This document shows positions 1 to 64,000 of a stretch of 64,000 nucleotides of DNA, piece after piece. How positions within the stretch are numbered: the first letter of the stretch is position 1; each line of letters begins with the position of its first letter. The notes under the pieces were generated by a model. The model was not told the origin of the DNA. It ran no database searches and was given only the letters and a program-made list of their open reading frames with translations. The stretch comes from Planktotalea frisia (GTDB lineage Bacteria > Pseudomonadota > Alphaproteobacteria > Rhodobacterales > Rhodobacteraceae), in the NCBI RefSeq assembly GCF_001890925.1, contig NZ_MLCB01000186.1, forward strand, positions 1-64,000, written 5' to 3'. The translations under genes and the position numbers were made by a program.

Positions 1-36
1 TTCGTGAATCATGACGACAAACCAGCATCAAGGCAA

Positions 37-621
37 TTAATGGGTCCTGAGCCTAGCTCTCGAATAGCCGAAATAGGCAAACCCCACACCGAAGCTGGCG
101 AAAAGGGCGTAGGTCCATCCCGGATATGTGTTGAATTTAAAGGGATATGGGTCGATCAAAAGCGCAAATGCACCAATCAACAAAAACAGATTAAGCGGTG
201 CGATTACCGCGTAAAAGAGCCACACAAACCAAGGCACCAAAGCCTGAACCCAAGCATTCTCGCGCACCACATTATTCTGAACGTTGTCGAGCGCGATGTA
301 CCCCATGCCCAGCACAAGGCGCAGCAAATCCAAAGCCGTTGCGACGACCCCTGACGGCGCAGGTGAAATGTCTGCCCAATGGACTTCTGCGAAGACCAGT
401 ACTTCGCCCTCATTTGGTCCGTTCATTCGACGTTGATGCGACGGGAAGAGCCCTAATATATGCTCTTTTGTTTCATCCGCATTCACCAGATTTAGAGTGT
501 TGTTTGTGACGGGCCCCGTGAGTTCTAGCTCTTTGCAGGCAGCGCCAACGAATTCGTCCACTGTGTCGCCGGGAACTTGTTCTCCCAACCCATGGACCAT
601 AAAAACCACGTGCTTTTTCAT
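37..621 (-). CDS. Membrane protein with alpha/beta-hydrolase-like N-terminus, function unknown
   Basis: The product is 194 residues from the start beginning MKKHVVF; an earlier in-frame Met lies 14 codons upstream but the chosen start is followed at once by a beta-strand and the motif VHGLGEQ, which resembles the oxyanion-hole segment of alpha/beta-hydrolases. Two or three hydrophobic segments follow (about residues 120-185). No GxSxG nucleophile elbow is present, so the protein is either a short relative that is not an enzyme or the front part of a longer hydrolase cut off by the stop at 37. It is the last gene of the minus-strand moa run but is separated from moaE by about 80 bases. I do not recognise a named family. 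Confidence 0.6.
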   Translation of the reverse strand: MKKHVVFMVHGLGEQVPGDTVDEFVGAACKELELTGPVTNNTLNLVNADETKEHILGLFPSHQRRMNGPNEGEVLVFAEVHWADISPAPSGVVATALDLLRLVLGMGYIALDNVQNNVVRENAWVQALVPWFVWLFYAVIAPLNLFLLIGAFALLIDPYPFKFNTYPGWTYALFASFGVGFAYFGYSRARLRTH

Positions 622-704
622 AAATGCCTCTATCAAATTCTTAAAATAGAAGCAGGCTATCAACTTCAGGCAGTATTGATAGCGAAAATACTACTTTTCA
701 CGTA

Positions 705-1145
705 TTACCAACGCTTGAGCGCGTCTTCATCTTCTTGTTTTGATGCGACCCAATCATTGGATGCGAACGTCTGTTCTTTCTTCCAAAACGGCGCGCGTGA
801 TTTCAGGAAATCCATCAAGAAGTCCGCCGCTTCAAACGCGTCTTTGCGATGCTTTGAGGCAGTCGCAACCATCATGATCGGCTCATCAGGATGAAGCGGA
901 CCATAGCGGTGAATGACCAACACATCCCCAAGATCCCAGCGCGTCATCGCATCAGCCGCGATCTGTTCCAACGCACGCTCTGTCATGCCCGGATAATGCT
1001 CTATGTCCATCTGTTTGAGCCCTGCGGCCACATCACGCACGATACCAGTAAAACTCACGATAGCGCCCATATTGGATTGCGCAGCGGTAAACGCATTTAA
1101 CTCAGCGCCACCGTCAAAGGCGTCTTCTTGAACAATAACACGCAC
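705..1145 (-). CDS. moaE: Molybdopterin synthase catalytic subunit MoaE
   Basis: MoaE is the large subunit of molybdopterin synthase; it transfers sulfur from MoaD thiocarboxylate to precursor Z in the cytoplasm. The 146-residue protein has the usual family length. It shows the typical segments: GAIVSFTGIVRD near residue 28, the conserved YP in IEHYPGM near 50, HRYGPLHPDEP near 80, and the lysine-rich active-site stretch KHRKDAF plus FWKKE near 100-122. It lies three bases downstream of moaD on the same strand, as expected for the two subunits of one enzyme. Nothing in the sequence is anomalous. Confidence 0.96.
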   Translation of the reverse strand: MRVIVQEDAFDGGAELNAFTAAQSNMGAIVSFTGIVRDVAAGLKQMDIEHYPGMTERALEQIAADAMTRWDLGDVLVIHRYGPLHPDEPIMMVATASKHRKDAFEAADFLMDFLKSRAPFWKKEQTFASNDWVASKQEDEDALKRW

Positions 1146-1148
1146 AGG

Positions 1149-1394
1149 TTAGCCGCCTGTCATAGGCGGGAAGAACGCCACTTCGCGCGCGCCGTTGATC
1201 GGGGCGTCAAAGTCAGTCAAATCCTGATCCACGGCGACACGCAGAGCGCTTAAGTCCGAAAAAGCAAGCGCATAGCGCTCTTCGCGTGCGCGCAGCTCCT
1301 CGACCAATTCTATGACGGTCGCGGCCTTCGTCTCAACCGTTTCTTTCGGCAGGCCAATCCGCTCGCGCACCCAAGCAAAATAGAGCACATCCAT
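1149..1394 (-). CDS. moaD: Molybdopterin synthase sulfur carrier subunit MoaD
   Basis: This small ubiquitin-fold sulfur carrier has 81 residues and begins MDVLYFAWVRERIG. It ends in the Gly-Gly pair (PPMTGG) that is adenylated and thiocarboxylated in MoaD proteins. The frame stays open upstream, but the start at 1394 is preferred because it gives the family length and because its ATG shares one base with the pgsA stop codon (TAATG), a classic translational-coupling arrangement. It sits between pgsA and moaE, and pairing with MoaE supports the assignment despite the low conservation of this family. Confidence 0.94.
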   Translation of the reverse strand: MDVLYFAWVRERIGLPKETVETKAATVIELVEELRAREERYALAFSDLSALRVAVDQDLTDFDAPINGAREVAFFPPMTGG

Positions 1395-2053
1395 TATGCG
1401 TCGTCCTTCAAATGCGGCAGCGCTTTGCGGAAATAATCCCAACCCGTGATTAACGTCAAAGCCGCGGCCAGCCACAAGAGCCATAATCCAACACGTCCCG
1501 ACCACACCATCCCTTGGTATTTCCAACCAAGGCCTAGCACGTCATCTTCTTCGCCGCTCAGGATTGCTTCGAACATCGCTTGGTCCATGCCCCACGCGGA
1601 CATGCTTAAATAGTGCTCAAACACGCCTTGGCTAAAGAGGACGGCAATCGCCACCATCTGCGCGGTGGTCTTCCATTTCGCCAGCTTGGTCACCTTCAGA
1701 GTTCCAGCGGTATCCCCTAGGAATTCGCGTAGACCAGAGACAAAGACTTCGCGAAACAAGATCATAGTTGCGGGCAAAACAAGCCATGCCGACCACGACG
1801 AGAATCCGATAATTACCATCAACGCAATGACAACCATCGCCTTGTCCGCAATCGGATCCAGCATCGCACCCAACTTGGTTTCTTGCTTCCAAGCACGCGC
1901 AAGGTAGCCATCCACCCAATCCGTCAGCGCCGCCAAAACAAAGAGGCAAAGAGCGAACCAATCCGCATAAGGACGTGTGAAGTAAAGAAACATCACAGCG
2001 ACAGCAGGCGCCGCGAGTAATCTAAGCACAGTGAGCATATTGGGGATCGTCAT
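1394..2053 (-). CDS. pgsA: CDP-diacylglycerol-glycerol-3-phosphate 3-phosphatidyltransferase
   Basis: PgsA is the inner-membrane enzyme making phosphatidylglycerol phosphate. The CDP-alcohol phosphotransferase signature is intact: D45, D48-G49, A52-R53, G62, D66 and D70 of the protein starting MTIPNML. Several hydrophobic helices surround it. The start at 2053 (219 residues) is chosen because the sequence ATTGGGGATGAAT just before it supplies a Shine-Dalgarno-like GGGGA; a TTG at 2065 and an ATG at 2059 are alternatives adding two to four residues. The insertion IQxxx region around residues 165-180 is rich in acidic residues and is less typical. It is first in the pgsA-moaD-moaE run. Confidence 0.93.
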   Translation of the reverse strand: MTIPNMLTVLRLLAAPAVAVMFLYFTRPYADWFALCLFVLAALTDWVDGYLARAWKQETKLGAMLDPIADKAMVVIALMVIIGFSSWSAWLVLPATMILFREVFVSGLREFLGDTAGTLKVTKLAKWKTTAQMVAIAVLFSQGVFEHYLSMSAWGMDQAMFEAILSGEEDDVLGLGWKYQGMVWSGRVGLWLLWLAAALTLITGWDYFRKALPHLKDDA

Positions 2054-2114
2054 ATTCATCCCCAATATCTAAGCGCGCGACGGTGCGCCCGCAAGCCCGC
2101 TTCGCGCTTACATT

Positions 2115-4322
2115 TTATGGCTTACGTGGTGCTTTGCGCATTGGCTTGGCGTCAGGGCCTTTCCCGGCGCGTGTTTTCACCTTGTAAGGTTTGCTTTCAC
2201 CACTTTTAGGCTTGCCTGCGGCCGCTTTCACACGCGCTTTGCGATCGCCCATAGGTTTGGACGGATCCATAGCGCCTTTGCGCGACTTGGGCTTAGGCGC
2301 AGCTGGCGCTTTGTGCGCGACGGCACCCGTATCTACTGCGCTTGGCGCGCGCGCTGGCTTAGACGTGTTCGGCGTGCCCGATTTTGCCGCGTGCTTTGGT
2401 GGGCGTGGATCGTTCTTGCCAGGCTTGTCCGCTTTATACGGCGCTTTGCCCTTGGGCTTGTCAAACTTCGGCTTGTCACCATAGCTTGGCTTATCGCCGC
2501 GTGGCTTGTCTGCATAGGACGGTTTATCCCCGCGCGGTTTATCGTACTTTGGTTTGTCGCCGCGCGGCCCATCATGGCGAGGGTTGTCGCCACGTGGCTT
2601 GTCGTAGCGCGGCTTGTCGCCGCGAGGACGATCTTCGCGTGGGCCTTTGTTGTATGGCTTGGACGCGCCATCAGCCGGTGGACCGTTTGGCGATGAATCG
2701 AAGTCAGGCTTGCCCGGTAACTCGGTCAAACTCGCGCCCTGCTCAAGGTCCATACCTTCGCCTAGCTCTTTCTTCATACGCTCAACAGCAGAGGTTTGAA
2801 CCTCTACAAACGTTTCCTGATACTGAACACGGATCGCGCCAATATCATCCTTAGAGATGTTTCCATTCCGGCACAGCATCGGCAACAACCAGCGTGGCTC
2901 AGCCTTGTGCTTGCGCCCCAAAGACAGCGAAAACCACGAGCTTGGTCCGAAGTCACGCGGTGCGCGTGGCTCACGTTTATCGCGCTTGTCTCGTGGACCG
3001 CTGTCTTTTACCTCACCCAACTGCTCTGGCGCAGAGTGTTTGGCACGGTGCAAACGCAGGAACGCCGCTGCAATTTGCTCAGGCTTATACTGTGCGAGCA
3101 ACTTGCCTGCGAAGCTTGTCTCATCCTCAGTCATTGCTTCTGACCAAGATGGATCATTCAACATGCGCTCTTCATCACGCGCATTCACGTCATCAGCAGA
3201 GGGCGCATTGCTCCACTCGGCTGTGAGTTTCGCAAACTTGAGCAAACGCTCTGCTTTGGATTTCTGACGGCCCGGTACGATCAGCGCGGAAATACCTTTG
3301 CGACCCGCACGACCAGTCCGGCCTGAACGGTGCAACAACGTCTCGCCGTTCGAGGGCAAATCCGCATGGATCACCAACTCAAGATTCGGCAAATCAATCC
3401 CGCGCGCAGCAACGTCCGTCGCCACACAAACGCGCGCGCGCCCGTCGCGCATCGCTTGCAAAGCGTGAGTGCGCTCGTTTTGAGACAATTCACCTGACAG
3501 CGATACGACGGAAAATCCACGGTTCGAGAAACGCGCAGTCAAACGCGCAACCATGGCTCGGGTGTTCGCAAATACGATTGCATTCTGTGCCTCATAGTAG
3601 CGCAGCGTGTTGATAATCGCGTTTTCTGTATCAGACGGTGCAACAGTCATGGCGCGGTAAGTGATATCCGCGTGCTGCGGCCCTTCACCAATCGTCTCAA
3701 CGCGTTTGGTGTCTTTGCGCTGATACTTCTGTGCCAACTTGGCGATCCCTCGTGGAACCGTAGCCGAGAACATCAACGTGCGACGATCCTGCGGAGTCGC
3801 GTCCAAAATATATTCCAGATCTTCCGAGAAACCCATGTCTAGCATTTCATCAGCTTCATCGAGCACAACTGCGCGCAAAGCTGATAGATCAATTGCTCCG
3901 CGCATAATGTGATCGCGCAAGCGACCAGGCGTTGCCACAACAATATGCGCACCGCGCTCGAGTGCACGACGTTCTGTGCGCGAATCCATGCCACCAACGG
4001 TGGAGGCACACACAACACCCGCAGGCGCAAACAACCAATCAAACTCGCGCTTCACTTGAAGCGCCAATTCGCGCGTGGGAGCGATCACCAAAGCAAGCGG
4101 CGTCGCCGCACGTTCAAATCGACCGTTCTCTTCCAAAATCGTAGGCGCAATCGCGAGACCGAAAGCAACGGTCTTACCAGAGCCCGTCTGCGCAGAGACA
4201 AGCAAATCCTGATCCAAAAACTCGGGTTGAGACACCTCGACCTGAACCGGTGTCAGCGTTTCATAGCCCTTGGCCTTCAAAGCCTCGTTTAATGTGGGAA
4301 TTACGTTTTCAAAATCAGTCAT
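2115..4322 (-). CDS. DEAD-box ATP-dependent RNA helicase with DbpA-type RNA-binding domain and long basic tail
   Basis: The product has 735 residues. The helicase core (about 1-370) shows the Q motif (LTPVQ), SAQTGSGKT, PTRELALQ, DEADEMLDMGF, SAT and HRSGRTGRAGRKG. A DbpA/CsdA-like RNA-binding domain follows near residues 470-550. The last 180 residues are a low-complexity, highly basic tail dominated by RGDKP-type units. The start at 4322 (MTDFENV) places the Q motif at the usual distance; the frame is open 11 codons further upstream without a better ribosome site. It probably unwinds rRNA or structured mRNA, as CsdA/DeaD proteins do in cold adaptation and ribosome assembly. Which exact DeaD-family ortholog it is cannot be decided here. 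Confidence 0.92.
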   Translation of the reverse strand: MTDFENVIPTLNEALKAKGYETLTPVQVEVSQPEFLDQDLLVSAQTGSGKTVAFGLAIAPTILEENGRFERAATPLALVIAPTRELALQVKREFDWLFAPAGVVCASTVGGMDSRTERRALERGAHIVVATPGRLRDHIMRGAIDLSALRAVVLDEADEMLDMGFSEDLEYILDATPQDRRTLMFSATVPRGIAKLAQKYQRKDTKRVETIGEGPQHADITYRAMTVAPSDTENAIINTLRYYEAQNAIVFANTRAMVARLTARFSNRGFSVVSLSGELSQNERTHALQAMRDGRARVCVATDVAARGIDLPNLELVIHADLPSNGETLLHRSGRTGRAGRKGISALIVPGRQKSKAERLLKFAKLTAEWSNAPSADDVNARDEERMLNDPSWSEAMTEDETSFAGKLLAQYKPEQIAAAFLRLHRAKHSAPEQLGEVKDSGPRDKRDKREPRAPRDFGPSSWFSLSLGRKHKAEPRWLLPMLCRNGNISKDDIGAIRVQYQETFVEVQTSAVERMKKELGEGMDLEQGASLTELPGKPDFDSSPNGPPADGASKPYNKGPREDRPRGDKPRYDKPRGDNPRHDGPRGDKPKYDKPRGDKPSYADKPRGDKPSYGDKPKFDKPKGKAPYKADKPGKNDPRPPKHAAKSGTPNTSKPARAPSAVDTGAVAHKAPAAPKPKSRKGAMDPSKPMGDRKARVKAAAGKPKSGESKPYKVKTRAGKGPDAKPMRKAPRKP
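2415..2650 (-). repeat. Coding tandem repeat for RGDKP-type units in the helicase tail
   Basis: Within the helicase gene the DNA repeats an imperfect unit encoding variations of PRGDKP(R/K/S)YDK about nine times. On the plus strand this appears as recurring GGCTTGTCGCCGCG-like blocks. Unit number in such tracts commonly varies between strains. The peptide is basic and disordered, resembling RNA-binding tails of other DEAD-box proteins. Confidence 0.75.
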
Positions 4323-4441
4323 TGCATACCTGCCGTTCGAACAAGCCCCGCGCATAGGCTTATTAAGTCCATAAGTATACCCCCTTGACCAAAAATGCCG
4401 CAGCGCAGCACATTCCTCTCTTCATAAATATCCCGGGGTTT

Positions 4442-4496
4442 GGGGCAGCGCCCCATTCTGCCGCTTTAGCGGCTCATCCAGCGCGCGCTTGCGCGC
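4442..4496. terminator. Cluster of three adjacent hairpins between uvrC and the helicase gene
   Basis: Three short perfect inverted repeats stand side by side: GGGGC-AGC-GCCCC at 4442-4454, GCCGC-TTTA-GCGGC at 4460-4473, and a GCGCGC-GCTT-GCGCGC type repeat at about 4480-4496. They lie directly after the uvrC stop in its direction of transcription. No clear U tract follows; an AT-rich stretch with ATATTTATGAAG comes next on the minus strand. They could end uvrC transcription or act as RNA-stabilising structures. The remainder of 4323-4505 shows no gene. Confidence 0.45.
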
Positions 4497-4505
4497 ACAA
4501 TCAGA

Positions 4506-6392
4506 TCACCCTCGTTCATGGAAATAGTCATAGATCACTTGCGCCAAAGCTGCCGAAATCCCATCAACCGCCTTCAAATCCACTAAATTTGCACGCCCGA
4601 CTGCCTTGGCGGACCCGAAATGTGCGAGCAATGCACGTTTTCGACTAGCCCCGACACCGGGAACATCATCAAGCGGAGTTGCTCCAATTGCCTTTGAACG
4701 TTTCGCACGGTGTGTTCCAATCGCGAAACGGTGCACCTCGTCGCGCATGCGCTGGATGAAATACAAAACCGGATCGTTTTGACGCAGCGCAAAAGGACGC
4801 TGACCTGTGCGGTAAAACTCTTCCTTGCCCGCATCGCGGTCCACACCTTTGGCTACACCGACCATAGCAATATCACTAACACCATAGAGCTCCATGATCT
4901 CGCGCACCGCACTCACTTGCCCTGCACCACCGTCAATCAGCAGCAAATCGGGCCAATCGCCCTTTTCGCGATCAGGGTCTTCTTTAATCAATCGCTTGAA
5001 CCGTCGAGTCATGACTTCTTTCATCATGCCAAAGTCATCACCGGGTGAGAGGTCTTCGCCTTTGATGTTAAACTTGCGATACGCGTTCTTCACAAAGCCC
5101 TCGGGCCCAGCGACGATCATGCCACCAACCGCATGCGCGCCTTGGATGTGTGAGTTGTCATAAACCTCGATCCGCTGCGGCACCTTTTCCAATCCAAACG
5201 CCTCAGCGACCCCTTTGAGCAGCTTACTCTGCGCCTGCGTCTCTGCCATTTTCCGCGCGAGGCTCTCACGGGCATTACGCACGGCACCATCCATGATCTC
5301 CGCCTTTTCACCGCGTTGGGGCACGATCAACTCCACCTTTTTCCCAAGCTTTTGGGCCAAAGCATCTGCCATCAAATCTTCATTTGCCAAAGCGTGGCTC
5401 AACAAAATCTGACGCGGTGGATCCTTGGAGTCGTAAAACTGCCCCATAAAGGCCTCTAACACTTCCGCCTCATCCACATCCGCTGCCAAGCGCGGGTAAT
5501 AATCCTTGTTGCCCCAGTTCTGGTTTGCACGGATGAAGAAAACCTGCACGCAGGCCTGTCCACCCTCCATATGGAGTGCGATCACATCCGCCTCTGACAC
5601 ACCACGCGGGTTGATCCCTTGCGCAGTCTGAACTTGCGTCAGCGCTTTGATCCGGTCGCGCAGCGCGGCGGCGCGCTCGAACTCCATTTCCTCAGAAGCC
5701 TTCGCCATCTGGCCTGCCAACTTCTCTTGAAGCTCTGTCGACTTCCCGGCCAAAAATCGCTCCGCATCGCGCACGGTCTCGGCGTAGTCCTCTTCACTGA
5801 TTTTCCCGACACACGGCGCGGAACAGCGTTTGATCTGATGCTGTAGACATGGACGTGTGCGCACATCAAAACTGGAATCGCTACAATCGCGTAGCTGAAA
5901 CGCGCGTTGGAGCTGGTTCAAAGTTCGGTTCACCGCACCCGCAGACGCGAAAGGTCCGTAATAGGCCCCTTTTGCTTTCTTCGCGCCGCGATGTTTAGAG
6001 ATCATAGGATAGGAATGATCTTTGCTCACCAAAATATTTGGAAAACTTTTGTCGTCACGCAATAAAACATTGTACTTCGGTTTGAGCTGTTTGATCAGGT
6101 TCTGTTCAAGCAACAACGCTTCAGTTTCCGTCTTTGTCGTAAGAAACATCATGCTCGCAGTGTGCGAAATCATTGTGGCGATGCGGCCTGAATGGCCCGT
6201 TGGGCGCGCATAATTCGACACACGCGCGCGCAGATTTCTTGCTTTGCCCACATACAAAACGCGGCTCTGCTCATCGAGCATGCGGTACACTCCGGGCGAG
6301 CTATCAAGGGTCTTGAGATAGCCTTGAATTACCTCGCCTCCGCGCGGTTGCGGTTCGCTCGAGGTCTTTGATGTTTCCTGTGCTTCGCTCAT
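4506..6392 (-). CDS. uvrC: UvrABC excinuclease subunit C
   Basis: UvrC makes both incisions in nucleotide excision repair. The 628-residue protein starting MSEAQET carries an N-terminal GIY-YIG nuclease domain (SSPGVYRML then VLYVGKARNLRARV, residues about 30-100), a UVR motif near 215-245 (MEFERAAALRDRIKAL), the RNase-H-like C-terminal endonuclease domain (EVYDNSHIQGAHAVGGM near 400) and two helix-hairpin-helix repeats at the end (DDVPGVGASRKRALL). The frame is open 38 codons further upstream, but that extension is Cys-rich and unlike the family. pgsA normally follows uvrC in relatives; here the helicase gene lies between them. Confidence 0.97.
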   Translation of the reverse strand: MSEAQETSKTSSEPQPRGGEVIQGYLKTLDSSPGVYRMLDEQSRVLYVGKARNLRARVSNYARPTGHSGRIATMISHTASMMFLTTKTETEALLLEQNLIKQLKPKYNVLLRDDKSFPNILVSKDHSYPMISKHRGAKKAKGAYYGPFASAGAVNRTLNQLQRAFQLRDCSDSSFDVRTRPCLQHQIKRCSAPCVGKISEEDYAETVRDAERFLAGKSTELQEKLAGQMAKASEEMEFERAAALRDRIKALTQVQTAQGINPRGVSEADVIALHMEGGQACVQVFFIRANQNWGNKDYYPRLAADVDEAEVLEAFMGQFYDSKDPPRQILLSHALANEDLMADALAQKLGKKVELIVPQRGEKAEIMDGAVRNARESLARKMAETQAQSKLLKGVAEAFGLEKVPQRIEVYDNSHIQGAHAVGGMIVAGPEGFVKNAYRKFNIKGEDLSPGDDFGMMKEVMTRRFKRLIKEDPDREKGDWPDLLLIDGGAGQVSAVREIMELYGVSDIAMVGVAKGVDRDAGKEEFYRTGQRPFALRQNDPVLYFIQRMRDEVHRFAIGTHRAKRSKAIGATPLDDVPGVGASRKRALLAHFGSAKAVGRANLVDLKAVDGISAALAQVIYDYFHERG

Positions 6393-6727
6393 GAAAGATA
6401 GATATGATTCTTCAAACTGCGCTGCAATGGCACAAGCGCGCAAGCAAGCAAAAAGGCATCCACCATTCCTGTGGATAACTCTGCGGATAGTTTGCCTTGA
6501 TCCCAAATTTTTCTTTGCATTTGGCCCACTTCGCTGAACTGCCTAAAAATTAGGCAATTCAGCAACCCCCTGAAAGTAAACAACTAATTAATTAAAAATT
6601 TGTAAACACCTGAAAACATTAAGATTTTACTAACGTCTATCATACGCACCGATGAACGGTGCAAAACTTTCGCCTGTCTTTGCCATAGGCAAGGCAACTC
6701 AGGCGCGAAGCCTAGGAATTCTAGTTC
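6393..6727. other. Intergenic stretch without a recognisable gene
   Basis: These 335 bases lie between the end of the Ca/Na exchanger gene and the start of uvrC. The middle part (about 6530-6650) is clearly AT-rich compared with its surroundings and would suit a uvrC promoter. A nested inverted repeat is at 6671-6705: outer arms CGCCTG and CAGGCG, inner arms TTGCC and GGCAA. It is 22 bases beyond the exchanger stop and could be its transcription stop, although no U run follows. I see no RNA gene. Confidence 0.5.
6671..6705 (-). terminator. Possible terminator hairpin of the exchanger gene
   Basis: Outer arms CGCCTG (6671-6676) and CAGGCG (6700-6705) are exact complements. An inner TTGCC-ATA-GGCAA stem lies inside them. 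The position just past the exchanger stop fits a terminator, but the missing U tract leaves it uncertain. Confidence 0.3.
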
Positions 6728-7684
6728 CTAAAAGAGCACAATCGCGATGTAGCCAAAGTATGCAGCGGTCAAGCCGATGCCCCAAGCGCGGTTGATGTTC
6801 CAGCCCCAGAAAACAAACGGGGCGAGCAAAACAGATGCGCCCATCATGACCCACAAATCGAATTTCAAAAACTCGGGCGCAACAGGAATTGGGCCGATCA
6901 AAGCCGCGATGCCAACGATCGCAAGCAAGTTGAACATGTTCGAGCCGATAACGCTGCCGAGGACAACATCAGCTTGACGCCGCAACGCAGCCATCGTCGT
7001 CGTCGCCAACTCGGGCAACGACGTTCCCAACGCAACCAACGTAAGGCCGATCACTGTTTCACTCACTCCGTATTCGCGCGCAATTGTAGACGCGTTGTCC
7101 ACCAGCAAGTCCGCCCCAAGAGGAAGGCCCACCAGACCCAAAAGGAGAAATACAATGATTTGCCACCACGGCATATCAGGATCAGCGCCTTCGACCTCTT
7201 CTTCATCCTCGACAGCATTCAAAGCAGCGTCCTTGCGGTGCAAATGCGCATCGCGAAAAGCGTCGAACAACACATAAGAAAGTGCAGCCAAAAGTACCAA
7301 CGCCTGCCATGTCCCAAAGCTACCAGTGAAGGCCAAAGCGATAAACAAAACCGTCGCAAGCATCATGAAAATATAGGTTTTGCGCGTATTGCATTCGGAT
7401 GTGTGAAGCGTCGCAAGAATTGCGGGGAACCCCAAAACCAACAAGATATTCGCGGTGTTCGAACCAACCACATTGCCCATGGCAATGTCGGGTTTGCCAT
7501 CAAGAACAGAGTTAATGGCTATCAAAAGCTCAGGTGCCGACGTGCCAAAAGCAACAATCGTTAAGCTTACGATCAAGGCAGGAATACCTACGCGCAGACT
7601 TAGGTTCACAGCCCCTTTGACAAGCGCATCGCCTGCCAGAAGCAAGATCACCAAACCCAACGCGCACAGGAGCCATGCCATCAT
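6728..7684 (-). CDS. Calcium/sodium antiporter, CaCA family (YrbG-like)
   Basis: This is an inner-membrane K-independent Na/Ca exchanger-type protein of 318 residues with about ten hydrophobic segments. The two family-defining alpha repeats are plain: FGTSAPELLIAINS plus GNVVGSNTANIL in the first half (about residues 46-85), and LGTSLPELATTTMA plus GSVIGSNMFNLL in the second half (about 217-262). An acidic cytoplasmic loop (AVEDEEEVEGADPD) separates the halves. Two adjacent ATGs (7684, 7681) are possible starts. It follows the small Cys-rich gene by three bases, so it is probably cotranscribed with it and with sohB. Confidence 0.93.
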   Translation of the reverse strand: MMAWLLCALGLVILLLAGDALVKGAVNLSLRVGIPALIVSLTIVAFGTSAPELLIAINSVLDGKPDIAMGNVVGSNTANILLVLGFPAILATLHTSECNTRKTYIFMMLATVLFIALAFTGSFGTWQALVLLAALSYVLFDAFRDAHLHRKDAALNAVEDEEEVEGADPDMPWWQIIVFLLLGLVGLPLGADLLVDNASTIAREYGVSETVIGLTLVALGTSLPELATTTMAALRRQADVVLGSVIGSNMFNLLAIVGIAALIGPIPVAPEFLKFDLWVMMGASVLLAPFVFWGWNINRAWGIGLTAAYFGYIAIVLF

Positions 7685-7687
7685 GAT

Positions 7688-7855
7688 CTACCCTTTTCCC
7701 TTAGTACAACTGCATGGCCCGCGCCCAATCTTAAAGCGCCCACACTTGATACATTTGGCGTTACGCAATTGTTTTTGCCCCGGAAACGTGAGTTTCCCGA
7801 ACATCGCAAGCACGCCCATGCCAACCAGAAAAAGTGTGACAATTTTAAAGATCAC
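7688..7855 (-). CDS. Small membrane-anchored Cys-rich (zinc-ribbon-like) protein
   Basis: A GTG start one base beyond the sohB TGA gives a 55-residue protein. It has one N-terminal hydrophobic helix (IFKIVTLFLVGMGVLAMFG) followed by KCIKCGRFKIGRGPCSC, a pattern of four cysteines (CxxC then CxC) that would suit zinc binding. A TTG at 7867 is an alternative start overlapping sohB. The frame is open further upstream only inside sohB. The tight spacing on both sides (one base from sohB, three from the exchanger) argues that it is a real, translationally coupled gene. I recall similar short proteins in Rhodobacterales but know no function. Confidence 0.72.
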   Translation of the reverse strand: MIFKIVTLFLVGMGVLAMFGKLTFPGQKQLRNAKCIKCGRFKIGRGPCSCTKGKG

Positions 7856-7856
7856 A

Positions 7857-8654
7857 TCAAAGCCCAAACCGCGCGAATTGCACGCGTTCTTCGATGCCTG
7901 ACAATGCATCATTTGCAAACTGCGCACCAAAGCGGCTCATGAAGCTGCGTTTTGGACCGTAGCGTTTGAAGTTTACTTTATCGCCAAAGCGCGCCTTCAT
8001 CGCAGGCACAAGATGGGCGATACCATCAATCAAGCCAACCTCTTTCGCAGCGTCACCGACCCAAATTTCGCCCGTGAACAATTCGCGTGCTTTATCGAGC
8101 TTGTCCCCACGACGCTTTTGGACGTGGCGTATGAAATTGGTGTGGATTTGCTCCAGCATCACTTTCAGACGCGCGACATCTTCCTCTGCTTCAGGCTTGA
8201 ACGGATCTAGCATGGATTTGGACGTGCCAGCCGTATAAACGCGCCGCTCAATACCTTGTTTAGCAAGGAAAACATGCGCGCCGAAACCCGCAGAAATAAC
8301 CCCGATGGAGCCGACAACAGAGCTTTCGTCTGCATAAATCTCATCAGCCGCTGCCGCGAGCCAATAGCCCCCTGACGCAGCAACATCTTCTACAAATGCG
8401 ATGACTGGGATTTCTTTTTCCTCAGACAGCCGACGAATACGTGCCCCGATCAAAGAACTTTGTACCGGACTGCCGCCGGGCGAATTGATCTGTAGCGCAA
8501 CCGCATCCGGTTTGCCGCGCGAGAACGCTTTTTCTAACACGGGCGCGAGTGATTGATCATTCAACGCACCGCGACCATTGCCGCCGATGACGCCAGACAG
8601 GCGCACAACCGCGACTGTTGGCTCTGATTTTAGGAAGGGAATAAATCTTTTCAT
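7857..8654 (-). CDS. S49 family serine peptidase (SohB/SppA type)
   Basis: The 265-residue protein starting MKRFIPF is a single-domain signal-peptide-peptidase-like enzyme. The catalytic serine is S94 in VAASGGYWLA and the candidate general-base lysine is K146 in TAGTSKSML; the 52-residue spacing matches the Ser/Lys dyad of bacillar SppA. The strand INSPGGSP near residue 57 and SSVVGSIGVI near 112 are also family features. No clear membrane anchor is present with this start; the open frame extends 41 codons upstream, but lacks one too. It heads the sohB / small Cys-rich / exchanger run and probably degrades membrane or signal peptides. Confidence 0.9.
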   Translation of the reverse strand: MKRFIPFLKSEPTVAVVRLSGVIGGNGRGALNDQSLAPVLEKAFSRGKPDAVALQINSPGGSPVQSSLIGARIRRLSEEKEIPVIAFVEDVAASGGYWLAAAADEIYADESSVVGSIGVISAGFGAHVFLAKQGIERRVYTAGTSKSMLDPFKPEAEEDVARLKVMLEQIHTNFIRHVQKRRGDKLDKARELFTGEIWVGDAAKEVGLIDGIAHLVPAMKARFGDKVNFKRYGPKRSFMSRFGAQFANDALSGIEERVQFARFGL

Positions 8655-8730
8655 TTTCTCGATGTAGATTGCCCAAGTGCGCGAAACAAGGTGCGCCGAT
8701 TTAATAATACGTTCTGTTTCACCTTTGGGC

Positions 8731-9492
8731 TCATTTACGGATACGCCAGCCTGTTTTGAAGATCCACCAAACAGCAACCATGCACAGCGCGGTAAAGCCT
8801 GCGATTGCCAGCAAACTCAGGCCAATCGGCACATCCGCCATGCCGAAAAACGACCAACGGAAACCTGAAATCAGATACACAACAGGGTTAAAGAGCGTGA
8901 TCGTTTGCCAGATCGGTGGCAACATCGAGATGGAGTAGAACGAGCCACCCAAGAACACCAAAGGTGTGACAACCAGCAATGGGATCAATTGAAGCTGCTC
9001 AAAGTTCTGCGCCCAGATGCCGATGATAAAGCCGAATAGCGAGAAACTCACACAGGTCAGCACCATAAATGCCATCATCGCAAACGGGTGTTGGATCTGC
9101 AAATCAACGAACAATGCAGAGGTCGCTAGAATAACGATGCCGATGAACAGCGCCTTTGTTGCCGCGGCACCCACATAGCCGATTACAATCTCCAAGAAGT
9201 TCACAGGCGCGGAGAGCAATTCATAGATCGTGCCGATAAATTTCGGGAAATATATCCCGAAAGAAGCATTAGAAATCGCCTGCGTCATGACACTGAGCAT
9301 AATGAGACCGGGCACGATGAATGCGCCGTAGCTGACACCATCGACTTGATCGATACGACTACCAATCGCAGCACCGAAGACCACGAAGTAAAGCGAGGTC
9401 GAGATGACAGGTGAGATAAAGCTCTGCATCAAAGTGCGGAAAAAACGCGCCATTTCAAATGTATAGATCGACCTGATTGCCTGCCAATTCAT
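8731..9492 (-). CDS. ABC-2 type transporter permease (YadH-like)
   Basis: The 253-residue protein has six hydrophobic segments and the ABC2_membrane signature with a conserved amphipathic N-terminus ([20 protein letters not shown]). The segment [15 protein letters not shown] near 185 is typical of the YadH/DrrB exporter group. Its ATG lies inside the end of the ATPase gene (ATGA overlap at 9489-9492), so the two subunits are coupled. The substrate cannot be told; relatives export drugs, polysaccharides or lipids. Confidence 0.92.
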
Positions 9493-10418
9493 GCTGCGTC
9501 CTCCGCGACGAGACCGACAAAGATATCCTCAAGGCTCGACTGTTTGGTTTGTAGATCGCTCATGCTGAGACCCGCTTTAGCAATATCTGCGAGCAGTCCG
9601 GTGATACCTGTTCGCTCTGCGCGCGTGTCATAGGTGTAGAGCAGCGCATTGCCATCGCGCACCAATTCCAGCTCATATTTGGCAAGGCTATCAGGCACGC
9701 CGTCTAGCGGCGCGCTGAGATCAATCTGCAACTGCTTTTGCCCCATGCGGGTCATAAGCGCTTGTTTTTCCTCAACCAAAAGCAACTCGCCTTTGGCGAT
9801 GACACCGATGCGATCCGCAATCGCTTCTGCCTCTTCGATGTAGTGGGTTGTCAGAATAATTGTCGTGCCGCTCGCCTTCAGACCCGCCACGATTTCCCAC
9901 ATGTCTTTGCGCAACTCCACATCGACGCCAGCCGTCGGCTCATCAAGAAAGAGCACCTCGGGTTCATGGCTCAGCGCTTTGGCAATCAACACGCGCCGCT
10001 TCATCCCGCCCGAGAGTTCCATGATGCGATTGTCTTTTTTGTCCCATAGCGAAAGCTGGCGCAGGATCTTTTCCAAATACGCATCGTCCTTGGGCTTGCC
10101 GAACAAGCCGCGCGAAAAACGGACAGTGTTGATAACCCGCTCGAATGGCTCAAGGTTTATCTCTTGCGGCACAAGCCCGATCATACGACGTGCTTCACGA
10201 TACCCTTTAACAATATCGTGCCCGCCCACAGTGACTGTGCCACTGGTGCCCTCGGTAATTCCGCAAATTGTTGAGATTAGCGTGGTTTTTCCGGCGCCAT
10301 TGGGACCAAGTAGTGCTAAAATTTCGCCTTGCACGATCGAGAGCGTGACGCCTTTCAGCGCCTCAAAGCCATCGTCATACCGCTTCACCAGATCGCGCAC
10401 GCTTAGAATTTCTGACAT
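9489..10418 (-). CDS. ABC transporter ATP-binding protein (YadG/DrrA-like)
   Basis: The 309-residue ATPase has Walker A (GPNGAGKTT, about residue 38), Q-loop (GLVPQE), signature LSGGMKRRV near 138, Walker [13 protein letters not shown] near 160 and the H-loop ([10 protein letters not shown]). The C-terminal 90 residues form the extra domain common in drug-exporter ATPases of the DrrA group. It overlaps the permease gene by four bases and begins the two-gene operon; the upstream 90 bases to the divergent EamA gene must carry both promoters. Confidence 0.95.
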
Positions 10419-10509
10419 TTTTGCCCCCTGCTTGCGACATGCCTATCTGCTTATGTTACCAGTCGCAAACAGACTGGCGTTGTGCGCACAAGGTAGATAG
10501 GCAAAGGGC

Positions 10510-11481
10510 ATGACAACGCGCGACACCTCAACCGCTGGCATCCTGTTCATCCTGATCGGTATGACCGCAATTTCCTTAAATGATGTGCTAATCAAGCAGC
10601 TTTCAGGTGGTTATCCGCTGCATCAACTGGTCTTCACGCGCTCGTTCTTGGGATTGTTTATCTCTTTCATATTTCTGCACATGGAAGGGGGGTGGTCATT
10701 GCTCAAGACCTCGACACCCGGTTTGCATCTGTTGCGCGCCTTGATGGTCGTTCTGTCTAACATGTCGTTTTTCGCTGCTATCGCAGTGTTGCCTTTGGCT
10801 GAAACCACCGCTTTGTTCTTTGCAGCGCCTTTGATGATCACCTTGCTCTCTATTCTGATTCTGGGTGAAAAGGTCGGCCCGATGCGCCTGAGTGCGGTTT
10901 TGATCGGCTTTATCGGTGTTTTGATTATGCAAAGGCCTTGGCAAAGTCTGGGTGACACGGATGCGAACCGTCTTGTCCTATTGCTGCCGATCATTGCTGC
11001 GCTGACATACGCTATTAACCAAGTGATGACCCGCAAATTAGGCGTAAGCAGCAAAGCCTCGGCCATGGCGATTTATATTCAATGTACGTTTATCATCGTC
11101 TCTGCTGGCTTTTTTCTGGTGGCTGGCGATGGACGCTTTGCCCAAGGGGTCGAGAATGGCGCTGTCGTCTTTTTGCTGCGCGCATGGGAATGGCCGCCTG
11201 CTGGCGATTGGCCCTTTATGTTCGGGCTTGGCTTTTTATCTGCTATCGTCGGCTATTGCTTGGGCCAAGCTTACCGTGTCAGTAGTGCGGCCACAGTCGC
11301 CCCATTTGAGTACATCGGACTGCCGCTGGCAGTGATCTGGGGCTTTTTCATCTTTGGTGAATTGCCAGACCTTGCGGTCAGCTTTGGCATCATCCTGATT
11401 ATGGGCGCGGGTCTGTTCGTGTTCTTGCGCGAACGCATGCTCGCACGGCGCATCACACGCCCGACAAACATGCTTCGTTAA
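10510..11481 (+). CDS. EamA/DMT-family permease
   Basis: The protein has 323 residues and about ten transmembrane helices arranged as two EamA repeats. The first runs from residue 10 to about 145 (start GILFILIGMTAISLNDVLIK) and the second from about 160 to 310. RhaT/YdcZ-like transporters of this group move amino acids, nucleosides, or other small metabolites; the substrate cannot be predicted. An AAGGGC sequence precedes the ATG. Its TAA and the glpD TAA on the other strand share the four bases TTAA, so the genes overlap tail to tail. Confidence 0.9.
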   Translation: MTTRDTSTAGILFILIGMTAISLNDVLIKQLSGGYPLHQLVFTRSFLGLFISFIFLHMEGGWSLLKTSTPGLHLLRALMVVLSNMSFFAAIAVLPLAETTALFFAAPLMITLLSILILGEKVGPMRLSAVLIGFIGVLIMQRPWQSLGDTDANRLVLLLPIIAALTYAINQVMTRKLGVSSKASAMAIYIQCTFIIVSAGFFLVAGDGRFAQGVENGAVVFLLRAWEWPPAGDWPFMFGLGFLSAIVGYCLGQAYRVSSAATVAPFEYIGLPLAVIWGFFIFGELPDLAVSFGIILIMGAGLFVFLRERMLARRITRPTNMLR

Positions 11482-13028
11482 GCGGTCATATAAGCATTGA
11501 TACGCGCAACTTGTGCGGGGGTTAAACGCAGGCCAAGCTTGCTGCGCCGCCAACAGACATCTTCACCCGTCCGCGCAAATTCGTGTGCTTTGAGCCAATC
11601 AAGTTCACGCGCAGTGATACTCGCACCGAAATCCTCACCCAAGTCATCGAGCGTTTTCGCATCCGCCAACATACCCGCAGCGTCAGTGCCATAAGCACGC
11701 ACAAGGCGGCGCGCCCAAGGTTCGTTTAGGAAGGGATAGCTGGCTTGCAATTTTGCGATGAGCGCAGGCACGCCATCCACAGGAAAGTCACCACCGGGCA
11801 TAGAGACACCCGCGGTCCAATTGCCGCTAAGTCCTTCGAACTGAGTGCTGATCTTCGCCAAAGCGCTTTCCGCAAGACGGCGGTACGTCGTGATCTTGCC
11901 GCCGAAAATATTGAGCAAAGGTGCTGCAGTGTCATCCAGCTTCAACGTATAATCCCGCGTCGCTGCGGAAGCATTATCCGCACCATCATCGTAAAGCGGG
12001 CGCACGCCTGAATAGGTCCACACAATTTCATCACGCGTGACAGGCTTCGCGAAGTAATTGGACGCAAAAGCGCAAAGGTAATCCTTTTCTTCGGGGGTAC
12101 ACTCAGGTTTTTGAGAAGGATCACTGTGATCTGCATCCGTCGTGCCGATCAAAGTGAAGTCGTTCTCGTAAGGAATGGCGAAGATAATCCGGCCGTCTTC
12201 GCCTTGAAAGAAGTAGCATTTGTCGTGCTCATAAAGCTTGGGCACCACGATATGCGAGCCGCGCACAAGTCGCACACCTTCGCGGCTGTTCAGGCCCAAA
12301 GTACCGTTCAGAACATCACCGACCCAAGGGCCAGCGGCGTTTACGATCATCTTGGCTGTCACCTCGCGCGCGCCTTCGCCGTCCTCAAGCGTTACGGCCC
12401 AATGATCATCTCTGCGCAGCGCGCCAGTAACTTTGGTGCGCACCATAATATCAGCGCCGCGCGCTTGTGCGTCGCGCGCATTCAGAACCACAAGGCGCGA
12501 ATCCTCGACCCAACAATCGGAATACTCATAGGCTTTGGTGAAGCGATCATTCAGCACCGCGCCTTCAACGCCTGAACGTAGATCAAGTGTGAACGTCGCA
12601 GGCAGAATTTTGCGCCCACCAAGATTATCATACATAAACAGACCAAGCCTGATGAGCCATGCAGGGCGACGCCCTTTCATCCATGGCATCACAAAGCTAA
12701 GCAGTTTGGACGTTGGCGTTGTGCTCTCGAACCGCATGTCTTTGTGATAGGGCAGCACAAACCGCATAGGCCATGAGATATGCGGCATTGCGCGCAAAAG
12801 CGTTTCACGCTCTATCAAAGCTTCCCGCACAAGACGGACCTCGAAATATTCCAAATAGCGCAAACCGCCGTGAAACAGCTTGGTCGAAGCACTAGATGTT
12901 GCAGAGGCAAGATCGTTCATCTCGGCCAAGCCCACGCGCAGCCCGCGACCCGCTGCATCCCGCGCGATGCCGCAGCCATTGATGCCACCGCCGATAATCA
13001 GCAAATCGTAGTCAAAGTCCTGCGCCAT
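11478..13028 (-). CDS. glpD: Glycerol-3-phosphate dehydrogenase, FAD-dependent
   Basis: GlpD oxidises sn-glycerol 3-phosphate to dihydroxyacetone phosphate at the inner membrane and feeds electrons to quinone. The 516-residue protein starts with the FAD dinucleotide fold (LLIIGGGINGCGIARDAAGRG) and has the DAO-family features LFHGGLRYLEY near residue 52 and TGTTDADH-like IGTTDADHSD near 295. The C-terminal domain, about 385-510, is the typical GlpD cap. No glycerol kinase or glp transporter is adjacent. Roughly 290 bases to the start of the GlxA-type regulator hold its promoter, in which I see no clear operator. Confidence 0.95.
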   Translation of the reverse strand: MAQDFDYDLLIIGGGINGCGIARDAAGRGLRVGLAEMNDLASATSSASTKLFHGGLRYLEYFEVRLVREALIERETLLRAMPHISWPMRFVLPYHKDMRFESTTPTSKLLSFVMPWMKGRRPAWLIRLGLFMYDNLGGRKILPATFTLDLRSGVEGAVLNDRFTKAYEYSDCWVEDSRLVVLNARDAQARGADIMVRTKVTGALRRDDHWAVTLEDGEGAREVTAKMIVNAAGPWVGDVLNGTLGLNSREGVRLVRGSHIVVPKLYEHDKCYFFQGEDGRIIFAIPYENDFTLIGTTDADHSDPSQKPECTPEEKDYLCAFASNYFAKPVTRDEIVWTYSGVRPLYDDGADNASAATRDYTLKLDDTAAPLLNIFGGKITTYRRLAESALAKISTQFEGLSGNWTAGVSMPGGDFPVDGVPALIAKLQASYPFLNEPWARRLVRAYGTDAAGMLADAKTLDDLGEDFGASITARELDWLKAHEFARTGEDVCWRRSKLGLRLTPAQVARINAYMTA

Positions 13029-13319
13029 GAAAAATGCCCTTTACCGCTTTCGAGTCTGTGTGTTGATGCTCATTTAGCGCAATCACCCGTTCTCTGCCAC
13101 ACCTGCACTTCAATGGATCGAGCGCGTCGCCTCTATTTCGTTACTACCTTGGGTCATTTGATGTCTTTTCAATGTGATATTATGCGCTGTATCACTGTTT
13201 GAACCGCCAAAGCCCGATGGAGACGTCCGCTGCCCAGAGTTGAGCGAAATACAGAACGTGCCATACCGCAAGAGCGCGATACGTCTATTCGTAGCGCGCT
13301 TTACACGTTTGAAATTTAC

Positions 13320-14228
13320 GTGGGCAATCGGTTTTGCGAGTACGAGACGGCGGCTATCACGCGCACGTTGAAAATAGCGAATGAAGTCCTTGGTGGTGCA
13401 GTTTTTCACTGGCGATATGTCTCTGAGACGCCCGGGCTTTTGAACGGCGATTGCGGTATGATTGTGCGTGCAGAGCCTGTCGTGAAAGATCACGAGCTAT
13501 CGGATGTGTTGATAATTGTCGGCGGCCATAGTGGTGGTGATGCGCAATGGTTTTCGCGCCTGCGTCAGATGACACGGATCTCGCGCCTTTGCGTTTTGCT
13601 CTCTGATGCAGCGACCGCCTACATCAAACGCACGAAATCACCCACGGGAAAAGTCACGACCCATTGGCGCGACGCACTTTCGCTGGCGGAAACCGGCGAT
13701 CATCCGAACCTGACCAACAGCCTGTCAGAGAAATCTGGAAGCGTGATCACGGCAGCTGGAACAGGCGCGACCGAAGAGTTGATCATCTCGCTTTTGCAGC
13801 CTCAGCTTAGCACTGCTGATGTTGCCGAACTCAGCAATCGACTGGTTCTTCCGATGGTTCGTACAGCGCACGCGGATCAACCCAAGGACATCACCAAACT
13901 CCCTGCTCTTTCTGATACGCGCGTGCGATCAGCGGTGAAAGCTATGGAAGACTCGCTTGAGATGCCTTTCAACATCTACGAGCTTGCCAATGATATCGGC
14001 GTTTCCACCCGCCACCTTGAGCGCATGTTCAAAGATGTTTTCAATCAAACGCCAGCCCGCTTTTACAAGCAATTGCGCACCAAACGTGCGCGCGCTTTGG
14101 TTGAAGACACGCAGCTTTCCATGATGGAAATCGCAGTGGCCACAGGGTTTGGCTCTAGCAGCTCCTTGAACGAAGCAATCAAGAAAGAATATGGTGTCAC
14201 AGCCACAAAAATGCGTGCGCGACGATGA
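13320..14228 (+). CDS. GlxA-type AraC-family transcriptional regulator (DJ-1/PfpI domain plus HTH)
   Basis: The only standard start is GTG at 13320, giving 302 residues. Residues 1-180 form a DJ-1/PfpI-like sensor domain and 205-300 two AraC helix-turn-helix motifs (MPFNIYELANDIGVSTRHLER and MMEIAVATGFGSSSSLN). GlxA/GbdR/CdhR relatives commonly regulate quaternary amine use, which would fit the MttB homolog two genes on. The frame is open back to 13203, and the last upstream codons encode ALYTFEIY, which resembles the first beta-strand of this domain. No ATG, GTG or TTG occurs there, so either an unusual start (CTG 13230, ATA 13263, ATT 13287) is used or the domain is shortened. Confidence 0.85.
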   Translation: MGNRFCEYETAAITRTLKIANEVLGGAVFHWRYVSETPGLLNGDCGMIVRAEPVVKDHELSDVLIIVGGHSGGDAQWFSRLRQMTRISRLCVLLSDAATAYIKRTKSPTGKVTTHWRDALSLAETGDHPNLTNSLSEKSGSVITAAGTGATEELIISLLQPQLSTADVAELSNRLVLPMVRTAHADQPKDITKLPALSDTRVRSAVKAMEDSLEMPFNIYELANDIGVSTRHLERMFKDVFNQTPARFYKQLRTKRARALVEDTQLSMMEIAVATGFGSSSSLNEAIKKEYGVTATKMRARR

Positions 14229-14279
14229 AAATCGTGTATGTGAGCGCTAACATTTTACTTTGAGAACAGGACGAAGACG

Positions 14280-15206
14280 ATGATCTTGAACTGCGGCGAA
14301 GCGTTGATCGATATGGTTGCGGGCAAAACGAGCGATGACCAAGCAGCGTTTGTGCCTCATTCTGGCGGAGCCGTGATGAACACGGCCGTGGCGTTGGGTC
14401 GCCTCGGCGTGCCGTCAGGCTTTTTCGCAGGTCTGTCGTCAGACTTCTTCGGCGCGCAGCTCAAAGCGCATCTTGAAGCAAGCCATGTGTCCTATGACCT
14501 CTGCCCCATCAGCGACGCCGCGACGACACTCGCCTTTGTGCAACTCGTCAACGGCCAAGCGAAATATACGTTTTTCGATGAAAACACCGCTTTGCGCGGG
14601 CTGTCGACCAACGATATTCCGACTTTGCCCGACGATATTGACGCCCTGTTTTTTGGCGGGATATCCCTCGCTTATGGCTCCTGCGCGGAGGCGTATGAGG
14701 CAATGCTTCTCAGCGCAACAGATACCCATGTGACGATGATCGACCCCAACATTCGCCCAAGCTTTGTGCGCGATGAAGCCTCGTTCAGAGCGCGCATTGA
14801 GCGGATGGTCAGCGCAAGCGACATCGTGAAACTCAGTGACGAAGATCTCGAATGGATCGCTGGTGCCGGCGACATCGCCACGAATGCGCGCGCGCTGCTT
14901 GCCAAGGGCCCCAAGTTGGTTTTGATCACTCAAGGCAGCGAAGGTGCGACAGCATATCACGCCGATTACGACGTGTTCGTCCCCACAATTCCAGTCGATC
15001 TGAGCAATTCCGATACCATCGGCGCGGGCGATACGTTCAATGCAGGTGTGCTTGCGTCGCTGCACGAAGCAGGCTTGATGAACAAAGAGGCCATCGCGAA
15101 CTTGAGCAAACAAGACGCTGAAAACGCAGTGTCCTACGGCATGAAAGCCGCAAGCATTACCGTATCGCGCAAAGGAGCGAACCCGCCTTGGAAGCATGAA
15201 CTCTAA
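14280..15206 (+). CDS. PfkB-family carbohydrate kinase (fructokinase-like)
   Basis: The 308-residue protein has both PfkB signatures: the N-terminal HSGGAVMNTAVALGRLG near residue 27 and the C-terminal DTIGAGDTFNAGVL near 243, which holds the catalytic Asp of the GAGD anion hole. The N-terminus ILNCGEALIDMV is typical of fructokinases (ScrK). It phosphorylates a sugar in the cytoplasm; fructose is the commonest substrate, but no transporter or hydrolase stands beside it to confirm this. It starts 51 bases after the GlxA-type regulator and is followed by the mttB homolog after 78 bases. Confidence 0.88.
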   Translation: MILNCGEALIDMVAGKTSDDQAAFVPHSGGAVMNTAVALGRLGVPSGFFAGLSSDFFGAQLKAHLEASHVSYDLCPISDAATTLAFVQLVNGQAKYTFFDENTALRGLSTNDIPTLPDDIDALFFGGISLAYGSCAEAYEAMLLSATDTHVTMIDPNIRPSFVRDEASFRARIERMVSASDIVKLSDEDLEWIAGAGDIATNARALLAKGPKLVLITQGSEGATAYHADYDVFVPTIPVDLSNSDTIGAGDTFNAGVLASLHEAGLMNKEAIANLSKQDAENAVSYGMKAASITVSRKGANPPWKHEL

Positions 15207-15284
15207 ACGCTAAGCGCGAATACTTATTGCATTCGACAGCACTCGCAGATCAAGGTTGCGCGATACACTTCGCAAAGGCCTTTA

Positions 15285-16802
15285 ATGTCAGATGCTCCTC
15301 GCCGCTCCGGTCGTAAAGCCCGCTTGAAACAGCGCGCGGCACCGCCTGTTGTGAATCCTGCTCCCCCCGGTCAAATTGGTGGCCTTTATCGCCCTTTGAG
15401 CGAAAAGGACATGCACGACATTTACGCCACCGCCTTGCGTTTGCTTAGCGATTTAGGCATGGGCGAAGTCCCTAGACGGCTTTGGGATGATCTGATTTCG
15501 GCTGGCGCGTCTGACCTTGGAAATGGCCGCATTGGTCTGCCCAACACACTGGTTGAGGATACGATTTCTGGAGCCGCGAAACGCTTTACGTTGCATGGCC
15601 GCGATCCTGCGCGTTCCATCGACGTCGGTGGCAAAAACGTTTACTTTGGTACTGGCGGCGCTGCGGTGAACACGTTGGATCTAGACACTGGGCTCTATCG
15701 TCCCTCGACCCTGCGTGATCTGCATGATTTCACCCGTCTGCAAGACACGCTCGACAATGTCGCCTGGTTCACGCGCTGCTGTATTGCGACGGATGTACCG
15801 GATCCTTTCGAACTCGATGTGACCACCGCCTATGCGCTGATGAAAAACACGAGCAAACCCGTCGCAACAGCATTCACACTCGCGCAACACGTTGATCCAA
15901 TTGTGAAAATGTTCGATATCGTGGCGGGTGGTGACGGTAAATTTGCGAGACAACCGTTCCTTAAAACCCACATCAGCCCTGTGATTTCCCCGATGCGCTT
16001 TGGCGAGGATGCGGTGGATGTGGTTTACAAATGCATCGAACATAATATCCCTATGTCTTGCATCACCGCCGCACAGGCGGGCGCAACAGCACCTGCCACT
16101 TTGGCTGGCTTTTTAGCGCAATCGCTTGCCGAAACCTTGGCGAGTTTGGTGATGGTGAACGTCATTTCGCCAGGCTTTCCTATGATTTTTTCTAATTGGC
16201 CTTTGGTCATTGATCTACGCAGTGGCGCGTTTGCAGGCGGCGGTGGCGAAACAACCGTCCTTAACGCCGCCTCAGCGCAACTCTCTAACTGGCTCGGCTT
16301 GCCCTCTGGTGTGGCGTGTTCGATGACCGACGCCAAAGCCATCGATGCGCAATACGGCGTCGAAAAAGGAATGACGTCGCTCGCAGCGGCCCTCGCGGGC
16401 GGCAATTTAATCTATGAGAGTTCGGGCATGACCGCCGCGCTACTTGGCGCGAGTTTCGAAGCGTTTGTCTTGGATGACGATATGCACGCGATGACCTACC
16501 GCGCGTTACGTGGCATCGGGGTCAGCGAAGAAAACCTCGGCTATGATGCGATTTGCGAGGCGATTTTGGGCGATGGTCATTTCCTTGGATCAGGCCAAAC
16601 CCACGCAGCGATGGAACGTGATTACCACTACCCCAAACTCGCGGATCGCGAACAACCGCGTACTTGGGCAGAAGCGGGTGCGCAGGATGCTTGGAGCCGC
16701 GCAAACACCCGTGCACGCGCAATTTTAGAAGATCACCATCCGAATTATTTAAGCGCGGAACAGGACCAACAGATCAGGGCAATCTTCAACGTGCAAGACT
16801 AG
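15285..16802 (+). CDS. MttB/MtgB-family (COG5598) methyltransferase, without pyrrolysine
   Basis: The 505-residue protein belongs to the trimethylamine methyltransferase superfamily, a TIM-barrel that moves methyl groups from quaternary or tertiary amines to a corrinoid protein. The reading frame has no internal TAG, so it is of the non-pyrrolysine class, whose known members act on glycine betaine, proline betaine or carnitine. A basic, Pro-rich N-terminus (about 40 residues) precedes the barrel. The segment GGETTVLNAASAQLSNWLG near 325 and the closing HHPNYLS are family features. No corrinoid protein is encoded next to it. Its stop overlaps the opposing ThDP enzyme gene by CTAG. Confidence 0.88.
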   Translation: MSDAPRRSGRKARLKQRAAPPVVNPAPPGQIGGLYRPLSEKDMHDIYATALRLLSDLGMGEVPRRLWDDLISAGASDLGNGRIGLPNTLVEDTISGAAKRFTLHGRDPARSIDVGGKNVYFGTGGAAVNTLDLDTGLYRPSTLRDLHDFTRLQDTLDNVAWFTRCCIATDVPDPFELDVTTAYALMKNTSKPVATAFTLAQHVDPIVKMFDIVAGGDGKFARQPFLKTHISPVISPMRFGEDAVDVVYKCIEHNIPMSCITAAQAGATAPATLAGFLAQSLAETLASLVMVNVISPGFPMIFSNWPLVIDLRSGAFAGGGGETTVLNAASAQLSNWLGLPSGVACSMTDAKAIDAQYGVEKGMTSLAAALAGGNLIYESSGMTAALLGASFEAFVLDDDMHAMTYRALRGIGVSEENLGYDAICEAILGDGHFLGSGQTHAAMERDYHYPKLADREQPRTWAEAGAQDAWSRANTRARAILEDHHPNYLSAEQDQQIRAIFNVQD

Positions 16803-18460
16803 CCACTTTTCGCCAGCCACTTTCCAGGCGCGATCAGGTTGGTGTCCTGCATCACTTCGATCAAATTGATCCCACCGCGCGCACGTGCATCCCTGAGCGC
16901 GGGCTTGAATTCATCCACGTTTTCAACTCGAACAGCATACGCTCCGAAGGAACGCGCAAAGTCACAGAAATCAGGGTTGATCATCTCCGTACCTGACACA
17001 CGGCCCGGAAATTCGCGTTCCTGATGCGCACGGATCGTACCGTATCGCGCGTTATTGACTACGATCACGGTCAGGCGCAGATCGTGTTGCGCGGCTGTCG
17101 CAAGCTCTTGACAGGTCATCATAAAACACCCGTCTCCAGCTATAGCATAGACCTCGCGTTCGGGCGCACTGACCGCTGCGGCGACACCGGCGGGCAGGCC
17201 GTATCCCATTGAGCCAGAGGTGGGCGCAAGCTGTGATCCAGCGCTGCGATATTTATAGAAACGATGCAGCCATGCAGCGTAATTGCCTGCTCCATTGCAC
17301 AAGATAGCGTCGTCGGGCAGCGCTTCGTTCAGGTGTGCAAAGATGGGCGCGAGCGGATCATCAGCGACGGCTTCGGGCGATATGTAACTCTCGAACCTTC
17401 GGCGCAATTCTTGAGTGCGCATGCTGAAATCTGCCTCTGCGATTGGATCCCAATCCGCCATTGCCGCACAAAAACTCTCCATATCCGCCGCAAGCCCAAG
17501 GGCGGGCTCATAGACGCGACCGAGCTCTTCTGGCTGCGGGAATACATGCACCAGATCTTGCTCGATCACAGGTGGTTTGAGCCATGTATACCCCTGCGTC
17601 GTCATTTCACCCAACCGCGGACCAATCGCGAGCAGCAGGTCCGTTTCGGCCAAAGCCTCTTTGAGATACGGCGTTGGGCCGACACTGAAATGACCCACAT
17701 AATTTGGATGATTGTTATTCATCAACGCTTGGCATCGCAGAGAGACCGTTACGGGCAGCCCTTGCTTTTGAGCAAAGCTTTCAAGGGCATTTATGCCCTT
17801 CTCGGTCCAACCACCGCCGCCTGCCATGATCAGTGGTTTTTTCGCTGACGCTAACCGCTCTCGCAACTCGCCCATTGCATCTACGCTAGGTTGATATCGC
17901 GGCGCAGTCACTTTGCGTGGGGCTTTTGGAACGGCAATGTCTTCATAGAGCATGTCCTCCGGTAGCGCCAAAACTACAGGGCCGGGACGCCCTGACAAAG
18001 CCACGCGATAAGCCCTCGAAATATATTCCTGAAGGCGCGAAGGGTCATCAATTTCGGCGACCCATTTGGCGACTTGACCAAACATGCGACGGTAGTCAAG
18101 CTCTTGAAAAGCCTCACGCTCTACCATTTCACGCGCCACTTGACCGATGAACATAATCATCGGGGTGCTATCTTGATAGGCCACATGCAAACCCGCGCTT
18201 GCGTTCGTCGCCCCGGGGCCACGCGTGACCATGCAAATACCGGCTCGCCCCGTCAATTTAGCATGCGCATCCGCAGCCATCGCAGCCCCACCTTCCTGAC
18301 GACAGGTGATAAAGGCGATCTCGTCCTCGCGCTCATAGAGTGCATCTAAAACAGGCAAATAGCTCTCACCGGGTACGCCAAAGACATGGGTGCTGCCCTG
18401 CGCCACCAAAAGATCCACAAGATGATCCGCCGCGCGGCGTGTGTTTGCTTGAGAGGTCAT
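16799..18460 (-). CDS. Thiamine-diphosphate enzyme, acetolactate-synthase-like
   Basis: The 553-residue protein has the three ThDP-enzyme domains. The N-terminal PYR domain carries the catalytic glutamate in GVPGESYLPVL near residue 29. The central domain has the FAD/ADP-fold remnant (KKPLIMAGGGGWTEKG near 210). The C-terminal PP domain has the ThDP motif GDGCFMMTCQELATA with the closing VVNN near 440-470. It lacks an adjacent regulatory subunit (ilvN), and ilv genes are not nearby, so it is more likely a catabolic relative such as a sulfoacetaldehyde, glyoxylate or benzoylformate-type enzyme than the biosynthetic IlvB. The substrate is unknown. Confidence 0.85.
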   Translation of the reverse strand: MTSQANTRRAADHLVDLLVAQGSTHVFGVPGESYLPVLDALYEREDEIAFITCRQEGGAAMAADAHAKLTGRAGICMVTRGPGATNASAGLHVAYQDSTPMIMFIGQVAREMVEREAFQELDYRRMFGQVAKWVAEIDDPSRLQEYISRAYRVALSGRPGPVVLALPEDMLYEDIAVPKAPRKVTAPRYQPSVDAMGELRERLASAKKPLIMAGGGGWTEKGINALESFAQKQGLPVTVSLRCQALMNNNHPNYVGHFSVGPTPYLKEALAETDLLLAIGPRLGEMTTQGYTWLKPPVIEQDLVHVFPQPEELGRVYEPALGLAADMESFCAAMADWDPIAEADFSMRTQELRRRFESYISPEAVADDPLAPIFAHLNEALPDDAILCNGAGNYAAWLHRFYKYRSAGSQLAPTSGSMGYGLPAGVAAAVSAPEREVYAIAGDGCFMMTCQELATAAQHDLRLTVIVVNNARYGTIRAHQEREFPGRVSGTEMINPDFCDFARSFGAYAVRVENVDEFKPALRDARARGGINLIEVMQDTNLIAPGKWLAKSG

Positions 18461-18621
18461 GACGGATCCTTATTTGACGAAGCAACGGTCTTCAAAGAGA
18501 CCATACTCAAGCCTTGCTGTAAAAGAAAAGCGGAACCTTTTGAGCATGACGGTTTCGCGCTTGCATACGAATGCAACATAAATCAAACCTCTTAGAACAG
18601 CTGCCTGAACGGATCAAAACG

Positions 18622-19623
18622 ATGTCCCAATTTCAATCAGAAAAACGCTTGATTTTAGATTATTACGCCGCGCTTGATGCTGCAGATGGCGACGCAATCG
18701 TAGATATTTTACGAAGCTATACCGCGAACGCCTACACTTGGCGCGCATTTCATCCGTTCCATTTGCAAACTGACGTACATGAAATCTCACGTCTGTTTTG
18801 GCAGCCTTTCCGATACGCCATAACGCGCATGCAACGGCGTATGGATGTTTTATTCGCAGGTACCAATTTTATGGGTGATGACGGCTCTGTCTGGGTCTGC
18901 TCCATGGGGCATTTGATGGGACTTTTTGATGCGCCTTGGCTCGGCATTCAGCCCACACAAAAGATGGTGATGCTGCGCTACGCAGAGTTCCATAAGGTCG
19001 TGGATGGCAAGATCGCTGAGACCGCCTTTTACTTCGACATCCCGCATCTGATGATGCAGGCGGGCTATTCTCCGTTCAAGAGCCAGACAGCTGCACATAT
19101 GGTGCAACCAGGTCCTGCCCCCCATGATGCACTTTTGTTTGATGATGCTGACCCCGCCGAGGGGCAAAAGACAATGACTTGCATAAACGCAATGATCAGC
19201 GACTTGGGGACTTGGCAAAAAGGTTTGCCACTTGAGGAAGAGCTCGCGTTGACGTGGCATGATGACATGATCTGGTGGGGCCCAGCAGGGATCGGCGCGA
19301 CCTACACGATTGAACGCTACGCCAAGCAGCATTCTGGTCCGTTTCGCGCAGCATTTAGTGATCGTTCCGGCACGGGTCACATCGCACGGATCGCGGAGGG
19401 TCATTATAGCGGGTTCTTTGGGTGGCCGAACTTCAAAGCCAGGCCAACAGGTGGTTTCTTGGGGCTGCCACCAAGCGATAAGAGCTGCGAATTTCGCGTG
19501 ATCGACATTTATCGACGCGAAGGCGATAAACTGAAGGAGAACTGGATTTTCATCGATTTACTGCATTTTTTCAATCAGTTGGACGTGGACATTCTGGGCG
19601 AGCTGAAAGGGCCAACGACATGA
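18622..19623 (+). CDS. Double SnoaL/NTF2-like domain protein
   Basis: The protein has 333 residues from MSQFQSEKRLI. Two SnoaL-like alpha+beta cone folds are suggested by the recurrence of WxxFxPF / GHLMG-type segments: residues about 10-150 (DYYAALDAADGD, WVCSMGHLMGLF) and 190-325 (LTWHDDMIWWGPAGIGATYTI, IARIAEGHYSGFFGWPNF). Such folds act as cyclases, isomerases or binding proteins for polyketide-like or aromatic substrates. The frame is open 17 codons upstream, but that part looks noncoding. It ends in an ATGA overlap with the amidohydrolase, which suggests that both act on one substrate. The specific reaction is unknown. Confidence 0.78.
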   Translation: MSQFQSEKRLILDYYAALDAADGDAIVDILRSYTANAYTWRAFHPFHLQTDVHEISRLFWQPFRYAITRMQRRMDVLFAGTNFMGDDGSVWVCSMGHLMGLFDAPWLGIQPTQKMVMLRYAEFHKVVDGKIAETAFYFDIPHLMMQAGYSPFKSQTAAHMVQPGPAPHDALLFDDADPAEGQKTMTCINAMISDLGTWQKGLPLEEELALTWHDDMIWWGPAGIGATYTIERYAKQHSGPFRAAFSDRSGTGHIARIAEGHYSGFFGWPNFKARPTGGFLGLPPSDKSCEFRVIDIYRREGDKLKENWIFIDLLHFFNQLDVDILGELKGPTT

Positions 19624-20492
19624 GCTTTATTGACGCGCATCATCATCTTTGGGATCTCAAAACGGTAGATTATCCTTGGCTCAATGCTTCGGGTGTTGAG
19701 CGATTTTTCGGCAATCCGGCCCCTATTCAACGCAACTATTTGCTCGATGAGTTTAGCGGCAGTGCGCGTTTGCAAGGGTTCACAAAGTCCGTGCATATCC
19801 AGGTCGGTGCAGCGGATGCTTGGGAAGAAGCGCGTTGGGTTCAGAGCATTGCGGACGCAAATCCTGAGTGGCCGATGGCACAGGTGGTGTTTTGTGATTT
19901 GACCGCACCTGACCTAAACGCACAACTGGATCGGTTCCAGACGCTATCCACCGTACGCGGCGTGCGACAAATCATCGGGCGCGCTCCCAGCGAAGATGCG
20001 CAGACGGGGACTAACGAACTGCTCGGATCCGATGCGTTTTTGCAAGGGCTGAAACTTGCAGGTGCGCGCGGGCTGTCCTTTGATTTGCAGCTTATCCCAG
20101 AATTGATGCCCGCGATGAGCGAGATTGCAAAAGCTGCGAGCGAAACGCAGATTGCCTTGTGCCACGCCGGCTCACCCCATGATCGCTCTTCTGAAGGTTT
20201 GAAATCATATGCGAAGGCCCTTGAGGGGCTATCAAATCTCGATAATGTCACTTGCAAGCTCTCGGGTCTTGGAATGTTTGATCACGGATGGACCGTTGAA
20301 AGCATGCGCCCTGTCGTAGAAATTTGCCTCGAGCAGTTTGGTTCAACGCGCTGTATGTTCGGGTCTAACTTTCCCGTGGACATGCTCTATTCAGACTATG
20401 ATCGCCTCGCGCAGAGCTACTTTGAGATCATCCCAGAAAGTCTGCACAACGATGTGTTTGAAAACACCGCTGCGCAGTTCTATCAGCTCTAA
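19620..20492 (+). CDS. Amidohydrolase_2 family hydrolase (sugar-lactonase-like)
   Basis: The 290-residue TIM-barrel protein begins MSFIDAHHHLWDL, the metal-binding HxH strand of the amidohydrolase_2 family. The late Asp strand is GSNFPVDMLY near residue 250. Within this family, short members with the N-terminal DAHxHxWD sequence include L-fucono-1,5-lactonase and L-rhamnono-lactonase. An SDR and an FAH-family hydrolase that could act later in such a pathway are 24 kb away. An alternative role with its coupled SnoaL partner cannot be excluded. The stop overlaps the convergent cydB stop (CTAA). Confidence 0.85.
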   Translation: MSFIDAHHHLWDLKTVDYPWLNASGVERFFGNPAPIQRNYLLDEFSGSARLQGFTKSVHIQVGAADAWEEARWVQSIADANPEWPMAQVVFCDLTAPDLNAQLDRFQTLSTVRGVRQIIGRAPSEDAQTGTNELLGSDAFLQGLKLAGARGLSFDLQLIPELMPAMSEIAKAASETQIALCHAGSPHDRSSEGLKSYAKALEGLSNLDNVTCKLSGLGMFDHGWTVESMRPVVEICLEQFGSTRCMFGSNFPVDMLYSDYDRLAQSYFEIIPESLHNDVFENTAAQFYQL

Positions 20493-21505
20493 TCGTAGCG
20501 CAGTTCCATCGCCTTGCCGCGGAAAATGTAGTAAGATAGCACTGTGTAGCCAATGATCGCAGGCAGCACGAAAAGCGTGCCGAGCAAGATGATGAACAAG
20601 CTCTCCGGTGCCGACGCAGATTCGTAGATGGTTAATTTGTCCGGCACCACATAGGGGTAGAACGAATATGCCATGCCCGTGTAGGCCAAGGTGAACAAAG
20701 CGGTCGCGGCTGCAAAAGGTGTCCACGAATAGCGGTCATTCTCAAACGGCATGCGGCGGAGTTGGATCCAGAGGAATACGACCAACACGCCTGAGAGAAT
20801 TGGCAGCGGCGACAGATAAAGTATCTCAGGAAAGCTGAACCATTTATCAAAGATCCGCGTGCTTACAAAAGGAGTCGCGAGTGAGATAGAGCCAATCCCA
20901 AGGATCAGCCCCCACATCCCGCCTTTGGCCCAACGCACGGAATGCAATTGCAGAGCACCGTCCGTCTTCCAGATCAGCCAAACTGCGCCGATAAAACTGT
21001 ACCCAACGGTTAAGAAAACAGCTGTAAGCAACGCAAAACCAACATGCGGTAGCGTCCATGTCAGGCCCATCACATACATGCCGAGCATGAAGCCTTGGCT
21101 GAGAGAAGCCATCAAAGAGCCCGCAAAGAATGCGCCATTCCAAAGGGGCTTCTGCGCAATAGGGGCTTTCGCGCGCATCTCGAACGAAACACCGCGCAGA
21201 ATGAGGCCAACTAGCATGATGAACACAGGCAAGTAGAGCGCCGTAAGGATCAAACCGTGCGCAGGTGGGAACGCGACGAGCAACAAACCAATCGCCAAAA
21301 CCAGCCATGTCTCGTTGGCATCCCAAAACGGCCCGATCGAGGCAACGAGACGGTCTTTCTCATCATCTTCGGCCAAGGGCATCAGCAAGCCAACGCCCAA
21401 ATCAAACCCATCTAGAACAACGTAAATCAAGATCGACAAGCCCATGAGCGAAGCAAAGGTCCAAGGCAGCCAGACGGCGGGGTCTCCGAAAAAGTCCATG
21501 TTCAT
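20489..21505 (-). CDS. cydB: Cytochrome bd-type ubiquinol oxidase subunit II
   Basis: The 338-residue integral membrane subunit has eight to nine hydrophobic helices. The N-terminus LSILIYVVLDGFDLGVGLL and the segment DANETWLVLAIGLLLVAFPPAHG near residue 60 are hallmarks of CydB. With CydA it forms the quinol oxidase. Its ATG overlaps the cydA stop by four bases. Downstream there is no room for a cydX small subunit, because the stop overlaps the convergent amidohydrolase gene. Confidence 0.96.
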   Translation of the reverse strand: MNMDFFGDPAVWLPWTFASLMGLSILIYVVLDGFDLGVGLLMPLAEDDEKDRLVASIGPFWDANETWLVLAIGLLLVAFPPAHGLILTALYLPVFIMLVGLILRGVSFEMRAKAPIAQKPLWNGAFFAGSLMASLSQGFMLGMYVMGLTWTLPHVGFALLTAVFLTVGYSFIGAVWLIWKTDGALQLHSVRWAKGGMWGLILGIGSISLATPFVSTRIFDKWFSFPEILYLSPLPILSGVLVVFLWIQLRRMPFENDRYSWTPFAAATALFTLAYTGMAYSFYPYVVPDKLTIYESASAPESLFIILLGTLFVLPAIIGYTVLSYYIFRGKAMELRYD

Positions 21506-22890
21506 TTCCCCGGCTGCAAGACTGGCACATCAGTCGTCCCACCGCGCGGGTACTGGCGGCTCGTGAGCGGCTCGCCTCGTGTCGCCCTGCGCGCGAGGTA
21601 AGTGATGACGCCCATATATGCGATGATCAGTGAGGCGTAGATCACCAAATAGCCGATGAGCGTACTCAAAACCATGCCAGCAGGCACATCGCTTACCGCG
21701 TCTTTAGTTGACAAGACACCTTGTACGAGCCATGGCTGACGCCCGATCTCGGTAGTGTACCAGCCTGCCAATGTGGCGATCCATCCACTGAAACTCATCG
21801 CGCTGAAAGCAATCAACGGAAGTTTCGGCATATTTCCTGCGCCATATTTGCGCAACATCACCACTCCTGCCCAAGAGAGCAACAGCATCGCAACACCTGT
21901 TCCGATCATAATGCGGAAACTAAAGAAGACCGCAGAGACGCGAGGGTGCATGATTGTGCCATCTTCTTCCACGAAGTCGTTAAGGCCCGGAACCACACCG
22001 TCTGCTTTGTGTTTCAGGATATAAGATGCGCCATTAGGGATCGAAATTTCAAAGTGATTAGTGCGATTTTCCTGATCTGGGATGGCGAATAAAACGAGTG
22101 GCACGTTAGAACGTGTCTCCCAGTTTCCCTCCATCGCGGCGACTTTGGCGGGCTGATATTCCAGCGTGTTCAAGCCGTGCATGTCACCTGCAAGGATTTG
22201 TAACGGGATCAAGCCAGCAGCTGCAATGATGCCTACGCGCAGTGCAGATTTCACGTCTTCACCCTTGTCCCCCCATAGCATTCTGAGAGCGGAAATACCT
22301 GCGATCAAGAACGCGACGGTTAGGCCTGAGGCAAGCATCATGTGCACAAAACGATATGGCATCGATGGGTTAAACACGATTTCAAACCAGTTGGTTGCAT
22401 GCACGACACCGTCGATCAGCTCGTAGCCCTGCGGGGTGTGCATCCATGAGTTCAAAACGATAATCCAGAAGGTCGACATGGTCGTGCCAAACGCCACCAA
22501 GAAGGTCGCGAGCGTGTGCACCCATGACTTCACTTTGGACGCACCGAACAGCATAATCCCGAGGAAAACCGCCTCTAGGAAAAAGGCCGTCATGATCTCG
22601 TAGGCGAGCAATGGCCCCGCAACATTACCAACGGTTTCCATGAAACCCGGCCAGTTTGTACCAAATTGAAAAGACATAGTGATGCCAGAGACGACACCCA
22701 TCGCGAAGGAAAGCGCAAAGACCTTCACCCAGAACATGTAGGCATCCATCCATTTGCGATCCCCCGTCGCGCTGAAGCGCAACTTGAAGAACAGAAGCAT
22801 CCAGCCCAAAGCGATCGTAATCGTCGGGAAGAGGATGTGAAATGAGATGTTTGCACCGAACTGGATGCGAGAGAGCAGAAGCGTGTCCAC
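21502..22890 (-). CDS. cydA: Cytochrome bd-type ubiquinol oxidase subunit I (CIO-like)
   Basis: CydA carries haems b558, b595 and d and oxidises quinol at the periplasmic side. The 462-residue protein has the invariant GRQPW near residue 390, H in MDTLLLSRIQFGANISFHILFP (N-terminal helix) and M in SFAMGVVSG. The Q loop is short, as in the cyanide-insensitive CioA group. The start is GTG at 22890 with GGAG eight bases before it; there is no upstream in-frame ATG that fits. No cydDC genes are present nearby. An oxygen-scavenging or stress role is likely beside the cbb3 oxidase 15 kb away. I see no full FNR box upstream. Confidence 0.96.
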   Translation of the reverse strand: MDTLLLSRIQFGANISFHILFPTITIALGWMLLFFKLRFSATGDRKWMDAYMFWVKVFALSFAMGVVSGITMSFQFGTNWPGFMETVGNVAGPLLAYEIMTAFFLEAVFLGIMLFGASKVKSWVHTLATFLVAFGTTMSTFWIIVLNSWMHTPQGYELIDGVVHATNWFEIVFNPSMPYRFVHMMLASGLTVAFLIAGISALRMLWGDKGEDVKSALRVGIIAAAGLIPLQILAGDMHGLNTLEYQPAKVAAMEGNWETRSNVPLVLFAIPDQENRTNHFEISIPNGASYILKHKADGVVPGLNDFVEEDGTIMHPRVSAVFFSFRIMIGTGVAMLLLSWAGVVMLRKYGAGNMPKLPLIAFSAMSFSGWIATLAGWYTTEIGRQPWLVQGVLSTKDAVSDVPAGMVLSTLIGYLVIYASLIIAYMGVITYLARRATRGEPLTSRQYPRGGTTDVPVLQPGK

Positions 22891-23043
22891 CGAGTTTACT
22901 CCGTTTTCAAAACCAAGTTTATTGTCTTGGTAGAGAGGTAGTGTGGAAACGCCGCGAACAATGCGTCTGCGACAATCTGCGCCCAGCGTTTTGACACGCT
23001 TAAGGGCACCAGATTAATCAAACGTGAAGTTAAAAAGCTAATG

Positions 23044-23754
23044 CTATGTTTTGTGCGTCTCAAAGAACCGCGCGATGCTCTGTCCATAGGTCTGCGTATC
23101 AGCTTTCACCAACATCGATGCACGCGCGGCATCACCGACACCGACAGGCAGTTTGGGCGCATATTCCTCGATCAAAGCACTCATAAAAGCATGGCTCATC
23201 TCTGGATGATTTTGCGTCGTGAAGACCTTATTTTCAATGTGAAACCCTGTGATCGCGCAGGCCTCTGATACGCTCAGAATCTCTGCGCCATCAGGTAAAC
23301 CCGTCACCGCCTCAACGTGCGCGGCGTATTGCGCGAAGGGGCTAGGAAGCTGCGACATCCAAGCGACCTGTTTGCACACCTCAGAATGCGCAACACCAAA
23401 GACCCAACCTGCTGGATTTGCCTCGACCGTTCCACCTAGTGCGAGTGCAATCGCTTGATGACCGTAACATGCGCCAAACATCGGAATGCGCGCGGCGTAA
23501 ATCTCGCGGATCAGATCGAGCAACCGTGCAACCCATGGATCAGTGTCATGCACCGACGCGGGACTACCGGTGATCATAACACCATCAAACGCATCAATGT
23601 CATCGGGGAACACATCGTCCTTTACCGAAAACGAAGTCACCTGCCATTCCGGGCGCACCAAATGGACCAAATCCGCAAACTTCTCGCCATCTTTCGGATG
23701 CCTTTGTGCAAATTCACTTTCATCCGTGTTGGTCATCAAAACCGCGAGCTGCAT
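23044..23754 (-). CDS. Class I glutamine amidotransferase / gamma-glutamyl hydrolase-like protein
   Basis: The 236-residue single-domain protein has an intact GATase-1 triad: C96 in FGACYGHQAIA, H183 and E185 in NHPEM. It belongs to the stand-alone GMP-synthase-glutaminase-like group, which lacks a fused synthase. Such enzymes release glutamate from glutamine or from gamma-glutamyl amides. It faces the cytochrome P450 gene across 69 bases and the glutamine-synthetase-like gene follows that, so a gamma-glutamylation cycle is a reasonable hypothesis: the ligase adds glutamate and this enzyme removes it. PuuD has the same role in putrescine use, but its sequence motif differs. Confidence 0.85.
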   Translation of the reverse strand: MQLAVLMTNTDESEFAQRHPKDGEKFADLVHLVRPEWQVTSFSVKDDVFPDDIDAFDGVMITGSPASVHDTDPWVARLLDLIREIYAARIPMFGACYGHQAIALALGGTVEANPAGWVFGVAHSEVCKQVAWMSQLPSPFAQYAAHVEAVTGLPDGAEILSVSEACAITGFHIENKVFTTQNHPEMSHAFMSALIEEYAPKLPVGVGDAARASMLVKADTQTYGQSIARFFETHKT

Positions 23755-23787
23755 GAAAGGGCTTTCCTTTTGAAGTCATCTATTTAT

Positions 23788-23811
23788 GGTTTTGAAACCT
23801 AGAGCAAAACC
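23788..23811. promoter_or_regulatory. Inverted repeat in the divergent amidotransferase/P450 promoter region
   Basis: GGTTTTGAAACC (23788-23799) is a 10-of-12 palindrome, and a second copy of the right arm in the form AAAACC ends at 23811. It lies in the middle of the 69-base gap between two divergent start codons. It would suit a repressor controlling both genes; no regulator gene is adjacent. Confidence 0.35.
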
Positions 23812-23823
23812 AAGGCCAACGAA

Positions 23824-25083
23824 ATGACGATCTGGACGCCCACTGACGATGGATTTGCTGACCTGACCAGCCACGACACGTTTATGAATGGCGCGCCGCA
23901 CAACACCTTCGCACGGTTGCGCCGCGATGACCCTGTAAGTTGGACAGAATGGGGCGGTGGTAAAGGGTTTTGGTCGATTACGCGTTACGACGACATTCTA
24001 GAAATGAACCGCAACACAAAAGTGTTTTCTTCGGCCCAAGGCATCCGGATGGAGGATCAAAGTTACGAGGAATACCTCGCACGGCGCACCTTTCAAGAGA
24101 CCGATCCGCCCGAGCATATGCAAATGCGGATCAAACTGGCGAAGGCGTTTTCCAAAGGGGTCATTGAGCAATTTGAAGAGGATCTGCGCGCGATCAGCAC
24201 TGATATTCTCGACGAGGTTCTGCAAAACGAAAGCTTTGATGCAACCAAGACCATCGCGCGCGAATTGCCAATGCGCATGCTGGGCCGCATCCTTGGAACA
24301 CCCGACGAGGACCTACCATGGCTCGTAGAAAAGGGCGACGCGTTGATCGCCAATACGGACCCTGATTTCACCGCTCATGTGATGGACAAAATGAGCACGG
24401 ATGAATTTCGCATGATGCCGTTCAACTCGCCCGCTGGTGCAGAGCTATATGCCTACGCCAAGGATCTGATGGAGAAGAAAAACGCCAGCGGCGAAACCGA
24501 CGGCATCCTGCATTTGATCTTGCAACCCAGCCCCGATGGCAGCGTGATTTCCGAGACCGAATTTCGCAACTTCTTTTGCCTGCTTGTAGCCGCTGGCAAT
24601 GACACAACGCGCTACTCTATCTCGGCAGGCATGCAGGCGATGTGCCATCAGCCCGAACTGCTTGGCCAAATGAAAGAGGGCGGCGCGATTTGGGACACGA
24701 TGGCAGATGAAGTCATTCGTTGGGCCACGCCCGCGCTCTATTTTCGTCGCACCGCCACGCAAGACCATGAGATGCACGGCAAAACCATCCGCGAGGGCGA
24801 CAAGGTGCTCTACTGGTTCGCCTCTGGCAATCGCGACGAGAGCTATTTCACCGACCCTATGCGCGTTGATCTGATGCGCAATCCGAACAAGCATCTCGCC
24901 TTTGGCTTGGGCGGCCCGCATCTGTGCCTTGGCATGTGGCTTGCGCGTTTAGAGGTCACCGTTTTGTTTCAGGAACTCAGCAAACGCATCAGCCATATAG
25001 AAGCTGATGGAGATCAAAAATTCCTCCGCTCGAACTTTGTTGGTGGGATCAAATCATTACCAGTGCGCATCAAGCGCGCCTGA
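23824..25083 (+). CDS. Cytochrome P450
   Basis: The 419-residue soluble bacterial P450 has all core motifs. The I helix oxygen-binding segment is AAGNDTT at 256-262, the ExxR pair is E296/R299, and the haem loop FGLGGPHLCLG at 360-370 has C368 as the thiolate ligand. There is no signal peptide or membrane anchor. It needs a ferredoxin and reductase, neither of which is encoded in the window. The gene is followed after 14 bases by the glutamine-synthetase-like gene, with which it is probably cotranscribed. In look it is nearer to CYP families acting on aliphatic or sterol-like substrates than to CYP105, but the substrate is unknown. Confidence 0.94.
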   Translation: MTIWTPTDDGFADLTSHDTFMNGAPHNTFARLRRDDPVSWTEWGGGKGFWSITRYDDILEMNRNTKVFSSAQGIRMEDQSYEEYLARRTFQETDPPEHMQMRIKLAKAFSKGVIEQFEEDLRAISTDILDEVLQNESFDATKTIARELPMRMLGRILGTPDEDLPWLVEKGDALIANTDPDFTAHVMDKMSTDEFRMMPFNSPAGAELYAYAKDLMEKKNASGETDGILHLILQPSPDGSVISETEFRNFFCLLVAAGNDTTRYSISAGMQAMCHQPELLGQMKEGGAIWDTMADEVIRWATPALYFRRTATQDHEMHGKTIREGDKVLYWFASGNRDESYFTDPMRVDLMRNPNKHLAFGLGGPHLCLGMWLARLEVTVLFQELSKRISHIEADGDQKFLRSNFVGGIKSLPVRIKRA

Positions 25084-25097
25084 CAGGGAGAGACGAC

Positions 25098-26387
25098 ATG
25101 AAAGATAGATTGCGCGCGGTGTTTTGTGATCACCTGAGCATTATGCGGGGCAAATACCTGCCAAATTCCAAGATCGGCGACCATGACACGCGCTTTTGTC
25201 AATCCACCTTTGGCGTGCACTACGACAAGGATCTGCTGCCCTCTCCCGGTTCCATGATGATGGAAGGTCTCCCAGATATGGAGCTGCGCTGGAGCGCAGA
25301 TGACATCCGTCCTTGCTGGGAAAATGGCACGCAAATCGTGCTGGGCGATCTTTACGACGCCGCTGGCACGCCTTTGGCGATGTGTCCCCGCGGTGCGTTG
25401 AAACGCGCAGTTGCAGCTTGGGAAGCGAAAGGGCTAACCCCAAAAGTCGGGATCGAGTTAGAGGCATTTGCCTTTATCCACAACGACGAGGGCAAACTGG
25501 TTCCCTACGACAGCCTTGGCGGCGTGGTCTATGGAACAGGTCCGTTCACCGATCCGCGAGGTTTCAACGATGCAATCTGGGATGTGGCCGAAGAGCTTGG
25601 CTTCAAGCTCGACATGATCACAGCAGAATATGACAGCCCTCAATTCGAATATACGCTCACTTTTGATGACGCGCTGAGCGCTGTCGATGACATCATTCTC
25701 TTTCGTCAAATGGCGCGCGAAGTGGCGTTGAGCGAAGGGGTGATCCTCAGCTTTATGCCAAAACCAATCGTCGAAGCAGGTGGTTGCGGGATGCACATCA
25801 ACTTCTCCTTCACAGACAAGGACGGCAACAACGCTGTCGCGTCTGGCGACAAAGGTGGGCCAGATCACTTAAACGATCTCGCACGCGGCTGCCTTGCGGG
25901 GCTTTTGCATCATCACAAGGGGCTTGCGGGTTTGATTGCGCCCACGGCGAACTCTTATGATCGTTTGCAGCCTGCCTCCCTTTCAGGTCACTGGCAAAAC
26001 TGGGGCGGCGATCACCGTAATGTCACCACACGCGTCAGCACAGAGGGCGGTGCAAAGGCGCGGCTAGAGCACCGTATGGCGGATGCTTCGTCTAATCCCT
26101 ATACAGCTGTCGCTGCGGTCTTGCAGGCAGCTTTGCTTGGGTTTGAGAACGGCTATGAGTTGCAGGCGATGGAAACCGGTGACGGGTTTGAGCAAACGGA
26201 TGCTACCGTCGGCGCGGCCTCTGATCTCGCTGGTGCGATCGCGGATTTGAGCAGCGATACGGTGCTGTCAGCGGCTGTTGGCCAAGGCCTTGTGGACAAC
26301 CATGTCTTCATGAAAGAGGCGGAGGTCGAAAAGACCAAAGACCTCACGCCAGAGCAGTTGCGCGATTTCTACATCTTTTACATCTAA
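25098..26387 (+). CDS. Glutamine-synthetase-like gamma-glutamyl ligase
   Basis: The 429-residue protein has the beta-grasp N-terminus (MRGKYLPNSKI near residue 16) and the GS catalytic barrel: VGIELEAFAF near 118 and AEYDSPQFEY near 177 for the metal-binding glutamates, GGCGMHINFSF near 220 with the ATP/ammonia-site H, and LEHRMADASSNPYTAVAAVL near 320. It is shorter than GlnA-I and belongs to the GlnT/PuuA/GmaS-like group, enzymes that couple glutamate to an amine or amide to nitrogen metabolism. Its position after a P450 suggests a xenobiotic- or alkylamine-derived substrate. A strong GGGAGAGAC site precedes its ATG. The stop overlaps the ABC1 gene stop by CTAA. Confidence 0.9.
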   Translation: MKDRLRAVFCDHLSIMRGKYLPNSKIGDHDTRFCQSTFGVHYDKDLLPSPGSMMMEGLPDMELRWSADDIRPCWENGTQIVLGDLYDAAGTPLAMCPRGALKRAVAAWEAKGLTPKVGIELEAFAFIHNDEGKLVPYDSLGGVVYGTGPFTDPRGFNDAIWDVAEELGFKLDMITAEYDSPQFEYTLTFDDALSAVDDIILFRQMAREVALSEGVILSFMPKPIVEAGGCGMHINFSFTDKDGNNAVASGDKGGPDHLNDLARGCLAGLLHHHKGLAGLIAPTANSYDRLQPASLSGHWQNWGGDHRNVTTRVSTEGGAKARLEHRMADASSNPYTAVAAVLQAALLGFENGYELQAMETGDGFEQTDATVGAASDLAGAIADLSSDTVLSAAVGQGLVDNHVFMKEAEVEKTKDLTPEQLRDFYIFYI

Positions 26388-27709
26388 GCCACTGATCGCT
26401 CGATCAACTTTTTAAGATCAACCTGCGCGCCAAGGCGATTGGCGAGCAGGAACATACCGCCAAATTTGCGCTGTAAAAGCAGAACATCGATTCCCAAAGG
26501 CGGTGGAATAAAACCGTCATTGGCCAGCTTCATCCCCATGTCTTGCATTTTTGCTTGAAGCTTGCCGTCTGTAAAGTCGTAGCTTTCTGACTGCGTGATT
26601 GCATCGAAAACCAACTCGATCATTGCTGTAATCTGCGCTTTGTGCGTGTCCTTTGTTTCGCCGGTAAAGAAGCCGATCTTCTGTACGATTGCTTGCAAAG
26701 CATCAATGTCGCGTCTTAACCCAGCTCTGAACAAGTCGCGATACTGCGCGACGATCTCTGATCCGATCTCTTGTGTCGCGCCGAAATCCAGAAGCACAAC
26801 TTTTTGAGTAGCTTCGTCGTAGAGATAATTTGCGAAATTAGGATCTGTCTGCATCACACCAAAACTGAACAACTCTTCGAGTGTGAGCGTGATCAGTGTC
26901 GACGCGATCTCGTTGCGTGCGTCTTGCGACAAATGCGTTGTTCTTTCGATGTCTGTGCCTGCAACATAACTCATACAAAGCACCTGCGACGTGCTCCATT
27001 CTTCAATCAGTTCCGGCAACGTGAAGTTCGGACGCCCAGACAGCAGCTCGTAGAAGCGGCTCAAATACCGCGCTTCACGCTCGTAGTCCGTCTCCTGATG
27101 CAGTTGTTTGCGTGCTTCTTCCATATATGGTGCAAGCTCAAAACCTTTTGGCATCAGGCCCGACATTTTGATCAACGCACCTACATTGGCGACATCACTA
27201 TCAATGCTTTTCGCCACACCAGGATATTGTACTTTGATCGCCAGAACGCGCCCGTCTTTTAGAGCCGCGCGGTGCACTTGACCGATGGAGGCAGCCGCGA
27301 TGGGATGAATATCAAAGCTTTTGAAACTCTTTAGCCAGCCATGGCCCCATTCAGCGTTCAGCACTTGCTTGAGCTGCGCGGCAGGCATGAAATGCGCGTC
27401 ATTGCGCAAACGGGCCATGATCTGCGTCAATTCAGGGGGCAACACATCGCCTGTATCCATGGAAACAAGCTGCCCGATCTTCATCGCCGCCCCGCGCATT
27501 TGCGCAAGTTGCTCAGTGATGCGGGTGATATTCTTTGGTGTGAGAAGCAAATCGCGCATTGTTGGCCGTTTTGCTTGCACCAATTGTGACAAGCCGCCCA
27601 ACGCCATGTTGCCCGCAACTCCGGCGGTCATCGCGCTTAGTCCCCCTAGACGCGATAACCGCTTTTCAGGAATGCGCAGGGCGCGGGAGGATGTCGGCTC
27701 TCTGCTCAT
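26384..27709 (-). CDS. ABC1/AarF (UbiB-like) atypical kinase
   Basis: The 441-residue protein has the ABC1 signature motif KxGQ in AAMKIGQLVSMD near residue 76, the A-rich nucleotide loop AAASIGQVHRA near 135, the VAIK-equivalent LAIKVQYPG near 155, and the catalytic DPNFANYLYD plus LLDFGATQ near 275-300. The family supports ubiquinone biosynthesis (UbiB, Coq8) and is thought to act by ATPase-driven lipid handling. Unlike UbiB it has no C-terminal transmembrane helices, so it is closer to the stand-alone ABC1 proteins of alphaproteobacteria. Start: ATG at 27709; the TTG before it is less likely. Confidence 0.9.
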   Translation of the reverse strand: MSREPTSSRALRIPEKRLSRLGGLSAMTAGVAGNMALGGLSQLVQAKRPTMRDLLLTPKNITRITEQLAQMRGAAMKIGQLVSMDTGDVLPPELTQIMARLRNDAHFMPAAQLKQVLNAEWGHGWLKSFKSFDIHPIAAASIGQVHRAALKDGRVLAIKVQYPGVAKSIDSDVANVGALIKMSGLMPKGFELAPYMEEARKQLHQETDYEREARYLSRFYELLSGRPNFTLPELIEEWSTSQVLCMSYVAGTDIERTTHLSQDARNEIASTLITLTLEELFSFGVMQTDPNFANYLYDEATQKVVLLDFGATQEIGSEIVAQYRDLFRAGLRRDIDALQAIVQKIGFFTGETKDTHKAQITAMIELVFDAITQSESYDFTDGKLQAKMQDMGMKLANDGFIPPPLGIDVLLLQRKFGGMFLLANRLGAQVDLKKLIERSVA

Positions 27710-27746
27710 CAATGATGAGTTAGCTCATGGCCCGCCCTTTACAACT

Positions 27747-28181
27747 TTAAAAACCAGCAATCTGACGCAAGCATCGGCGCAAAACATCTTGGTCGGCTTG
27801 CGAAATGTGGCTGACAAGATCTTTATCGAAACGCGCAGCTTCGCGGCTCAAATCTGCATAAGCGCTTTGGCCCGCACGCGTCAGGCTCAGCTCTTCATGG
27901 CGACGATCATCTTCTAGCGCGGTGCGCGTCAGAAACCGTTTCCGTTCCAGCGCAGCAACACTTCGCGACACTTTTGTTTTGTGAATACGCGCGCGTTCGC
28001 AAATCTCTTTTGCGGTCATTTTCCCGTAGCGCCCGAGGTGAAACAACACACGCCATTCTGTGCGCAGCATACCGTAGCGGTCTTTATAATATCTCTGGAA
28101 ATCAAGGCTCGACGCATCGGCTGCTTGATTAAGGAGATAGGGCAGGAAATCCTGCAAATCAAATTTGCTATTGTTGGCCAT
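27747..28181 (-). CDS. MarR-family transcriptional regulator
   Basis: The 144-residue protein has the MarR winged helix: recognition region MTAKEICERARIHKTKVSRSV near residue 58-78 and the wing DDRRHEELSLTRAG near 97. MarR repressors respond to aromatic ligands, often the substrate of the genes beside them. It is divergent from the FAD monooxygenase across an 89-base gap containing an inverted repeat, so it most likely represses the monooxygenase/DUF2783/maiA operon and itself. Confidence 0.92.
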   Translation of the reverse strand: MANNSKFDLQDFLPYLLNQAADASSLDFQRYYKDRYGMLRTEWRVLFHLGRYGKMTAKEICERARIHKTKVSRSVAALERKRFLTRTALEDDRRHEELSLTRAGQSAYADLSREAARFDKDLVSHISQADQDVLRRCLRQIAGF

Positions 28182-28200
28182 CTGACCAAATTAGCCGTTG

Positions 28201-28220
28201 TTAGTTACATAAACAACTAA
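28201..28220. promoter_or_regulatory. Candidate MarR operator
   Basis: TTAGTT (28201-28206) and AACTAA (28215-28220) form six-base perfect arms around an eight-base AT-rich spacer, the size expected for a MarR dimer. It lies 20 bases from the marR start and 50 bases from the monooxygenase start, where it could block both promoters. The flanking GTTG and CAAC elements extend the symmetry weakly. Confidence 0.5.
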
Positions 28221-28270
28221 TATTTCTGCACAAACTGGAACGGTAGTATTGCTTACAGAGAGTGCTAAAC

Positions 28271-29896
28271 ATGGTCGCAGTAAGATACGAAACAGCTTTC
28301 AAGCTATACCCTTATGAAAAAGTCGCGGCCCAAACAGGTGCCGTGCAGCGACACCCTGTCGTCATCGTCGGCGGCGGGCCTGTTGGCCTCGCGCTTGCGC
28401 TTGATCTTGGGAAAAAGGGCACCCCTGCCCTCGTGCTGGACGATCATGATGGCGCGGGTTTAGGCAGCAAGGCGATCTGTTTCGCCAAGCGCACGCTTGA
28501 TATCGCGTCCCGACTAGGCGCGAGCGCGTCAATGGTCGACAAAGGCGTGGTTTGGAACGTTGGCAAGGTTTTTCACGGTGACGGCAATCTCTTTAAATTC
28601 GATTTGCTTCCCGAAAGTGGCCATCGCAATCCAGCGTTCATCAATCTTCAGCAACCCTACTTTGAGCGGTTCCTCGTCGATGAAATCCGCAATGCGCAAA
28701 ATGCCGGCGCACCCATCGAAATTCGCGGGCGCAACAGCGTCTCGTCGATGACTCAGCATAGCGATTACACATCGCTCGACATTGAAACGCCAGACGGGCC
28801 TTATCAGCTTGAAGCGGACTATCTGATCGCCTGTGACGGCGCGCGCTCTAGCATTCGCGACATGATGGGCCTGTCTTTTGATGGGCGTGTGTTCGAGGAC
28901 AACTTCCTGATCGCAGACGTGGAAATGAAGGCTGATTTCCCGACTGAGCGTTGGTTCTGGTTCGAACCTCCCTTCAAAAACAGCGGACAATCCGCACTTT
29001 TGCACAAACAGCCCGACGATATTTGGCGCATTGATTTTCAACTGGGCTGGGACATTGATCGCGACAAAGAGCTTGATCCCGAGCGCATTCGTGCACGCGT
29101 TGACGCCATGCTTTCGAGCCAAGCAGGCAGCGTGCCAGAATATGAACTGCATTGGACTTCGATCTACACGTTCCAATGCCGCCGCATGGATACATTTCGC
29201 CACGGCTCTGTTTTGTTTGCAGGCGATAGTGCGCATCAAGTGTCACCGTTCGGTGCACGCGGGGCCAATTCCGGCGTGCAGGACGCGGAGAACCTCGCGT
29301 GGAAATTAGACCTCGTCCTCAAAGGGTTGGCGGATGACAGCTTGCTCGACACATATGCAACCGAACGTGAATTTGGCGCAGATGAGAACATTCTAAATTC
29401 TTCGCGCGCGACAGATTTTATGACGCCGAAATCCAAGGTTTCCAAGACCTTCCGCAATGCGGTTCTCGACCTTGCTGGGCGTCACGCCTTTGCGCGTCCT
29501 ATCGTCAATTCCGGTCGCCTTTCTGTGCCTTGTACCTATGATGGTTTTGACCTTTTCGGCCCTGATGCCCTCAGCGGTCCCAAAGTCACGCGTCCCGGTG
29601 CCACCTGCCCGGATGCGCCTGTCAAAGAGGGCTATCTGCTGGATCATTTGAACAGCGGGTTTCACATTCTAAGCATTGGCGAAGACGCATCAAAGCCTGT
29701 CACGTCCAATGGGATCACTGCAAATGTCGTCCAGATTTGCACGCCTTCTGAGGAATTACGCACGCGTTATCTTGGCGATGAACCTCAGGCCGTTTATCTC
29801 ATCCGACCCGATCAACATGTGGTTGCGCGTTGGCCTTCTTTCGATGAAAAGGCAGTCGCAGACGCACTAAGTAATTCTATCGGAAAGGGCGCATAA
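28271..29896 (+). CDS. FAD-dependent aromatic monooxygenase
   Basis: The 541-residue flavoprotein of the PHBH fold has the FAD GXGXXG site VVIVGGGPVGLALALDLG at about 31-48, the DG motif YLIACDGARSSIRDMMG near 190 and the second FAD site FAGDSAHQVSPFGARGANSG near 320. It is long for the family because of a C-terminal thioredoxin-like domain (about 430-541) as in phenol and MhpA-type hydroxylases. ATG at 28271 is preferred to GTG at 28262 because GAGAG lies nine bases upstream. It hydroxylates an aromatic ring using NAD(P)H and O2. It overlaps the DUF2783 gene by one base (stop TAA, ATG). Confidence 0.93.
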   Translation: MVAVRYETAFKLYPYEKVAAQTGAVQRHPVVIVGGGPVGLALALDLGKKGTPALVLDDHDGAGLGSKAICFAKRTLDIASRLGASASMVDKGVVWNVGKVFHGDGNLFKFDLLPESGHRNPAFINLQQPYFERFLVDEIRNAQNAGAPIEIRGRNSVSSMTQHSDYTSLDIETPDGPYQLEADYLIACDGARSSIRDMMGLSFDGRVFEDNFLIADVEMKADFPTERWFWFEPPFKNSGQSALLHKQPDDIWRIDFQLGWDIDRDKELDPERIRARVDAMLSSQAGSVPEYELHWTSIYTFQCRRMDTFRHGSVLFAGDSAHQVSPFGARGANSGVQDAENLAWKLDLVLKGLADDSLLDTYATEREFGADENILNSSRATDFMTPKSKVSKTFRNAVLDLAGRHAFARPIVNSGRLSVPCTYDGFDLFGPDALSGPKVTRPGATCPDAPVKEGYLLDHLNSGFHILSIGEDASKPVTSNGITANVVQICTPSEELRTRYLGDEPQAVYLIRPDQHVVARWPSFDEKAVADALSNSIGKGA

Positions 29897-30078
29897 TGTC
29901 ATTGATCCTAGAGCCCAACATCCCTGATCCGGATGGCTTTTACGATGAACTTTTGCGTGCGCACGAAGGGCTGACAGACGACGAGAGCGAAGCTTTCAAT
30001 GCGCGGTTGATCCTGACGCTGTGCAATCACATCGGGGATCGCGAGATCCTGCGCGCGGCTTTGGAGGCTGCAAAATGA
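29896..30078 (+). CDS. DUF2783 family small protein
   Basis: This 60-residue acidic protein (DPDGFYDELLRAHEGL, then SEAFNARLILTLCNHIGDREIL) matches my memory of DUF2783, which occurs next to aromatic monooxygenase genes in alphaproteobacteria. It has no membrane segment or cysteines other than one. Its start overlaps the monooxygenase stop and its stop overlaps the maiA start (ATGA), so it is translationally coupled on both sides. It may be a subunit or accessory factor of the monooxygenase; this is inference. Confidence 0.85.
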   Translation: MSLILEPNIPDPDGFYDELLRAHEGLTDDESEAFNARLILTLCNHIGDREILRAALEAAK

Positions 30079-30695
30079 GCGAAACTGTTCTTTGGGATTA
30101 TCCGAAATCCTCGGCCAGCTATCGTCTTCGCATTGCTTTGAATTTAGCAGGTTTGGAGTACCGCTTAGAAACTGTTGATCTTCTCACTGGCGCGCATCGC
30201 TCGGACGCTCACCTTGCTCGCAATCCCCAAGGATTTGTGCCTGTCCTTGATATCGACGGGCATCGCTTCACTCAGTCTTTGGCGATCCTCGATTATCTCG
30301 ACGCGACGCGCGATATGGGACTGTTGCCAAGCGAGCCTGCGGATCGCGCTAAGGTCACGGCGCTCGCGCATTGTATCGCTGTGGATCTACATCCTGTTTG
30401 CAATCTGTCGGTCATGCGCCACGCGACAGGCGGCGAAGAGCCAGTTCGCACCGAGTGGATGAGACATTTCATTCGGCCCGGTTTGGAAGCTTTCGAAGTT
30501 CTGCTCGCCGGCTTTGAGCAAACCCCATTCGCCACAGGTTCCACCCCTAATCTCGCAGATATTTGCTTGATCCCACAGCTCTATAACGCCAATCGTTGGG
30601 GTGTTGAGTACAGCGATCTCTCTCGGATCACAGCAATTGAGAAAGCCTGCGCCGCGCACGACGCTTTCAAAGCGGCGCATCCCGATATGGTTTAA
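30075..30695 (+). CDS. maiA: Maleylacetoacetate/maleylpyruvate isomerase, GST zeta class
   Basis: The 206-residue protein starts MSETVLWDYPKSSASYR; the SSxSxR motif of zeta-class glutathione transferases (SSASYRLRIALN near residue 12) is present, with the thioredoxin fold up to residue 80 and the all-helical C-terminal domain. NPQGFVPVLDIDG near 53 and ADRAKV / CDLHPVCNL near 95-115 are zeta hallmarks. It converts a cis ring-cleavage product to its trans isomer in homogentisate or gentisate catabolism. The start at 30075 fits better than an earlier ATG in the same frame at 30021, which would sit inside DUF2783. The stop overlaps the PhyH gene (TTAA). Confidence 0.9.
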   Translation: MSETVLWDYPKSSASYRLRIALNLAGLEYRLETVDLLTGAHRSDAHLARNPQGFVPVLDIDGHRFTQSLAILDYLDATRDMGLLPSEPADRAKVTALAHCIAVDLHPVCNLSVMRHATGGEEPVRTEWMRHFIRPGLEAFEVLLAGFEQTPFATGSTPNLADICLIPQLYNANRWGVEYSDLSRITAIEKACAAHDAFKAAHPDMV

Positions 30696-31849
30696 ATCTG
30701 CTGCTTTGCCGCCATTGCATCAAGCGTGGCGTTAAAGTCAGTGGGCGCAATCCCCTCTCGCAGCGCACGTGCGAAATAAGCCTGCTGCGTTTCCGGCGCG
30801 AGACCACCAACAGGCGGATCGCTATCTAGGTTGGTTGGAAACGAATACCCCTCCGCGGTCGATGCGATCGCCGCATTCAATTCCGACGCAGAGAGCTTTG
30901 TTGCAACCGCGTGCGGATATACCAGTTTGCACATTTTGCGCCGATCAATCGCTTCTAGCGCGCGGCCAAACGCCGATGAAACTTGCAACAAGTTGGCAAA
31001 GCGGTGGATGTCCGCGCTGCTATTTGCACCAGCCGCGTGAAAAATTGCCGGATTGAAAAACAGCGCATCGCCCTTTTCCAAAGCGAGTTGAACGAAGCGT
31101 GCGTCAAACTCTTCGCGAAACGCATCAAGTCGCCACGCGGCATAACCTGGGCGGTAAGCTTGCGAAAACGGCAACAGCTTGGTCGGCCCGCTCTCAATCG
31201 GCATGTCGCAATGAGCGATCGCACCTTGAAGGGTCAAAACAGGCGAAAGATCATGCACATGCGCTGGATACTGCACTGCAATATCTGCCGTTTGAAACCC
31301 CAAATGATAGTCGCGGTGCGCCTGCTGTGCAGCGCCGCCCGGATACACCAAATTGACTTGCGCGGTCATTTGATAGTTCGGCCCAAGCCAAGCTTCGCTT
31401 GCGGCGGCGATGGCGGTATTGGCAAAATATCGCAAGAAAACCTCTGGATTTGCTTCGCATAGTTTTTGCAAAGCATTCCAAACACGGTCATTCGAACCAG
31501 CTGCTGCGAAATGATCACTTCCGCCACCTGAACTGCGTTTTTCATCCGCGATGATTTGCTCATAAATTGCGGTCGCTTCGTCGAGAACGCGCGTGTCGTC
31601 ATAGGCTTTGCGAAGAACAATTGCGCCAGCACTTTTCAGCATCACGTGCGCCCATTCAGCCATGATACTTTTACGGGTTTCGAGATCCTCAAGCAAAGGG
31701 CGAAGCCGCACCATGTCGTAGATCGGAATGTTCTTTTGCACGTCATCCGCATGAGGCACCATCGCCGGATCAAGCGTTTGAGAGATCAGCGTTTTGAATT
31801 CATCCAAGTCGCAAGTGTTCGCTTCAAAATAGCCCGTTTCGTTTTGCAT
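30692..31849 (-). CDS. Phytanoyl-CoA-dioxygenase (PhyH) family oxygenase
   Basis: The 385-residue protein starting MQNETGYF has the Fe(II)/2-oxoglutarate triad of PhyH: H178 and D180 in QAHRDYHLG, H271 in NPAIFHAAG, with R283 in DIHRFANLLQ as the likely 2-oxoglutarate anchor. The start is set by GGGGGATCGG before the ATG; a TTG- or ATG-initiated extension of 19 residues looks like noncoding sequence. Members hydroxylate small molecules, so it may belong to aromatic or betaine use. There is no coupled partner except the convergent maiA and divergent kelch gene. Confidence 0.87.
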   Translation of the reverse strand: MQNETGYFEANTCDLDEFKTLISQTLDPAMVPHADDVQKNIPIYDMVRLRPLLEDLETRKSIMAEWAHVMLKSAGAIVLRKAYDDTRVLDEATAIYEQIIADEKRSSGGGSDHFAAAGSNDRVWNALQKLCEANPEVFLRYFANTAIAAASEAWLGPNYQMTAQVNLVYPGGAAQQAHRDYHLGFQTADIAVQYPAHVHDLSPVLTLQGAIAHCDMPIESGPTKLLPFSQAYRPGYAAWRLDAFREEFDARFVQLALEKGDALFFNPAIFHAAGANSSADIHRFANLLQVSSAFGRALEAIDRRKMCKLVYPHAVATKLSASELNAAIASTAEGYSFPTNLDSDPPVGGLAPETQQAYFARALREGIAPTDFNATLDAMAAKQQI

Positions 31850-31960
31850 TTCCGATCCCCCAATCTCGTTAAAGCTAACACTAGAAAAGAAACTGATCCC
31901 TTGCAAAGTGTTACCACGCGGCTTTAACGTTTCTGATCACAAACGCAAAAGGAACAGTGC

Positions 31961-32887
31961 ATGGCTGGATGGGTCACACTCGATTGTGACGGCGCACCGC
32001 ATTGTCGCCATGAGAACGGATTTGCATGCTTTGAGGGCAAGTTTTATCTGTTTGGTGGGCGGCGCGTTCAACCTATCGACATCTTTGATCCACAGACCAA
32101 CACTTGGACCCATGGCAGCCCACCGCCCAAGGAAATCCATCACTTTCAGCCCGTCATTGTTGGCGCTCAGATTTGGTTGCTTGGCACAATGACTGGGATC
32201 TTCCCGCGTGAAACACCGCTGGAGACGGTGTTTATTTATAAGCCGGGGACAGATCGTTGGCTAGAAGGCCCCGAGATTCCAAAGTCTCGTCGGCGCGGTG
32301 CATCTGGCTGCGCTTTGCACAGCGACGGTTGGATTTATGTGGTTGGCGGCATTGTAGAGGGTCATCATGCGGATACGCAGGCGTGGTTTGATCGGATTCA
32401 ACCTGAAACGGGAGAATGGCAGATCTTGCCTGATGCGCCCAACAAACGCGACCATGCGCCCTGCGCAATCGTGGACGAAAAGCTCTATTTCTTTGGCGGG
32501 CGCGAAACAGGTCGGCACAACGGCACAGATTACAACGCGCTGTTCTTTGCAACAATTGGCGATGTGGATGTCTTTGATTTCGCAACACATACTTGGTCGG
32601 TCCATGCCCAGCCTTTACCCATTGAAACCGCAGCAGGCGGCACAGGCGTGCTTGGGGGCAAAATTCACTACGTTGGCGGAGAAGCAGGTCGCATGGAAGC
32701 ATTCACAGAGATGCAAATCTTTGATCCTGACGCCGGAACTTGGAGCATGGGTGCGCCGCTCAATCGCGCGCGCCATGGGACGAATTGCTGTGTGCACGAC
32801 GACAAACTCTGGATCGCAGCCGGTAGCGGCGCGCGCGGGGGCGAACCTGAACTTACCAGCATCGAAGTCATCGCAATCAAGGACTAA
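31961..32887 (+). CDS. Kelch-repeat protein
   Basis: The 308-residue protein has about six kelch repeats of 45-50 residues (for example FYLFGGRRVQPIDIF, IYVVGGIVEGH, LYFFGGRE, IHYVGGEAGR), each with the double-Gly and following Trp or Phe, so it forms a six-bladed beta propeller. No signal peptide is visible at MAGWVTLDCDGAPH, so it may be cytoplasmic. Bacterial relatives include sialate epimerases (NanM), which are exported, and uncharacterised proteins near PhyH genes. It is divergent from PhyH and convergent with ccoS. Confidence 0.82.
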   Translation: MAGWVTLDCDGAPHCRHENGFACFEGKFYLFGGRRVQPIDIFDPQTNTWTHGSPPPKEIHHFQPVIVGAQIWLLGTMTGIFPRETPLETVFIYKPGTDRWLEGPEIPKSRRRGASGCALHSDGWIYVVGGIVEGHHADTQAWFDRIQPETGEWQILPDAPNKRDHAPCAIVDEKLYFFGGRETGRHNGTDYNALFFATIGDVDVFDFATHTWSVHAQPLPIETAAGGTGVLGGKIHYVGGEAGRMEAFTEMQIFDPDAGTWSMGAPLNRARHGTNCCVHDDKLWIAAGSGARGGEPELTSIEVIAIKD

Positions 32888-32893
32888 AGCCCT

Positions 32894-33031
32894 TTAATCG
32901 TCGAGCAGTATGCGCGCGGCATTCCCTTGCTCATCGTCATATTGATCGCTGCGTACCGTGTAGATAAACGCCCAAAGCCCGATACCGCCAAGGATAAGCG
33001 AGACGGGAATTAAGATAACAAGAACATTCAT
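32894..33031 (-). CDS. ccoS: Cytochrome cbb3 oxidase assembly protein CcoS
   Basis: The gene encodes 45 residues: one N-terminal transmembrane helix (NVLVILIPVSLILGGIGLWA) followed by FIYTVRSDQYDDEQG and an Asp-rich end, which is the CcoS pattern. CcoS is needed to insert haem b and copper into the CcoN subunit. It overlaps the end of ccoI by ATGA and closes the ccoGHIS operon. The frame is free of conflict with the kelch gene stop (32887). Confidence 0.93.
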   Translation of the reverse strand: MNVLVILIPVSLILGGIGLWAFIYTVRSDQYDDEQGNAARILLDD

Positions 33032-35145
33032 TCTGCGAACCTGATCCGTTGGGAATTGAGAAGAACTGTGATGGACGAGAGCGACATTGCCAAGGCTGCC
33101 GCCAGCGGTGTGGCAAAGCCAGCCAACGCAATCGGTATCGCGATGGCGTTATAAACCGCCGCAATCGCAAAGTTTTGTTTGGACAAGCGGCTGGCAAGTT
33201 TGGCGATTTTCAACAGTAGGGGTAGCTGAGCAAAGCTGTCTTTCAAAATGACGATGTCTGACGCTGATCTTGAGGCGTCAAGCGCTGTTGCAGGGGCGAT
33301 CGATGCATGTGCAGCTGCGAGTGCTGCCGTATCGTTCAAGCCATCGCCAACCATCAAAACATGCTCGCACGCCTCTGTAAGTCCGTTAAGATAAGCGAGC
33401 TTTTCATCTGGGCGGACGTTTGCGCGCACAGGTAAGGAAAGCAGTTTGGCAAATGCTTTCGCAGGACGTTCCGCATCGCCTGTGACGATCTCGCACGGCA
33501 TGTTGAGCGCTTCTATCGCCTCGGCACATCCTTCACGCGGGGTTTCTGTCGCTTTGATCGCCAGAGCCTGCTCATCGCCGACTTTGAGACCCAAATCTGT
33601 GAAGGATGCACCCAGCCATGCACCACGCCCAAGCCGCACGGTTTTACCGTGCCACTCGGCTTGCACACCTTCACCTGCGCTCTCTTTTATAGCGGAAACC
33701 TGAGCGGCACTGACGTCACCAAGAGCGAGAACAAGCGCGCGCGACATCGGGTGGTTGGAGGCTTGCGCAAGCGCCTTGGTGACCGAGCGATCCGTCTCGG
33801 ACATCTCGGCCGGGAGAATAACTGAGGGCTGGCTGAGCGTGCCGGTCTTGTCAAACACCACGCGTGTGACTTCGGCCAAGCGCTCTAATGCGGTGGCGTG
33901 TTTCACCAGATAACCCATGCTGAACAAACGGCTGATCGCCGCTGTTGAAACAGCCGGAACAGCCAAGCCAAGCGCGCAAGGGCAAGTGATGATCAAGACC
34001 GCAATGGCTACATTCAACGCATGTCGCATATCGCCTGTTGCAATCACCCAACCCAAGAAAGCGCCGAGCGCGAGCAAGTGAACCGCAGGCGCGTAAATCT
34101 GCGCGGCTTTATCTGCGAGCGCGGTGTAGCGATTGCGGCTGTTCTCGGCGGTTTCAACCAACTCGGCCATGCGGCGTAGCGATGTGTCGTTGCCCACAGC
34201 CGTCGCGCGCATAGTGATAGGTGCCGCGACATTGATCTCGCCCGCGTGCAAAATTGCCTCGGCTTTGATGTCGATTGCCTCAGACTCACCGGTCAAAAGC
34301 GAACGATCCATAAGCGCGTGATCAGAGATGAGATACCCGTCAACGGGAATGCGCGCGCCTGTCGGGATCAATACTTCATCCCCGATGGACAGGTCTGCCA
34401 CACGCACTGTTTCGACAAGATCGCCCATGATTTTTTGCGCGTGCTGCACTTCGAGCGCTGTCAATTCCTTGGCTGCAGAGCGCGCGGCACTGCGGGTGCA
34501 ATGATCCATGTAGCGACCAATCAGCAGGAAGAACGTCAGCGACAAAGCCGCGTCAAAATAGGCGTGTGAGCCGCCTTGTAGCGTCTCATACAAAGACATG
34601 GCAGCCGCGAGAATAATCGCGAGCGAGATTGGCACATCCATGTTCAACCGCTTCACGCGCAGCGCACGCCATGCGTTCTGAAAGAACGGCTGGCCGGAAT
34701 ACGCAACGACAGGCAAAGCAATCATCGCCGAAATCAGATGGAACAAATCACGCGTCGCATCAGTCGCGCCAGACCAAACCGCGACAGACAAAAGCATCAC
34801 GTTCATCATTGCAAAACCTGCGACGGCCATACGCATCAGCAAGCTGCGCCCCACCACATCCTGCGCTTTGTTGAGCGATTCCAGATCGAGCGGGTAAGCC
34901 TCATAACCAAGATCGCTGAGCGCCGTTTCGATAAGCATCGGATCAACTTGACCGACGACTGTAAGGCGTTTGAGCGAAAGATTCACGCGCACGGAAATGA
35001 TGCCATTGAGCGCGCCAAGTCCGCGCTCGATCTTGCCAATACAGGCTGCGCAGTGGATCGTTGGCAAGGAAAACATCAAGCCCGGCGCAAGGTTCATATC
35101 CTCAATATCAGGAATTCCAGCGCAGGCGGGGCAAACGGCTGTCAT
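33028..35145 (-). CDS. ccoI: Copper-type P1B ATPase for cbb3 oxidase assembly
   Basis: CcoI (FixI) moves copper across the inner membrane for cbb3 maturation. The 705-residue protein has two N-terminal cysteine pairs (C5/C8 and the HMA-type C32/C35 in IHCAACIGK), eight transmembrane helices, the metal motif CPC in TCPCALGLAVPA, the phosphorylation site DKTGTLSQPS, the SNHPMSRAL ATP-binding HP motif and MVGDGLNDTAAL. Both overlaps (ATGA with ccoH upstream and ccoS downstream) show translational coupling. Confidence 0.95.
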   Translation of the reverse strand: MTAVCPACAGIPDIEDMNLAPGLMFSLPTIHCAACIGKIERGLGALNGIISVRVNLSLKRLTVVGQVDPMLIETALSDLGYEAYPLDLESLNKAQDVVGRSLLMRMAVAGFAMMNVMLLSVAVWSGATDATRDLFHLISAMIALPVVAYSGQPFFQNAWRALRVKRLNMDVPISLAIILAAAMSLYETLQGGSHAYFDAALSLTFFLLIGRYMDHCTRSAARSAAKELTALEVQHAQKIMGDLVETVRVADLSIGDEVLIPTGARIPVDGYLISDHALMDRSLLTGESEAIDIKAEAILHAGEINVAAPITMRATAVGNDTSLRRMAELVETAENSRNRYTALADKAAQIYAPAVHLLALGAFLGWVIATGDMRHALNVAIAVLIITCPCALGLAVPAVSTAAISRLFSMGYLVKHATALERLAEVTRVVFDKTGTLSQPSVILPAEMSETDRSVTKALAQASNHPMSRALVLALGDVSAAQVSAIKESAGEGVQAEWHGKTVRLGRGAWLGASFTDLGLKVGDEQALAIKATETPREGCAEAIEALNMPCEIVTGDAERPAKAFAKLLSLPVRANVRPDEKLAYLNGLTEACEHVLMVGDGLNDTAALAAAHASIAPATALDASRSASDIVILKDSFAQLPLLLKIAKLASRLSKQNFAIAAVYNAIAIPIALAGFATPLAAALAMSLSSITVLLNSQRIRFAE

Positions 35146-35591
35146 GACAAGACCTTAACAATAATGCGTTGTTGAAAGAGCGTTCCATCGCGCGCGCGCG
35201 CTTTGAGCCGCAGGTTCCAGTTGCCCTCCCCTGCGATCACATCCGCGCGCAGTGCTTCGCCGTCGAATTTGAAGTCGGGCGTTTCATCATAGGCGACGTT
35301 CGTGGCACGTCCAAACGTGGCTGAAAGAATTTCCGGTGATAACGCAACACCGCCTTTGATAATTTTGAGCGTCAGAACATGTCCTTCAAGCTGCGCAGAG
35401 ACGTCCCACCCCAGCGCAAGTTGCGCTGTGCGATCGTCATCAAACGACTGGCTGGCCACATAAGAGTTCTTTACCTCCAAGCCGGGGAAAGTCGCGACAG
35501 CCTTGTAGGCCAGCGTCAAGTTGACTGCGATAATGATGCTAAATGCGCCCGCGAAACCGGCAAAAACATGCCATCCTTTAATTTCGGTCAT
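35142..35591 (-). CDS. ccoH: CcoH/FixH assembly protein
   Basis: The 149-residue protein has a single N-terminal transmembrane helix (AGFAGAFSIIIAVNLTLAYKAV) and a periplasmic beta-rich domain with the FixH features FPGLEVKNSYVASQSFD and WNLRLKARARDGT. FixH stabilises and assembles cbb3 oxidase subunits. Start and stop overlap ccoG and ccoI by ATGA. Confidence 0.93.
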   Translation of the reverse strand: MTEIKGWHVFAGFAGAFSIIIAVNLTLAYKAVATFPGLEVKNSYVASQSFDDDRTAQLALGWDVSAQLEGHVLTLKIIKGGVALSPEILSATFGRATNVAYDETPDFKFDGEALRADVIAGEGNWNLRLKARARDGTLFQQRIIVKVLS

Positions 35592-37018
35592 TTGCTTTCC
35601 CTTCCGTTAAAAATCGTTGATTGGCTGGCTTTGTCTTCGTTGCCGAGGTCTTCGACCCAGAGACGCAGATCCGTGCGCGCAAGACTCGCCGCCGGATCTT
35701 GTGGACGTGCTGTGACGTAGACACGCTGCAAAACAGTGGTGTCTGCGGGGGCCGTAAAGGACAGCAGGTTATCGCGGCCCCCAAGCTCAATTCGCAGGTT
35801 TTCGTCACTCGTTAGGCTTAGATGGAACTCACGCTCCTCGCCCAGTTTGTTGCGCAGACGCACATCATAGATGTTGCGGATAGAGCCATCTGATTGCAGC
35901 ACATAGGTCGGATTGCGCACAGGGCTGACGGTCATTTCAATATCGCTGCGCACAAAGAGCGCGTAGACCAGACCAACGCCAATCAGCATCCAAACAGCCG
36001 TGTAAAGCATCGTGCGTGCACGCAAGATATGGCTCATCAGTTTTTTTGGGGCCGCGCCTGCGCGCTCTGCCTCTTCATCGGACAAAGCGATATAGTCGAT
36101 CAAGCCGCGCGGCTTGCCAATTCTCGCCATCACATCATCGCACGCATCAATGCACAGCGCGCATGTGATGCACTCCATCTGTTGGCCGTCGCGGATGTCG
36201 ATCCCTACAGGGCACACATTCACGCAGGCCATGCAATCGATGCAGTCCCCTTGCGGCGCGCCCGCTTTGACGGCCTCGGAATTCTTGCGGTCTTCGCCGC
36301 GCCATTCGCGGTAGGCCACAGTGATCGTATCGGGGTCCATCATCGCCGCTTGGATACGCGGCCAAGGGCACATGTAGATGCACACTTGCTCGCGCATGAA
36401 ACCACCGAACACAAAGGTCGTCGCGGTTAGAATGGCGATTGTCAGGTAAGCGGCGGGATGCGCGCTGAACGTTAAAAAATTGCTCAGCAACGTCGGTGCA
36501 TCTGCGAAATAAAATACCCACGCGCCGCCAGTCGCCACAGCAATAAACAACCACACGATCCATTTGGTCAGGCGCAAACGCCACTTGCGCAGCGTCCATT
36601 TGCCGTTCCAAAGACGCACACGCGCGTTGCGATCCCCTTCGATCCAGCGTTCCACCAAGATGAACAAATCGGTCCAAACTGTTTGCGGACAAGCGTAGCC
36701 GCACCAAACACGACCCAAGGCAGATGTGAAAAGAAACAGACCCAAGCCAGCCATGATCAAAAGGCCCGCAACAAAGTAAAACTCGTGCGACCAGATTTCG
36801 ATCCAGAAGAAATAAAAACGGCGGTTTGCCATGTCGATCAGGACCGCTTGATCTGGCAGGCTTGGACCCCGGTCCCATCGCAGCCATGGCGTCAGATAGT
36901 AGATCCCAAGCGTAACGGCCATGATCCACCATTTGAACGTACGAAAGAACCCTTTGACCTTACGGGGAAAAATAGGTTCTTGTGGGGCATATAGTGCAGG
37001 TGGTGTATCTGAAGACAT
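35588..37018 (-). CDS. ccoG: CcoG/FixG/RdxB iron-sulfur copper-handling protein
   Basis: The 476-residue membrane protein has five or more helices in the N-terminal half. It has two cysteine pairs in membrane segments (C106/C110 in WCGYACPQ and C213/C217 in CIYMCPW) and two [4Fe-4S] clusters: C259/262/265/269 and C283/286/289/293. Family work links these to copper reduction for cbb3 assembly. The C-terminal 120 residues form a FixG-type beta sandwich. It heads the ccoGHIS operon behind an FNR box and a terminator. Confidence 0.95.
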   Translation of the reverse strand: MSSDTPPALYAPQEPIFPRKVKGFFRTFKWWIMAVTLGIYYLTPWLRWDRGPSLPDQAVLIDMANRRFYFFWIEIWSHEFYFVAGLLIMAGLGLFLFTSALGRVWCGYACPQTVWTDLFILVERWIEGDRNARVRLWNGKWTLRKWRLRLTKWIVWLFIAVATGGAWVFYFADAPTLLSNFLTFSAHPAAYLTIAILTATTFVFGGFMREQVCIYMCPWPRIQAAMMDPDTITVAYREWRGEDRKNSEAVKAGAPQGDCIDCMACVNVCPVGIDIRDGQQMECITCALCIDACDDVMARIGKPRGLIDYIALSDEEAERAGAAPKKLMSHILRARTMLYTAVWMLIGVGLVYALFVRSDIEMTVSPVRNPTYVLQSDGSIRNIYDVRLRNKLGEEREFHLSLTSDENLRIELGGRDNLLSFTAPADTTVLQRVYVTARPQDPAASLARTDLRLWVEDLGNEDKASQSTIFNGRESK

Positions 37019-37072
37019 AGCTTTGGTTTCCTGTTCGCACTCTCACCCTAACGCGGTGTGAGTCCCTCTGCT

Positions 37073-37086
37073 TTGATCTGAATCAA
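37073..37086 (-). promoter_or_regulatory. FNR/FnrL-type operator before ccoG
   Basis: TTGAT-CTGA-ATCAA is a perfect FNR box. Its centre (37079.5) is 61.5 bases before the ccoG start codon. If FnrL acts at -41.5, transcription would start near 37038, and a weak TAGGGT -10-like hexamer at 37050-37045 on the minus strand is correctly placed. Confidence 0.8.
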
Positions 37087-37131
37087 AAAGCCCCAAGACG
37101 ACACGTTTTGCGAACAGGGTCATCTTGGGGC
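37085..37131 (-). terminator. Intrinsic terminator of the ccoNOQP operon
   Basis: On the minus strand the arms GCCCCAAGATGAC and GTCGTCTTGGGGC (37131-37119 and 37102-37090; one G-T mismatch) enclose a 16-base loop and are followed by TTTTT. It is placed 41 bases past the ccoP stop. The T tract runs straight into the first half of the FNR box for ccoG. Confidence 0.8.
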
Positions 37132-37172
37132 CAAAGATCTACCAGCGGTACGCTAGCGATCTTATGGTTGGG

Positions 37173-38036
37173 TCACTCGCCACCACCGAGCGCATGCACA
37201 TAGGCCGAAACCGCACGCACATCTTCCTCGGAGAGGCGTTGACCCCACGCTGGCATCACACCAAAGCGCGCGTTAACAATCGTGTAGGTCAAGCTTTCGC
37301 GATCCCCACCATAGAGCCAAATTGCATCCGCGAGGTTGGGCGCACCCTGGTCTTGGTCTCCAAGCGCTGCATCCCCGTGACAAGAGGCACAATTCTCAGC
37401 GAACAATTCAGACCCCGTCGCGGCCAAAGCGGCGTCGAACTCGGTGTTAGAGAGCGAGACGACATACTCGACCGTCGCTGCAATCTCGTCCTTTTCGAGC
37501 TGATCCCCAAAGGCAGGCATCTGGGACCAATGCGCGTCGTCATCGGTATCGTTGCGGATACCATGGCGGACGGTGTAGGCAATCTGCGCGATTTCACCGC
37601 CCCAAAGCCAGTCATTGTCCAGCAGGTTGGGATAGCCGGTCGCACCCGCAGCACCAGAGCCGTGACATTGCGAACATTGCGCGCGAAATACCGCGCCACC
37701 GCGTGCAATCGCGTAGCGGTTCAGGTCTGCATTGTCACTCAGCGTGTCCATATCAGTTTGCACAAGTGCTGCGACGAGCTCTGCGTTCTGACCTTCATGT
37801 TCTTTGATATCTTGCGCAACATTGCCGCGCGTTGACCATCCAAGCACACCCGTCGTTGCGCCCGAAATCATCGGCCAAGCGGGATATGCGATGGAGTATC
37901 CAACGCCCCAAATTATGCACAGATAGAGCGTCCAAAGCCACCAACGCGGCAAGGGGTTGTTCAGCTCTTCGATGCCGTCCCAGTTATGTCCAGTGGTTTC
38001 GACGCCGGTTTCGCTATCGACTTTACGATCAGCCAT
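37173..38036 (-). CDS. ccoP: Cytochrome cbb3 oxidase dihaem subunit III
   Basis: The 287-residue protein has an N-terminal transmembrane helix (about residues 32-52) and two periplasmic c-type haem domains: C121-S-Q-C124-H125 and C216-A-S-C219-H220. M173 (SQMPAFG) and the Met in GVMPAWG are candidate sixth ligands. It passes electrons from cytochrome c to CcoO. The segment ELNNPLPRWW before the helix is the usual CcoP start region. It follows ccoQ by five bases and is last in ccoNOQP. Confidence 0.96.
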   Translation of the reverse strand: MADRKVDSETGVETTGHNWDGIEELNNPLPRWWLWTLYLCIIWGVGYSIAYPAWPMISGATTGVLGWSTRGNVAQDIKEHEGQNAELVAALVQTDMDTLSDNADLNRYAIARGGAVFRAQCSQCHGSGAAGATGYPNLLDNDWLWGGEIAQIAYTVRHGIRNDTDDDAHWSQMPAFGDQLEKDEIAATVEYVVSLSNTEFDAALAATGSELFAENCASCHGDAALGDQDQGAPNLADAIWLYGGDRESLTYTIVNARFGVMPAWGQRLSEEDVRAVSAYVHALGGGE

Positions 38037-38041
38037 ATCCG

Positions 38042-38266
38042 TTATCCTTTCAGCTCAAGGGTTGGGGTGGAACATGCGCAACTCTCGCATGTCCCTGAGC
38101 ATGTTTTTTGATCCTTGCTATCCCGCAATGGGATCATGCTTGCGTCCACCCGCGCTGCATTTTGACTGGGTAAGAAGGCCCAGATGGCCGCACCAATGAA
38201 GAAGCAGAACATCCCCAGAAGCACCCAGCTGTCGGCAATTTCTCTTAGGAGTGAATAGGTTTCCAT
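38042..38266 (-). CDS. ccoQ: Cytochrome cbb3 oxidase subunit IV with a Cys-rich tail
   Basis: The 74-residue CcoQ has one transmembrane helix (about 13-32) and an unusually cysteine-rich C-terminus: KTCSGTCESCACST holds C56, C60, C63 and C65. CcoQ proteins are short, and the start METYSLLREIADSW matches the family. It stabilises the CcoP-CcoNO interaction. It has 9 bases before it to ccoO and 5 after it to ccoP. Confidence 0.93.
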   Translation of the reverse strand: METYSLLREIADSWVLLGMFCFFIGAAIWAFLPSQNAARVDASMIPLRDSKDQKTCSGTCESCACSTPTLELKG

Positions 38267-38275
38267 GTCAGCCTC

Positions 38276-39001
38276 CTATCGGCTTGCGTCTGGTGTGAAC
38301 GTGGAGAAATCGACCATCGTGCCAAGCACTTGTAAGTAAGCGATCAACGCGTCCATTTCGGTCAATTCAGGCTGTCCATCGAAGTTGGACACAGCCGCGC
38401 CGGGATAGCGCTCAACGAGACCGTCCCAGTCTTCATCCGGATCTGCTTGCACTTTGAAATCAGCAGAGGCCGAAGCGATCATATCGTCCGTGTAAGGCAC
38501 ACCCACGAAACGGTGCGTCTTGAGCAACGCCTCAATGTGTTCACCATCAATGCGCGCATCTGCGAGGAAGGCGTATTTGGGCATAATGCTTTCGGGAACA
38601 ACCGATTGCGGGTCCATCAAGTGATCGACGTGCCACGCATCAGAGTAGCGCCCACCCACACGCGCCACGTCAGGGCCCGTGCGTTTTGAGCCCCACTGAT
38701 GCGGGTGATCGTATTTGGATTCCGCAGCTAGTGAGTAGTGACCATAGCGCTCCACTTCGTCGCGCATGGGTCGGATCATCTGGCTGTGGCAGACGTAGCA
38801 TCCCTCGCGGATATAGATGTCGCGACCTGTCAGCTCCAAAGGAGAATAAGGTCGGACCCCTTCCACATCCTCAATCGTGTTTTCGAGCCAGAACAAAGGC
38901 GCGATTTCCACGATCCCACCGATTGTGACGACGAGCAATGAAGCGGTCAAAAGCAAAGTCGGGCTTTTTTCCAGGATGGCGTGTTTATCAAGAAAGGCCA
39001 T
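38276..39001 (-). CDS. ccoO: Cytochrome cbb3 oxidase monohaem subunit II
   Basis: The 241-residue protein has an N-terminal membrane anchor ([20 protein letters not shown]) and one c-type haem site C68-Y-V-C71-H72-S-Q-M in [35 protein letters not shown] near residue 105 is strongly conserved in FixO/CcoO. It lies 12 bases downstream of ccoN. Confidence 0.97.
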
Positions 39002-39013
39002 TGTGTGCGCTCC

Positions 39014-40615
39014 TTATTCGGCTGGAATTGCGTAAGGGAGGGATGTGGTGGCCGGCTTGGCACCGCGGATTGTCATCCACATGTTCCAAACCATGACCAG
39101 CGAACCGCTCAGGAAGAGGACCCCGCCCAAACCGCGCACCACATACATGGGGAACTTGGCTGAGACTGTGTCGGCGAAAGAGTTCACAAGGAAACCTTGG
39201 TCATCCACTTCGCGCCACATCAGGCCTTCCATGATACCGGTCACCCACATGGACGCCGCATAGAGAACGATCCCCAGTGTCGCGAGCCAGAAGTGCCAGT
39301 TGATCGCACTCTCGGAATACATCTTCTGGCGGCCCCAGAGTTTTGGCGTCAGGAAGTAGATGCAGGCAAAGGTGATCATACCGTTCCAGCCAAGTGCACC
39401 AGAGTGTACGTGACCAATGGTCCAGTCCGTGTAGTGGCTGAGCGAATTCACAGCGCGGATCGACATCATCGGACCCTCGAATGTGGACATGCCGTAGAAA
39501 CCAAGGGACAGAACAAACATCCGCATGATCGGATCAGTGCGCAGCTTGTCCCATGCGCCTTGCAGCGTCATCAGACCGTTGATCATACCACCCCAGCTCG
39601 GCATCCAAAGGATGATCGAAAAGACCATGCCAAGCGTTGACGCCCAATCGGGCAGAGCCGTGTAGTGCAAGTGGTGTGGACCTGCCCAGATATAGAGGAA
39701 AATCAGCGCCCAGAAGTGAATGATCGACAGTTTATAGCTGTAAACCGGACGACCCGCCTGCTTGGGCACAAAGTAGTACATCATACCAAGGAAACCCGCA
39801 GTCAGGAAAAAGCCAACGGCGTTGTGACCATACCACCACTGAGTCATCGCATCTTGCACGCCGCTAAAGACTTGCACAGATTTACTGCCCCAGATGCTGA
39901 CTGGAATGCTGAGATTATTGATCACGTGCAGCATTGCGACCGTGATGATGAAGCTTAGGAAGAACCAGTTTGCCACGTATATGTGGCGCTCTTTACGCTT
40001 GTAGATCGTTCCCAAAAACACCGCGAGATAGGCGAGCCAAACGACTGTAAGCCACAGGTCCACGTACCACTCGGGTTCGGCGTATTCTTTGGATTGAGTT
40101 GCACCAAGCAGATAACCTGTTGCGGCCAGAACGATGAACAACTGGTAGCCCCAAAAGACGAACCAAGCGGTGTTTCCGCCCCATAGACGCACCGCGCTGG
40201 TGCGCTGCACAACGTAGAAAGAGGTAGCAATCAGAGCATTACCGCCGAACGCGAAAATCACTGCACTTGTGTGCAGCGGGCGCAAACGGCCAAAATTCCC
40301 AAAGGGTTGCGCCCAATCAAAATTCAACGACGGAAAGGCCAGCTGAAACGCGATGAACGTCCCGACCAGAAAGCCTGTCACGCCCCAGAAAGCTGTGGCG
40401 ATGACGCCTGCGCGGATCACACCGTCTTCGAAGATGCCGGTTGGCGCTGCGATAATCGGCTCATCGGTGTTGCGTAGAACGCGGATGAACATGACGAAAG
40501 CAATCACCATGATTATTAATGCATGAATCTGGTAAGCCAGATCATGTGCCCAACTGGCAGCCAAGGCGGCTAGCAGCGTGATCCCTCCTAAAAGGATGAG
40601 CTTGACGTAATTCAT
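39014..40615 (-). CDS. ccoN: Cytochrome cbb3 oxidase catalytic subunit I
   Basis: The 533-residue protein is the haem-copper oxidase subunit with haem b, haem b3 and CuB. It has about 12 helices. Ligand-bearing segments are [36 protein letters not shown] (CuB H in the C-family position), [12 protein letters not shown] and [14 protein letters not shown]. The start at 40615 (MNYVKLIL) is used rather than an upstream in-frame start that begins MRTGASLG. It has high oxygen affinity and heads ccoNOQP, which is preceded by an FNR-type promoter. Confidence 0.97.
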
Positions 40616-40672
40616 AAAATGTCCCTCACGGTTGGTCGAGCACCCCAAGGACGCTCCTGTTCGCAAGGATAA

Positions 40673-40712
40673 ATTATGTGAATGTTGGCCGTGGTTCTTT
40701 GATCTGTGTCAA
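40673..40712 (-). promoter_or_regulatory. FnrL-dependent promoter of ccoNOQP
   Basis: TTGAT-CTGT-GTCAA at 40699-40712 matches the FNR consensus at nine of ten bases (the mismatch is in the right half-site as read on the plus strand). A CATAAT -10 element on the minus strand is at 40678-40673, which would place the start of transcription near 40665, giving an activator spacing close to -41.5. This is a class II FNR promoter by layout, with about 50 bases of leader before ccoN. It also lies just below the end of fnrL. Confidence 0.75.
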
Positions 40713-40734
40713 ATGCCTGCGGAAAGTGGCACGA

Positions 40735-41466
40735 TTAGATGATCATACCACCGTCTGCATCATCCCCTGTCGCGTCGCGAAGGGCTGCAACGTTCAGAAC
40801 TTCCAGCTCTTTTCGGCCAGAAAACCCAATGATACCGTCCTTTTTCATCGCATTCAGCTGACGGCTGACTGTTTCCAAAGTAAGGCCCAGAAAATTTGCA
40901 ATTTGGTCACGCGTCATCGGAAGATTGACCGAAATTTGCGCTTTCACCATGTCCACTTCGCTACGGCGCGCAAGCAACTCCAAGAAAGTCGCGATCTTCT
41001 CGCGCGCGGTTTTGCGGCCCAAAAGAATCATCCAGTCACGCGCTGCATCCAACTCATCGAGCGCCATTTCCATCAAACGCTGCGCCACATGCGGTGTGTC
41101 GATCACAAGCTTTTCAAACGGCTTACGCTCGAAGCGGCAAAGGGTCAGGTCGGTTGTTGCGACAACATCAAACTCGACATGCGTACGCCCGGGACGACCA
41201 ATGAAATCAGATGGCAACAAAAGGCCAACCATCTGCGTGCGCCCGTCCTCCATGGTCTTGGACAAGCTCGCGACCCCTGCAACCACAGAGGCAACAAATT
41301 CCATAGGTTCGCCGCGCCACAAGATCGTTTCACCCGCAGAATAGGTTTTGTACGATTTCATGCGCTCAAGCATCAAAAGCTCTTCGCCTTCACAACGAGA
41401 ACACACGGCGCGATGACGTATAGGGCACTCTCCGCATTTTTCTGCGGATAAGTCTAATTTCGACAT
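40735..41466 (-). CDS. fnrL: Crp/Fnr-family oxygen-responsive regulator FnrL
   Basis: The 243-residue protein has N-terminal cysteines C11, C14, C22 and C25 plus C110, which would bind a [4Fe-4S] cluster. It has a cNMP-type beta barrel and a C-terminal HTH: MTRDQIANFLGLTLETVSR, in which E198-T-V-S201-R202 matches the ExxSR contact pattern of FNR for TTGAT sites. The start at 41466 is fixed by an in-frame TAG nine bases upstream. No Shine-Dalgarno precedes it, because an FNR box fills that position. It is the likely activator of ccoN, ccoG and hemN. Confidence 0.95.
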   Translation of the reverse strand: MSKLDLSAEKCGECPIRHRAVCSRCEGEELLMLERMKSYKTYSAGETILWRGEPMEFVASVVAGVASLSKTMEDGRTQMVGLLLPSDFIGRPGRTHVEFDVVATTDLTLCRFERKPFEKLVIDTPHVAQRLMEMALDELDAARDWMILLGRKTAREKIATFLELLARRSEVDMVKAQISVNLPMTRDQIANFLGLTLETVSRQLNAMKKDGIIGFSGRKELEVLNVAALRDATGDDADGGMII

Positions 41467-41467
41467 T

Positions 41468-41481
41468 TTGATCTACATCAA
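41468..41481. promoter_or_regulatory. FNR box between fnrL and hemN
   Basis: TTGAT-CTAC-ATCAA is a perfect FNR site. It begins two bases before the fnrL ATG and its centre is 41.5 bases from the hemN ATG. It can activate hemN, or repress fnrL, or do both. No second site is visible in this 49-base gap. Confidence 0.8.
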
Positions 41482-41515
41482 TGTTGTTGGCTAGAGCTTC
41501 AGCTTACGTAGATGT

Positions 41516-42871
41516 ATGGAAAATATCGACCCCTTTTTGCGACATGGCCTCTTTGATGCGAAAGTGCCGCGTTATACGAGCTATCCTCCCGCGAACCACT
41601 TTCAGAATGATGTCGGCCATAGACGTCAATCCGAGTGGCTTTCTTGCGTAGAAAGTGACGAATCGGTTTCGATCTATGTGCATATCCCATTTTGTAAGCG
41701 CCTGTGCTGGTTTTGCGCCTGTCGCACGCAGGGGACACAAACGATGCGCACGGTGGACGCTTATGTCCAAACTTTGTTGAAAGAGATATCGGCGGTTCGG
41801 GCCACGTTGCCCAAGACAATAACAATGGGCCGCCTCCACCTTGGTGGTGGCACACCGACAATTTTGTCGCCGAAAACCATGAAGCGCCTGTTAAGTGCGA
41901 TATTTGATGCCTTTGATCCTAGTAACGACTTTGAGTTTTCGGTCGAAATTGACCCTACCGAAGCCTCAGAGCCACTTTTGCAAACATTGATCGACTTTGG
42001 CATGAACCGTGCGAGCATTGGCGTTCAAGACTTCGCACCAGAAGTTCAGGCGGCCATCGGACGGCTTCAGTCTTTGGAAGAAACCACAGCCGTGCTTGAT
42101 TTTTTGCGCTCCGCTGGACTACAGGCGATAAACCTCGATTTGCTATACGGCCTACCGTTTCAAACGGAAGAGAGTTTTCGCCAAACGCTCGCGCATGTCA
42201 TCGACATGAACCCTGATCGTCTCGCGATTTATGGATACGCGCATGTGCCTTGGATGTCGAAGCGTCAAGTTTTGATAAAGGCAGAAACATTGCCCGATAC
42301 GAAGCAGCGTTTCGAACTCGCCAACATCGCGCATGACACGATGCGAGACGCAGGTTTTGCCGCGATTGGTATCGATCATTTCGCCAAGCCGACTGACAGT
42401 CTGTATAAATCGAACAAAGCTGGTGAGCTAAGGCGTAATTTCCAAGGCTATACCGATGATCAAAGCGAGACTTTGATCGGTTTCGGTGCCTCTGCCATTT
42501 CGCGCTTCAGAGGCGGTTATCAGCAAAACGCTGTCGCAACTTCCGCTTATCAAGACCGGGTTTCAATCGAAGGTTTCGCAGCTCACAAAGGCTATGAGAT
42601 GAGCGATACAGACACGCTCATCTCAGCAATGATCGAAGAGTTGATGTGCCGCTTTCATTTCCCCACGCGTGAGCTGCAAACACGCTTTCCCGAGCATGCA
42701 CACCTCATTCGCCAAACCTCCATCGCGCTGATGTCGCGCTACACAGATGTGTTCAATATCAACAGCACTGGTTTGGAAATGCGCCCCGAAACATACGCAC
42801 TCGTACGGATTGTTGCGCACTATATCGATGCGTTCAACAGCTCTGAAGTCGCGCATGCAGCAGCGATCTAG
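41516..42871 (+). CDS. hemN: Oxygen-independent coproporphyrinogen III oxidase (radical SAM)
   Basis: HemN/HemZ makes protoporphyrinogen without O2, needed for haem supply under microaerobic conditions. The 451-residue protein has the radical SAM motif C60-xxx-C64-xx-C67 followed by C69, in IPFCKRLCWFCACR. It has HLGGGTPT near 105 for SAM binding and the substrate-side segment YGLPFQTEESF near 215. The ATG is close to the FNR box. Its C-terminal HemN domain (residues 360-440) is present. Confidence 0.95.
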   Translation: MENIDPFLRHGLFDAKVPRYTSYPPANHFQNDVGHRRQSEWLSCVESDESVSIYVHIPFCKRLCWFCACRTQGTQTMRTVDAYVQTLLKEISAVRATLPKTITMGRLHLGGGTPTILSPKTMKRLLSAIFDAFDPSNDFEFSVEIDPTEASEPLLQTLIDFGMNRASIGVQDFAPEVQAAIGRLQSLEETTAVLDFLRSAGLQAINLDLLYGLPFQTEESFRQTLAHVIDMNPDRLAIYGYAHVPWMSKRQVLIKAETLPDTKQRFELANIAHDTMRDAGFAAIGIDHFAKPTDSLYKSNKAGELRRNFQGYTDDQSETLIGFGASAISRFRGGYQQNAVATSAYQDRVSIEGFAAHKGYEMSDTDTLISAMIEELMCRFHFPTRELQTRFPEHAHLIRQTSIALMSRYTDVFNINSTGLEMRPETYALVRIVAHYIDAFNSSEVAHAAAI

Positions 42872-42893
42872 ACAGGCTTGAACAGCCTCAAAA

Positions 42894-42922
42894 TACCGCC
42901 CACCATTATGGGGCGAGCGGTA
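42894..42922. terminator. Possible hairpin between convergent hemN and denD
   Basis: TACCGC (42894-42899) and GCGGTA (42917-42922) are exact complements with a GCCC/GGGC inner pair. It is in the 111-base gap between two converging genes, so it could stop transcription from both sides, but no T tract is present on either strand. A small AGGCT-AGCCT stem sits at 42874-42888. Confidence 0.35.
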
Positions 42923-42982
42923 TCTCGAGGAATGCTTGCAGGCTCAGCTTGATCAAGGATCCAATCGGCGGCTGGCGATGCT

Positions 42983-43948
42983 TTAGCGTTCCAAATCTTC
43001 GTCAATGTAGACCGCAATGATCTCGTCGAAGTTCGCTTCTGACGTAAAGCCAAGCTCAATCGCGCGTTGCGGGTCAAAATCGCGTGGCCACTCGCCGACC
43101 ATGGCCATAATCGCTTCGTCAGGAACATGCTTGATCAAATCGACCGCTCTTTGCCCTGCCGCTCGACGCAAAGCTTCGATCTGCTCTTCCACCGTGCAAC
43201 TATATCCCGGCAAATTCAGCGCGCGTCGCCCGTCGAGCAGGTCAGTATCAAGCATCGCCGCGTGGGTTATAAACCCTGCTGCAGAACGTGGGCTCGCGTG
43301 CCAGTGACGCACCGTGTCTTGCACGGGCAAAATTGCTTCGACCCCATTTAACGGCTCACGAATAATTCCCGAGAAAAATGAAGACGCTGCTTTGTTCGCT
43401 TCGCCCGGTCGCACGCAGATTGTGGGCAAGCGTAGCGAAACCCCGTCCACAGATCCTTTGCGCGAGAAGTCAGAGAGCATCAATTCACATGCTGCCTTTT
43501 GCGCGCCGTAGCTTGTTTGCGGGGCGGATAGGAATTCATCGCCGATCTTGTCTGGATAAGGCCCGCCAAACACCGCGATAGACGAGGTGAAAACGACGCG
43601 CGGGCGATAGGTGCCGCCGCTCGCGTCGTGCTGATCCTTAAGCGCATTGAGCAAATACCACATGGACATCATATTGACGTCCCAGCCCAGCTCGAACTCT
43701 TGCTCGGCCTGTCCTGACACGATGGACGCGAGTTGGAAAATGTAATCAGGCTTGCTGGCCACGAGCTTTGTCGCCGTAGCCGGATCAGCGATATTACCAG
43801 TGATCGAAGTCAAACCAAGATTGCCACTCGGAAACGCGCGATCAAAGAGTGTGATGTCAGCCGCACCAAACGTGTTTTCGTGAACGATTTTTTGCGCCAT
43901 TTTCTGGCCAATCATCCCACCGCCACCAAGGATCAAAATCTTCTGCAT
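42983..43948 (-). CDS. denD: NAD-dependent epimerase/dehydratase family, DenD (D-erythronate dehydrogenase)-like
   Basis: The 321-residue extended SDR has the NAD site ILILGGGGMIGQKMAQ and the catalytic Y147/K151 in TSYGAQKAACE. The segments FQLASIVSGQAE and LRLPTICVRPG are close to those of DenD, which oxidises D-erythronate to 2-oxo-D-tetronate-type products. An OtnI-like isomerase lies 4 kb away. The otnK and otnC partners are not in the window. It is divergent from the SDR gene across a 200-base region containing inverted repeats. Confidence 0.85.
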   Translation of the reverse strand: MQKILILGGGGMIGQKMAQKIVHENTFGAADITLFDRAFPSGNLGLTSITGNIADPATATKLVASKPDYIFQLASIVSGQAEQEFELGWDVNMMSMWYLLNALKDQHDASGGTYRPRVVFTSSIAVFGGPYPDKIGDEFLSAPQTSYGAQKAACELMLSDFSRKGSVDGVSLRLPTICVRPGEANKAASSFFSGIIREPLNGVEAILPVQDTVRHWHASPRSAAGFITHAAMLDTDLLDGRRALNLPGYSCTVEEQIEALRRAAGQRAVDLIKHVPDEAIMAMVGEWPRDFDPQRAIELGFTSEANFDEIIAVYIDEDLER

Positions 43949-44061
43949 GCTGTGATCACCCTAACTTTGCGAGCACGATAGAGAGCGGATCGCGCCAAAG
44001 CAACGCTGTCAAAAATTTGCAAAGCGTCATTTTTCAGACTCTTCCGTAAAACACCAAATTC

Positions 44062-44123
44062 TGACCTCGGAAGCGATGGTCAAATCAAATCCTCTGGCCT
44101 ACGCTCTGTTCCAAATGCATTTG
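44062..44123. promoter_or_regulatory. Two inverted repeats in the denD/SDR divergent region
   Basis: TGACC-N11-GGTCA occupies 44062-44082. CAAATGCATTTG at 44112-44123 is a perfect 12-base palindrome, 26 bases before the SDR start, and is itself inside a larger repeat TTCCAAA ... TTTTGGAA (44110-44139). The latter has the size of a LacI, GntR or IclR operator. No regulator gene is adjacent; an unlinked one would have to bind. Confidence 0.45.
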
Positions 44124-44148
44124 AGACCGTTTTGGAAAAAGGACCACT

Positions 44149-44898
44149 ATGGGAAACAGGCTTTCGGGAAAACGCGCGCTCGTGACAGCGGCGGCTCAAG
44201 GGATTGGGCGCGCGAGTGCGCTCGCCATGGCGCGCGAGGGCGCGCAGGTCTTTGCCACAGATGTAAATATGGATGCGCTGGCAACGCTCGAAGACGCGAA
44301 TATCGACGTCTTCGAGTTGAATGCGATGGACGCACAGAGCGTAAATGCGGGCGTTGCACGCGCAAATCCTGACATATTGTTCAATTGCGCAGGCTTCGTT
44401 CACAGCGGTTCCATCCTTGACGCGGAAGAGGACGAATTCGAGTTTGCGATGGACCTTAACGTACGCTCCATGATGCGCACAATAAAAGCCGCCTTGCCCG
44501 CCATGTTAGAGCGCGGCACAGGATCAATCATAAATATGTCCTCTGCCGCAGGTTCCGTTATTGGCGCACCCAATCGCTTTATCTACGGTACGAGTAAAGC
44601 CGCTGTTGTGGGCCTGACGAAATCTGTCGCCGCAGACTATGTCGCACAGGGCATTCGGTGTAACTGCATCTGCCCCGGCACCGTCGAAAGCCCAAGCTGG
44701 CACGACCGTGTCACCGCCCTTGGTGAACAACTTGGCAGTCGTGACGAAGCACTCGCGCAGTTTGTCGCCCGCCAACCCATGGGGCGTGTGGCGAGCGCCG
44801 AAGAAATCGCAGCGCTGGTGGTGTATCTTGCCAGTGACGAGAGCGCCTTCACCACAGGCCATCCGCATGTCATCGACGGCGGTTGGTCCGGCCAATAG
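44149..44898 (+). CDS. SDR oxidoreductase (2-keto-3-deoxy-L-fuconate dehydrogenase-like)
   Basis: The 249-residue classical SDR has the NAD site LVTAAAQGIG (11-20), NCAG (79-82), S132 region and the catalytic Y146-G-T-S-K150. The motif TAAAQGIGRA and the ending HPHVIDGGW are typical of 2-keto-3-deoxy-L-fuconate or L-rhamnonate dehydrogenases. The next gene is an FAH-family hydrolase that would act on the product, which supports this assignment. Substrate identity between fucose, rhamnose and other sugar acids is not resolved. Confidence 0.85.
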   Translation: MGNRLSGKRALVTAAAQGIGRASALAMAREGAQVFATDVNMDALATLEDANIDVFELNAMDAQSVNAGVARANPDILFNCAGFVHSGSILDAEEDEFEFAMDLNVRSMMRTIKAALPAMLERGTGSIINMSSAAGSVIGAPNRFIYGTSKAAVVGLTKSVAADYVAQGIRCNCICPGTVESPSWHDRVTALGEQLGSRDEALAQFVARQPMGRVASAEEIAALVVYLASDESAFTTGHPHVIDGGWSGQ

Positions 44899-44935
44899 TG
44901 CCATTTCGCTGAATACTTAAGAGTTAGGATCTAAT

Positions 44936-45784
44936 ATGAAACTTCTACGTTATGGCGCGCTTGGCGCTGAAAAACCCGGGCTTTTGGATAACGCAGGCCT
45001 GCTACGCGATCTCTCTGGACATGTGGATGACATCACGGGTGACACGCTTGATGATGTAACGCTCGCCAAGTTACGCGCGCTCGATCCAGCCGATTTACCA
45101 ATTGTTGAGGGCGAACAGCGCATCGGTGCCTGCGTCGGCAATATTGGCAAGTTTTTGTGCATTGGCCTGAACTACTCTGACCATGCGGCAGAAACAGGCG
45201 CGGCCATTCCCAAGCATCCAATTTTGTTTTTCAAAGCGAACTCTGCAATCGTTGGCCCTTACGATGATGTTGTCATGCCTCGCGGATCAACACACACAGA
45301 TTGGGAGGTCGAACTCGGCGTCGTTATCGGCAAAGAAGCGAAATACGTGAGCAAGGAAGACGCGCTCGATTATGTCGCTGGCTATTGCATCGTCAACGAT
45401 GTCTCCGAGCGACATTTTCAAAACAACCTGACGGGTCAATGGACCAAAGGCAAATCCTGCGACACCTTCGGGCCAACAGGTCCATGGCTGGTGACCCGCG
45501 ATGAAGTGGGTGACCCTCAGAACCTCAATATGACTTGCGACGTCAACGGCAAGCGCATGCAGACTGGCACGACATCGACGATGATCTTCACAGTGGCAGA
45601 AATCATTGAACACCTGAGCCAGCTCTTTACCCTTCATCCGGGTGATGTGATCACGACGGGCACACCGCCCGGTGTCGGCATGGGCATCAAGCCGGAACCA
45701 ATCTACCTGAAGAAAGGCGATGTGATGGACCTCACCATCGAAGGTTTGGGGCACCAGCGCCAAAACGTCGATCAAGATGCCTGA
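44936..45784 (+). CDS. FAH-family hydrolase (2,4-diketo-3-deoxy-L-fuconate hydrolase-like)
   Basis: The 282-residue protein has the FAH catalytic domain after an N-terminal extension of about 70 residues. ICIGLNYSDHAAETG near 75 and the metal-binding stretch DWEVELGVVIGKEAKYV near 120 with the Glu-x-Glu pair are present. GDVITTGTPPGVGMG near 240 is conserved. It splits a C-C bond of a diketo acid to give pyruvate and a hydroxyacid. It follows the SDR gene by 37 bases and overlaps the next gene by eight. Confidence 0.88.
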   Translation: MKLLRYGALGAEKPGLLDNAGLLRDLSGHVDDITGDTLDDVTLAKLRALDPADLPIVEGEQRIGACVGNIGKFLCIGLNYSDHAAETGAAIPKHPILFFKANSAIVGPYDDVVMPRGSTHTDWEVELGVVIGKEAKYVSKEDALDYVAGYCIVNDVSERHFQNNLTGQWTKGKSCDTFGPTGPWLVTRDEVGDPQNLNMTCDVNGKRMQTGTTSTMIFTVAEIIEHLSQLFTLHPGDVITTGTPPGVGMGIKPEPIYLKKGDVMDLTIEGLGHQRQNVDQDA

Positions 45785-46700
45785 TCTGTTGCAAATTGGG
45801 GGTCTAACAGAAGTGATGAAAGCGCGGCTGGAATCCGCGTTTACGATCCGCCAGCTCGACGCATTTGAACCTGAAAAAATAACCCATGTGATGACCAACG
45901 GTCATGACGGGATTGATCCAGAACTCATGGCGTCGCTCACCAATCTCAAGCTGATCAGTAGCAATGGCGTTGGCTATGACGCGATTGATGCTGACACCGC
46001 TGCACGCCGTGGAATTTACGTCACACATACACCAAACGTACTGAACGCAGAAGTCGCGACCACTGCTGTCTTACTCATGCTCGCATGCTACCGCGAATTG
46101 CTACGTGACGACGCTTACGTGCGATCAGGCACTTGGGACACTGAGGGTAATCCACCGCTGACCCGCAGCGCGGACAATCAAACTGTTGGCATCTTGGGCT
46201 TGGGTCGCATCGGCCACGAGATTGCAAAAAAGCTTGCCCCTTGGAACGCCAAGATCCTCTATCATTCCCGCACCAAAAAGGACGTGACATACACCTATTA
46301 TGACAATCTGACCGCAATGGCCTTGGATTGTGATGTCTTGATCTGCATCACCCCTGGTGGCCCCTCAACGCATAAGATCGTCAACAAAGAAGTGCTGGAG
46401 GCGCTTGGCCCAAACGGCACCTTGATCAACGTCAGTCGCGGCTCTGTCGTGGATGAGACCGCACTAATAGAAGCGCTGCAAAGTGGGGCTTTGGGCTGGG
46501 CAGGTCTGGATGTGTTTGAGGCGGAACCAAACGTCCCTCAAGCGCTGCGCGATTTATCAAACACAGTTTTGCTACCGCATGTGGGCAGCGCTACGGTGGA
46601 AACACGCGCGGCCATGGGGGCATTGACGGTTGATAACCTCTTGCAGCATTTGAAAGACGCAACTGTGATCAGTCCTGTCCCAGAATGCGCGCATCTGTGA
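45777..46700 (+). CDS. D-isomer-specific 2-hydroxyacid dehydrogenase (glyoxylate/hydroxypyruvate reductase type)
   Basis: The 307-residue enzyme has the NAD-binding GLGRIGHEIA near residue 140, the substrate-binding GVGYDAIDADTAARRG near 63, and the RGSVVDE, DVFEAEP and HVGSAT blocks near 220-265 with the catalytic Arg/Glu/His. It reduces a 2-oxo acid to a D-2-hydroxyacid or the reverse. It overlaps the FAH-family gene by eight bases, so it probably acts on the pyruvate, lactate or hydroxypyruvate produced in the pathway. Confidence 0.92.
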   Translation: MPDLLQIGGLTEVMKARLESAFTIRQLDAFEPEKITHVMTNGHDGIDPELMASLTNLKLISSNGVGYDAIDADTAARRGIYVTHTPNVLNAEVATTAVLLMLACYRELLRDDAYVRSGTWDTEGNPPLTRSADNQTVGILGLGRIGHEIAKKLAPWNAKILYHSRTKKDVTYTYYDNLTAMALDCDVLICITPGGPSTHKIVNKEVLEALGPNGTLINVSRGSVVDETALIEALQSGALGWAGLDVFEAEPNVPQALRDLSNTVLLPHVGSATVETRAAMGALTVDNLLQHLKDATVISPVPECAHL

Positions 46701-46718
46701 TGGCAAAGGCGTGACAGC

Positions 46719-47309
46719 ATGATTGAATTCATCATCGCGGTTATTTTCCTGCTCATCACCCCCGGCCCCGGTGTTTTGACAACTGCGGGGATTGGCGCAG
46801 CGTTCGGCTATCGCGCTGGATTTAGCTTTGTTGGCGGACTGATGCTTGGTGGTTTCATCAATATGATGATTGTCATTTCCGGTGTTGCGGCATTGGTTCT
46901 GGCAGTGCCTTCTTTGCGCACCGTATTGCTTGTCGCATCGGTGGCCTATCTGCTCTACCTCGCGTGGCGCATCGCGAGCGCTGGGGCGAAGGTTGGGTTT
47001 GCACCCGCACAAACGCCGCTCGGGTTCAAAAACGGTCTCATGCTACAATTCATCAACCCCAAAGCTTACGTTGTCAGCACAACGCTCTTTTCGGGATTCA
47101 TTTTCCTGCCAGAAAGCCCCTTTGTTGAAGTCGTACTAAAACTGATTGTGTTCAACTGCATATGGCTGCCTGTTCATTTGGCATGGCTTGCGTTTGGCGC
47201 GAAAATTGGCAGCCTCAATCTTTCGCAAAACCGTCAACGTGCGATAAACATCGGTATGGCACTGGCACTGTTGGTCGTCGTAGGCATCGCCCTTTGGACA
47301 TCGTTTTGA
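46719..47309 (+). CDS. LysE/RhtB-family exporter
   Basis: The 196-residue protein has six hydrophobic segments and the LysE signature TPGPGVLTTAGIGAAFGYRAG near the N-terminus, with the second-half LQFINPKAYV. It exports amino acids or homoserine lactones in other bacteria. Position behind the sugar-acid genes suggests efflux of an acidic by-product, but this is a guess. It is 18 bases after the hydroxyacid dehydrogenase. Confidence 0.9.
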   Translation: MIEFIIAVIFLLITPGPGVLTTAGIGAAFGYRAGFSFVGGLMLGGFINMMIVISGVAALVLAVPSLRTVLLVASVAYLLYLAWRIASAGAKVGFAPAQTPLGFKNGLMLQFINPKAYVVSTTLFSGFIFLPESPFVEVVLKLIVFNCIWLPVHLAWLAFGAKIGSLNLSQNRQRAINIGMALALLVVVGIALWTSF

Positions 47310-47394
47310 AGCTTAAAGTAGCTTTAGCACACGAAACCTCAGCCACATTCATCCTATGAAATCCAACATCACCAATGATCACTCTGTGCGTGGG

Positions 47395-48159
47395 CTAGCC
47401 TAGGGTTGTCATCCAGTTCAAACTTTCACCTGTTAGGCCAAGGGGTTTGTATTCTGCACCCAATGGCCTGTCCCATCCCAGCGCATCGATCTGTTTGAAA
47501 ATGACCTTGTAGTCCACCTCCCCCTGATCCGGCGCACCGCGATCAGGAACAGAGGCGAATTGGATATGACCAATGATCGGCATCAACCTCTCGAGCTGTG
47601 CACCGACTTGGCTCTCCGTCCGACCGACATGATAGCAATCAAACATCAGCCGCAAATTGGGTGCGTTCAATTCGTGGATAATCTGCTCCGCTTGCGCCGT
47701 GTCACGCAAGAAATAGTTGGGCGCATCAAAGCCGTTCAAAGGTTCGATCAAGATCGTGAGATCATGCCCACGCGCCATTTCACAAGCCACTTTTAGGTTA
47801 CGCACAAACGTCTCACGTGCTTCCGCACCGTTTGCGTTCCCAGCCATTACATGGATCGCACCTGCGCCTATAACACCTGCATAGGCTATTGATTGTGATA
47901 TCGCGGCAAGCGCTTCATCCTCGCGACCAACCAACGCGAACACTCCGTACTCGCCAGCCGCGACATCCCCACGGCGAGTGTTCAATGCAAGAACCGGCAA
48001 GCCTGTTTCATCGAGCGCCGCTCTCACATCTTGCGCTGGGGTATCATAAGGCCAGTGAAGTTCTACAGCAGCAAAGCCCGCCGCTTTCGCAGCACGGATA
48101 GCGTCAGACAGAGGCAGCTCTGTCCACAAGAACCCGAGGTTTGCAGAAAAACGGCTCAT
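47395..48159 (-). CDS. Hydroxypyruvate-isomerase-like protein (Hyi/OtnI family)
   Basis: The 254-residue xylose-isomerase-like TIM barrel starting MSRFSANLGFLW has metal- and substrate-site features of Hyi: HVMAGN (about 94), EPLNGFDAPNYFL (about 142), MFDCYHVGRTE (about 174), and EVDYKVIF with GAEYKPLG near the end. OtnI members isomerise 2-oxo-tetronates; Hyi interconverts hydroxypyruvate and tartronate semialdehyde. It is the last gene of a long minus-strand run after livM; the DenD-like gene upstream of it on the map suggests a tetronate role. Confidence 0.85.
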   Translation of the reverse strand: MSRFSANLGFLWTELPLSDAIRAAKAAGFAAVELHWPYDTPAQDVRAALDETGLPVLALNTRRGDVAAGEYGVFALVGREDEALAAISQSIAYAGVIGAGAIHVMAGNANGAEARETFVRNLKVACEMARGHDLTILIEPLNGFDAPNYFLRDTAQAEQIIHELNAPNLRLMFDCYHVGRTESQVGAQLERLMPIIGHIQFASVPDRGAPDQGEVDYKVIFKQIDALGWDRPLGAEYKPLGLTGESLNWMTTLG

Positions 48160-48230
48160 AGATTGCACTCCGTATTTGGACCACGAAAAGCAGGGGTAAG
48201 CACCATCATCACTGAAAAGAAAATGCGCCC

Positions 48231-49256
48231 TTAACGCTTCGCTTGATCATTCAACTTCACCCGATACCGCAGCGGAAAAAGCTGCATGTCATACCGCTCC
48301 ACGATAAAGCCCCACACGCCTTTAGGCGCTTTCAGCATCACCACTATCGCCACGATACCCAGCACGATCAGATAGGTCGTGCCAAGATCTGCCAACGTCT
48401 CGCGCAGGGCAAAGAATATGAGCGTGCCGATGATTGGCCCTTCAATCGTACCAATCCCACCGATCACGACGATGAAGATCACAAAAGCCGTCCAATCATT
48501 GACCGAAAACGCAGCATCCGGTGAGATCCGCAACTTTTGCAAAAAGATCAAAGCGCCAAGCATTGCAGTCAAACCGCTCGCGACCACATAGACCACGAAT
48601 TTGGTACGCCAAATGTCGATGCCGAGCGACCCCGCCGCGAGCTCATTGTCGCGAATTGCCGTTAACGCGAGGCCTCTGCGCGAGCGCAGCAGCAAATAAA
48701 CAACTGTGATTGCGGTCACTGCAGCACCAAGAGCCATCCAATAAGCCAAGCTTTCGCGCCCCGATCTGGAACTCGCAAGCGAGCGCACAATGCCAACAGG
48801 CAGCGACGATCCTGAGCCGCCGCCGAGTGCGGATATTTGTGCGAAGGACAATCGAAACACTTCGGCAATCACCCATGTACCGATCGCAAAATAGGCTCCG
48901 CGCAAACGAAAGATTAGCGTGGCAACTGGGATTGCGATCAAAGCCCCAAGAACCCCTGCCCCTGCAATCGCGTATAAAGGGTGCAAGCCGCCAAAAATCG
49001 TCAGCGCGAACAACATGTAACCGCCGAATCCCACGTAAGCTTGCTGTCCCACAGAAACCAGTCCCGCATAGCCCGCCATCAGGTTCCAAAGGCTCGCAAG
49101 TGCAAGGTAGAGGAAAAGCTCGCCCATGAGCCGCATGTCCGCGCGCCCTGCCCACCAAGGTGCCGCGATCAAGACCATCAAAACCAAAGCCCCAAGAACG
49201 CCAGCAACGCGTGCCGCTTGGGACGTGCGCGAAATACTATGTGTTTGGTTGCTCAT
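48231..49256 (-). CDS. Liv-type ABC transporter permease LivM
   Basis: The 341-residue permease has eight to ten helices and the LivM signature: YLALASLWNLMAGYAGLVSVGQQAYVG (cut here by position about 40-65), LRGAYFAIGTW near 115 and ALTAIRDNELAAGSLGID near 195. It partners with LivH. Its start overlaps the livH stop (ATGA). Substrate is unlikely to be a branched-chain amino acid only; the genes sit with aromatic degradation genes. Confidence 0.92.
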   Translation of the reverse strand: MSNQTHSISRTSQAARVAGVLGALVLMVLIAAPWWAGRADMRLMGELFLYLALASLWNLMAGYAGLVSVGQQAYVGFGGYMLFALTIFGGLHPLYAIAGAGVLGALIAIPVATLIFRLRGAYFAIGTWVIAEVFRLSFAQISALGGGSGSSLPVGIVRSLASSRSGRESLAYWMALGAAVTAITVVYLLLRSRRGLALTAIRDNELAAGSLGIDIWRTKFVVYVVASGLTAMLGALIFLQKLRISPDAAFSVNDWTAFVIFIVVIGGIGTIEGPIIGTLIFFALRETLADLGTTYLIVLGIVAIVVMLKAPKGVWGFIVERYDMQLFPLRYRVKLNDQAKR

Positions 49257-50116
49257 CCGCTCACCCTCGGGAAAAGGCCGTTAGGACGGATCGCCAGCAC
49301 CACCAAAAACGCGATATGCCCCGCGAGCAATTGCCAACCCGGGTCGATCTTCGCACCGACCGTCTGTGCAACCCCCAAGATGACCCCGCCGATCAGCGTG
49401 CCCCAAAGATTGCCTAAACCGCCAATGATCACCGCTTCAAACCCATAGATCAGACGCGCTCCGCCTGCCGTCGGATCAAAACTTGTACGGATGCCGAGCA
49501 AAATCCCCGCAATCGCCGTCACGGCCAGCGCGAGCGCCATGGCAAGGCCAAAGATGTGGCGTTTGTTCAACCCCATCAGTTGCGCGATTTCTTGATTGTC
49601 CGAAACGGCGCGGAAAGAGCGGCCCAAAGGCGTGCGATAAAAGATGAATTGCAACCCAGCGATGACAGCGACCGCAATCGCAAAGGTGAGCAGCGGCAAA
49701 ACACCCAAGGACAGCCCACCAACACTCACACTTGCGGTTTCAAGCACGCCAGCGTTCATCTTTTGTGGATCAGCAGTGTAGCCCTCGAGAAACAGGTTTT
49801 GCAGGATCACGGACAGGCCAAAGGTCACTAAAAGCGGCGGCAAAATATCGTCGCCGAGAGTCTTGTTCAGGATCCCGCGTTGTAACACATAGCCGATCGC
49901 CGCCATCGTCGGGACAACAAAAACCAGCGCCAGCAACGGGTGCAAGCCAGTCGCCATGACAACCGTCAGACCCAAATAGGCGCCCAAGACGATCAGATCA
50001 CCATGGGCAATATTGACCAAGCGCATCACCCCAAAAATCAGCGAAAGCCCTGCGGCGAAGAGCGCGTAGAGCCCTCCGAGCAAGGTGCCTTGGACAATCG
50101 CATTCACCCAATCCAT
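49253..50116 (-). CDS. Liv-type ABC transporter permease LivH
   Basis: The 287-residue permease begins with the conserved QGTLLGGLYALFAAGLSLIFG and has RLVNIAHGDLIVLGAYLG near 32-50 and FRAVSDNQEIAQLMGLN near 165-181. The family's EAA-like region and final helix PNGLFPRV are present. It lies directly after the livF stop with no gap. Confidence 0.93.
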   Translation of the reverse strand: MDWVNAIVQGTLLGGLYALFAAGLSLIFGVMRLVNIAHGDLIVLGAYLGLTVVMATGLHPLLALVFVVPTMAAIGYVLQRGILNKTLGDDILPPLLVTFGLSVILQNLFLEGYTADPQKMNAGVLETASVSVGGLSLGVLPLLTFAIAVAVIAGLQFIFYRTPLGRSFRAVSDNQEIAQLMGLNKRHIFGLAMALALAVTAIAGILLGIRTSFDPTAGGARLIYGFEAVIIGGLGNLWGTLIGGVILGVAQTVGAKIDPGWQLLAGHIAFLVVLAIRPNGLFPRVSG

Positions 50117-50824
50117 CTATGCCACCCCGAAATACGCGCGGCTGATCGCCTCGCGGCTAATGTTTGCAGATGGCCCTTCGAGCGACACGCGCCCCTCCAT
50201 CAAGCAATAGACGCGATCAGAGACAGACAGCGCTTTGGAGATATCCTGTTCCACAATCACCGCCGACATGCCGTCGCCGACAATGCCCGGAAGTGCGTCG
50301 TAGATGGATTTGATAATGACCGGTGCAAGACCGAGCGAGATTTCATCGAACAAGATCAAATCAGGGTTTGACATGAGCGCGCGACCAATAGCGACCATCT
50401 GCTGTTGCCCGCCTGAGAGAGCCGTTGACGGATAAGCGCGGCGTTCTTTGAGAACAGGGAACAGCTCGAACACGGCGCTCAACGACCATGGCCCTTCGCG
50501 GTTCAGCCGACCGCCAATCAGCAGGTTTTCTTCGACGGAAAGCGATGGGAAAAGCTGGCGACCCTCTGGCACCAAAGCGATGCCGAGTGCTGCGATCTCA
50601 TCGGCTCTAAGCGCCCCGATTGGCGTGCCGCAATAAACGACCTGCGCCGCCGCGTTGGACATTAGACCTGACACAGAGCGCAACAAAGTCGTTTTACCTG
50701 CGCCATTTGCACCAATGATCGCAAGGACTTCGCCCTCGTGCATTTCCAAATCAACGCCATAAAGCGCTTGGAAATCGCCATAGTGCGCCTCGAGACGGTT
50801 GAGCGATAGGATCGGTTCAGGCAT
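50117..50824 (-). CDS. Liv-type ABC transporter ATPase LivF
   Basis: The 235-residue ATPase has [12 protein letters not shown] (Walker A), ALVPEGRQLFPSLSVEENL near 83 (typical of LivF), LSGGQQQMVAIGRAL near 137 and LILFDEISLGLAP (Walker B). It couples ATP hydrolysis to the LivHM pore. It overlaps livG by eight bases. Confidence 0.94.
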   Translation of the reverse strand: MPEPILSLNRLEAHYGDFQALYGVDLEMHEGEVLAIIGANGAGKTTLLRSVSGLMSNAAAQVVYCGTPIGALRADEIAALGIALVPEGRQLFPSLSVEENLLIGGRLNREGPWSLSAVFELFPVLKERRAYPSTALSGGQQQMVAIGRALMSNPDLILFDEISLGLAPVIIKSIYDALPGIVGDGMSAVIVEQDISKALSVSDRVYCLMEGRVSLEGPSANISREAISRAYFGVA

Positions 50825-51545
50825 CTATTTCGATCCCCAGATAAATTTCCTGCACTTCTGGGCTGGCCATGATTTCTTTTGGCGCGCCTTCGGCAATCTT
50901 GGAGCCAAAATCAATGACGATCAAACGGTCAACAACGGCAACTAAAGCATGCACAACATGCTCGATCCAGATAATCGATACGCCGCTCGCATGAATGTCT
51001 TTGATCGTTTGAATGAGCGACGTGCATTCGCTTTCAGTCAAGCCACCCGCGATCTCGTCGAGCATCAAAAGCTTGGGCTTGGCGCAGAGCGCACGGGTGA
51101 GTTCCAAACGTTTACGATCCAGCAAAGTAAGACTACCCGCCAACGTATTTGCTTTGTCCAAAAGCGCGGTCTGATCCAGCACATCAAGACATAGCTGTTC
51201 CGCTGCCTGCCCTGACAATCCAGACGCTTGGGTCGCTGCAACCATTGCGTTCTCGAACACGCTCATTCCAGAAAACGGCTGCGGCACTTGGAACGAGCGC
51301 GCCATGCCTGCACGACACCGACGCGCAGCGGAATGTTTGGTGACGTTTTCACCTTCAAACAGAATCGCGCCACTGTCGGGTGCAAGCGTACCGGTGATCA
51401 GGTTGAACATCGTCGTCTTGCCCGCGCCATTGGGACCGATGACACCAAGCGCCTCGCCGCTGTTCAAACCAAAGCTCAGATCATCCGCGACAGTCACCGC
51501 GCCGAAAGCTTTGCTCAGCTTATCAAGTTGCAAAATTGGAGCCAT
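50817..51545 (-). CDS. Liv-type ABC transporter ATPase LivG
   Basis: The 242-residue protein starting MAPILQLDKL has [16 protein letters not shown] (Walker A), ARSFQVPQPFSGMSVFENAM near 83-102 (LivG-type Q-loop region), LTLLDRKRLELTRAL and LLMLDEIAGGL (Walker B). The signature motif LTLLDRKRLEL departs from the usual LSGGQQ-like form, as in some LivG proteins. Start at 51545 is chosen; an in-frame upstream extension of 15 residues lacks a site. Confidence 0.92.
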   Translation of the reverse strand: MAPILQLDKLSKAFGAVTVADDLSFGLNSGEALGVIGPNGAGKTTMFNLITGTLAPDSGAILFEGENVTKHSAARRCRAGMARSFQVPQPFSGMSVFENAMVAATQASGLSGQAAEQLCLDVLDQTALLDKANTLAGSLTLLDRKRLELTRALCAKPKLLMLDEIAGGLTESECTSLIQTIKDIHASGVSIIWIEHVVHALVAVVDRLIVIDFGSKIAEGAPKEIMASPEVQEIYLGIEIDA

Positions 51546-51599
51546 TTGTTCTTTCAAAAGAGTTGGTTGCGGCGAGACCGCCCGCCGCAACCGATCCGC

Positions 51600-52880
51600 T
51601 TAAATGAGCTTCAGCTCACCCGTGAGTGGAATATCGGTATGCGCAGAGTTAGCGACGATCTTGAGATCAAACGTGTCGCCCTCTTTCTGCCATTGCCCGC
51701 CAACGAGCGGCGTTTTGGAAACGTTTTTCACAGGACCATTGGACCAATCCACAGTGCCGACAATCGTGTCGAGCTTCGTGGCGGCAATCGCCGCTGTGAT
51801 TGCTTCATAGTCTTCAAGATCCTCGGCACGTTTGATCACATCCGCAGCCACCTCAAAGAGCGCATGTTTAAAGCCAATCGGCTGGGTCCAAGGGCGGCCA
51901 GTCGCGGTAGTATACCCCCCTGCGAGGTCTTTCGCCGTTGTACCATCAAGCGAGGACGCGAAGGGGTGATGTGGCGACCACCAGACCTCCGAGGTCAAAC
52001 CATCTGCACGATCACCATAGCTGTCGATCACGGTCGGGAAAAGCAGCGCTTTGCCCACTGTGACGACTTTCGGCGCGAAGCCTTGCTGCGCAGCTTGCGA
52101 CCAGAAGGTGCCAAAGTCCGGCGGGATCATCACGCCTGTGACGATTTCGCAACCTGCATCACGGAAAGCTGCAATCTGGTTAGAGAAGTCATCCGAAAGC
52201 GGCTGGTAGCGACCCGGATCAACGAGGTTATAGCCCGCACCGGCAAGCGCAGGTGGCAGGCCAAGTTTCGGATCTCCCCAAGCATTGCCGTCCGCATCAT
52301 TCGGGAACAGACCACCGACATTCTTCGCGACACCGCTTTGGCCCCACATATCAAGAAAGACGCCAATGACGTCTTCAAGACCCCAAAAGAAGTGATAGGT
52401 GCTCTGGAACCCTTCCGCAGGATTGCCGCCACGGCCAAAGAAATAGGGCTGCCAAGGCGCATCGGTGGTGATGCACGGCACTTCGTTAATCTCGCATTGA
52501 TCCGCGACGGGGTTTGTCGTGTCAGGTGTCGCAGCGGCGAGCATGATGTCGACTTCATCGCCAAGGATCAAATCGGCGGCAACTTCAGCAGCGCGGTTCG
52601 GATTGGACTGGCTGTCGCGCGTGATAATCTCAACGTTCCAGCTCGAGCCGTTGTTTTCAAGGCCACCCGAAAAGGTCTTGCGAATGCCCTCAAGCACATA
52701 ATCATCCGCCTCAGCAAAACCCGCGAGAGGTCCCGTTTTAGGGCTGACAAAGCCGACTTTAAGCGTTTTGTTTTGCGCATACGCACGCGTGCCAGAGATG
52801 ATCGCTGGCGCGGCAACAGCGGCAGCGGTCCCCGCCAAAAAGCCGCGACGCGTGGGATGTCTGAGTTTCGTAATCTTCAT
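51600..52880 (-). CDS. Periplasmic ligand-binding protein of the Liv-type transporter
   Basis: The 426-residue precursor has a Tat-type signal peptide (RRGFLAGTAAAVAAPAIISG) near residues 11-30. The mature part is a two-lobe type-1 periplasmic fold (LKVGFVSPKTGPLAGFAEAD, then VAADLILGDEVDIMLAAATPD). GGAGGAAGAT precedes the ATG at 52880, a strong Shine-Dalgarno; an upstream in-frame start is weaker. Its ligand is unknown; the position next to a phenolic hydroxylase suggests an aromatic acid or related compound rather than an amino acid. Confidence 0.9.
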   Translation of the reverse strand: MKITKLRHPTRRGFLAGTAAAVAAPAIISGTRAYAQNKTLKVGFVSPKTGPLAGFAEADDYVLEGIRKTFSGGLENNGSSWNVEIITRDSQSNPNRAAEVAADLILGDEVDIMLAAATPDTTNPVADQCEINEVPCITTDAPWQPYFFGRGGNPAEGFQSTYHFFWGLEDVIGVFLDMWGQSGVAKNVGGLFPNDADGNAWGDPKLGLPPALAGAGYNLVDPGRYQPLSDDFSNQIAAFRDAGCEIVTGVMIPPDFGTFWSQAAQQGFAPKVVTVGKALLFPTVIDSYGDRADGLTSEVWWSPHHPFASSLDGTTAKDLAGGYTTATGRPWTQPIGFKHALFEVAADVIKRAEDLEDYEAITAAIAATKLDTIVGTVDWSNGPVKNVSKTPLVGGQWQKEGDTFDLKIVANSAHTDIPLTGELKLI

Positions 52881-52928
52881 ATCTTCCTCCAAGTTGCAGC
52901 CATTTTGGCCCTTATTATTTGTATATTT

Positions 52929-54683
52929 CTAGAGCGCGAGAATGCTGATCATCACGCGCTTGAGGTCTGCTTTAGGATCAACGCTCAGCGCGTCACTGCG
53001 CCAGCACACATGCTGATCGGGGCGCACGAAAACGCAGCCAGCGTCGCCAATCTCGCGGGTGCGCGCCCAGTCTCCGGTGTGATCCACGTAGGTTTGACGA
53101 GGACCAATGACGTGACACACGATCTCAATGCCCAAAGCATCGCCAACGGCTTTCGCAGCCTCACACCAAGCTTCACCACCAAGTCCCGTTAGCAAAGTGA
53201 ACTTGCCCCCACCGACCAGATCTAGCGTCGAGTGTTTGCCGCCAATCGCATCAAAAACCCAAGCATGCGGAATGCGTGCCCCTGGCCATGTTGTCGGTTG
53301 GTAATGCAGCACCTCATCCTTGGCGAACGCAGGTTCCACCTGCTCGTCCGTCACAATTGCATCGGATGCATAGCGCTGATTCATCTCGATACCATGCGCA
53401 TCAAACTCATACTTCTTAAACGCAATCGCCGCATTCAAAGCGGCGCGTTGCGCTTCGGCCTGTGGGTCAGTTCCACACCGTGCATCCATGTTAGCTTTGA
53501 TATTGTCGATGTCGCTACCACCAGTCATACCGAGCGCTTCAAAGATAGGGCCAAACTCACCGATGGATTGGTTTGCGCGCGTTACGATCTGCTTGGCTAT
53601 TGGTGCACGCTCCGTGTTGTAGCTCTCAAGCAGGGCTTGGCCCGCCTGCCCTTTCAGCACGCTTGCAAGCTTCCAGCACAGGTTGAACGCATCCTGAATA
53701 GAGGTATTCGAGCCAAGCCCGTTTGAGGGCGGATGACGGTGCGCCGCATCACCCATGATAAAGACGCGCCCCTTCGAGAGTTGCTCCGCATATGCATCAT
53801 TCACGGTCCATGTGTTGGCGCTTAGAAGTTCGATCTCGAGCCCTGGATCACCGACCAATTGGCGCGCCACATCGGTCACCATTTGCTGATCCACCACAGG
53901 TGCTGGTTCATTGATGTCGTAGCCCCAAACGATCAGCCATTCGTTCCAAGGGCGGATCATCCGCACAAGGCCCATGCCGATGCCACCTACATCTGCACCG
54001 GGCTGCATCACCCAGTACAAAACCGACGGACGATGCGCGACGTATTTGCTCAGGTCCGCTTTGAACAGGATGTTCATCGAGCCGCCGACACCCATCTTGC
54101 CCGCAATCGGCAGGTCTTCATGTTCAGCCACCAGCGAATTGCCCCCATCTGCGCCGATCAGGTATTTCGAGCGAATAGTGATTTCCTTGCCGGTCATACG
54201 ATCCAGGCAGGTCGTCGTCACGCCGTCGCTATCCTGAACGTGGCGCAAATATTCAGTATTCATCCGCGCGTTGCTGCCGCGCTTACAAGCGGTCTTGAAC
54301 AGCAAGGGTTCCATGAAGGTTTGCGGCAGATCGTTCATAAACGTCGGGCTGCTCATCAGATGTTCGGCTTTGGACAGGGGATGCGTGCCCCAGCTTTTCA
54401 TACGACCTATCTCTTCGCCTGCGAGGCTTTCGCAAAAGACGTTCTCGCCCATCAACTCTTGCTCGGTGGCAAAAAGATATGCCTCTTGTTCGACCTCATG
54501 GCCGAGATCGCGCAGCACCTCCATCGTGCGTTGGTTGGTGATATGCGCACGCGGTGTGTTGGCCAGCCAGCGATAGCGATTGATCACCACATTCTCGATC
54601 CCGTAACTCGACAAAAGCGCAGCTGACGATGATCCTGCAGGACCTGTGCCAATGATGAGAACGTCCGTGGTGATATCAACCAT
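52929..54683 (-). CDS. FAD-dependent phenol/2,4-dichlorophenol hydroxylase-like monooxygenase
   Basis: The 584-residue class A flavoprotein has LIIGTGPAGSSSAALLSSYG (FAD, residues about 9-28), the DG motif YLIGADGGNSLVAEHE near 165-180 and RVFIMGDAAHRHPPSNGLGSN near 293-313. A C-terminal thioredoxin-fold domain (about 450-580) is characteristic of the phenol hydroxylase/TfdB subgroup. It adds an ortho hydroxyl to a phenol, giving a catechol-type product for the intradiol dioxygenase next to it (30 bases before its start). Exact substrate unknown. Confidence 0.92.
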   Translation of the reverse strand: MVDITTDVLIIGTGPAGSSSAALLSSYGIENVVINRYRWLANTPRAHITNQRTMEVLRDLGHEVEQEAYLFATEQELMGENVFCESLAGEEIGRMKSWGTHPLSKAEHLMSSPTFMNDLPQTFMEPLLFKTACKRGSNARMNTEYLRHVQDSDGVTTTCLDRMTGKEITIRSKYLIGADGGNSLVAEHEDLPIAGKMGVGGSMNILFKADLSKYVAHRPSVLYWVMQPGADVGGIGMGLVRMIRPWNEWLIVWGYDINEPAPVVDQQMVTDVARQLVGDPGLEIELLSANTWTVNDAYAEQLSKGRVFIMGDAAHRHPPSNGLGSNTSIQDAFNLCWKLASVLKGQAGQALLESYNTERAPIAKQIVTRANQSIGEFGPIFEALGMTGGSDIDNIKANMDARCGTDPQAEAQRAALNAAIAFKKYEFDAHGIEMNQRYASDAIVTDEQVEPAFAKDEVLHYQPTTWPGARIPHAWVFDAIGGKHSTLDLVGGGKFTLLTGLGGEAWCEAAKAVGDALGIEIVCHVIGPRQTYVDHTGDWARTREIGDAGCVFVRPDQHVCWRSDALSVDPKADLKRVMISILAL

Positions 54684-54712
54684 ATACCTATCCTTTGTGC
54701 TAAGTCCGAGTG

Positions 54713-55582
54713 TTATGCCTTGGGCGCGAGTGTGACATCAAACGTCACTTGGAGAAAGTTTTCTGTCACTTTGCCAGACACTTCCATGCCCTCAGGAAAC
54801 TCCGATGCGGGCTTTTCCACATAGGTCATCACCAAATCGTTGCGCACGCCAAAGACCGTGTCTTGGTCCAGATACGGATCGTCATCGGGGAAAATTTCGG
54901 TCACAAGGGGCTGAAACCCCGGCGCTGTCACGATGTAGTGCAGGTGCGATGGACGCCATGGATGACGGCCGCAGGCGCGTAGGATGTCGCCAACAGGACC
55001 GTCGGACGGTACCGTATATTCCACAGGTTTCACCGTCGTAAACGCGTATTTGCCATCCTCGCCAACCGTCATCAGACCATGGAAAGAATAGGTGTCCTGC
55101 TCTTGGTCCTGGCTCGCATAAAGCCCATTGGGCGCTGTCTGCCAGATATCGATCTGAGCACCGGCAATCGGGTTGCCAGCGGTGTCCTTGATCACCCCTT
55201 CTGCAAGCAACATTGGCCCGCCGTAGTGGCGTTTCATATCCCCGCCATAGGCAAGCGGAGGCGCACCGGAAACATGGAATGGCCCCAACACAGATGAACT
55301 TGTCGCGTCCTCGCTAGAATTGATCATGTCGATCAAGGACGACATTCCTAACACATCAGAGGCGAGCACAAATTCATGGCGGTCCTCGGTCTCGATCGCG
55401 GCGCAGCCCTCAAGGAAAGCAATCCCTGCGCGCCACTCTTCATGGGTCAGCTTTGTTTCGCGGGCGAAGTCATGCAAATGCTGCACCAACGACCCGATAA
55501 TTTCGCGCGTTCGCGGGTCCGTGTCCTTTGACACATAGCCCATGAAAACGTCGGTGATATTGTCTTTGGTGACTGTGCGCAT
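54713..55582 (-). CDS. Intradiol ring-cleavage dioxygenase (hydroxyquinol 1,2-dioxygenase-like)
   Basis: The 289-residue enzyme has the four expected ferric-iron ligands: Y155 (GLYASQD), Y189 (VEYTVPSDG), H213 and H215 (RPSHLHYI). The spacing matches intradiol dioxygenases. VLGPFHVSGAPP near 98 and GRHPWRPSHLHY near 205 are closer to hydroxyquinol 1,2-dioxygenases than to catechol or chlorocatechol types. The N-terminal 90 residues form the dimer helical linker. It would give a maleylacetate or muconate. No maleylacetate reductase or muconate cycloisomerase gene is in the window. Confidence 0.93.
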   Translation of the reverse strand: MRTVTKDNITDVFMGYVSKDTDPRTREIIGSLVQHLHDFARETKLTHEEWRAGIAFLEGCAAIETEDRHEFVLASDVLGMSSLIDMINSSEDATSSSVLGPFHVSGAPPLAYGGDMKRHYGGPMLLAEGVIKDTAGNPIAGAQIDIWQTAPNGLYASQDQEQDTYSFHGLMTVGEDGKYAFTTVKPVEYTVPSDGPVGDILRACGRHPWRPSHLHYIVTAPGFQPLVTEIFPDDDPYLDQDTVFGVRNDLVMTYVEKPASEFPEGMEVSGKVTENFLQVTFDVTLAPKA

Positions 55583-55593
55583 GGGATGGCTCC

Positions 55594-56898
55594 TTAGATG
55601 AGGGCGAGGCTGAGTATTGGAAATTCGATGAGGATAAACAAAACGATGAGCATGACAAGGGCGAAGGGCAGCGCGCCCATGAAGACGTCCTTGAGCGAGA
55701 TGCGATCATCATCGATCGTCGATTTGATCACGAAACACGATATGCCGAGCGGCGGTGTGAGTAGACCAATTTCAGCGCCAACGACTGTGATGATGCCAAA
55801 CCAGATAAGCGACAGATCCATCGCTTCGATCATTGGCAAGAACAGCGGTACAACGATCAGGATGATAGAGGCTGTGTCGAGCAACGTGCCGAGAAAGAGC
55901 ATCAGCAAAACATAGAGCAACATGATGGTCCAAAAAGATGCTGAGTTGCCAGCAAGGATATCTTGCAGTTGGTTAGGTAACCCTGCAAGGCCGAGCATGC
56001 GACTGTAGATCGACGCGGCGGTGATCAAAAACAGGATCGCAGCGGTGATGTGACCGGTTTCAAGCAGTGCTTCCCAGAACCCTTTGAGCGACATAGAGCG
56101 ACGCACAATCGCGATAATCAGAGCGACGAGTGCGCCTGTAGCGCCTGCTTCTACGGCGGTCATCCAGCCGGTGTAGATACCACCCAGAACAATCGTGATC
56201 AGCAAAAGCGTCGGCAGCGTTTTCGAGGCGACTTCGCGCTTCGTCATCCATTCGGTATCTTCCACAATGCGACCACCCACGAAATTCGGAGTGAAACGGC
56301 CCATGAACCAGATCGCGCCCACATAGGCGATGGCCAACAGGATACCAGGGATCACACCTGCGAGGAACATATCGCCTACGGATTGCTCGGACACGAACGA
56401 ATAGATGATCAACATCGCAGAGGGTGGAATGATCATTCCAAGCACTGATGAGCCCGCAACAACGCCAACAGCGAAGCTCTTGTTATATTCCTGCGCCATC
56501 ATCTGCGGAACAGAGACTTTGGTGAAAACCGAAGCGGAAGCGATGGAGGAGCCTGTGACGGCGGCGAACACAGCATTCGCGCCCACGGTGGCCATGCCGA
56601 TCCCACCTTTGACCTTGCGAAAGCGCATTGTCATGACCTCATAGATATCGCGCCCCAGCCCCGCTTTTGAGACTATGAGGCCCATGAAGGTGAATAACGG
56701 GATAGTCGCGAACGAATACTCCATAGCGCTGTCGCCAACGGCGATCTTGAGTAGGTTCAGGGCGAGCGTAAAGTTGTCCCGCATCAGCCAGATTGACACG
56801 AACGACACCATGCCCAGCGCGATTGGGATGTAGACGCCCGAGTAGATCAGAAAGACGATGGCAACGACCGAGATGAGGCCGATCTCGATGGGGGTCAT
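55594..56898 (-). CDS. TRAP transporter large permease (DctM)
   Basis: The 434-residue protein has about twelve transmembrane helices in two repeats. GVPIALGMVSF and ATVGANAVFAAVTGSSIASA near residue 110-125 (substrate-channel signature) and GLLTPPLGISCFVI near 385 are DctM marks. It uses the sodium gradient to import a carboxylate delivered by DctP. It overlaps dctQ by four bases. Confidence 0.95.
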   Translation of the reverse strand: MTPIEIGLISVVAIVFLIYSGVYIPIALGMVSFVSIWLMRDNFTLALNLLKIAVGDSAMEYSFATIPLFTFMGLIVSKAGLGRDIYEVMTMRFRKVKGGIGMATVGANAVFAAVTGSSIASASVFTKVSVPQMMAQEYNKSFAVGVVAGSSVLGMIIPPSAMLIIYSFVSEQSVGDMFLAGVIPGILLAIAYVGAIWFMGRFTPNFVGGRIVEDTEWMTKREVASKTLPTLLLITIVLGGIYTGWMTAVEAGATGALVALIIAIVRRSMSLKGFWEALLETGHITAAILFLITAASIYSRMLGLAGLPNQLQDILAGNSASFWTIMLLYVLLMLFLGTLLDTASIILIVVPLFLPMIEAMDLSLIWFGIITVVGAEIGLLTPPLGISCFVIKSTIDDDRISLKDVFMGALPFALVMLIVLFILIEFPILSLALI

Positions 56899-57440
56899 GT
56901 GTTGTTCTCGCTTTTTGCCGCTTCGAGGTGTGGACGATCAACAGCCGTGATGACCTTCAGAACAAAGATCAGACAGGCCAATGCTGTGCCGAAAGAAAAG
57001 ACCAATTTCACAGGCCACCAAGGCAGCGTGAACAGGCCCGGCACGCCGAAGTAGTCTTGCGTGTCCCACATGTGTAAAAACTCGGGGAATGTGATGTAGG
57101 CGATCAGCCCCATGAAGATTGCCGAAAGCGCGTTGATGATCCGGCGCATATTGGCTGCCATGTTGGGGCTGCGTTGACCGAGCAGGTTGAGAAAGCCGTC
57201 AGATCGGGTCAAACGATCCACGCGCACCACGTCTGCGAGCTGTAGAAAGACGATCATCACCACAGAAAATTGCACCATCTCGTAGGTGCCCTTGATAGGC
57301 GATGAAAAAACGCCGCGTGCAATGACGTCGACGTTCAGAACCACCACCAACGCCAGAACGACAAGCGTGCCTAAGGCGTTGGAAGCGATTGCCGCGAGGT
57401 TGGCGATCCGGGTAATCCTCGCCAGCGTTGTTTTTAGCAT
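56895..57440 (-). CDS. TRAP transporter small permease (DctQ)
   Basis: The 181-residue protein has four hydrophobic helices and the DctQ-family layout with VDRLTRSDGFLNLLGQR in the second cytoplasmic loop. Start MLKTTLARI is on an in-frame ATG 33 bases from the dctP stop. It bridges DctM and DctP function. Confidence 0.9.
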   Translation of the reverse strand: MLKTTLARITRIANLAAIASNALGTLVVLALVVVLNVDVIARGVFSSPIKGTYEMVQFSVVMIVFLQLADVVRVDRLTRSDGFLNLLGQRSPNMAANMRRIINALSAIFMGLIAYITFPEFLHMWDTQDYFGVPGLFTLPWWPVKLVFSFGTALACLIFVLKVITAVDRPHLEAAKSENNT

Positions 57441-57470
57441 AGCTTGGTTAATCCCTGATCGCCGATCCCT

Positions 57471-58544
57471 TTATTCAGCCGTCCAATCACGAACGCCCTC
57501 GTAGCCCGCGTCTTTCAGCTTGCCGATGTAAGCTGCGAGCATTGCTGTGCCATCTTCGCCCTTGTCGTTCAGGGTCGTCGCCCACTCAGCCGCAATATTT
57601 GGCATCGCATTTGCCCAAGCTGCGCGATCCTCAGACGAAACGTCAATGATCTTACCGCCGCCTTCGACATAGGCCGCTTCAGAAGCCGCAGCGCGGTCCA
57701 TCGCAATACCAGCAACGTGGTCACGGTAATCAATCGCAACCGCTTTCAACACATCTTTGACGCCATCAGGCAGTTTCGCCCAGTAGTCTGCGTTCACTGT
57801 AATTGTCTTTGAGTTCACAGCGCCAAGGTCTGCTTTGAGCATATAGGGCGCAACTTCGGCAATTTTGAAAGTCTTCGCCGCTTCTGGCCAGAGCATTCCA
57901 CAATCCACAAGACCGGTTTGCAGCATGTTGTAGAAGTCCGTCAGACCACCACGCACGCCTGCTGCGTCTTTGATACCCTCGAGATAGCGCAAGTTCAGAC
58001 CTGCGCCTGCAACCTTTTTGCCTTCAAGATCAGCAATGGACGACACTTCGGACGTGCAGAACATCTGGTAGCTGTCGAGCACAACACCCGTTGCCAAATA
58101 GACTTGGTTCTGTGCTGCGAATTCGTTCTGCATGGCAGGGAATTCACGCGCGATTTCGTCCACGGCCTTGGCAACCGCGCGCGCATCTGAGGCGATGAAG
58201 GGTGTTGAGCCAGAAATGCCCTGGCTTGGCAATTTGGAACTGTGGAAGATCGTTGTGACGATACCGATGTCACCGAGACCAAGCTGAACGCCTTCGAGAA
58301 CGCCGCGCGGCTTCACGATGGAGCCACCGTAGTTTTCCTGCCAGCTCATCTTGTATTCGCCGGTCTCTGCGAGGCGCTTGTCGACCTCGGGAATGAAGAA
58401 GTTGGTGAACTCTTTCACCCAAAGCGCGCGCGCCGGGTAGCCATCGATCACAACTGCTGACACGCTTTTTTGCGCTGCTGCGGGCAGTGCCATCGCAGTC
58501 GCAAGCGCGGCACCCATCATTCCTTTTTTGGTCCAGCTTTTCAT
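57471..58544 (-). CDS. TRAP transporter substrate-binding protein (DctP family)
   Basis: The 357-residue precursor begins MKSWTKKGMMGAALATAMALPAAAQ, a Sec signal with AxA cleavage. The mature domain has the DctP features WQENYGGSIVKPRGVLEGVQLG and IADLEGKKVAGAG near 170. The conserved Arg-anchor for a carboxylate is probably near residue 190. GGGAGGAAAACAC precedes the start. Family members bind C4-dicarboxylates, aromatic acids and sugar acids; neighbours favour an aromatic carboxylate. Confidence 0.92.
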   Translation of the reverse strand: MKSWTKKGMMGAALATAMALPAAAQKSVSAVVIDGYPARALWVKEFTNFFIPEVDKRLAETGEYKMSWQENYGGSIVKPRGVLEGVQLGLGDIGIVTTIFHSSKLPSQGISGSTPFIASDARAVAKAVDEIAREFPAMQNEFAAQNQVYLATGVVLDSYQMFCTSEVSSIADLEGKKVAGAGLNLRYLEGIKDAAGVRGGLTDFYNMLQTGLVDCGMLWPEAAKTFKIAEVAPYMLKADLGAVNSKTITVNADYWAKLPDGVKDVLKAVAIDYRDHVAGIAMDRAAASEAAYVEGGGKIIDVSSEDRAAWANAMPNIAAEWATTLNDKGEDGTAMLAAYIGKLKDAGYEGVRDWTAE

Positions 58545-58586
58545 GTGTTTTCCTCCCAGAAACATGTGAGCATTTTCGCTCTTTTT

Positions 58587-58600
58587 TATATCAGTATATC
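58587..58600. promoter_or_regulatory. Direct repeat TATATC-AG-TATATC
   Basis: Two exact TATATC copies separated by two bases lie between the OsmC stop region and the dctP start. They share the ATATC core with the palindrome at 60652-60663. They may be a second, weaker site of the same regulator controlling an internal promoter for the TRAP genes; the link is inference. Confidence 0.3.
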
Positions 58601-59049
58601 TTTATCCAATTCACTGTCAGATCAGTCCCCGCCGATGTAAACAGCTTGGCGATGGCGCAAAACTTTGCTGTTTCAACGCCAACCTTTGTCAGCGCATCCT
58701 GCGACGCGTCCGTTTTGCAATTCACGTTCAAAGTGATCTCAGGAAAGGGAACGTCGATCTCTTCTTGCATCATCACGCCACGACGGTCGAACTTGCAATC
58801 TGCATCGATCGTGACCTCGCCTAAAGCGACCCCTAAGCGATGTGCGCATTTATGGCCGATCACATTGGTACAGGCGATTAAAGCGGTCATTGCGGCCTCG
58901 GTCGGGGTCGGACCCAGATTAGTTCCATCGCGCTCGATCGGCTCGTCGATCACCACATTCAAGTCCCGCACTGGAATTTCCGTACGCGAGTGCGTCGGGC
59001 ATTCGGCCTTGGCACGATAGGTCACTACGGTCTTCATCTTGATAGCCAT
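58591..59049 (-). CDS. OsmC-family protein
   Basis: The 152-residue protein has the OsmC/Ohr fold layout, with the helix-borne cysteines LIACTNVIGHKCAHRLG near residue 57-75 and ETAKFCAIAKLFTSAG near 128-142. In OsmC/Ohr one Cys at each position reduces organic peroxides; here C60/C68 and C133 are candidates. It is less usual in an aromatic operon but may detoxify peroxides formed by the oxygenases. GTAAAGGAC-type bases precede the ATG at 59049. Confidence 0.83.
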   Translation of the reverse strand: MAIKMKTVVTYRAKAECPTHSRTEIPVRDLNVVIDEPIERDGTNLGPTPTEAAMTALIACTNVIGHKCAHRLGVALGEVTIDADCKFDRRGVMMQEEIDVPFPEITLNVNCKTDASQDALTKVGVETAKFCAIAKLFTSAGTDLTVNWIKIY

Positions 59050-59061
59050 GCGGCTGGTCCT

Positions 59062-59727
59062 TTAAGCGTATGAGCAGACTTGATCGAACGAAAAGCGTGG
59101 TAGTTTTTGGAATAACGCAGACTCATCCGCATAGCCAATATTGCATAGAAAATTCGATTTGAGCGAGGTGCCTGCAAAAAATCCTTCATCGACGTCAGCG
59201 TTGGAAAAACCAGACATCGCGCCCACGTCCAATCCCAGCGCCCGCGCAGCAATCATCAGATAGGCCCCCTGAAGCGTGCCGTTGCGATAGGCTGTGTCTG
59301 CGATGAACGCATCTTTGCCCTCGAACAATTTGCGTCGGTCCTCATGCGGGAAGAGGAACGGCAGATCATTATAAAAGTTCAGATCATGTGCAATAATCGC
59401 CGTGACAGGCGCGCCCATCATCTTTGGAACATTCATCGGCTTCATAGTCTTGGCGAGACGTTCTTTACCCTCAGCGCTCTTCACGAACACGATGCGCGCG
59501 GGGCATGTGTTCATGCTCGTCGCGCCGTTGCTTACAATGTCGTAGATTTCTTCGAGCATCGCATCAGGGACAGGCTTGTCCGTCCACGCGTAATGCGAAC
59601 GCGCCTCACGCAAGATTAGATCAATCGCATCATCCGAGAGGCGTTCAATACGCCCACGAAGGTCGCGATGACCCTGCTGTGCTGTCGCACACAAGGCGTC
59701 TAGGTCTGCGCCTGTCGGTGCGCTCAT
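59062..59727 (-). CDS. Nitroreductase-family flavoprotein (RutE/HadB-like)
   Basis: The 221-residue FMN protein has ILREARSHYAWTDKPVPDAML near 38-58 and the FMN-phosphate region GNGATSMNTCPARIVFV near 70, plus AARALGLDVGAMSGFSNADVD near 162-182, which is typical of the RutE (malonic semialdehyde reductase) group. It may reduce a semialdehyde or a nitroaromatic. Its start overlaps the FAH-family stop by ATGA. Confidence 0.87.
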   Translation of the reverse strand: MSAPTGADLDALCATAQQGHRDLRGRIERLSDDAIDLILREARSHYAWTDKPVPDAMLEEIYDIVSNGATSMNTCPARIVFVKSAEGKERLAKTMKPMNVPKMMGAPVTAIIAHDLNFYNDLPFLFPHEDRRKLFEGKDAFIADTAYRNGTLQGAYLMIAARALGLDVGAMSGFSNADVDEGFFAGTSLKSNFLCNIGYADESALFQKLPRFSFDQVCSYA

Positions 59728-60593
59728 ACTGTCATATCCTTTTCATCGACGATGGGGCTGGCACAAATGCCGATGCCTTCAATTTCAATCTCTACGGTTT
59801 CGCCTGGCTTCAACCAACGTGGCCCTGGCTTTTTCGCGTGCCCCACACCAGGAGGCGTGCCCATCGCAATCATGTCACCCGCCGCAAGTGTGGTGTATTC
59901 AGAGACAATTGCAATGATCTTGCGCACGTCCCAAATCATATTCGCGGTGTTGGAGTTTTGCAGAATTTCCGCACCTACACGGCTCTCTATGGTCAAACCC
60001 GCAGCGCCCTCAGGCACTTCATCAGGGGTCACAACAAAAGGGCCAATCGCACCCGTGTTGTCGAAATTCTTACCGGGCGTCCATTGATGTGTCTTGCGCT
60101 GGTATTCACGGATAGAGCCATCGTTAAACACCGTGTAGCCAAACACGTGATCCAGCGCATCTGCTTCTGAAATGTGACGACCGCCTTTGCCGATGATCAA
60201 CATCAACTCAGCTTCGTAATCGAGCGTTTCAGAACAAGACGGACGCACCATTGGCTGGCCCGCCGCCATAATCGACGCCTTAGAGCGCATGAACAAGGCG
60301 GGGTACTCAGGAATGTCGTAACCGCCCTCTTTAATGTGATCCGTGTAGTTCAAACCAACGCAAATGATCGCACTAGGAGAGGCTACTGGAAGCGCGGGCG
60401 TGATCGAGGAAATCGCAACTTTTGGCGCATCAACGATCTGCGCCGCAACAGAATCGCTCAGCCCGCCTGCCTCAATAACCCCCATCAGATCAGACCCGAC
60501 ATTTGGATCCAGAGCTGTCAGATTCACAGCATTTTCGCCAGTGACAGCAAATACAGCCGATCCTTCAGCCGTTTCCCCAACGAGGTATTTCAT
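59724..60593 (-). CDS. FAH-family hydrolase/isomerase (5-oxopent-3-ene-tricarboxylate decarboxylase type)
   Basis: The 289-residue protein starts MKYLVGETAEGSAVF. It has ICVGLNYTDHIKEGGY near 77, ETLDYEAELMLIIGKGGRHIS near 118-137 with the metal glutamates, and FVVTPDEVPEG near 207. It hydrolyses or decarboxylates a 2-oxo-acid from ring cleavage. The open frame extends 56 residues upstream, but those residues lie across the divergent promoter. It heads the minus-strand run, with an excellent TTGACA 50 bases upstream. Confidence 0.88.
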   Translation of the reverse strand: MKYLVGETAEGSAVFAVTGENAVNLTALDPNVGSDLMGVIEAGGLSDSVAAQIVDAPKVAISSITPALPVASPSAIICVGLNYTDHIKEGGYDIPEYPALFMRSKASIMAAGQPMVRPSCSETLDYEAELMLIIGKGGRHISEADALDHVFGYTVFNDGSIREYQRKTHQWTPGKNFDNTGAIGPFVVTPDEVPEGAAGLTIESRVGAEILQNSNTANMIWDVRKIIAIVSEYTTLAAGDMIAMGTPPGVGHAKKPGPRWLKPGETVEIEIEGIGICASPIVDEKDMTV

Positions 60594-60643
60594 AAGCAGC
60601 GTCCTTGTCTGTTCTCTTGATTTCTGCCGACAATCCTGACTAC

Positions 60644-60663
60644 TGTCAATTAATATCGATATT
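60644..60663. promoter_or_regulatory. Divergent promoter region with perfect palindrome
   Basis: AATATCGATATT at 60652-60663 is a perfect 12-base palindrome. On the minus strand a perfect -35 box TTGACA occupies 60649-60644, 17 bases before CAGAAA, so it starts the FAH-to-hyi run. The palindrome touches the -35 box and sits 17 bases before the yciI start codon, where a GntR/FCD dimer could control both directions. Confidence 0.5.
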
Positions 60664-60679
60664 TTATAAGGGGACCAAA

Positions 60680-61066
60680 ATGGTTGCTTGGGCAGAGTAT
60701 AAATCACAAGCGAAAGAGCGCGGCGCGTTGGCGTTGGAGCTCTACGCAGCGCATTCCACACCTGCGATGGCCCCCGAAGATGTAAAGGCGAACCTACCGG
60801 ATCACTTGGCTTATCAAGCGCAGCTTGAGCGTGCTGGGCAACTTGCTTTTGCTGGCCCTATGTCGGACGAAAGCGGTGATCATATGCAAGGCGTTGGCTT
60901 GATCATCTACCGCGCGGACAGTCTTGAGGCTGCGCGCGCTTTGGCCGAAGGCGATCCAATGCACAAATCAGGCGCACGCACCTTTATTTTGCGCCGTTGG
61001 ATGATAAATGAAGGGTCATTCAGTCTGAGCGTCGGTCTATCGACAGGTGGCACGACCCTCGCCTAG
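60680..61066 (+). CDS. YciI-like small protein
   Basis: The 128-residue protein has the YciI-type ferredoxin-like fold features HLAYQAQLERAGQLAFAGPM and GVGLIIYRADSLEAARALAEGDPMHKSGARTFILRRW, with a conserved His and Asp (LPDHLAYQ and EGDPMHKSG). YciI-like enzymes include muconolactone isomerase relatives, so a role in the aromatic pathway is reasonable. GGGGACCAAA precedes the start. It is the first gene of the plus-strand run with gntR and mhpA-like. Confidence 0.85.
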   Translation: MVAWAEYKSQAKERGALALELYAAHSTPAMAPEDVKANLPDHLAYQAQLERAGQLAFAGPMSDESGDHMQGVGLIIYRADSLEAARALAEGDPMHKSGARTFILRRWMINEGSFSLSVGLSTGGTTLA

Positions 61067-61110
61067 CCTGCGCGCCGATCTGTGCTGCAATCCCATCCGA
61101 GGACATCCTC

Positions 61111-61776
61111 ATGAATGTTATGCCGAACCCTTTGACCAAAGACCGATCCGCGACCCACGGTTCGTACTTGCGGTTGCGCGATATGATCCTAACGGGTGAC
61201 TTGCCACCTGGACAAAAGCTCAAAATCGAAGAGTTGCGCAGCTTGCTTGATACAGGGGCCAGCCCCGTGCGCGAAGCGTTAAGCCTTTTGACGTCCGACA
61301 TGCTCGTCGAGCGGATTGATCAACGTGGATTTCGCGCAGCCCCTGTGAGCAAAGCCAATTTTGAAGAAATTCTTGCGCTGCGGTGTATGCTTGAAGAAAA
61401 GGCGCTGCGTGCCTCGCTTGCGGGCGCTGATAGCAGTTGGGAAGAGCAACTTGTTCTGGCACATCACCGCATGAAAAAGGCTGCGCAAAAAGGCGATAAC
61501 GGCTTTGAGGAAGCGCATAAGGCCTTTCACATGGCACTTTTGGCCAATGCGAATATGCCTATGCTCGAACGCTACTGTGCGCAGCTTTATGATCTCAACA
61601 TCCGCTACCGCAATCTTGCGGCGCGTGGTCCGCGCTATCGCACACGCAGCGTGCAGAATGAACATCAAGAGATCCTAGAGGCCTCACTCAAACGTGACGC
61701 CGATCTTGCGGCCCGCTTGTTGATTGATCACTATCGCAATACGGGCAACTATCTCAGCAGCCAAATGGACGCTTGA
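61111..61776 (+). CDS. GntR-family regulator with FCD domain
   Basis: The 221-residue protein has the GntR winged helix (LRDMILTGDLPPGQKLKIEEL and ASPVREALSLLTSDMLVE near residues 24-70) and an all-helical FCD sensor domain (about 85-215) with metal-site Asp/His (HKAFHMALL near 138 and HYRNTG near 206). FCD proteins respond to carboxylates, here likely the aromatic or its cleavage product. It lies between yciI and the MhpA-like gene and probably binds the palindrome at 60652-60663. Confidence 0.92.
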   Translation: MNVMPNPLTKDRSATHGSYLRLRDMILTGDLPPGQKLKIEELRSLLDTGASPVREALSLLTSDMLVERIDQRGFRAAPVSKANFEEILALRCMLEEKALRASLAGADSSWEEQLVLAHHRMKKAAQKGDNGFEEAHKAFHMALLANANMPMLERYCAQLYDLNIRYRNLAARGPRYRTRSVQNEHQEILEASLKRDADLAARLLIDHYRNTGNYLSSQMDA

Positions 61777-63345
61777 ATGCAAAGCACAACTACTCAATTG
61801 CCTGATGCTGACATCGCGATTGTCGGCGCCGGCCCTGTCGGCCTTTTACTTGCAATATTACTCAGCAAGCACGGAATCAAAGTTACGCTCGTTGAGCGTT
61901 GGCCCGATATTTACGACCGCCCGCGTGCTGTCACGATGGATGCAGAAGTTGCACGTATCTTGGCGACTTTGGGAATCAACGTGGACGATGACCCTGCGTT
62001 CGAGAACCACAAAGAGCTGTATTATTGGAAAAACGCAGACCTTTTGGATTTACAAATCGTCGATTGGGAAAGCCTCGCTCCCTCGGGCTGGCACGTGACC
62101 TATTGGTTCAACCAACCCGAACTTGAAGCACGCCTGATCAAGATGGCAAGCCACATCCCGTCGATCACCATTCTACGCGGCTGGACTGTGAACGACGTCA
62201 CGCAAGACGCCGATGCCGTGCACATCCGTATGAGTGACACGGCGAAAAGCGCAGAGCATCAAGCCTTGAGCGCGCGCTTTCTGGTGGGCGCTGATGGTGC
62301 GAACAGCTTTGTGCGCGAACATCTTGGCATTGGAGAAATCGACAAAGGCTACTTCTTTGACTGGCTCATCCTCGATATGATTCCCGATAAGGCTTACACA
62401 ACTTCCCCAGCGCAATGGCAGCTTTGCGATCCAAAGCGCCCCACGACGATTGTGCCCGGTGGTCCGGGTCGTCGACGCTGGGAATTCATGCTTTTGCCTG
62501 ATGAAGATCGTGATGAAATAGCCAAACCCGAAGCCGCGTGGCGCTTGCTCGAACCTTGGGGCCTGTCGCCTGAGAATGCAAAACTAGAGCGCAGCGCCGT
62601 TTATCAGTTCCAAGCCAAATGGGCGAAACAGTGGGTGCAAGATCGCTGCATGATTGCGGGCGATGCAGCCCATTTGATGCCCCCCTTTGCTGGCGAGGGC
62701 ATGTGCGCAGGTTTGCGCGATGCGGTCGCTTTATCGTGGCGCTTGGCGGGCATCTTGGACGGCTCCTTGCCCCAAGATGTGCTGCAAAGCTACGAGAGCG
62801 AGCGGATGGAGCATGCAAAACACTACATCCAGTTTTCCCAAGACCTAGGCGAGATCATTTGCATCACCGATCCCGACAAAGCCGCTGAACGTGACGCGCG
62901 TATGATCGCAGAGCTAGACGCACGGAATCATCAGCCAATCACAGGCGATTTGGTGAAACTCGGCATAGGTGCTTGGTGTGAGGACACTGCTGGGGCGGGA
63001 GAACTCTCTCCGCAAGGGTTTGTGCGCTTTAACGCTATCGAGGATCGTTTCGATCAGGCCGTCGGGCAAAGCTGGATGATTCTTGCGATAGATCAGCGCA
63101 CACAAGGATTGTTAAGCCCTGAGCAGTCCGAGCTGTTTGCGCAACTTAACGGTCGCGTGCTGTCTGTCGGCCCTGAGGGGTGCCATGTGCAAACGCTCGA
63201 CGACAGTTATACGAAATGGATGCACGAGGTGGATGGTAACTACGCGATCATACGCCCTGATTTTTATGTGGCCGCTACGGCGAAGACGCCCCATGACGTC
63301 TCCGCTTGCTTTGATCAGATCACCGCGAAACTGGGGCTTACCTAA
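61777..63345 (+). CDS. FAD-dependent aromatic monooxygenase (MhpA-like)
   Basis: The 522-residue flavoprotein starts with the first base after the GntR stop codon. It has AIVGAGPVGLLLAILLSKHG (15-34), the DG motif FLVGADGANSFVREHLG near 170 and MIAGDAAHLMPPFAGEGMCAG near 291-311, typical of 3-(3-hydroxyphenyl)propionate hydroxylase. It introduces a hydroxyl into a phenolic acid. Its product may feed the intradiol dioxygenase or FAH-family hydrolase of the opposite strand. It has a C-terminal thioredoxin-like domain. Confidence 0.92.
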   Translation: MQSTTTQLPDADIAIVGAGPVGLLLAILLSKHGIKVTLVERWPDIYDRPRAVTMDAEVARILATLGINVDDDPAFENHKELYYWKNADLLDLQIVDWESLAPSGWHVTYWFNQPELEARLIKMASHIPSITILRGWTVNDVTQDADAVHIRMSDTAKSAEHQALSARFLVGADGANSFVREHLGIGEIDKGYFFDWLILDMIPDKAYTTSPAQWQLCDPKRPTTIVPGGPGRRRWEFMLLPDEDRDEIAKPEAAWRLLEPWGLSPENAKLERSAVYQFQAKWAKQWVQDRCMIAGDAAHLMPPFAGEGMCAGLRDAVALSWRLAGILDGSLPQDVLQSYESERMEHAKHYIQFSQDLGEIICITDPDKAAERDARMIAELDARNHQPITGDLVKLGIGAWCEDTAGAGELSPQGFVRFNAIEDRFDQAVGQSWMILAIDQRTQGLLSPEQSELFAQLNGRVLSVGPEGCHVQTLDDSYTKWMHEVDGNYAIIRPDFYVAATAKTPHDVSACFDQITAKLGLT

Positions 63346-63348
63346 GCC

Positions 63349-64000
63349 CTAAGCGTCAATATGCGGCGGCATTTTAAGGCCTTGGTCTTCAAGCCCGGCC
63401 TGATCGATATGCGCGATGTAAATGCCCTCGGGCTCACGATCATCTGTCATCGCCTCAACAATTGCGGCGGGGCGTGTAATGCGCTGATGATGCTGCCGCG
63501 TCCAATCAAAATGCAGCTCTTTCAGGCGCGCGACCTGCTCTGTATGCGCCGGATCAGCACCGAGATCGTGCAATTCATCAGGATCATTCTCAAGATCGAA
63601 CAGCATCGGGCGCATGGTCTCAACATGCACGTATTTCCAGCGCCCATCAAAGACCATCACAAGCCGCGCATCCAATTGATCCACACCAACCATTCGCCGC
63701 GCATCGCGGGTTGCATAGTCATACTCAGAAATGCAGTGATCACGCCATTGCACATCTTTGCCATGCAAAAGCGGCTCTAGCGAACGCCCTTCATAGATGT
63801 GCGGTTTGGCCGGACCTTCAAAAAAATCCTGGAACGTAGGTGCAAGATCGATCCCCTCAATCAGCGCATCGCTAGACGTGCCGCGCGTGGCATCCGCAGC
63901 GGTGCGCGGATCATAAACAATCAGCGGAATGCGCGCCGAGCAATCGTAAAACAGATCCTTCTCACCCAGCCAATGATCGCCCATGTTGTCCCCGTGATCA
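63349..64000 (-). CDS. Sulfatase / phosphonate monoester hydrolase family (C-terminal part, cut by window end)
   Basis: Only the last 217 residues are visible; the N-terminal part with the formylglycine Cys or Ser is beyond the window. DHGDNMGDHWLGEKDLFYD at the cut end is the metal-binding motif near the active site of the sulfatase superfamily. RIPLIVYDPR, SLEPLLHG and FDLENDPDELHDLGADPAH confirm the family. It could act on aryl sulfates, which would fit the aromatic locus next to it. Its stop is three bases from the MhpA-like gene stop. Confidence 0.9.
   Translation of the reverse strand, partial: DHGDNMGDHWLGEKDLFYDCSARIPLIVYDPRTAADATRGTSSDALIEGIDLAPTFQDFFEGPAKPHIYEGRSLEPLLHGKDVQWRDHCISEYDYATRDARRMVGVDQLDARLVMVFDGRWKYVHVETMRPMLFDLENDPDELHDLGADPAHTEQVARLKELHFDWTRQHHQRITRPAAIVEAMTDDREPEGIYIAHIDQAGLEDQGLKMPPHIDA

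Follow-up and report, generated by a model that had tools for sequence, protein, structure and literature searches.

Which reactions could a class I glutamine amidotransferase (GATase), a cytochrome P450 and a protein of the glutamine synthetase (GS) fold share when their genes lie side by side in one genome? The three genes were found in a stretch of 64,000 nucleotides from Planktotalea frisia (the window), and a preliminary description had read them as a set that carries an amine through oxidation as its gamma-glutamyl amide. Taken as a whole, the trio is read here, with moderate confidence, as a candidate module that would hydroxylate a tyrosine-type amine on a gamma-glutamyl carrier and feed the product into homoprotocatechuate cleavage. 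We infer every reaction and substrate of this scheme from the genes present, their conservation, their key residues, and their linkage and co-occurrence.

The Gene Trio and Its Intergenic Gap

All three reading frames of the preliminary description were recovered, each with a Pfam match above its curated cut-off (table 1). The GATase and P450 genes diverge from a shared gap of the length previously given, and the GS gene follows the P450 gene after 14 bases. The palindrome claimed for the shared promoter region did not hold up. The best candidate found by eye is a 12-mer (GGTTTTGAAACC) with a mismatched center, and a scan for palindromes of at least 14 bases with at most two mismatched positions returned none in the gap. 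The 12-mer is not retained in locus L056 although the P450 of that locus is 94% identical to the window P450. The palindrome is therefore given no weight, and a palindromic operator was dropped from consideration.

Table 1. Positions of the gene trio and of neighboring features in the window
Feature	Position	Strand	Recognition
GATase-fold protein, class I glutamine amidotransferase type	23044..23754	-	Pfam GATase, 77 bits
Divergent intergenic gap, 69 bases	23755..23823		Between GATase and P450 genes
Cytochrome P450	23824..25083	+	Pfam p450, 66 bits
GS-like ligase, glutamine-synthetase fold	25098..26387	+	Pfam Gln-synt_C, 242 bits
FAD-dependent aromatic hydroxylase, PRK08132 subfamily	28262..29896	+	736.9 bits, cut-off 416
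Maleylacetoacetate isomerase	30021..30695	+	TIGR01262, 218.3 bits, cut-off 171

The FAD hydroxylase belongs to nearby aromatic catabolism and, like the maleylacetoacetate isomerase, is context and not part of the core; homologues of the hydroxylase lie near the module in loci L062, L076, L081, L082, L083, L088, and L092.

The Cys-His-Glu triad of the GATase-fold protein is complete (C96, H183, E185), as previously described. No synthase domain was matched in this protein of 236 residues; by sequence, Gamma-glutamyl peptidase 1 is the solved structure nearest to it (E 1.6e-19), and GMP synthase subunits are also among the matches. The protein is predicted to be a gamma-glutamyl-amide hydrolase. 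The core motifs attributed to the P450 are likewise present in its translation: the acid-alcohol helix (AGNDTT at 257), the ExxR motif (EVIR at 296) and the heme Cys loop (FGLGGPHLCLG). This loop exceeds the usual ten residues by one and gave no match to the ten-residue pattern. The P450 is predicted to hydroxylate an aromatic amine or amino acid in its gamma-glutamylated form.

Class Assignment of the GS-Like Ligase

In a profile search, the GS-like ligase stayed under every NCBIfam GS cut-off: 157.5 bits against 429.15 for GlnA (TIGR00653), 178.8 against 650 for PuuA (NF045547) and 191 against 469.6 for GmaS/GlnT (TIGR03105), its best NCBIfam match. The Escherichia coli GlnA positions E129, E131, E212, E220, H269, R321, R339, R344, E357, and R359, which we take to be ATP, metal and glutamate residues, are all kept. 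GlnA residues D50, Y179, and E327 are replaced by C, V, and L, with the D50 column in a loosely aligned loop; D50 and Y179 presumably make up the ammonium site of GlnA, and E327 is presumably a flap residue. The protein thus shows the pattern of the GoaS kind, with ATP, metal and glutamate residues kept and ammonium-side residues replaced. According to the available text of PMC11335346, the GS catalytic residues of organic-amide ligases are replaced by hydrophobic ones or loops; the flap residue is named Glu357 there, and the window protein retains position 357.

The preliminary description had proposed to place the protein in a tree and had held that a grouping with ordinary GlnA would speak against its reading. 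The opposite was found: the module ligases form a clade of their own (support 100/100), apart from GlnA, PuuA, GlnT, and IpuC, in a tree that took in two IpuC proteins of Paenarthrobacter aurescens TC1 and left out AtdA1, TdnQ, NpaA1, and the IpuC of Pseudomonas sp. KIE171. Based on the tree and the active-site residues the ligase is not GlnA, and it is most likely a gamma-glutamyl-amide ligase.

Conservation of the Module

Orthologues of the P450 (at least 50% identity) were identified in 57 out of 295 genomes of the family, sampled as one genome per genus; some P450 match is present in 273 of the 295, and the orthologue count is restricted to the identity threshold. Among the 57, the orthologue of G166 is a fragment that covers 224 residues. 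Loci were read in 55 of the 57 genomes, and the remaining two were left out of the locus counts: G095, in which a single short contig holds the P450 and, close to it, a GS of 76% identity, and G166, a 71% complete genome in which no GS match was found. Neighbor genes were picked by codon usage. The P450 and GS genes are neighbors in 53 of the 55 loci, and 53 loci include a GATase; in G145 the sole GS shows 47% identity and lies 25 kb away. No GATase was found within the stretch read in G059 (locus L046) and in the four loci of class family f37. A transaminase is encoded in 29 of the 55 loci and a 2Fe-2S ferredoxin near the GS in 24. Loci L056-L073 partly duplicate sampled genomes and serve as examples outside the 55.

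The trio is common to many marine bacteria of the Roseobacter type, and its grouping is far above chance. The P450 distances correlate with the GS and GATase distances (0.88 and 0.87, 47 loci), and none of 2000 shuffles reached these values, a result for which vertical descent alone could suffice; short proteins and identical P450s were removed from this set, and some of L056-L073 were included. A search for the neighborhood in other Rhodobacterales had been suggested, with adjacency in this strain only as the outcome that would count against the set. Strain-specific neighbors are excluded by the P450 counts and by the recurrence of the trio across the 55 loci. In Ruegeria sp. TM1040, the annotations of the trio go no further than “glutamine synthetase family protein,” “cytochrome P450,” and “type 1 glutamine amidotransferase.”

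Gene Neighborhoods and Homoprotocatechuate Genes

In several lineages and in varied gene orders, the genes next to the module belong to the hpa set or encode an aromatic-amino-acid decarboxylase, an amine transaminase or a ferredoxin. Locus L046 contains a one-strand run of transaminase-HpaF-E-D-G-H-P450-GS-Fdx-Tct, and loci L051 and L054 a one-strand run of GATase-P450-GS-HpaF-E-D-decarboxylase-HpaG-H. In L188 (f37), one strand encodes an HpaE-like aldehyde dehydrogenase (ALDH), a LigB dioxygenase, FAH- and ADC-type proteins, a decarboxylase, the P450, the GS, a ferredoxin and a reductase; the decarboxylase lies just before the P450 and matches a solved DOPA decarboxylase at 7e-223. No matching transaminase was found in the f37 loci. 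On a Streptomyces canus plasmid, a GS-P450 pair and a LigB-type dioxygenase lie no more than about 4 kb apart. In Planktotalea frisia itself, contig C184 unites genes for a transaminase, an ALDH, HpaF, E, D, a decarboxylase, and HpaG, H, and I; the module is on a different contig, and no close ferredoxin was found in this genome (best match 41%).

Of the scanned Hpa proteins, HpaE and HpaD of L046 alone exceed their NCBIfam cut-offs; HpaF, G, H, and I fall short, as do the proteins of LigB and HpaE-like type from f37 and Streptomyces. The scanned decarboxylases pass no NCBIfam cut-off and are named by closeness to solved structures. Aromatic-amino-acid decarboxylases recur in the Hpa clusters; an aldehyde-synthase reading was rejected for the enzyme of P. 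frisia, in which a His and a loop Tyr align with those of the human decarboxylase, residues that presumably separate decarboxylases from aldehyde synthases. Across the 55 loci, the aromatic neighbors are HpaD (8), the FAD hydroxylase (7), Fah (5), HmgA (3), and PaaA (3); many flanks are unrelated, and 15 loci, some of them short contigs, contain neither a transaminase nor an aromatic gene.

HpaD, the homoprotocatechuate dioxygenase, is encoded in 50 of the 57 module genomes compared with 42 of the 238 genomes without the module (table 50/7/42/196, n = 295, P = 1.7e-23, with kinship ignored and one genome per genus), and HpaE is above its cut-off in four of the seven module genomes that lack HpaD. 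HpaD was counted above its cut-off (92 of 95 genomes with a match), HpaB likewise (28 of 29) and hmgA at E 1e-60 (199 genomes, 194 above cut-off). Although hmgA alone is also enriched with the module (odds ratio 11.5), the association with HpaD persists within hmgA-positive genomes (odds ratio 21, P = 2.8e-15, kinship ignored), whereas that with hmgA is gone within HpaD-positive genomes (odds ratio 1.2, P = 1). The co-occurrence of module and HpaD thus exceeds general aromatic gene content. Among the 50 genomes carrying both, the P450 lies at most 15 kb from HpaD in 10, whereas random placement in 4 Mb would give 0.375. Decarboxylase homologues (E 1e-100 or better) are present in 52 of the 57 module genomes and in 86 of the 238 others. 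HpaB is above its cut-off in 7 of the 50 HpaD genomes with the module and in 8 of the 42 without it; since HpaB is about equally rare in both groups, the counts do not make the module a simple replacement of HpaBC.

A Proposed Route and Its Alternatives

In the proposed route, an aromatic-amino-acid decarboxylase acting on tyrosine or DOPA would supply the amine. The GS-like ligase would use ATP to couple the gamma-carboxyl of glutamate to a tyrosine-derived amine, most likely tyramine, and the P450, fed by the 2Fe-2S ferredoxin, would hydroxylate the ring of the gamma-glutamyl amide, from the tyramine to the dopamine level. The GATase-fold protein would then split the amide into glutamate and the catechol amine, which an amine transaminase and an aldehyde dehydrogenase would convert to homoprotocatechuate for degradation by the Hpa meta-cleavage enzymes. 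The carrier logic of ligase, P450 and hydrolase is put forward with high confidence, and the module likely feeds homoprotocatechuate; ring hydroxylation of tyramine or tyrosine has about an even chance. Our tentative suggestion, rated a little below even, is that a P450 acting on gamma-glutamyl-tyramine (or -tyrosine) may give Roseobacter-type bacteria, and certain other lineages as well, an HpaBC-independent entry to homoprotocatechuate. We know of no earlier P450 that hydroxylates the ring of a gamma-glutamyl amide. The earlier reading thus stands in the conserved set, in a ligase that is not GlnA and in the carrier logic as the best interpretation, but nothing was found for N-dealkylation, its example: the homoprotocatechuate genes, the aromatic-amino-acid decarboxylase and the amine transaminase nearby favor hydroxylation of an aromatic ring.

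The P450 could also act by O-demethylation or N-dealkylation, with 3-methoxytyramine as one example of a substrate, while the other steps stay as proposed. Such dealkylations are within reach of P450s and the product would likewise enter homoprotocatechuate, but we consider this improbable; a slight point against it is that no C1 gene is found among the annotated recurrent neighbor clusters. If the same module used an amino acid, gamma-glutamyl-tyrosine would become gamma-glutamyl-DOPA and be freed as DOPA before decarboxylation, an order that fits the decarboxylase gene just before the P450 in the L188 operon and the enrichment of decarboxylase homologues in module genomes. This variant is nevertheless unlikely: the ammonium-site positions of the ligase are C, V, and L and not basic, so that an amine would fit better than a carboxylate, and the ligases described in the available text of PMC11335346 act on amines.

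Gamma-glutamylation of another amine, with the hpa link reflecting generalist genomes that gather catabolic genes, would account for the unrelated flanks, the 15 loci without a nearby aromatic gene or transaminase and the enrichment of hmgA. It is quite improbable in view of the HpaD association that outlasts the hmgA control, the short P450-HpaD distances and the reappearance of Hpa or LigB-type settings outside the family. A spare GlnA for ordinary nitrogen assimilation beside unrelated genes is hardly credible: it shares the Gln-synt_C fold, but the model scores, the separate clade, the loss of D50, Y179, and E327 and the conserved gene trio speak against an ordinary GlnA.

Hydroxylation of a gamma-glutamylated tyrosine-type amine would give a concrete function to a trio that bears only generic annotations. 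If true, it would offer bacteria with homoprotocatechuate genes and without HpaB one way to use tyrosine-derived amines, broaden a gamma-glutamyl-carrier strategy that serves aliphatic amines and anilines to include ring hydroxylation by a P450, and caution against reading GS-like genes near P450s as nitrogen assimilation.

Comparison with Known Systems

In the Puu pathway of E. coli (PuuA-PuuB-PuuC-PuuD), an amine is glutamylated, oxidized and hydrolyzed, as proposed for the module. The oxidase PuuB stands where the module has a P450, PuuA falls outside the module clade, and PuuD aligns with the window GATase at only 25% over 99 residues. The type III ligase GmaS/GlnT of the N-methylglutamate pathway shares the GS fold and is the best NCBIfam match, but forms a separate branch in the ligase tree. 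The homoprotocatechuate meta-cleavage genes of the 4-hydroxyphenylacetate pathway (HpaBC-HpaDEFGHI) adjoin or accompany the module, but HpaB is rare in genomes with both module and HpaD. AtdA1, TdnQ, and NpaA1 of the GoaS group (aniline and naphthylamine), compared by their description in the available text of PMC11335346, are GS-fold aromatic-amine ligases that have lost GS catalytic residues and are followed by an oxygenase; that oxygenase is a dioxygenase and the amine is on the ring, whereas the module has a P450 and its amine is probably on a side chain.

The same logic is known from the Ipu isopropylamine pathway of Pseudomonas sp. KIE171 and P. aurescens TC1. According to the available text of PMC6776027, the amine is oxidized there as its gamma-glutamyl amide, and the parts are a GS-like ligase, a P450 that works with a ferredoxin and a reductase, and a hydrolase of amidotransferase type that is postulated. 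The substitution of a P450 for the usual oxidase, presented as new in the preliminary description, is therefore already part of Ipu, albeit with a distant P450. As in the TC1 gene order, the module holds ligase, P450 and GATase-type hydrolase in one cluster. The TC1 P450 is 25% identical to the window P450; the GATase adjoining it aligns with the window GATase over only 77 residues (27%), and a second GATase of the TC1 region over 176 residues (32%). The two TC1 IpuC proteins lie elsewhere in the ligase tree, and the Ipu substrate is aliphatic. The module would work like Ipu without being a member of it by ligase sequence, and its use of ligase, P450 and hydrolase appears to be an undescribed variant of the isopropylamine-type logic.

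Genes of the Module

The three open reading frames have the positions and families assigned to them in the preliminary description (table below), and the expected motifs are present: the amidotransferase (GATase, a predicted hydrolase) carries the triad C96, H183, and E185, and the P450 carries AGNDTT and ExxR, with the Cys loop FGLGGPHLCLG visible in the translation. The gap between the divergent GATase and P450 genes is 69 bases, as described, but the palindrome proposed for it does not hold up, the near-palindromic 12-mer being absent from a locus (L056) despite 94% identity of its P450. All three proteins fall below the NCBIfam cut-off of every model matched; the glutamine-synthetase-fold ligase (GS) scores 191 bits against a cut-off of 469.6 (GlnT/type III), 179 against 650 (PuuA), and 158 against 429 (GlnA). 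The solved structure nearest in sequence to the GATase is Gamma-glutamyl peptidase 1 (E = 1.6e-19), with GMP synthase chains among the next matches, a kinship that would fit hydrolysis of a gamma-glutamyl bond. The nearest solved relatives of the P450 are CYP125-, CYP124-, and CYP268-type chains, which give little information on its substrate.

Features of the module, its surroundings, and related loci
Location	Strand	Feature
Window 15285-18460		Trimethylamine methyltransferase-family (MTTB) gene convergent with a thiamine-diphosphate enzyme (PRK08199)
Window 23044-23754	-	GATase
Window 23824-25083	+	P450
Window 25098-26387	+	GS-like ligase
L108 (own genome, contig C138) 8324-13024		Second gamma-glutamyl-amine-like cluster: GS, GATase, GS, FAD oxidoreductase (best NCBIfam model L-pipecolate oxidase, below cut-off)
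L188 (family f37) 12060-12857		Acetoacetate-decarboxylase-fold protein near the LigB dioxygenase (best NCBIfam model MppR, below cut-off)
L174 (Sagittula stellata E-37 plasmid) 5920-9227		Distinct GS-GATase-P450 cassette near salicylyl-CoA 5-hydroxylase and a ring-hydroxylating dioxygenase; P450 39% identical to that of the window
L173 (Mesorhizobium loti pML2037) 6020-13422		P450, 2Fe-2S protein, APC permease, GS, gamma-glutamyl-GABA-hydrolase-family protein

In a ligase tree of 28 rows, the module ligases are separate from Escherichia coli GlnA, PuuA, two IpuC, and a GlnT from an N-methylglutamate-type cluster, which bears out the earlier reading of a GS-like ligase. They form a single clade (support 100/100) that includes ligases of a Novosphingobium plasmid, another family of the class (f37), and genome G636, with Streptomyces and Embleya ligases outside it. 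In the alignment, the Glu, His, and Arg residues that serve catalysis in GlnA are retained by the window ligase, as is position 357. D50, Y179, and E327, which we take to be the ammonium side of GlnA, are replaced by C, V, and L (the D50 column is loosely aligned), and the N264 and H271 positions are also changed. A study of ligases that glutamylate organic amines (PMC11335346) describes loss of GS catalytic residues, including Asp50', calls the flap residue Glu357, and reports that the amine pocket of NpaA1 contains a Val.

Conservation of the Neighborhood

A search with the window P450 covered 295 genomes of its family, each genus being represented once. Some match was found in 273 genomes and an orthologue with at least 50% identity in 57, and loci were read in 55 of these (4 to 22 kb each, mostly about 20 kb). 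The three-gene neighborhood does recur within the family: P450 and GS are adjacent in 53 out of 55 loci, GS is present in 54, and the GATase in 53. The GATase was not detected in the 20 kb covered at L046, nor on the L114 contig, which is only 4.1 kb long with the P450 close to one end; L055 has no GS at the locus, and the only GS of its genome (47%) lies 25 kb away. Two layouts are recurrent: either the GATase diverges from P450-GS, the arrangement of the window, or the order is GATase-P450-GS with all three genes in one direction (e.g., L049-L054). The GATase follows GS in a few loci (L048, L123, and L124). Among 384 other genomes from the class, a few of them of the same family, 10 encode the P450 with an E value of 1e-80 or better and 53-68% identity, and none of these 10 belongs to that family. 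GS adjoins the P450 in eight of these; the remaining two P450s lie at contig ends in genomes that are 83% and 67% complete, where a GS search came up empty in one genome and in the other yielded a 51% fragment located on a different contig.

Linkage to Homoprotocatechuate-Cleavage Genes

Neighbors in the 55 loci include a class III aminotransferase (29), aldehyde dehydrogenase (21), TctC (28) and TctA (27) transporter-type proteins, GntR (28) and IclR (27) regulators, a UPF0261/Tm-1 protein (14), an aromatic-amino-acid decarboxylase (9), and a 2Fe-2S ferredoxin (24, mostly directly 3' of GS). HpaD, the dioxygenase of homoprotocatechuate meta-cleavage (Hpa), is found in eight loci, at least one of HpaD/E/F/H/I in 16, FAD hydroxylase in seven, Fah in five, HmgA in three, and PaaA in three. 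Any aromatic-catabolic gene is present in 22 loci, a transaminase or an aromatic gene in 40, and neither in 15. Locus L046 reads transaminase-HpaF-HpaE-HpaD-HpaG-HpaH-P450-GS-ferredoxin-Tct transporter on one strand, and L051 and L054 read GATase-P450-GS-HpaF-HpaE-HpaD-decarboxylase-HpaG-HpaH. In L046, HpaE and HpaD score above their NCBIfam cut-offs; for the HpaF, G, H, and I proteins that were scanned, the like-named model is the best match, with every score below cut-off. In 10 of the 50 genomes that have both genes, P450 and HpaD are no more than 15 kb apart; random placement in a 4 Mb genome would give 0.375.

In the window's own genome, the end of contig C184 carries an aldehyde dehydrogenase, a MarR-type gene, HpaF, E, and D, a decarboxylase (closest solved relative DOPA decarboxylase, E = 9e-102), and HpaG, H, and I, with a transaminase (closest solved relative omega-transaminase, E = 7e-126) beside this group on the opposite strand. 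Nearer the module are an FAD aromatic hydroxylase and a maleylacetoacetate isomerase. A search of this genome for a close ferredoxin found none (best 41%).

With one genome per genus and no correction for the species tree, the module and HpaD (over cut-off in 92 out of 295 genomes) occur together in 50 genomes, the module only in seven, HpaD only in 42, and neither in 196 (Fisher p = 1.7e-23). Of the seven module genomes without HpaD, four have HpaE over cut-off and two of the other three are <90% complete. Decarboxylase homologues at E = 1e-100 or better occur in 52/57 module genomes and 86/238 others. The control gene hmgA (199/295 at E = 1e-60) is enriched too (54/57 against 145/238, odds ratio 11.5); among hmgA-positive genomes only, the association of module and HpaD is still strong (48/6/40/105, odds ratio 21), and among HpaD-positive genomes only, the link between module and hmgA is gone (48/2/40/2, odds ratio 1.2, p = 1). 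Pairwise distances of the three module proteins also correlate (r = 0.87-0.88 in 47 loci, a level reached by 0 of 2,000 shuffles; r = 0.64 and 0.70 when restricted to the 43 loci of the main clade), a pattern that common descent alone could produce.

HpaB ordinarily produces homoprotocatechuate from 4-hydroxyphenylacetate. It is over cut-off in only 28/295 family genomes, including 7/50 with module and HpaD and 8/42 with HpaD and no module, and because it is so rare among HpaD genomes, most Hpa pathways of the family seem to need another feeder. The module seems not to be the sole alternative: 77 of the 92 HpaD-positive genomes have no HpaB over cut-off and in 34 of the 77 the module is missing as well, which leaves a further feeder to explain.

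Proposed Pathway

The best-supported reading is a chain acting on tyramine or tyrosine, in which the ligase would glutamylate the substrate, the P450 (with ferredoxin) would oxidize it, and the hydrolase, transaminase, and aldehyde dehydrogenase would then lead into Hpa cleavage. The data demonstrate gene content, conservation, and linkage, and from them we infer substrate, reaction type, and step order. We favor hydroxylation of the ring, since the product has to feed into homoprotocatechuate and the accompanying decarboxylase belongs to the aromatic type.

Related Gene Sets

In family f37, one strand of L188 carries an HpaE-like aldehyde dehydrogenase (533 bits, below the cut-off of 638), a dioxygenase of the LigB fold (130 bits for its best model, HpaD_Fe, against a cut-off of 316), FAH-type and ADC-type proteins, a decarboxylase very near a solved DOPA decarboxylase (E = 7e-223), P450, GS, and then ferredoxin and a reductase-type flavoprotein, with an amino-acid permease close by. 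L191 is similar by eye, minus the decarboxylase at that place, and the f37 stretches read yielded no GATase. A Streptomyces canus plasmid encodes GS (34%) and P450 (39%) with a LigB dioxygenase (about 4 kb from GS), an HpaE-like aldehyde dehydrogenase, and an FAH-family protein within about 6 kb, and an APC permease further along. On the Novosphingobium plasmid, P450 and GS adjoin a LigB protein whose deposited name is catechol 1,2-dioxygenase. Deposited proteins of the Novosphingobium and Streptomyces clusters also bear the acetoacetate-decarboxylase family name. The C138 cluster would be a classic oxidase-type set, carried alongside the P450 module in one genome, and L173 is possibly another ligase-P450-hydrolase cassette.

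Comparison with the Isopropylamine Pathway

A literature search of titles and abstract openings, with most subscription papers outside its reach, did not show the present combination among the papers listed; one of these, a seawater metatranscriptome study (PMC7284936), contains all four search terms. A P450 replacing the usual oxidase, earlier put forward as a new version, has a precedent in the isopropylamine (Ipu) pathway of Arthrobacter aurescens TC1, where, according to PMC6776027, IpuC attaches glutamate to isopropylamine, the resulting amide is oxidized by a P450 system of several components, and an amidotransferase is postulated for release. These genes are present in the TC1 plasmid records. 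The Ipu P450 is 25% identical to that of the window and the GATase next to it is hardly alignable (27% over 77 residues), whereas a second GATase of the region reaches 32% identity across 176 residues; the hydrolase may thus stand closer to its Ipu counterpart than the P450 does. Judged from these identities, the module seems to be the Ipu strategy built largely from other protein branches, working like the Ipu pathway without being a member of it.
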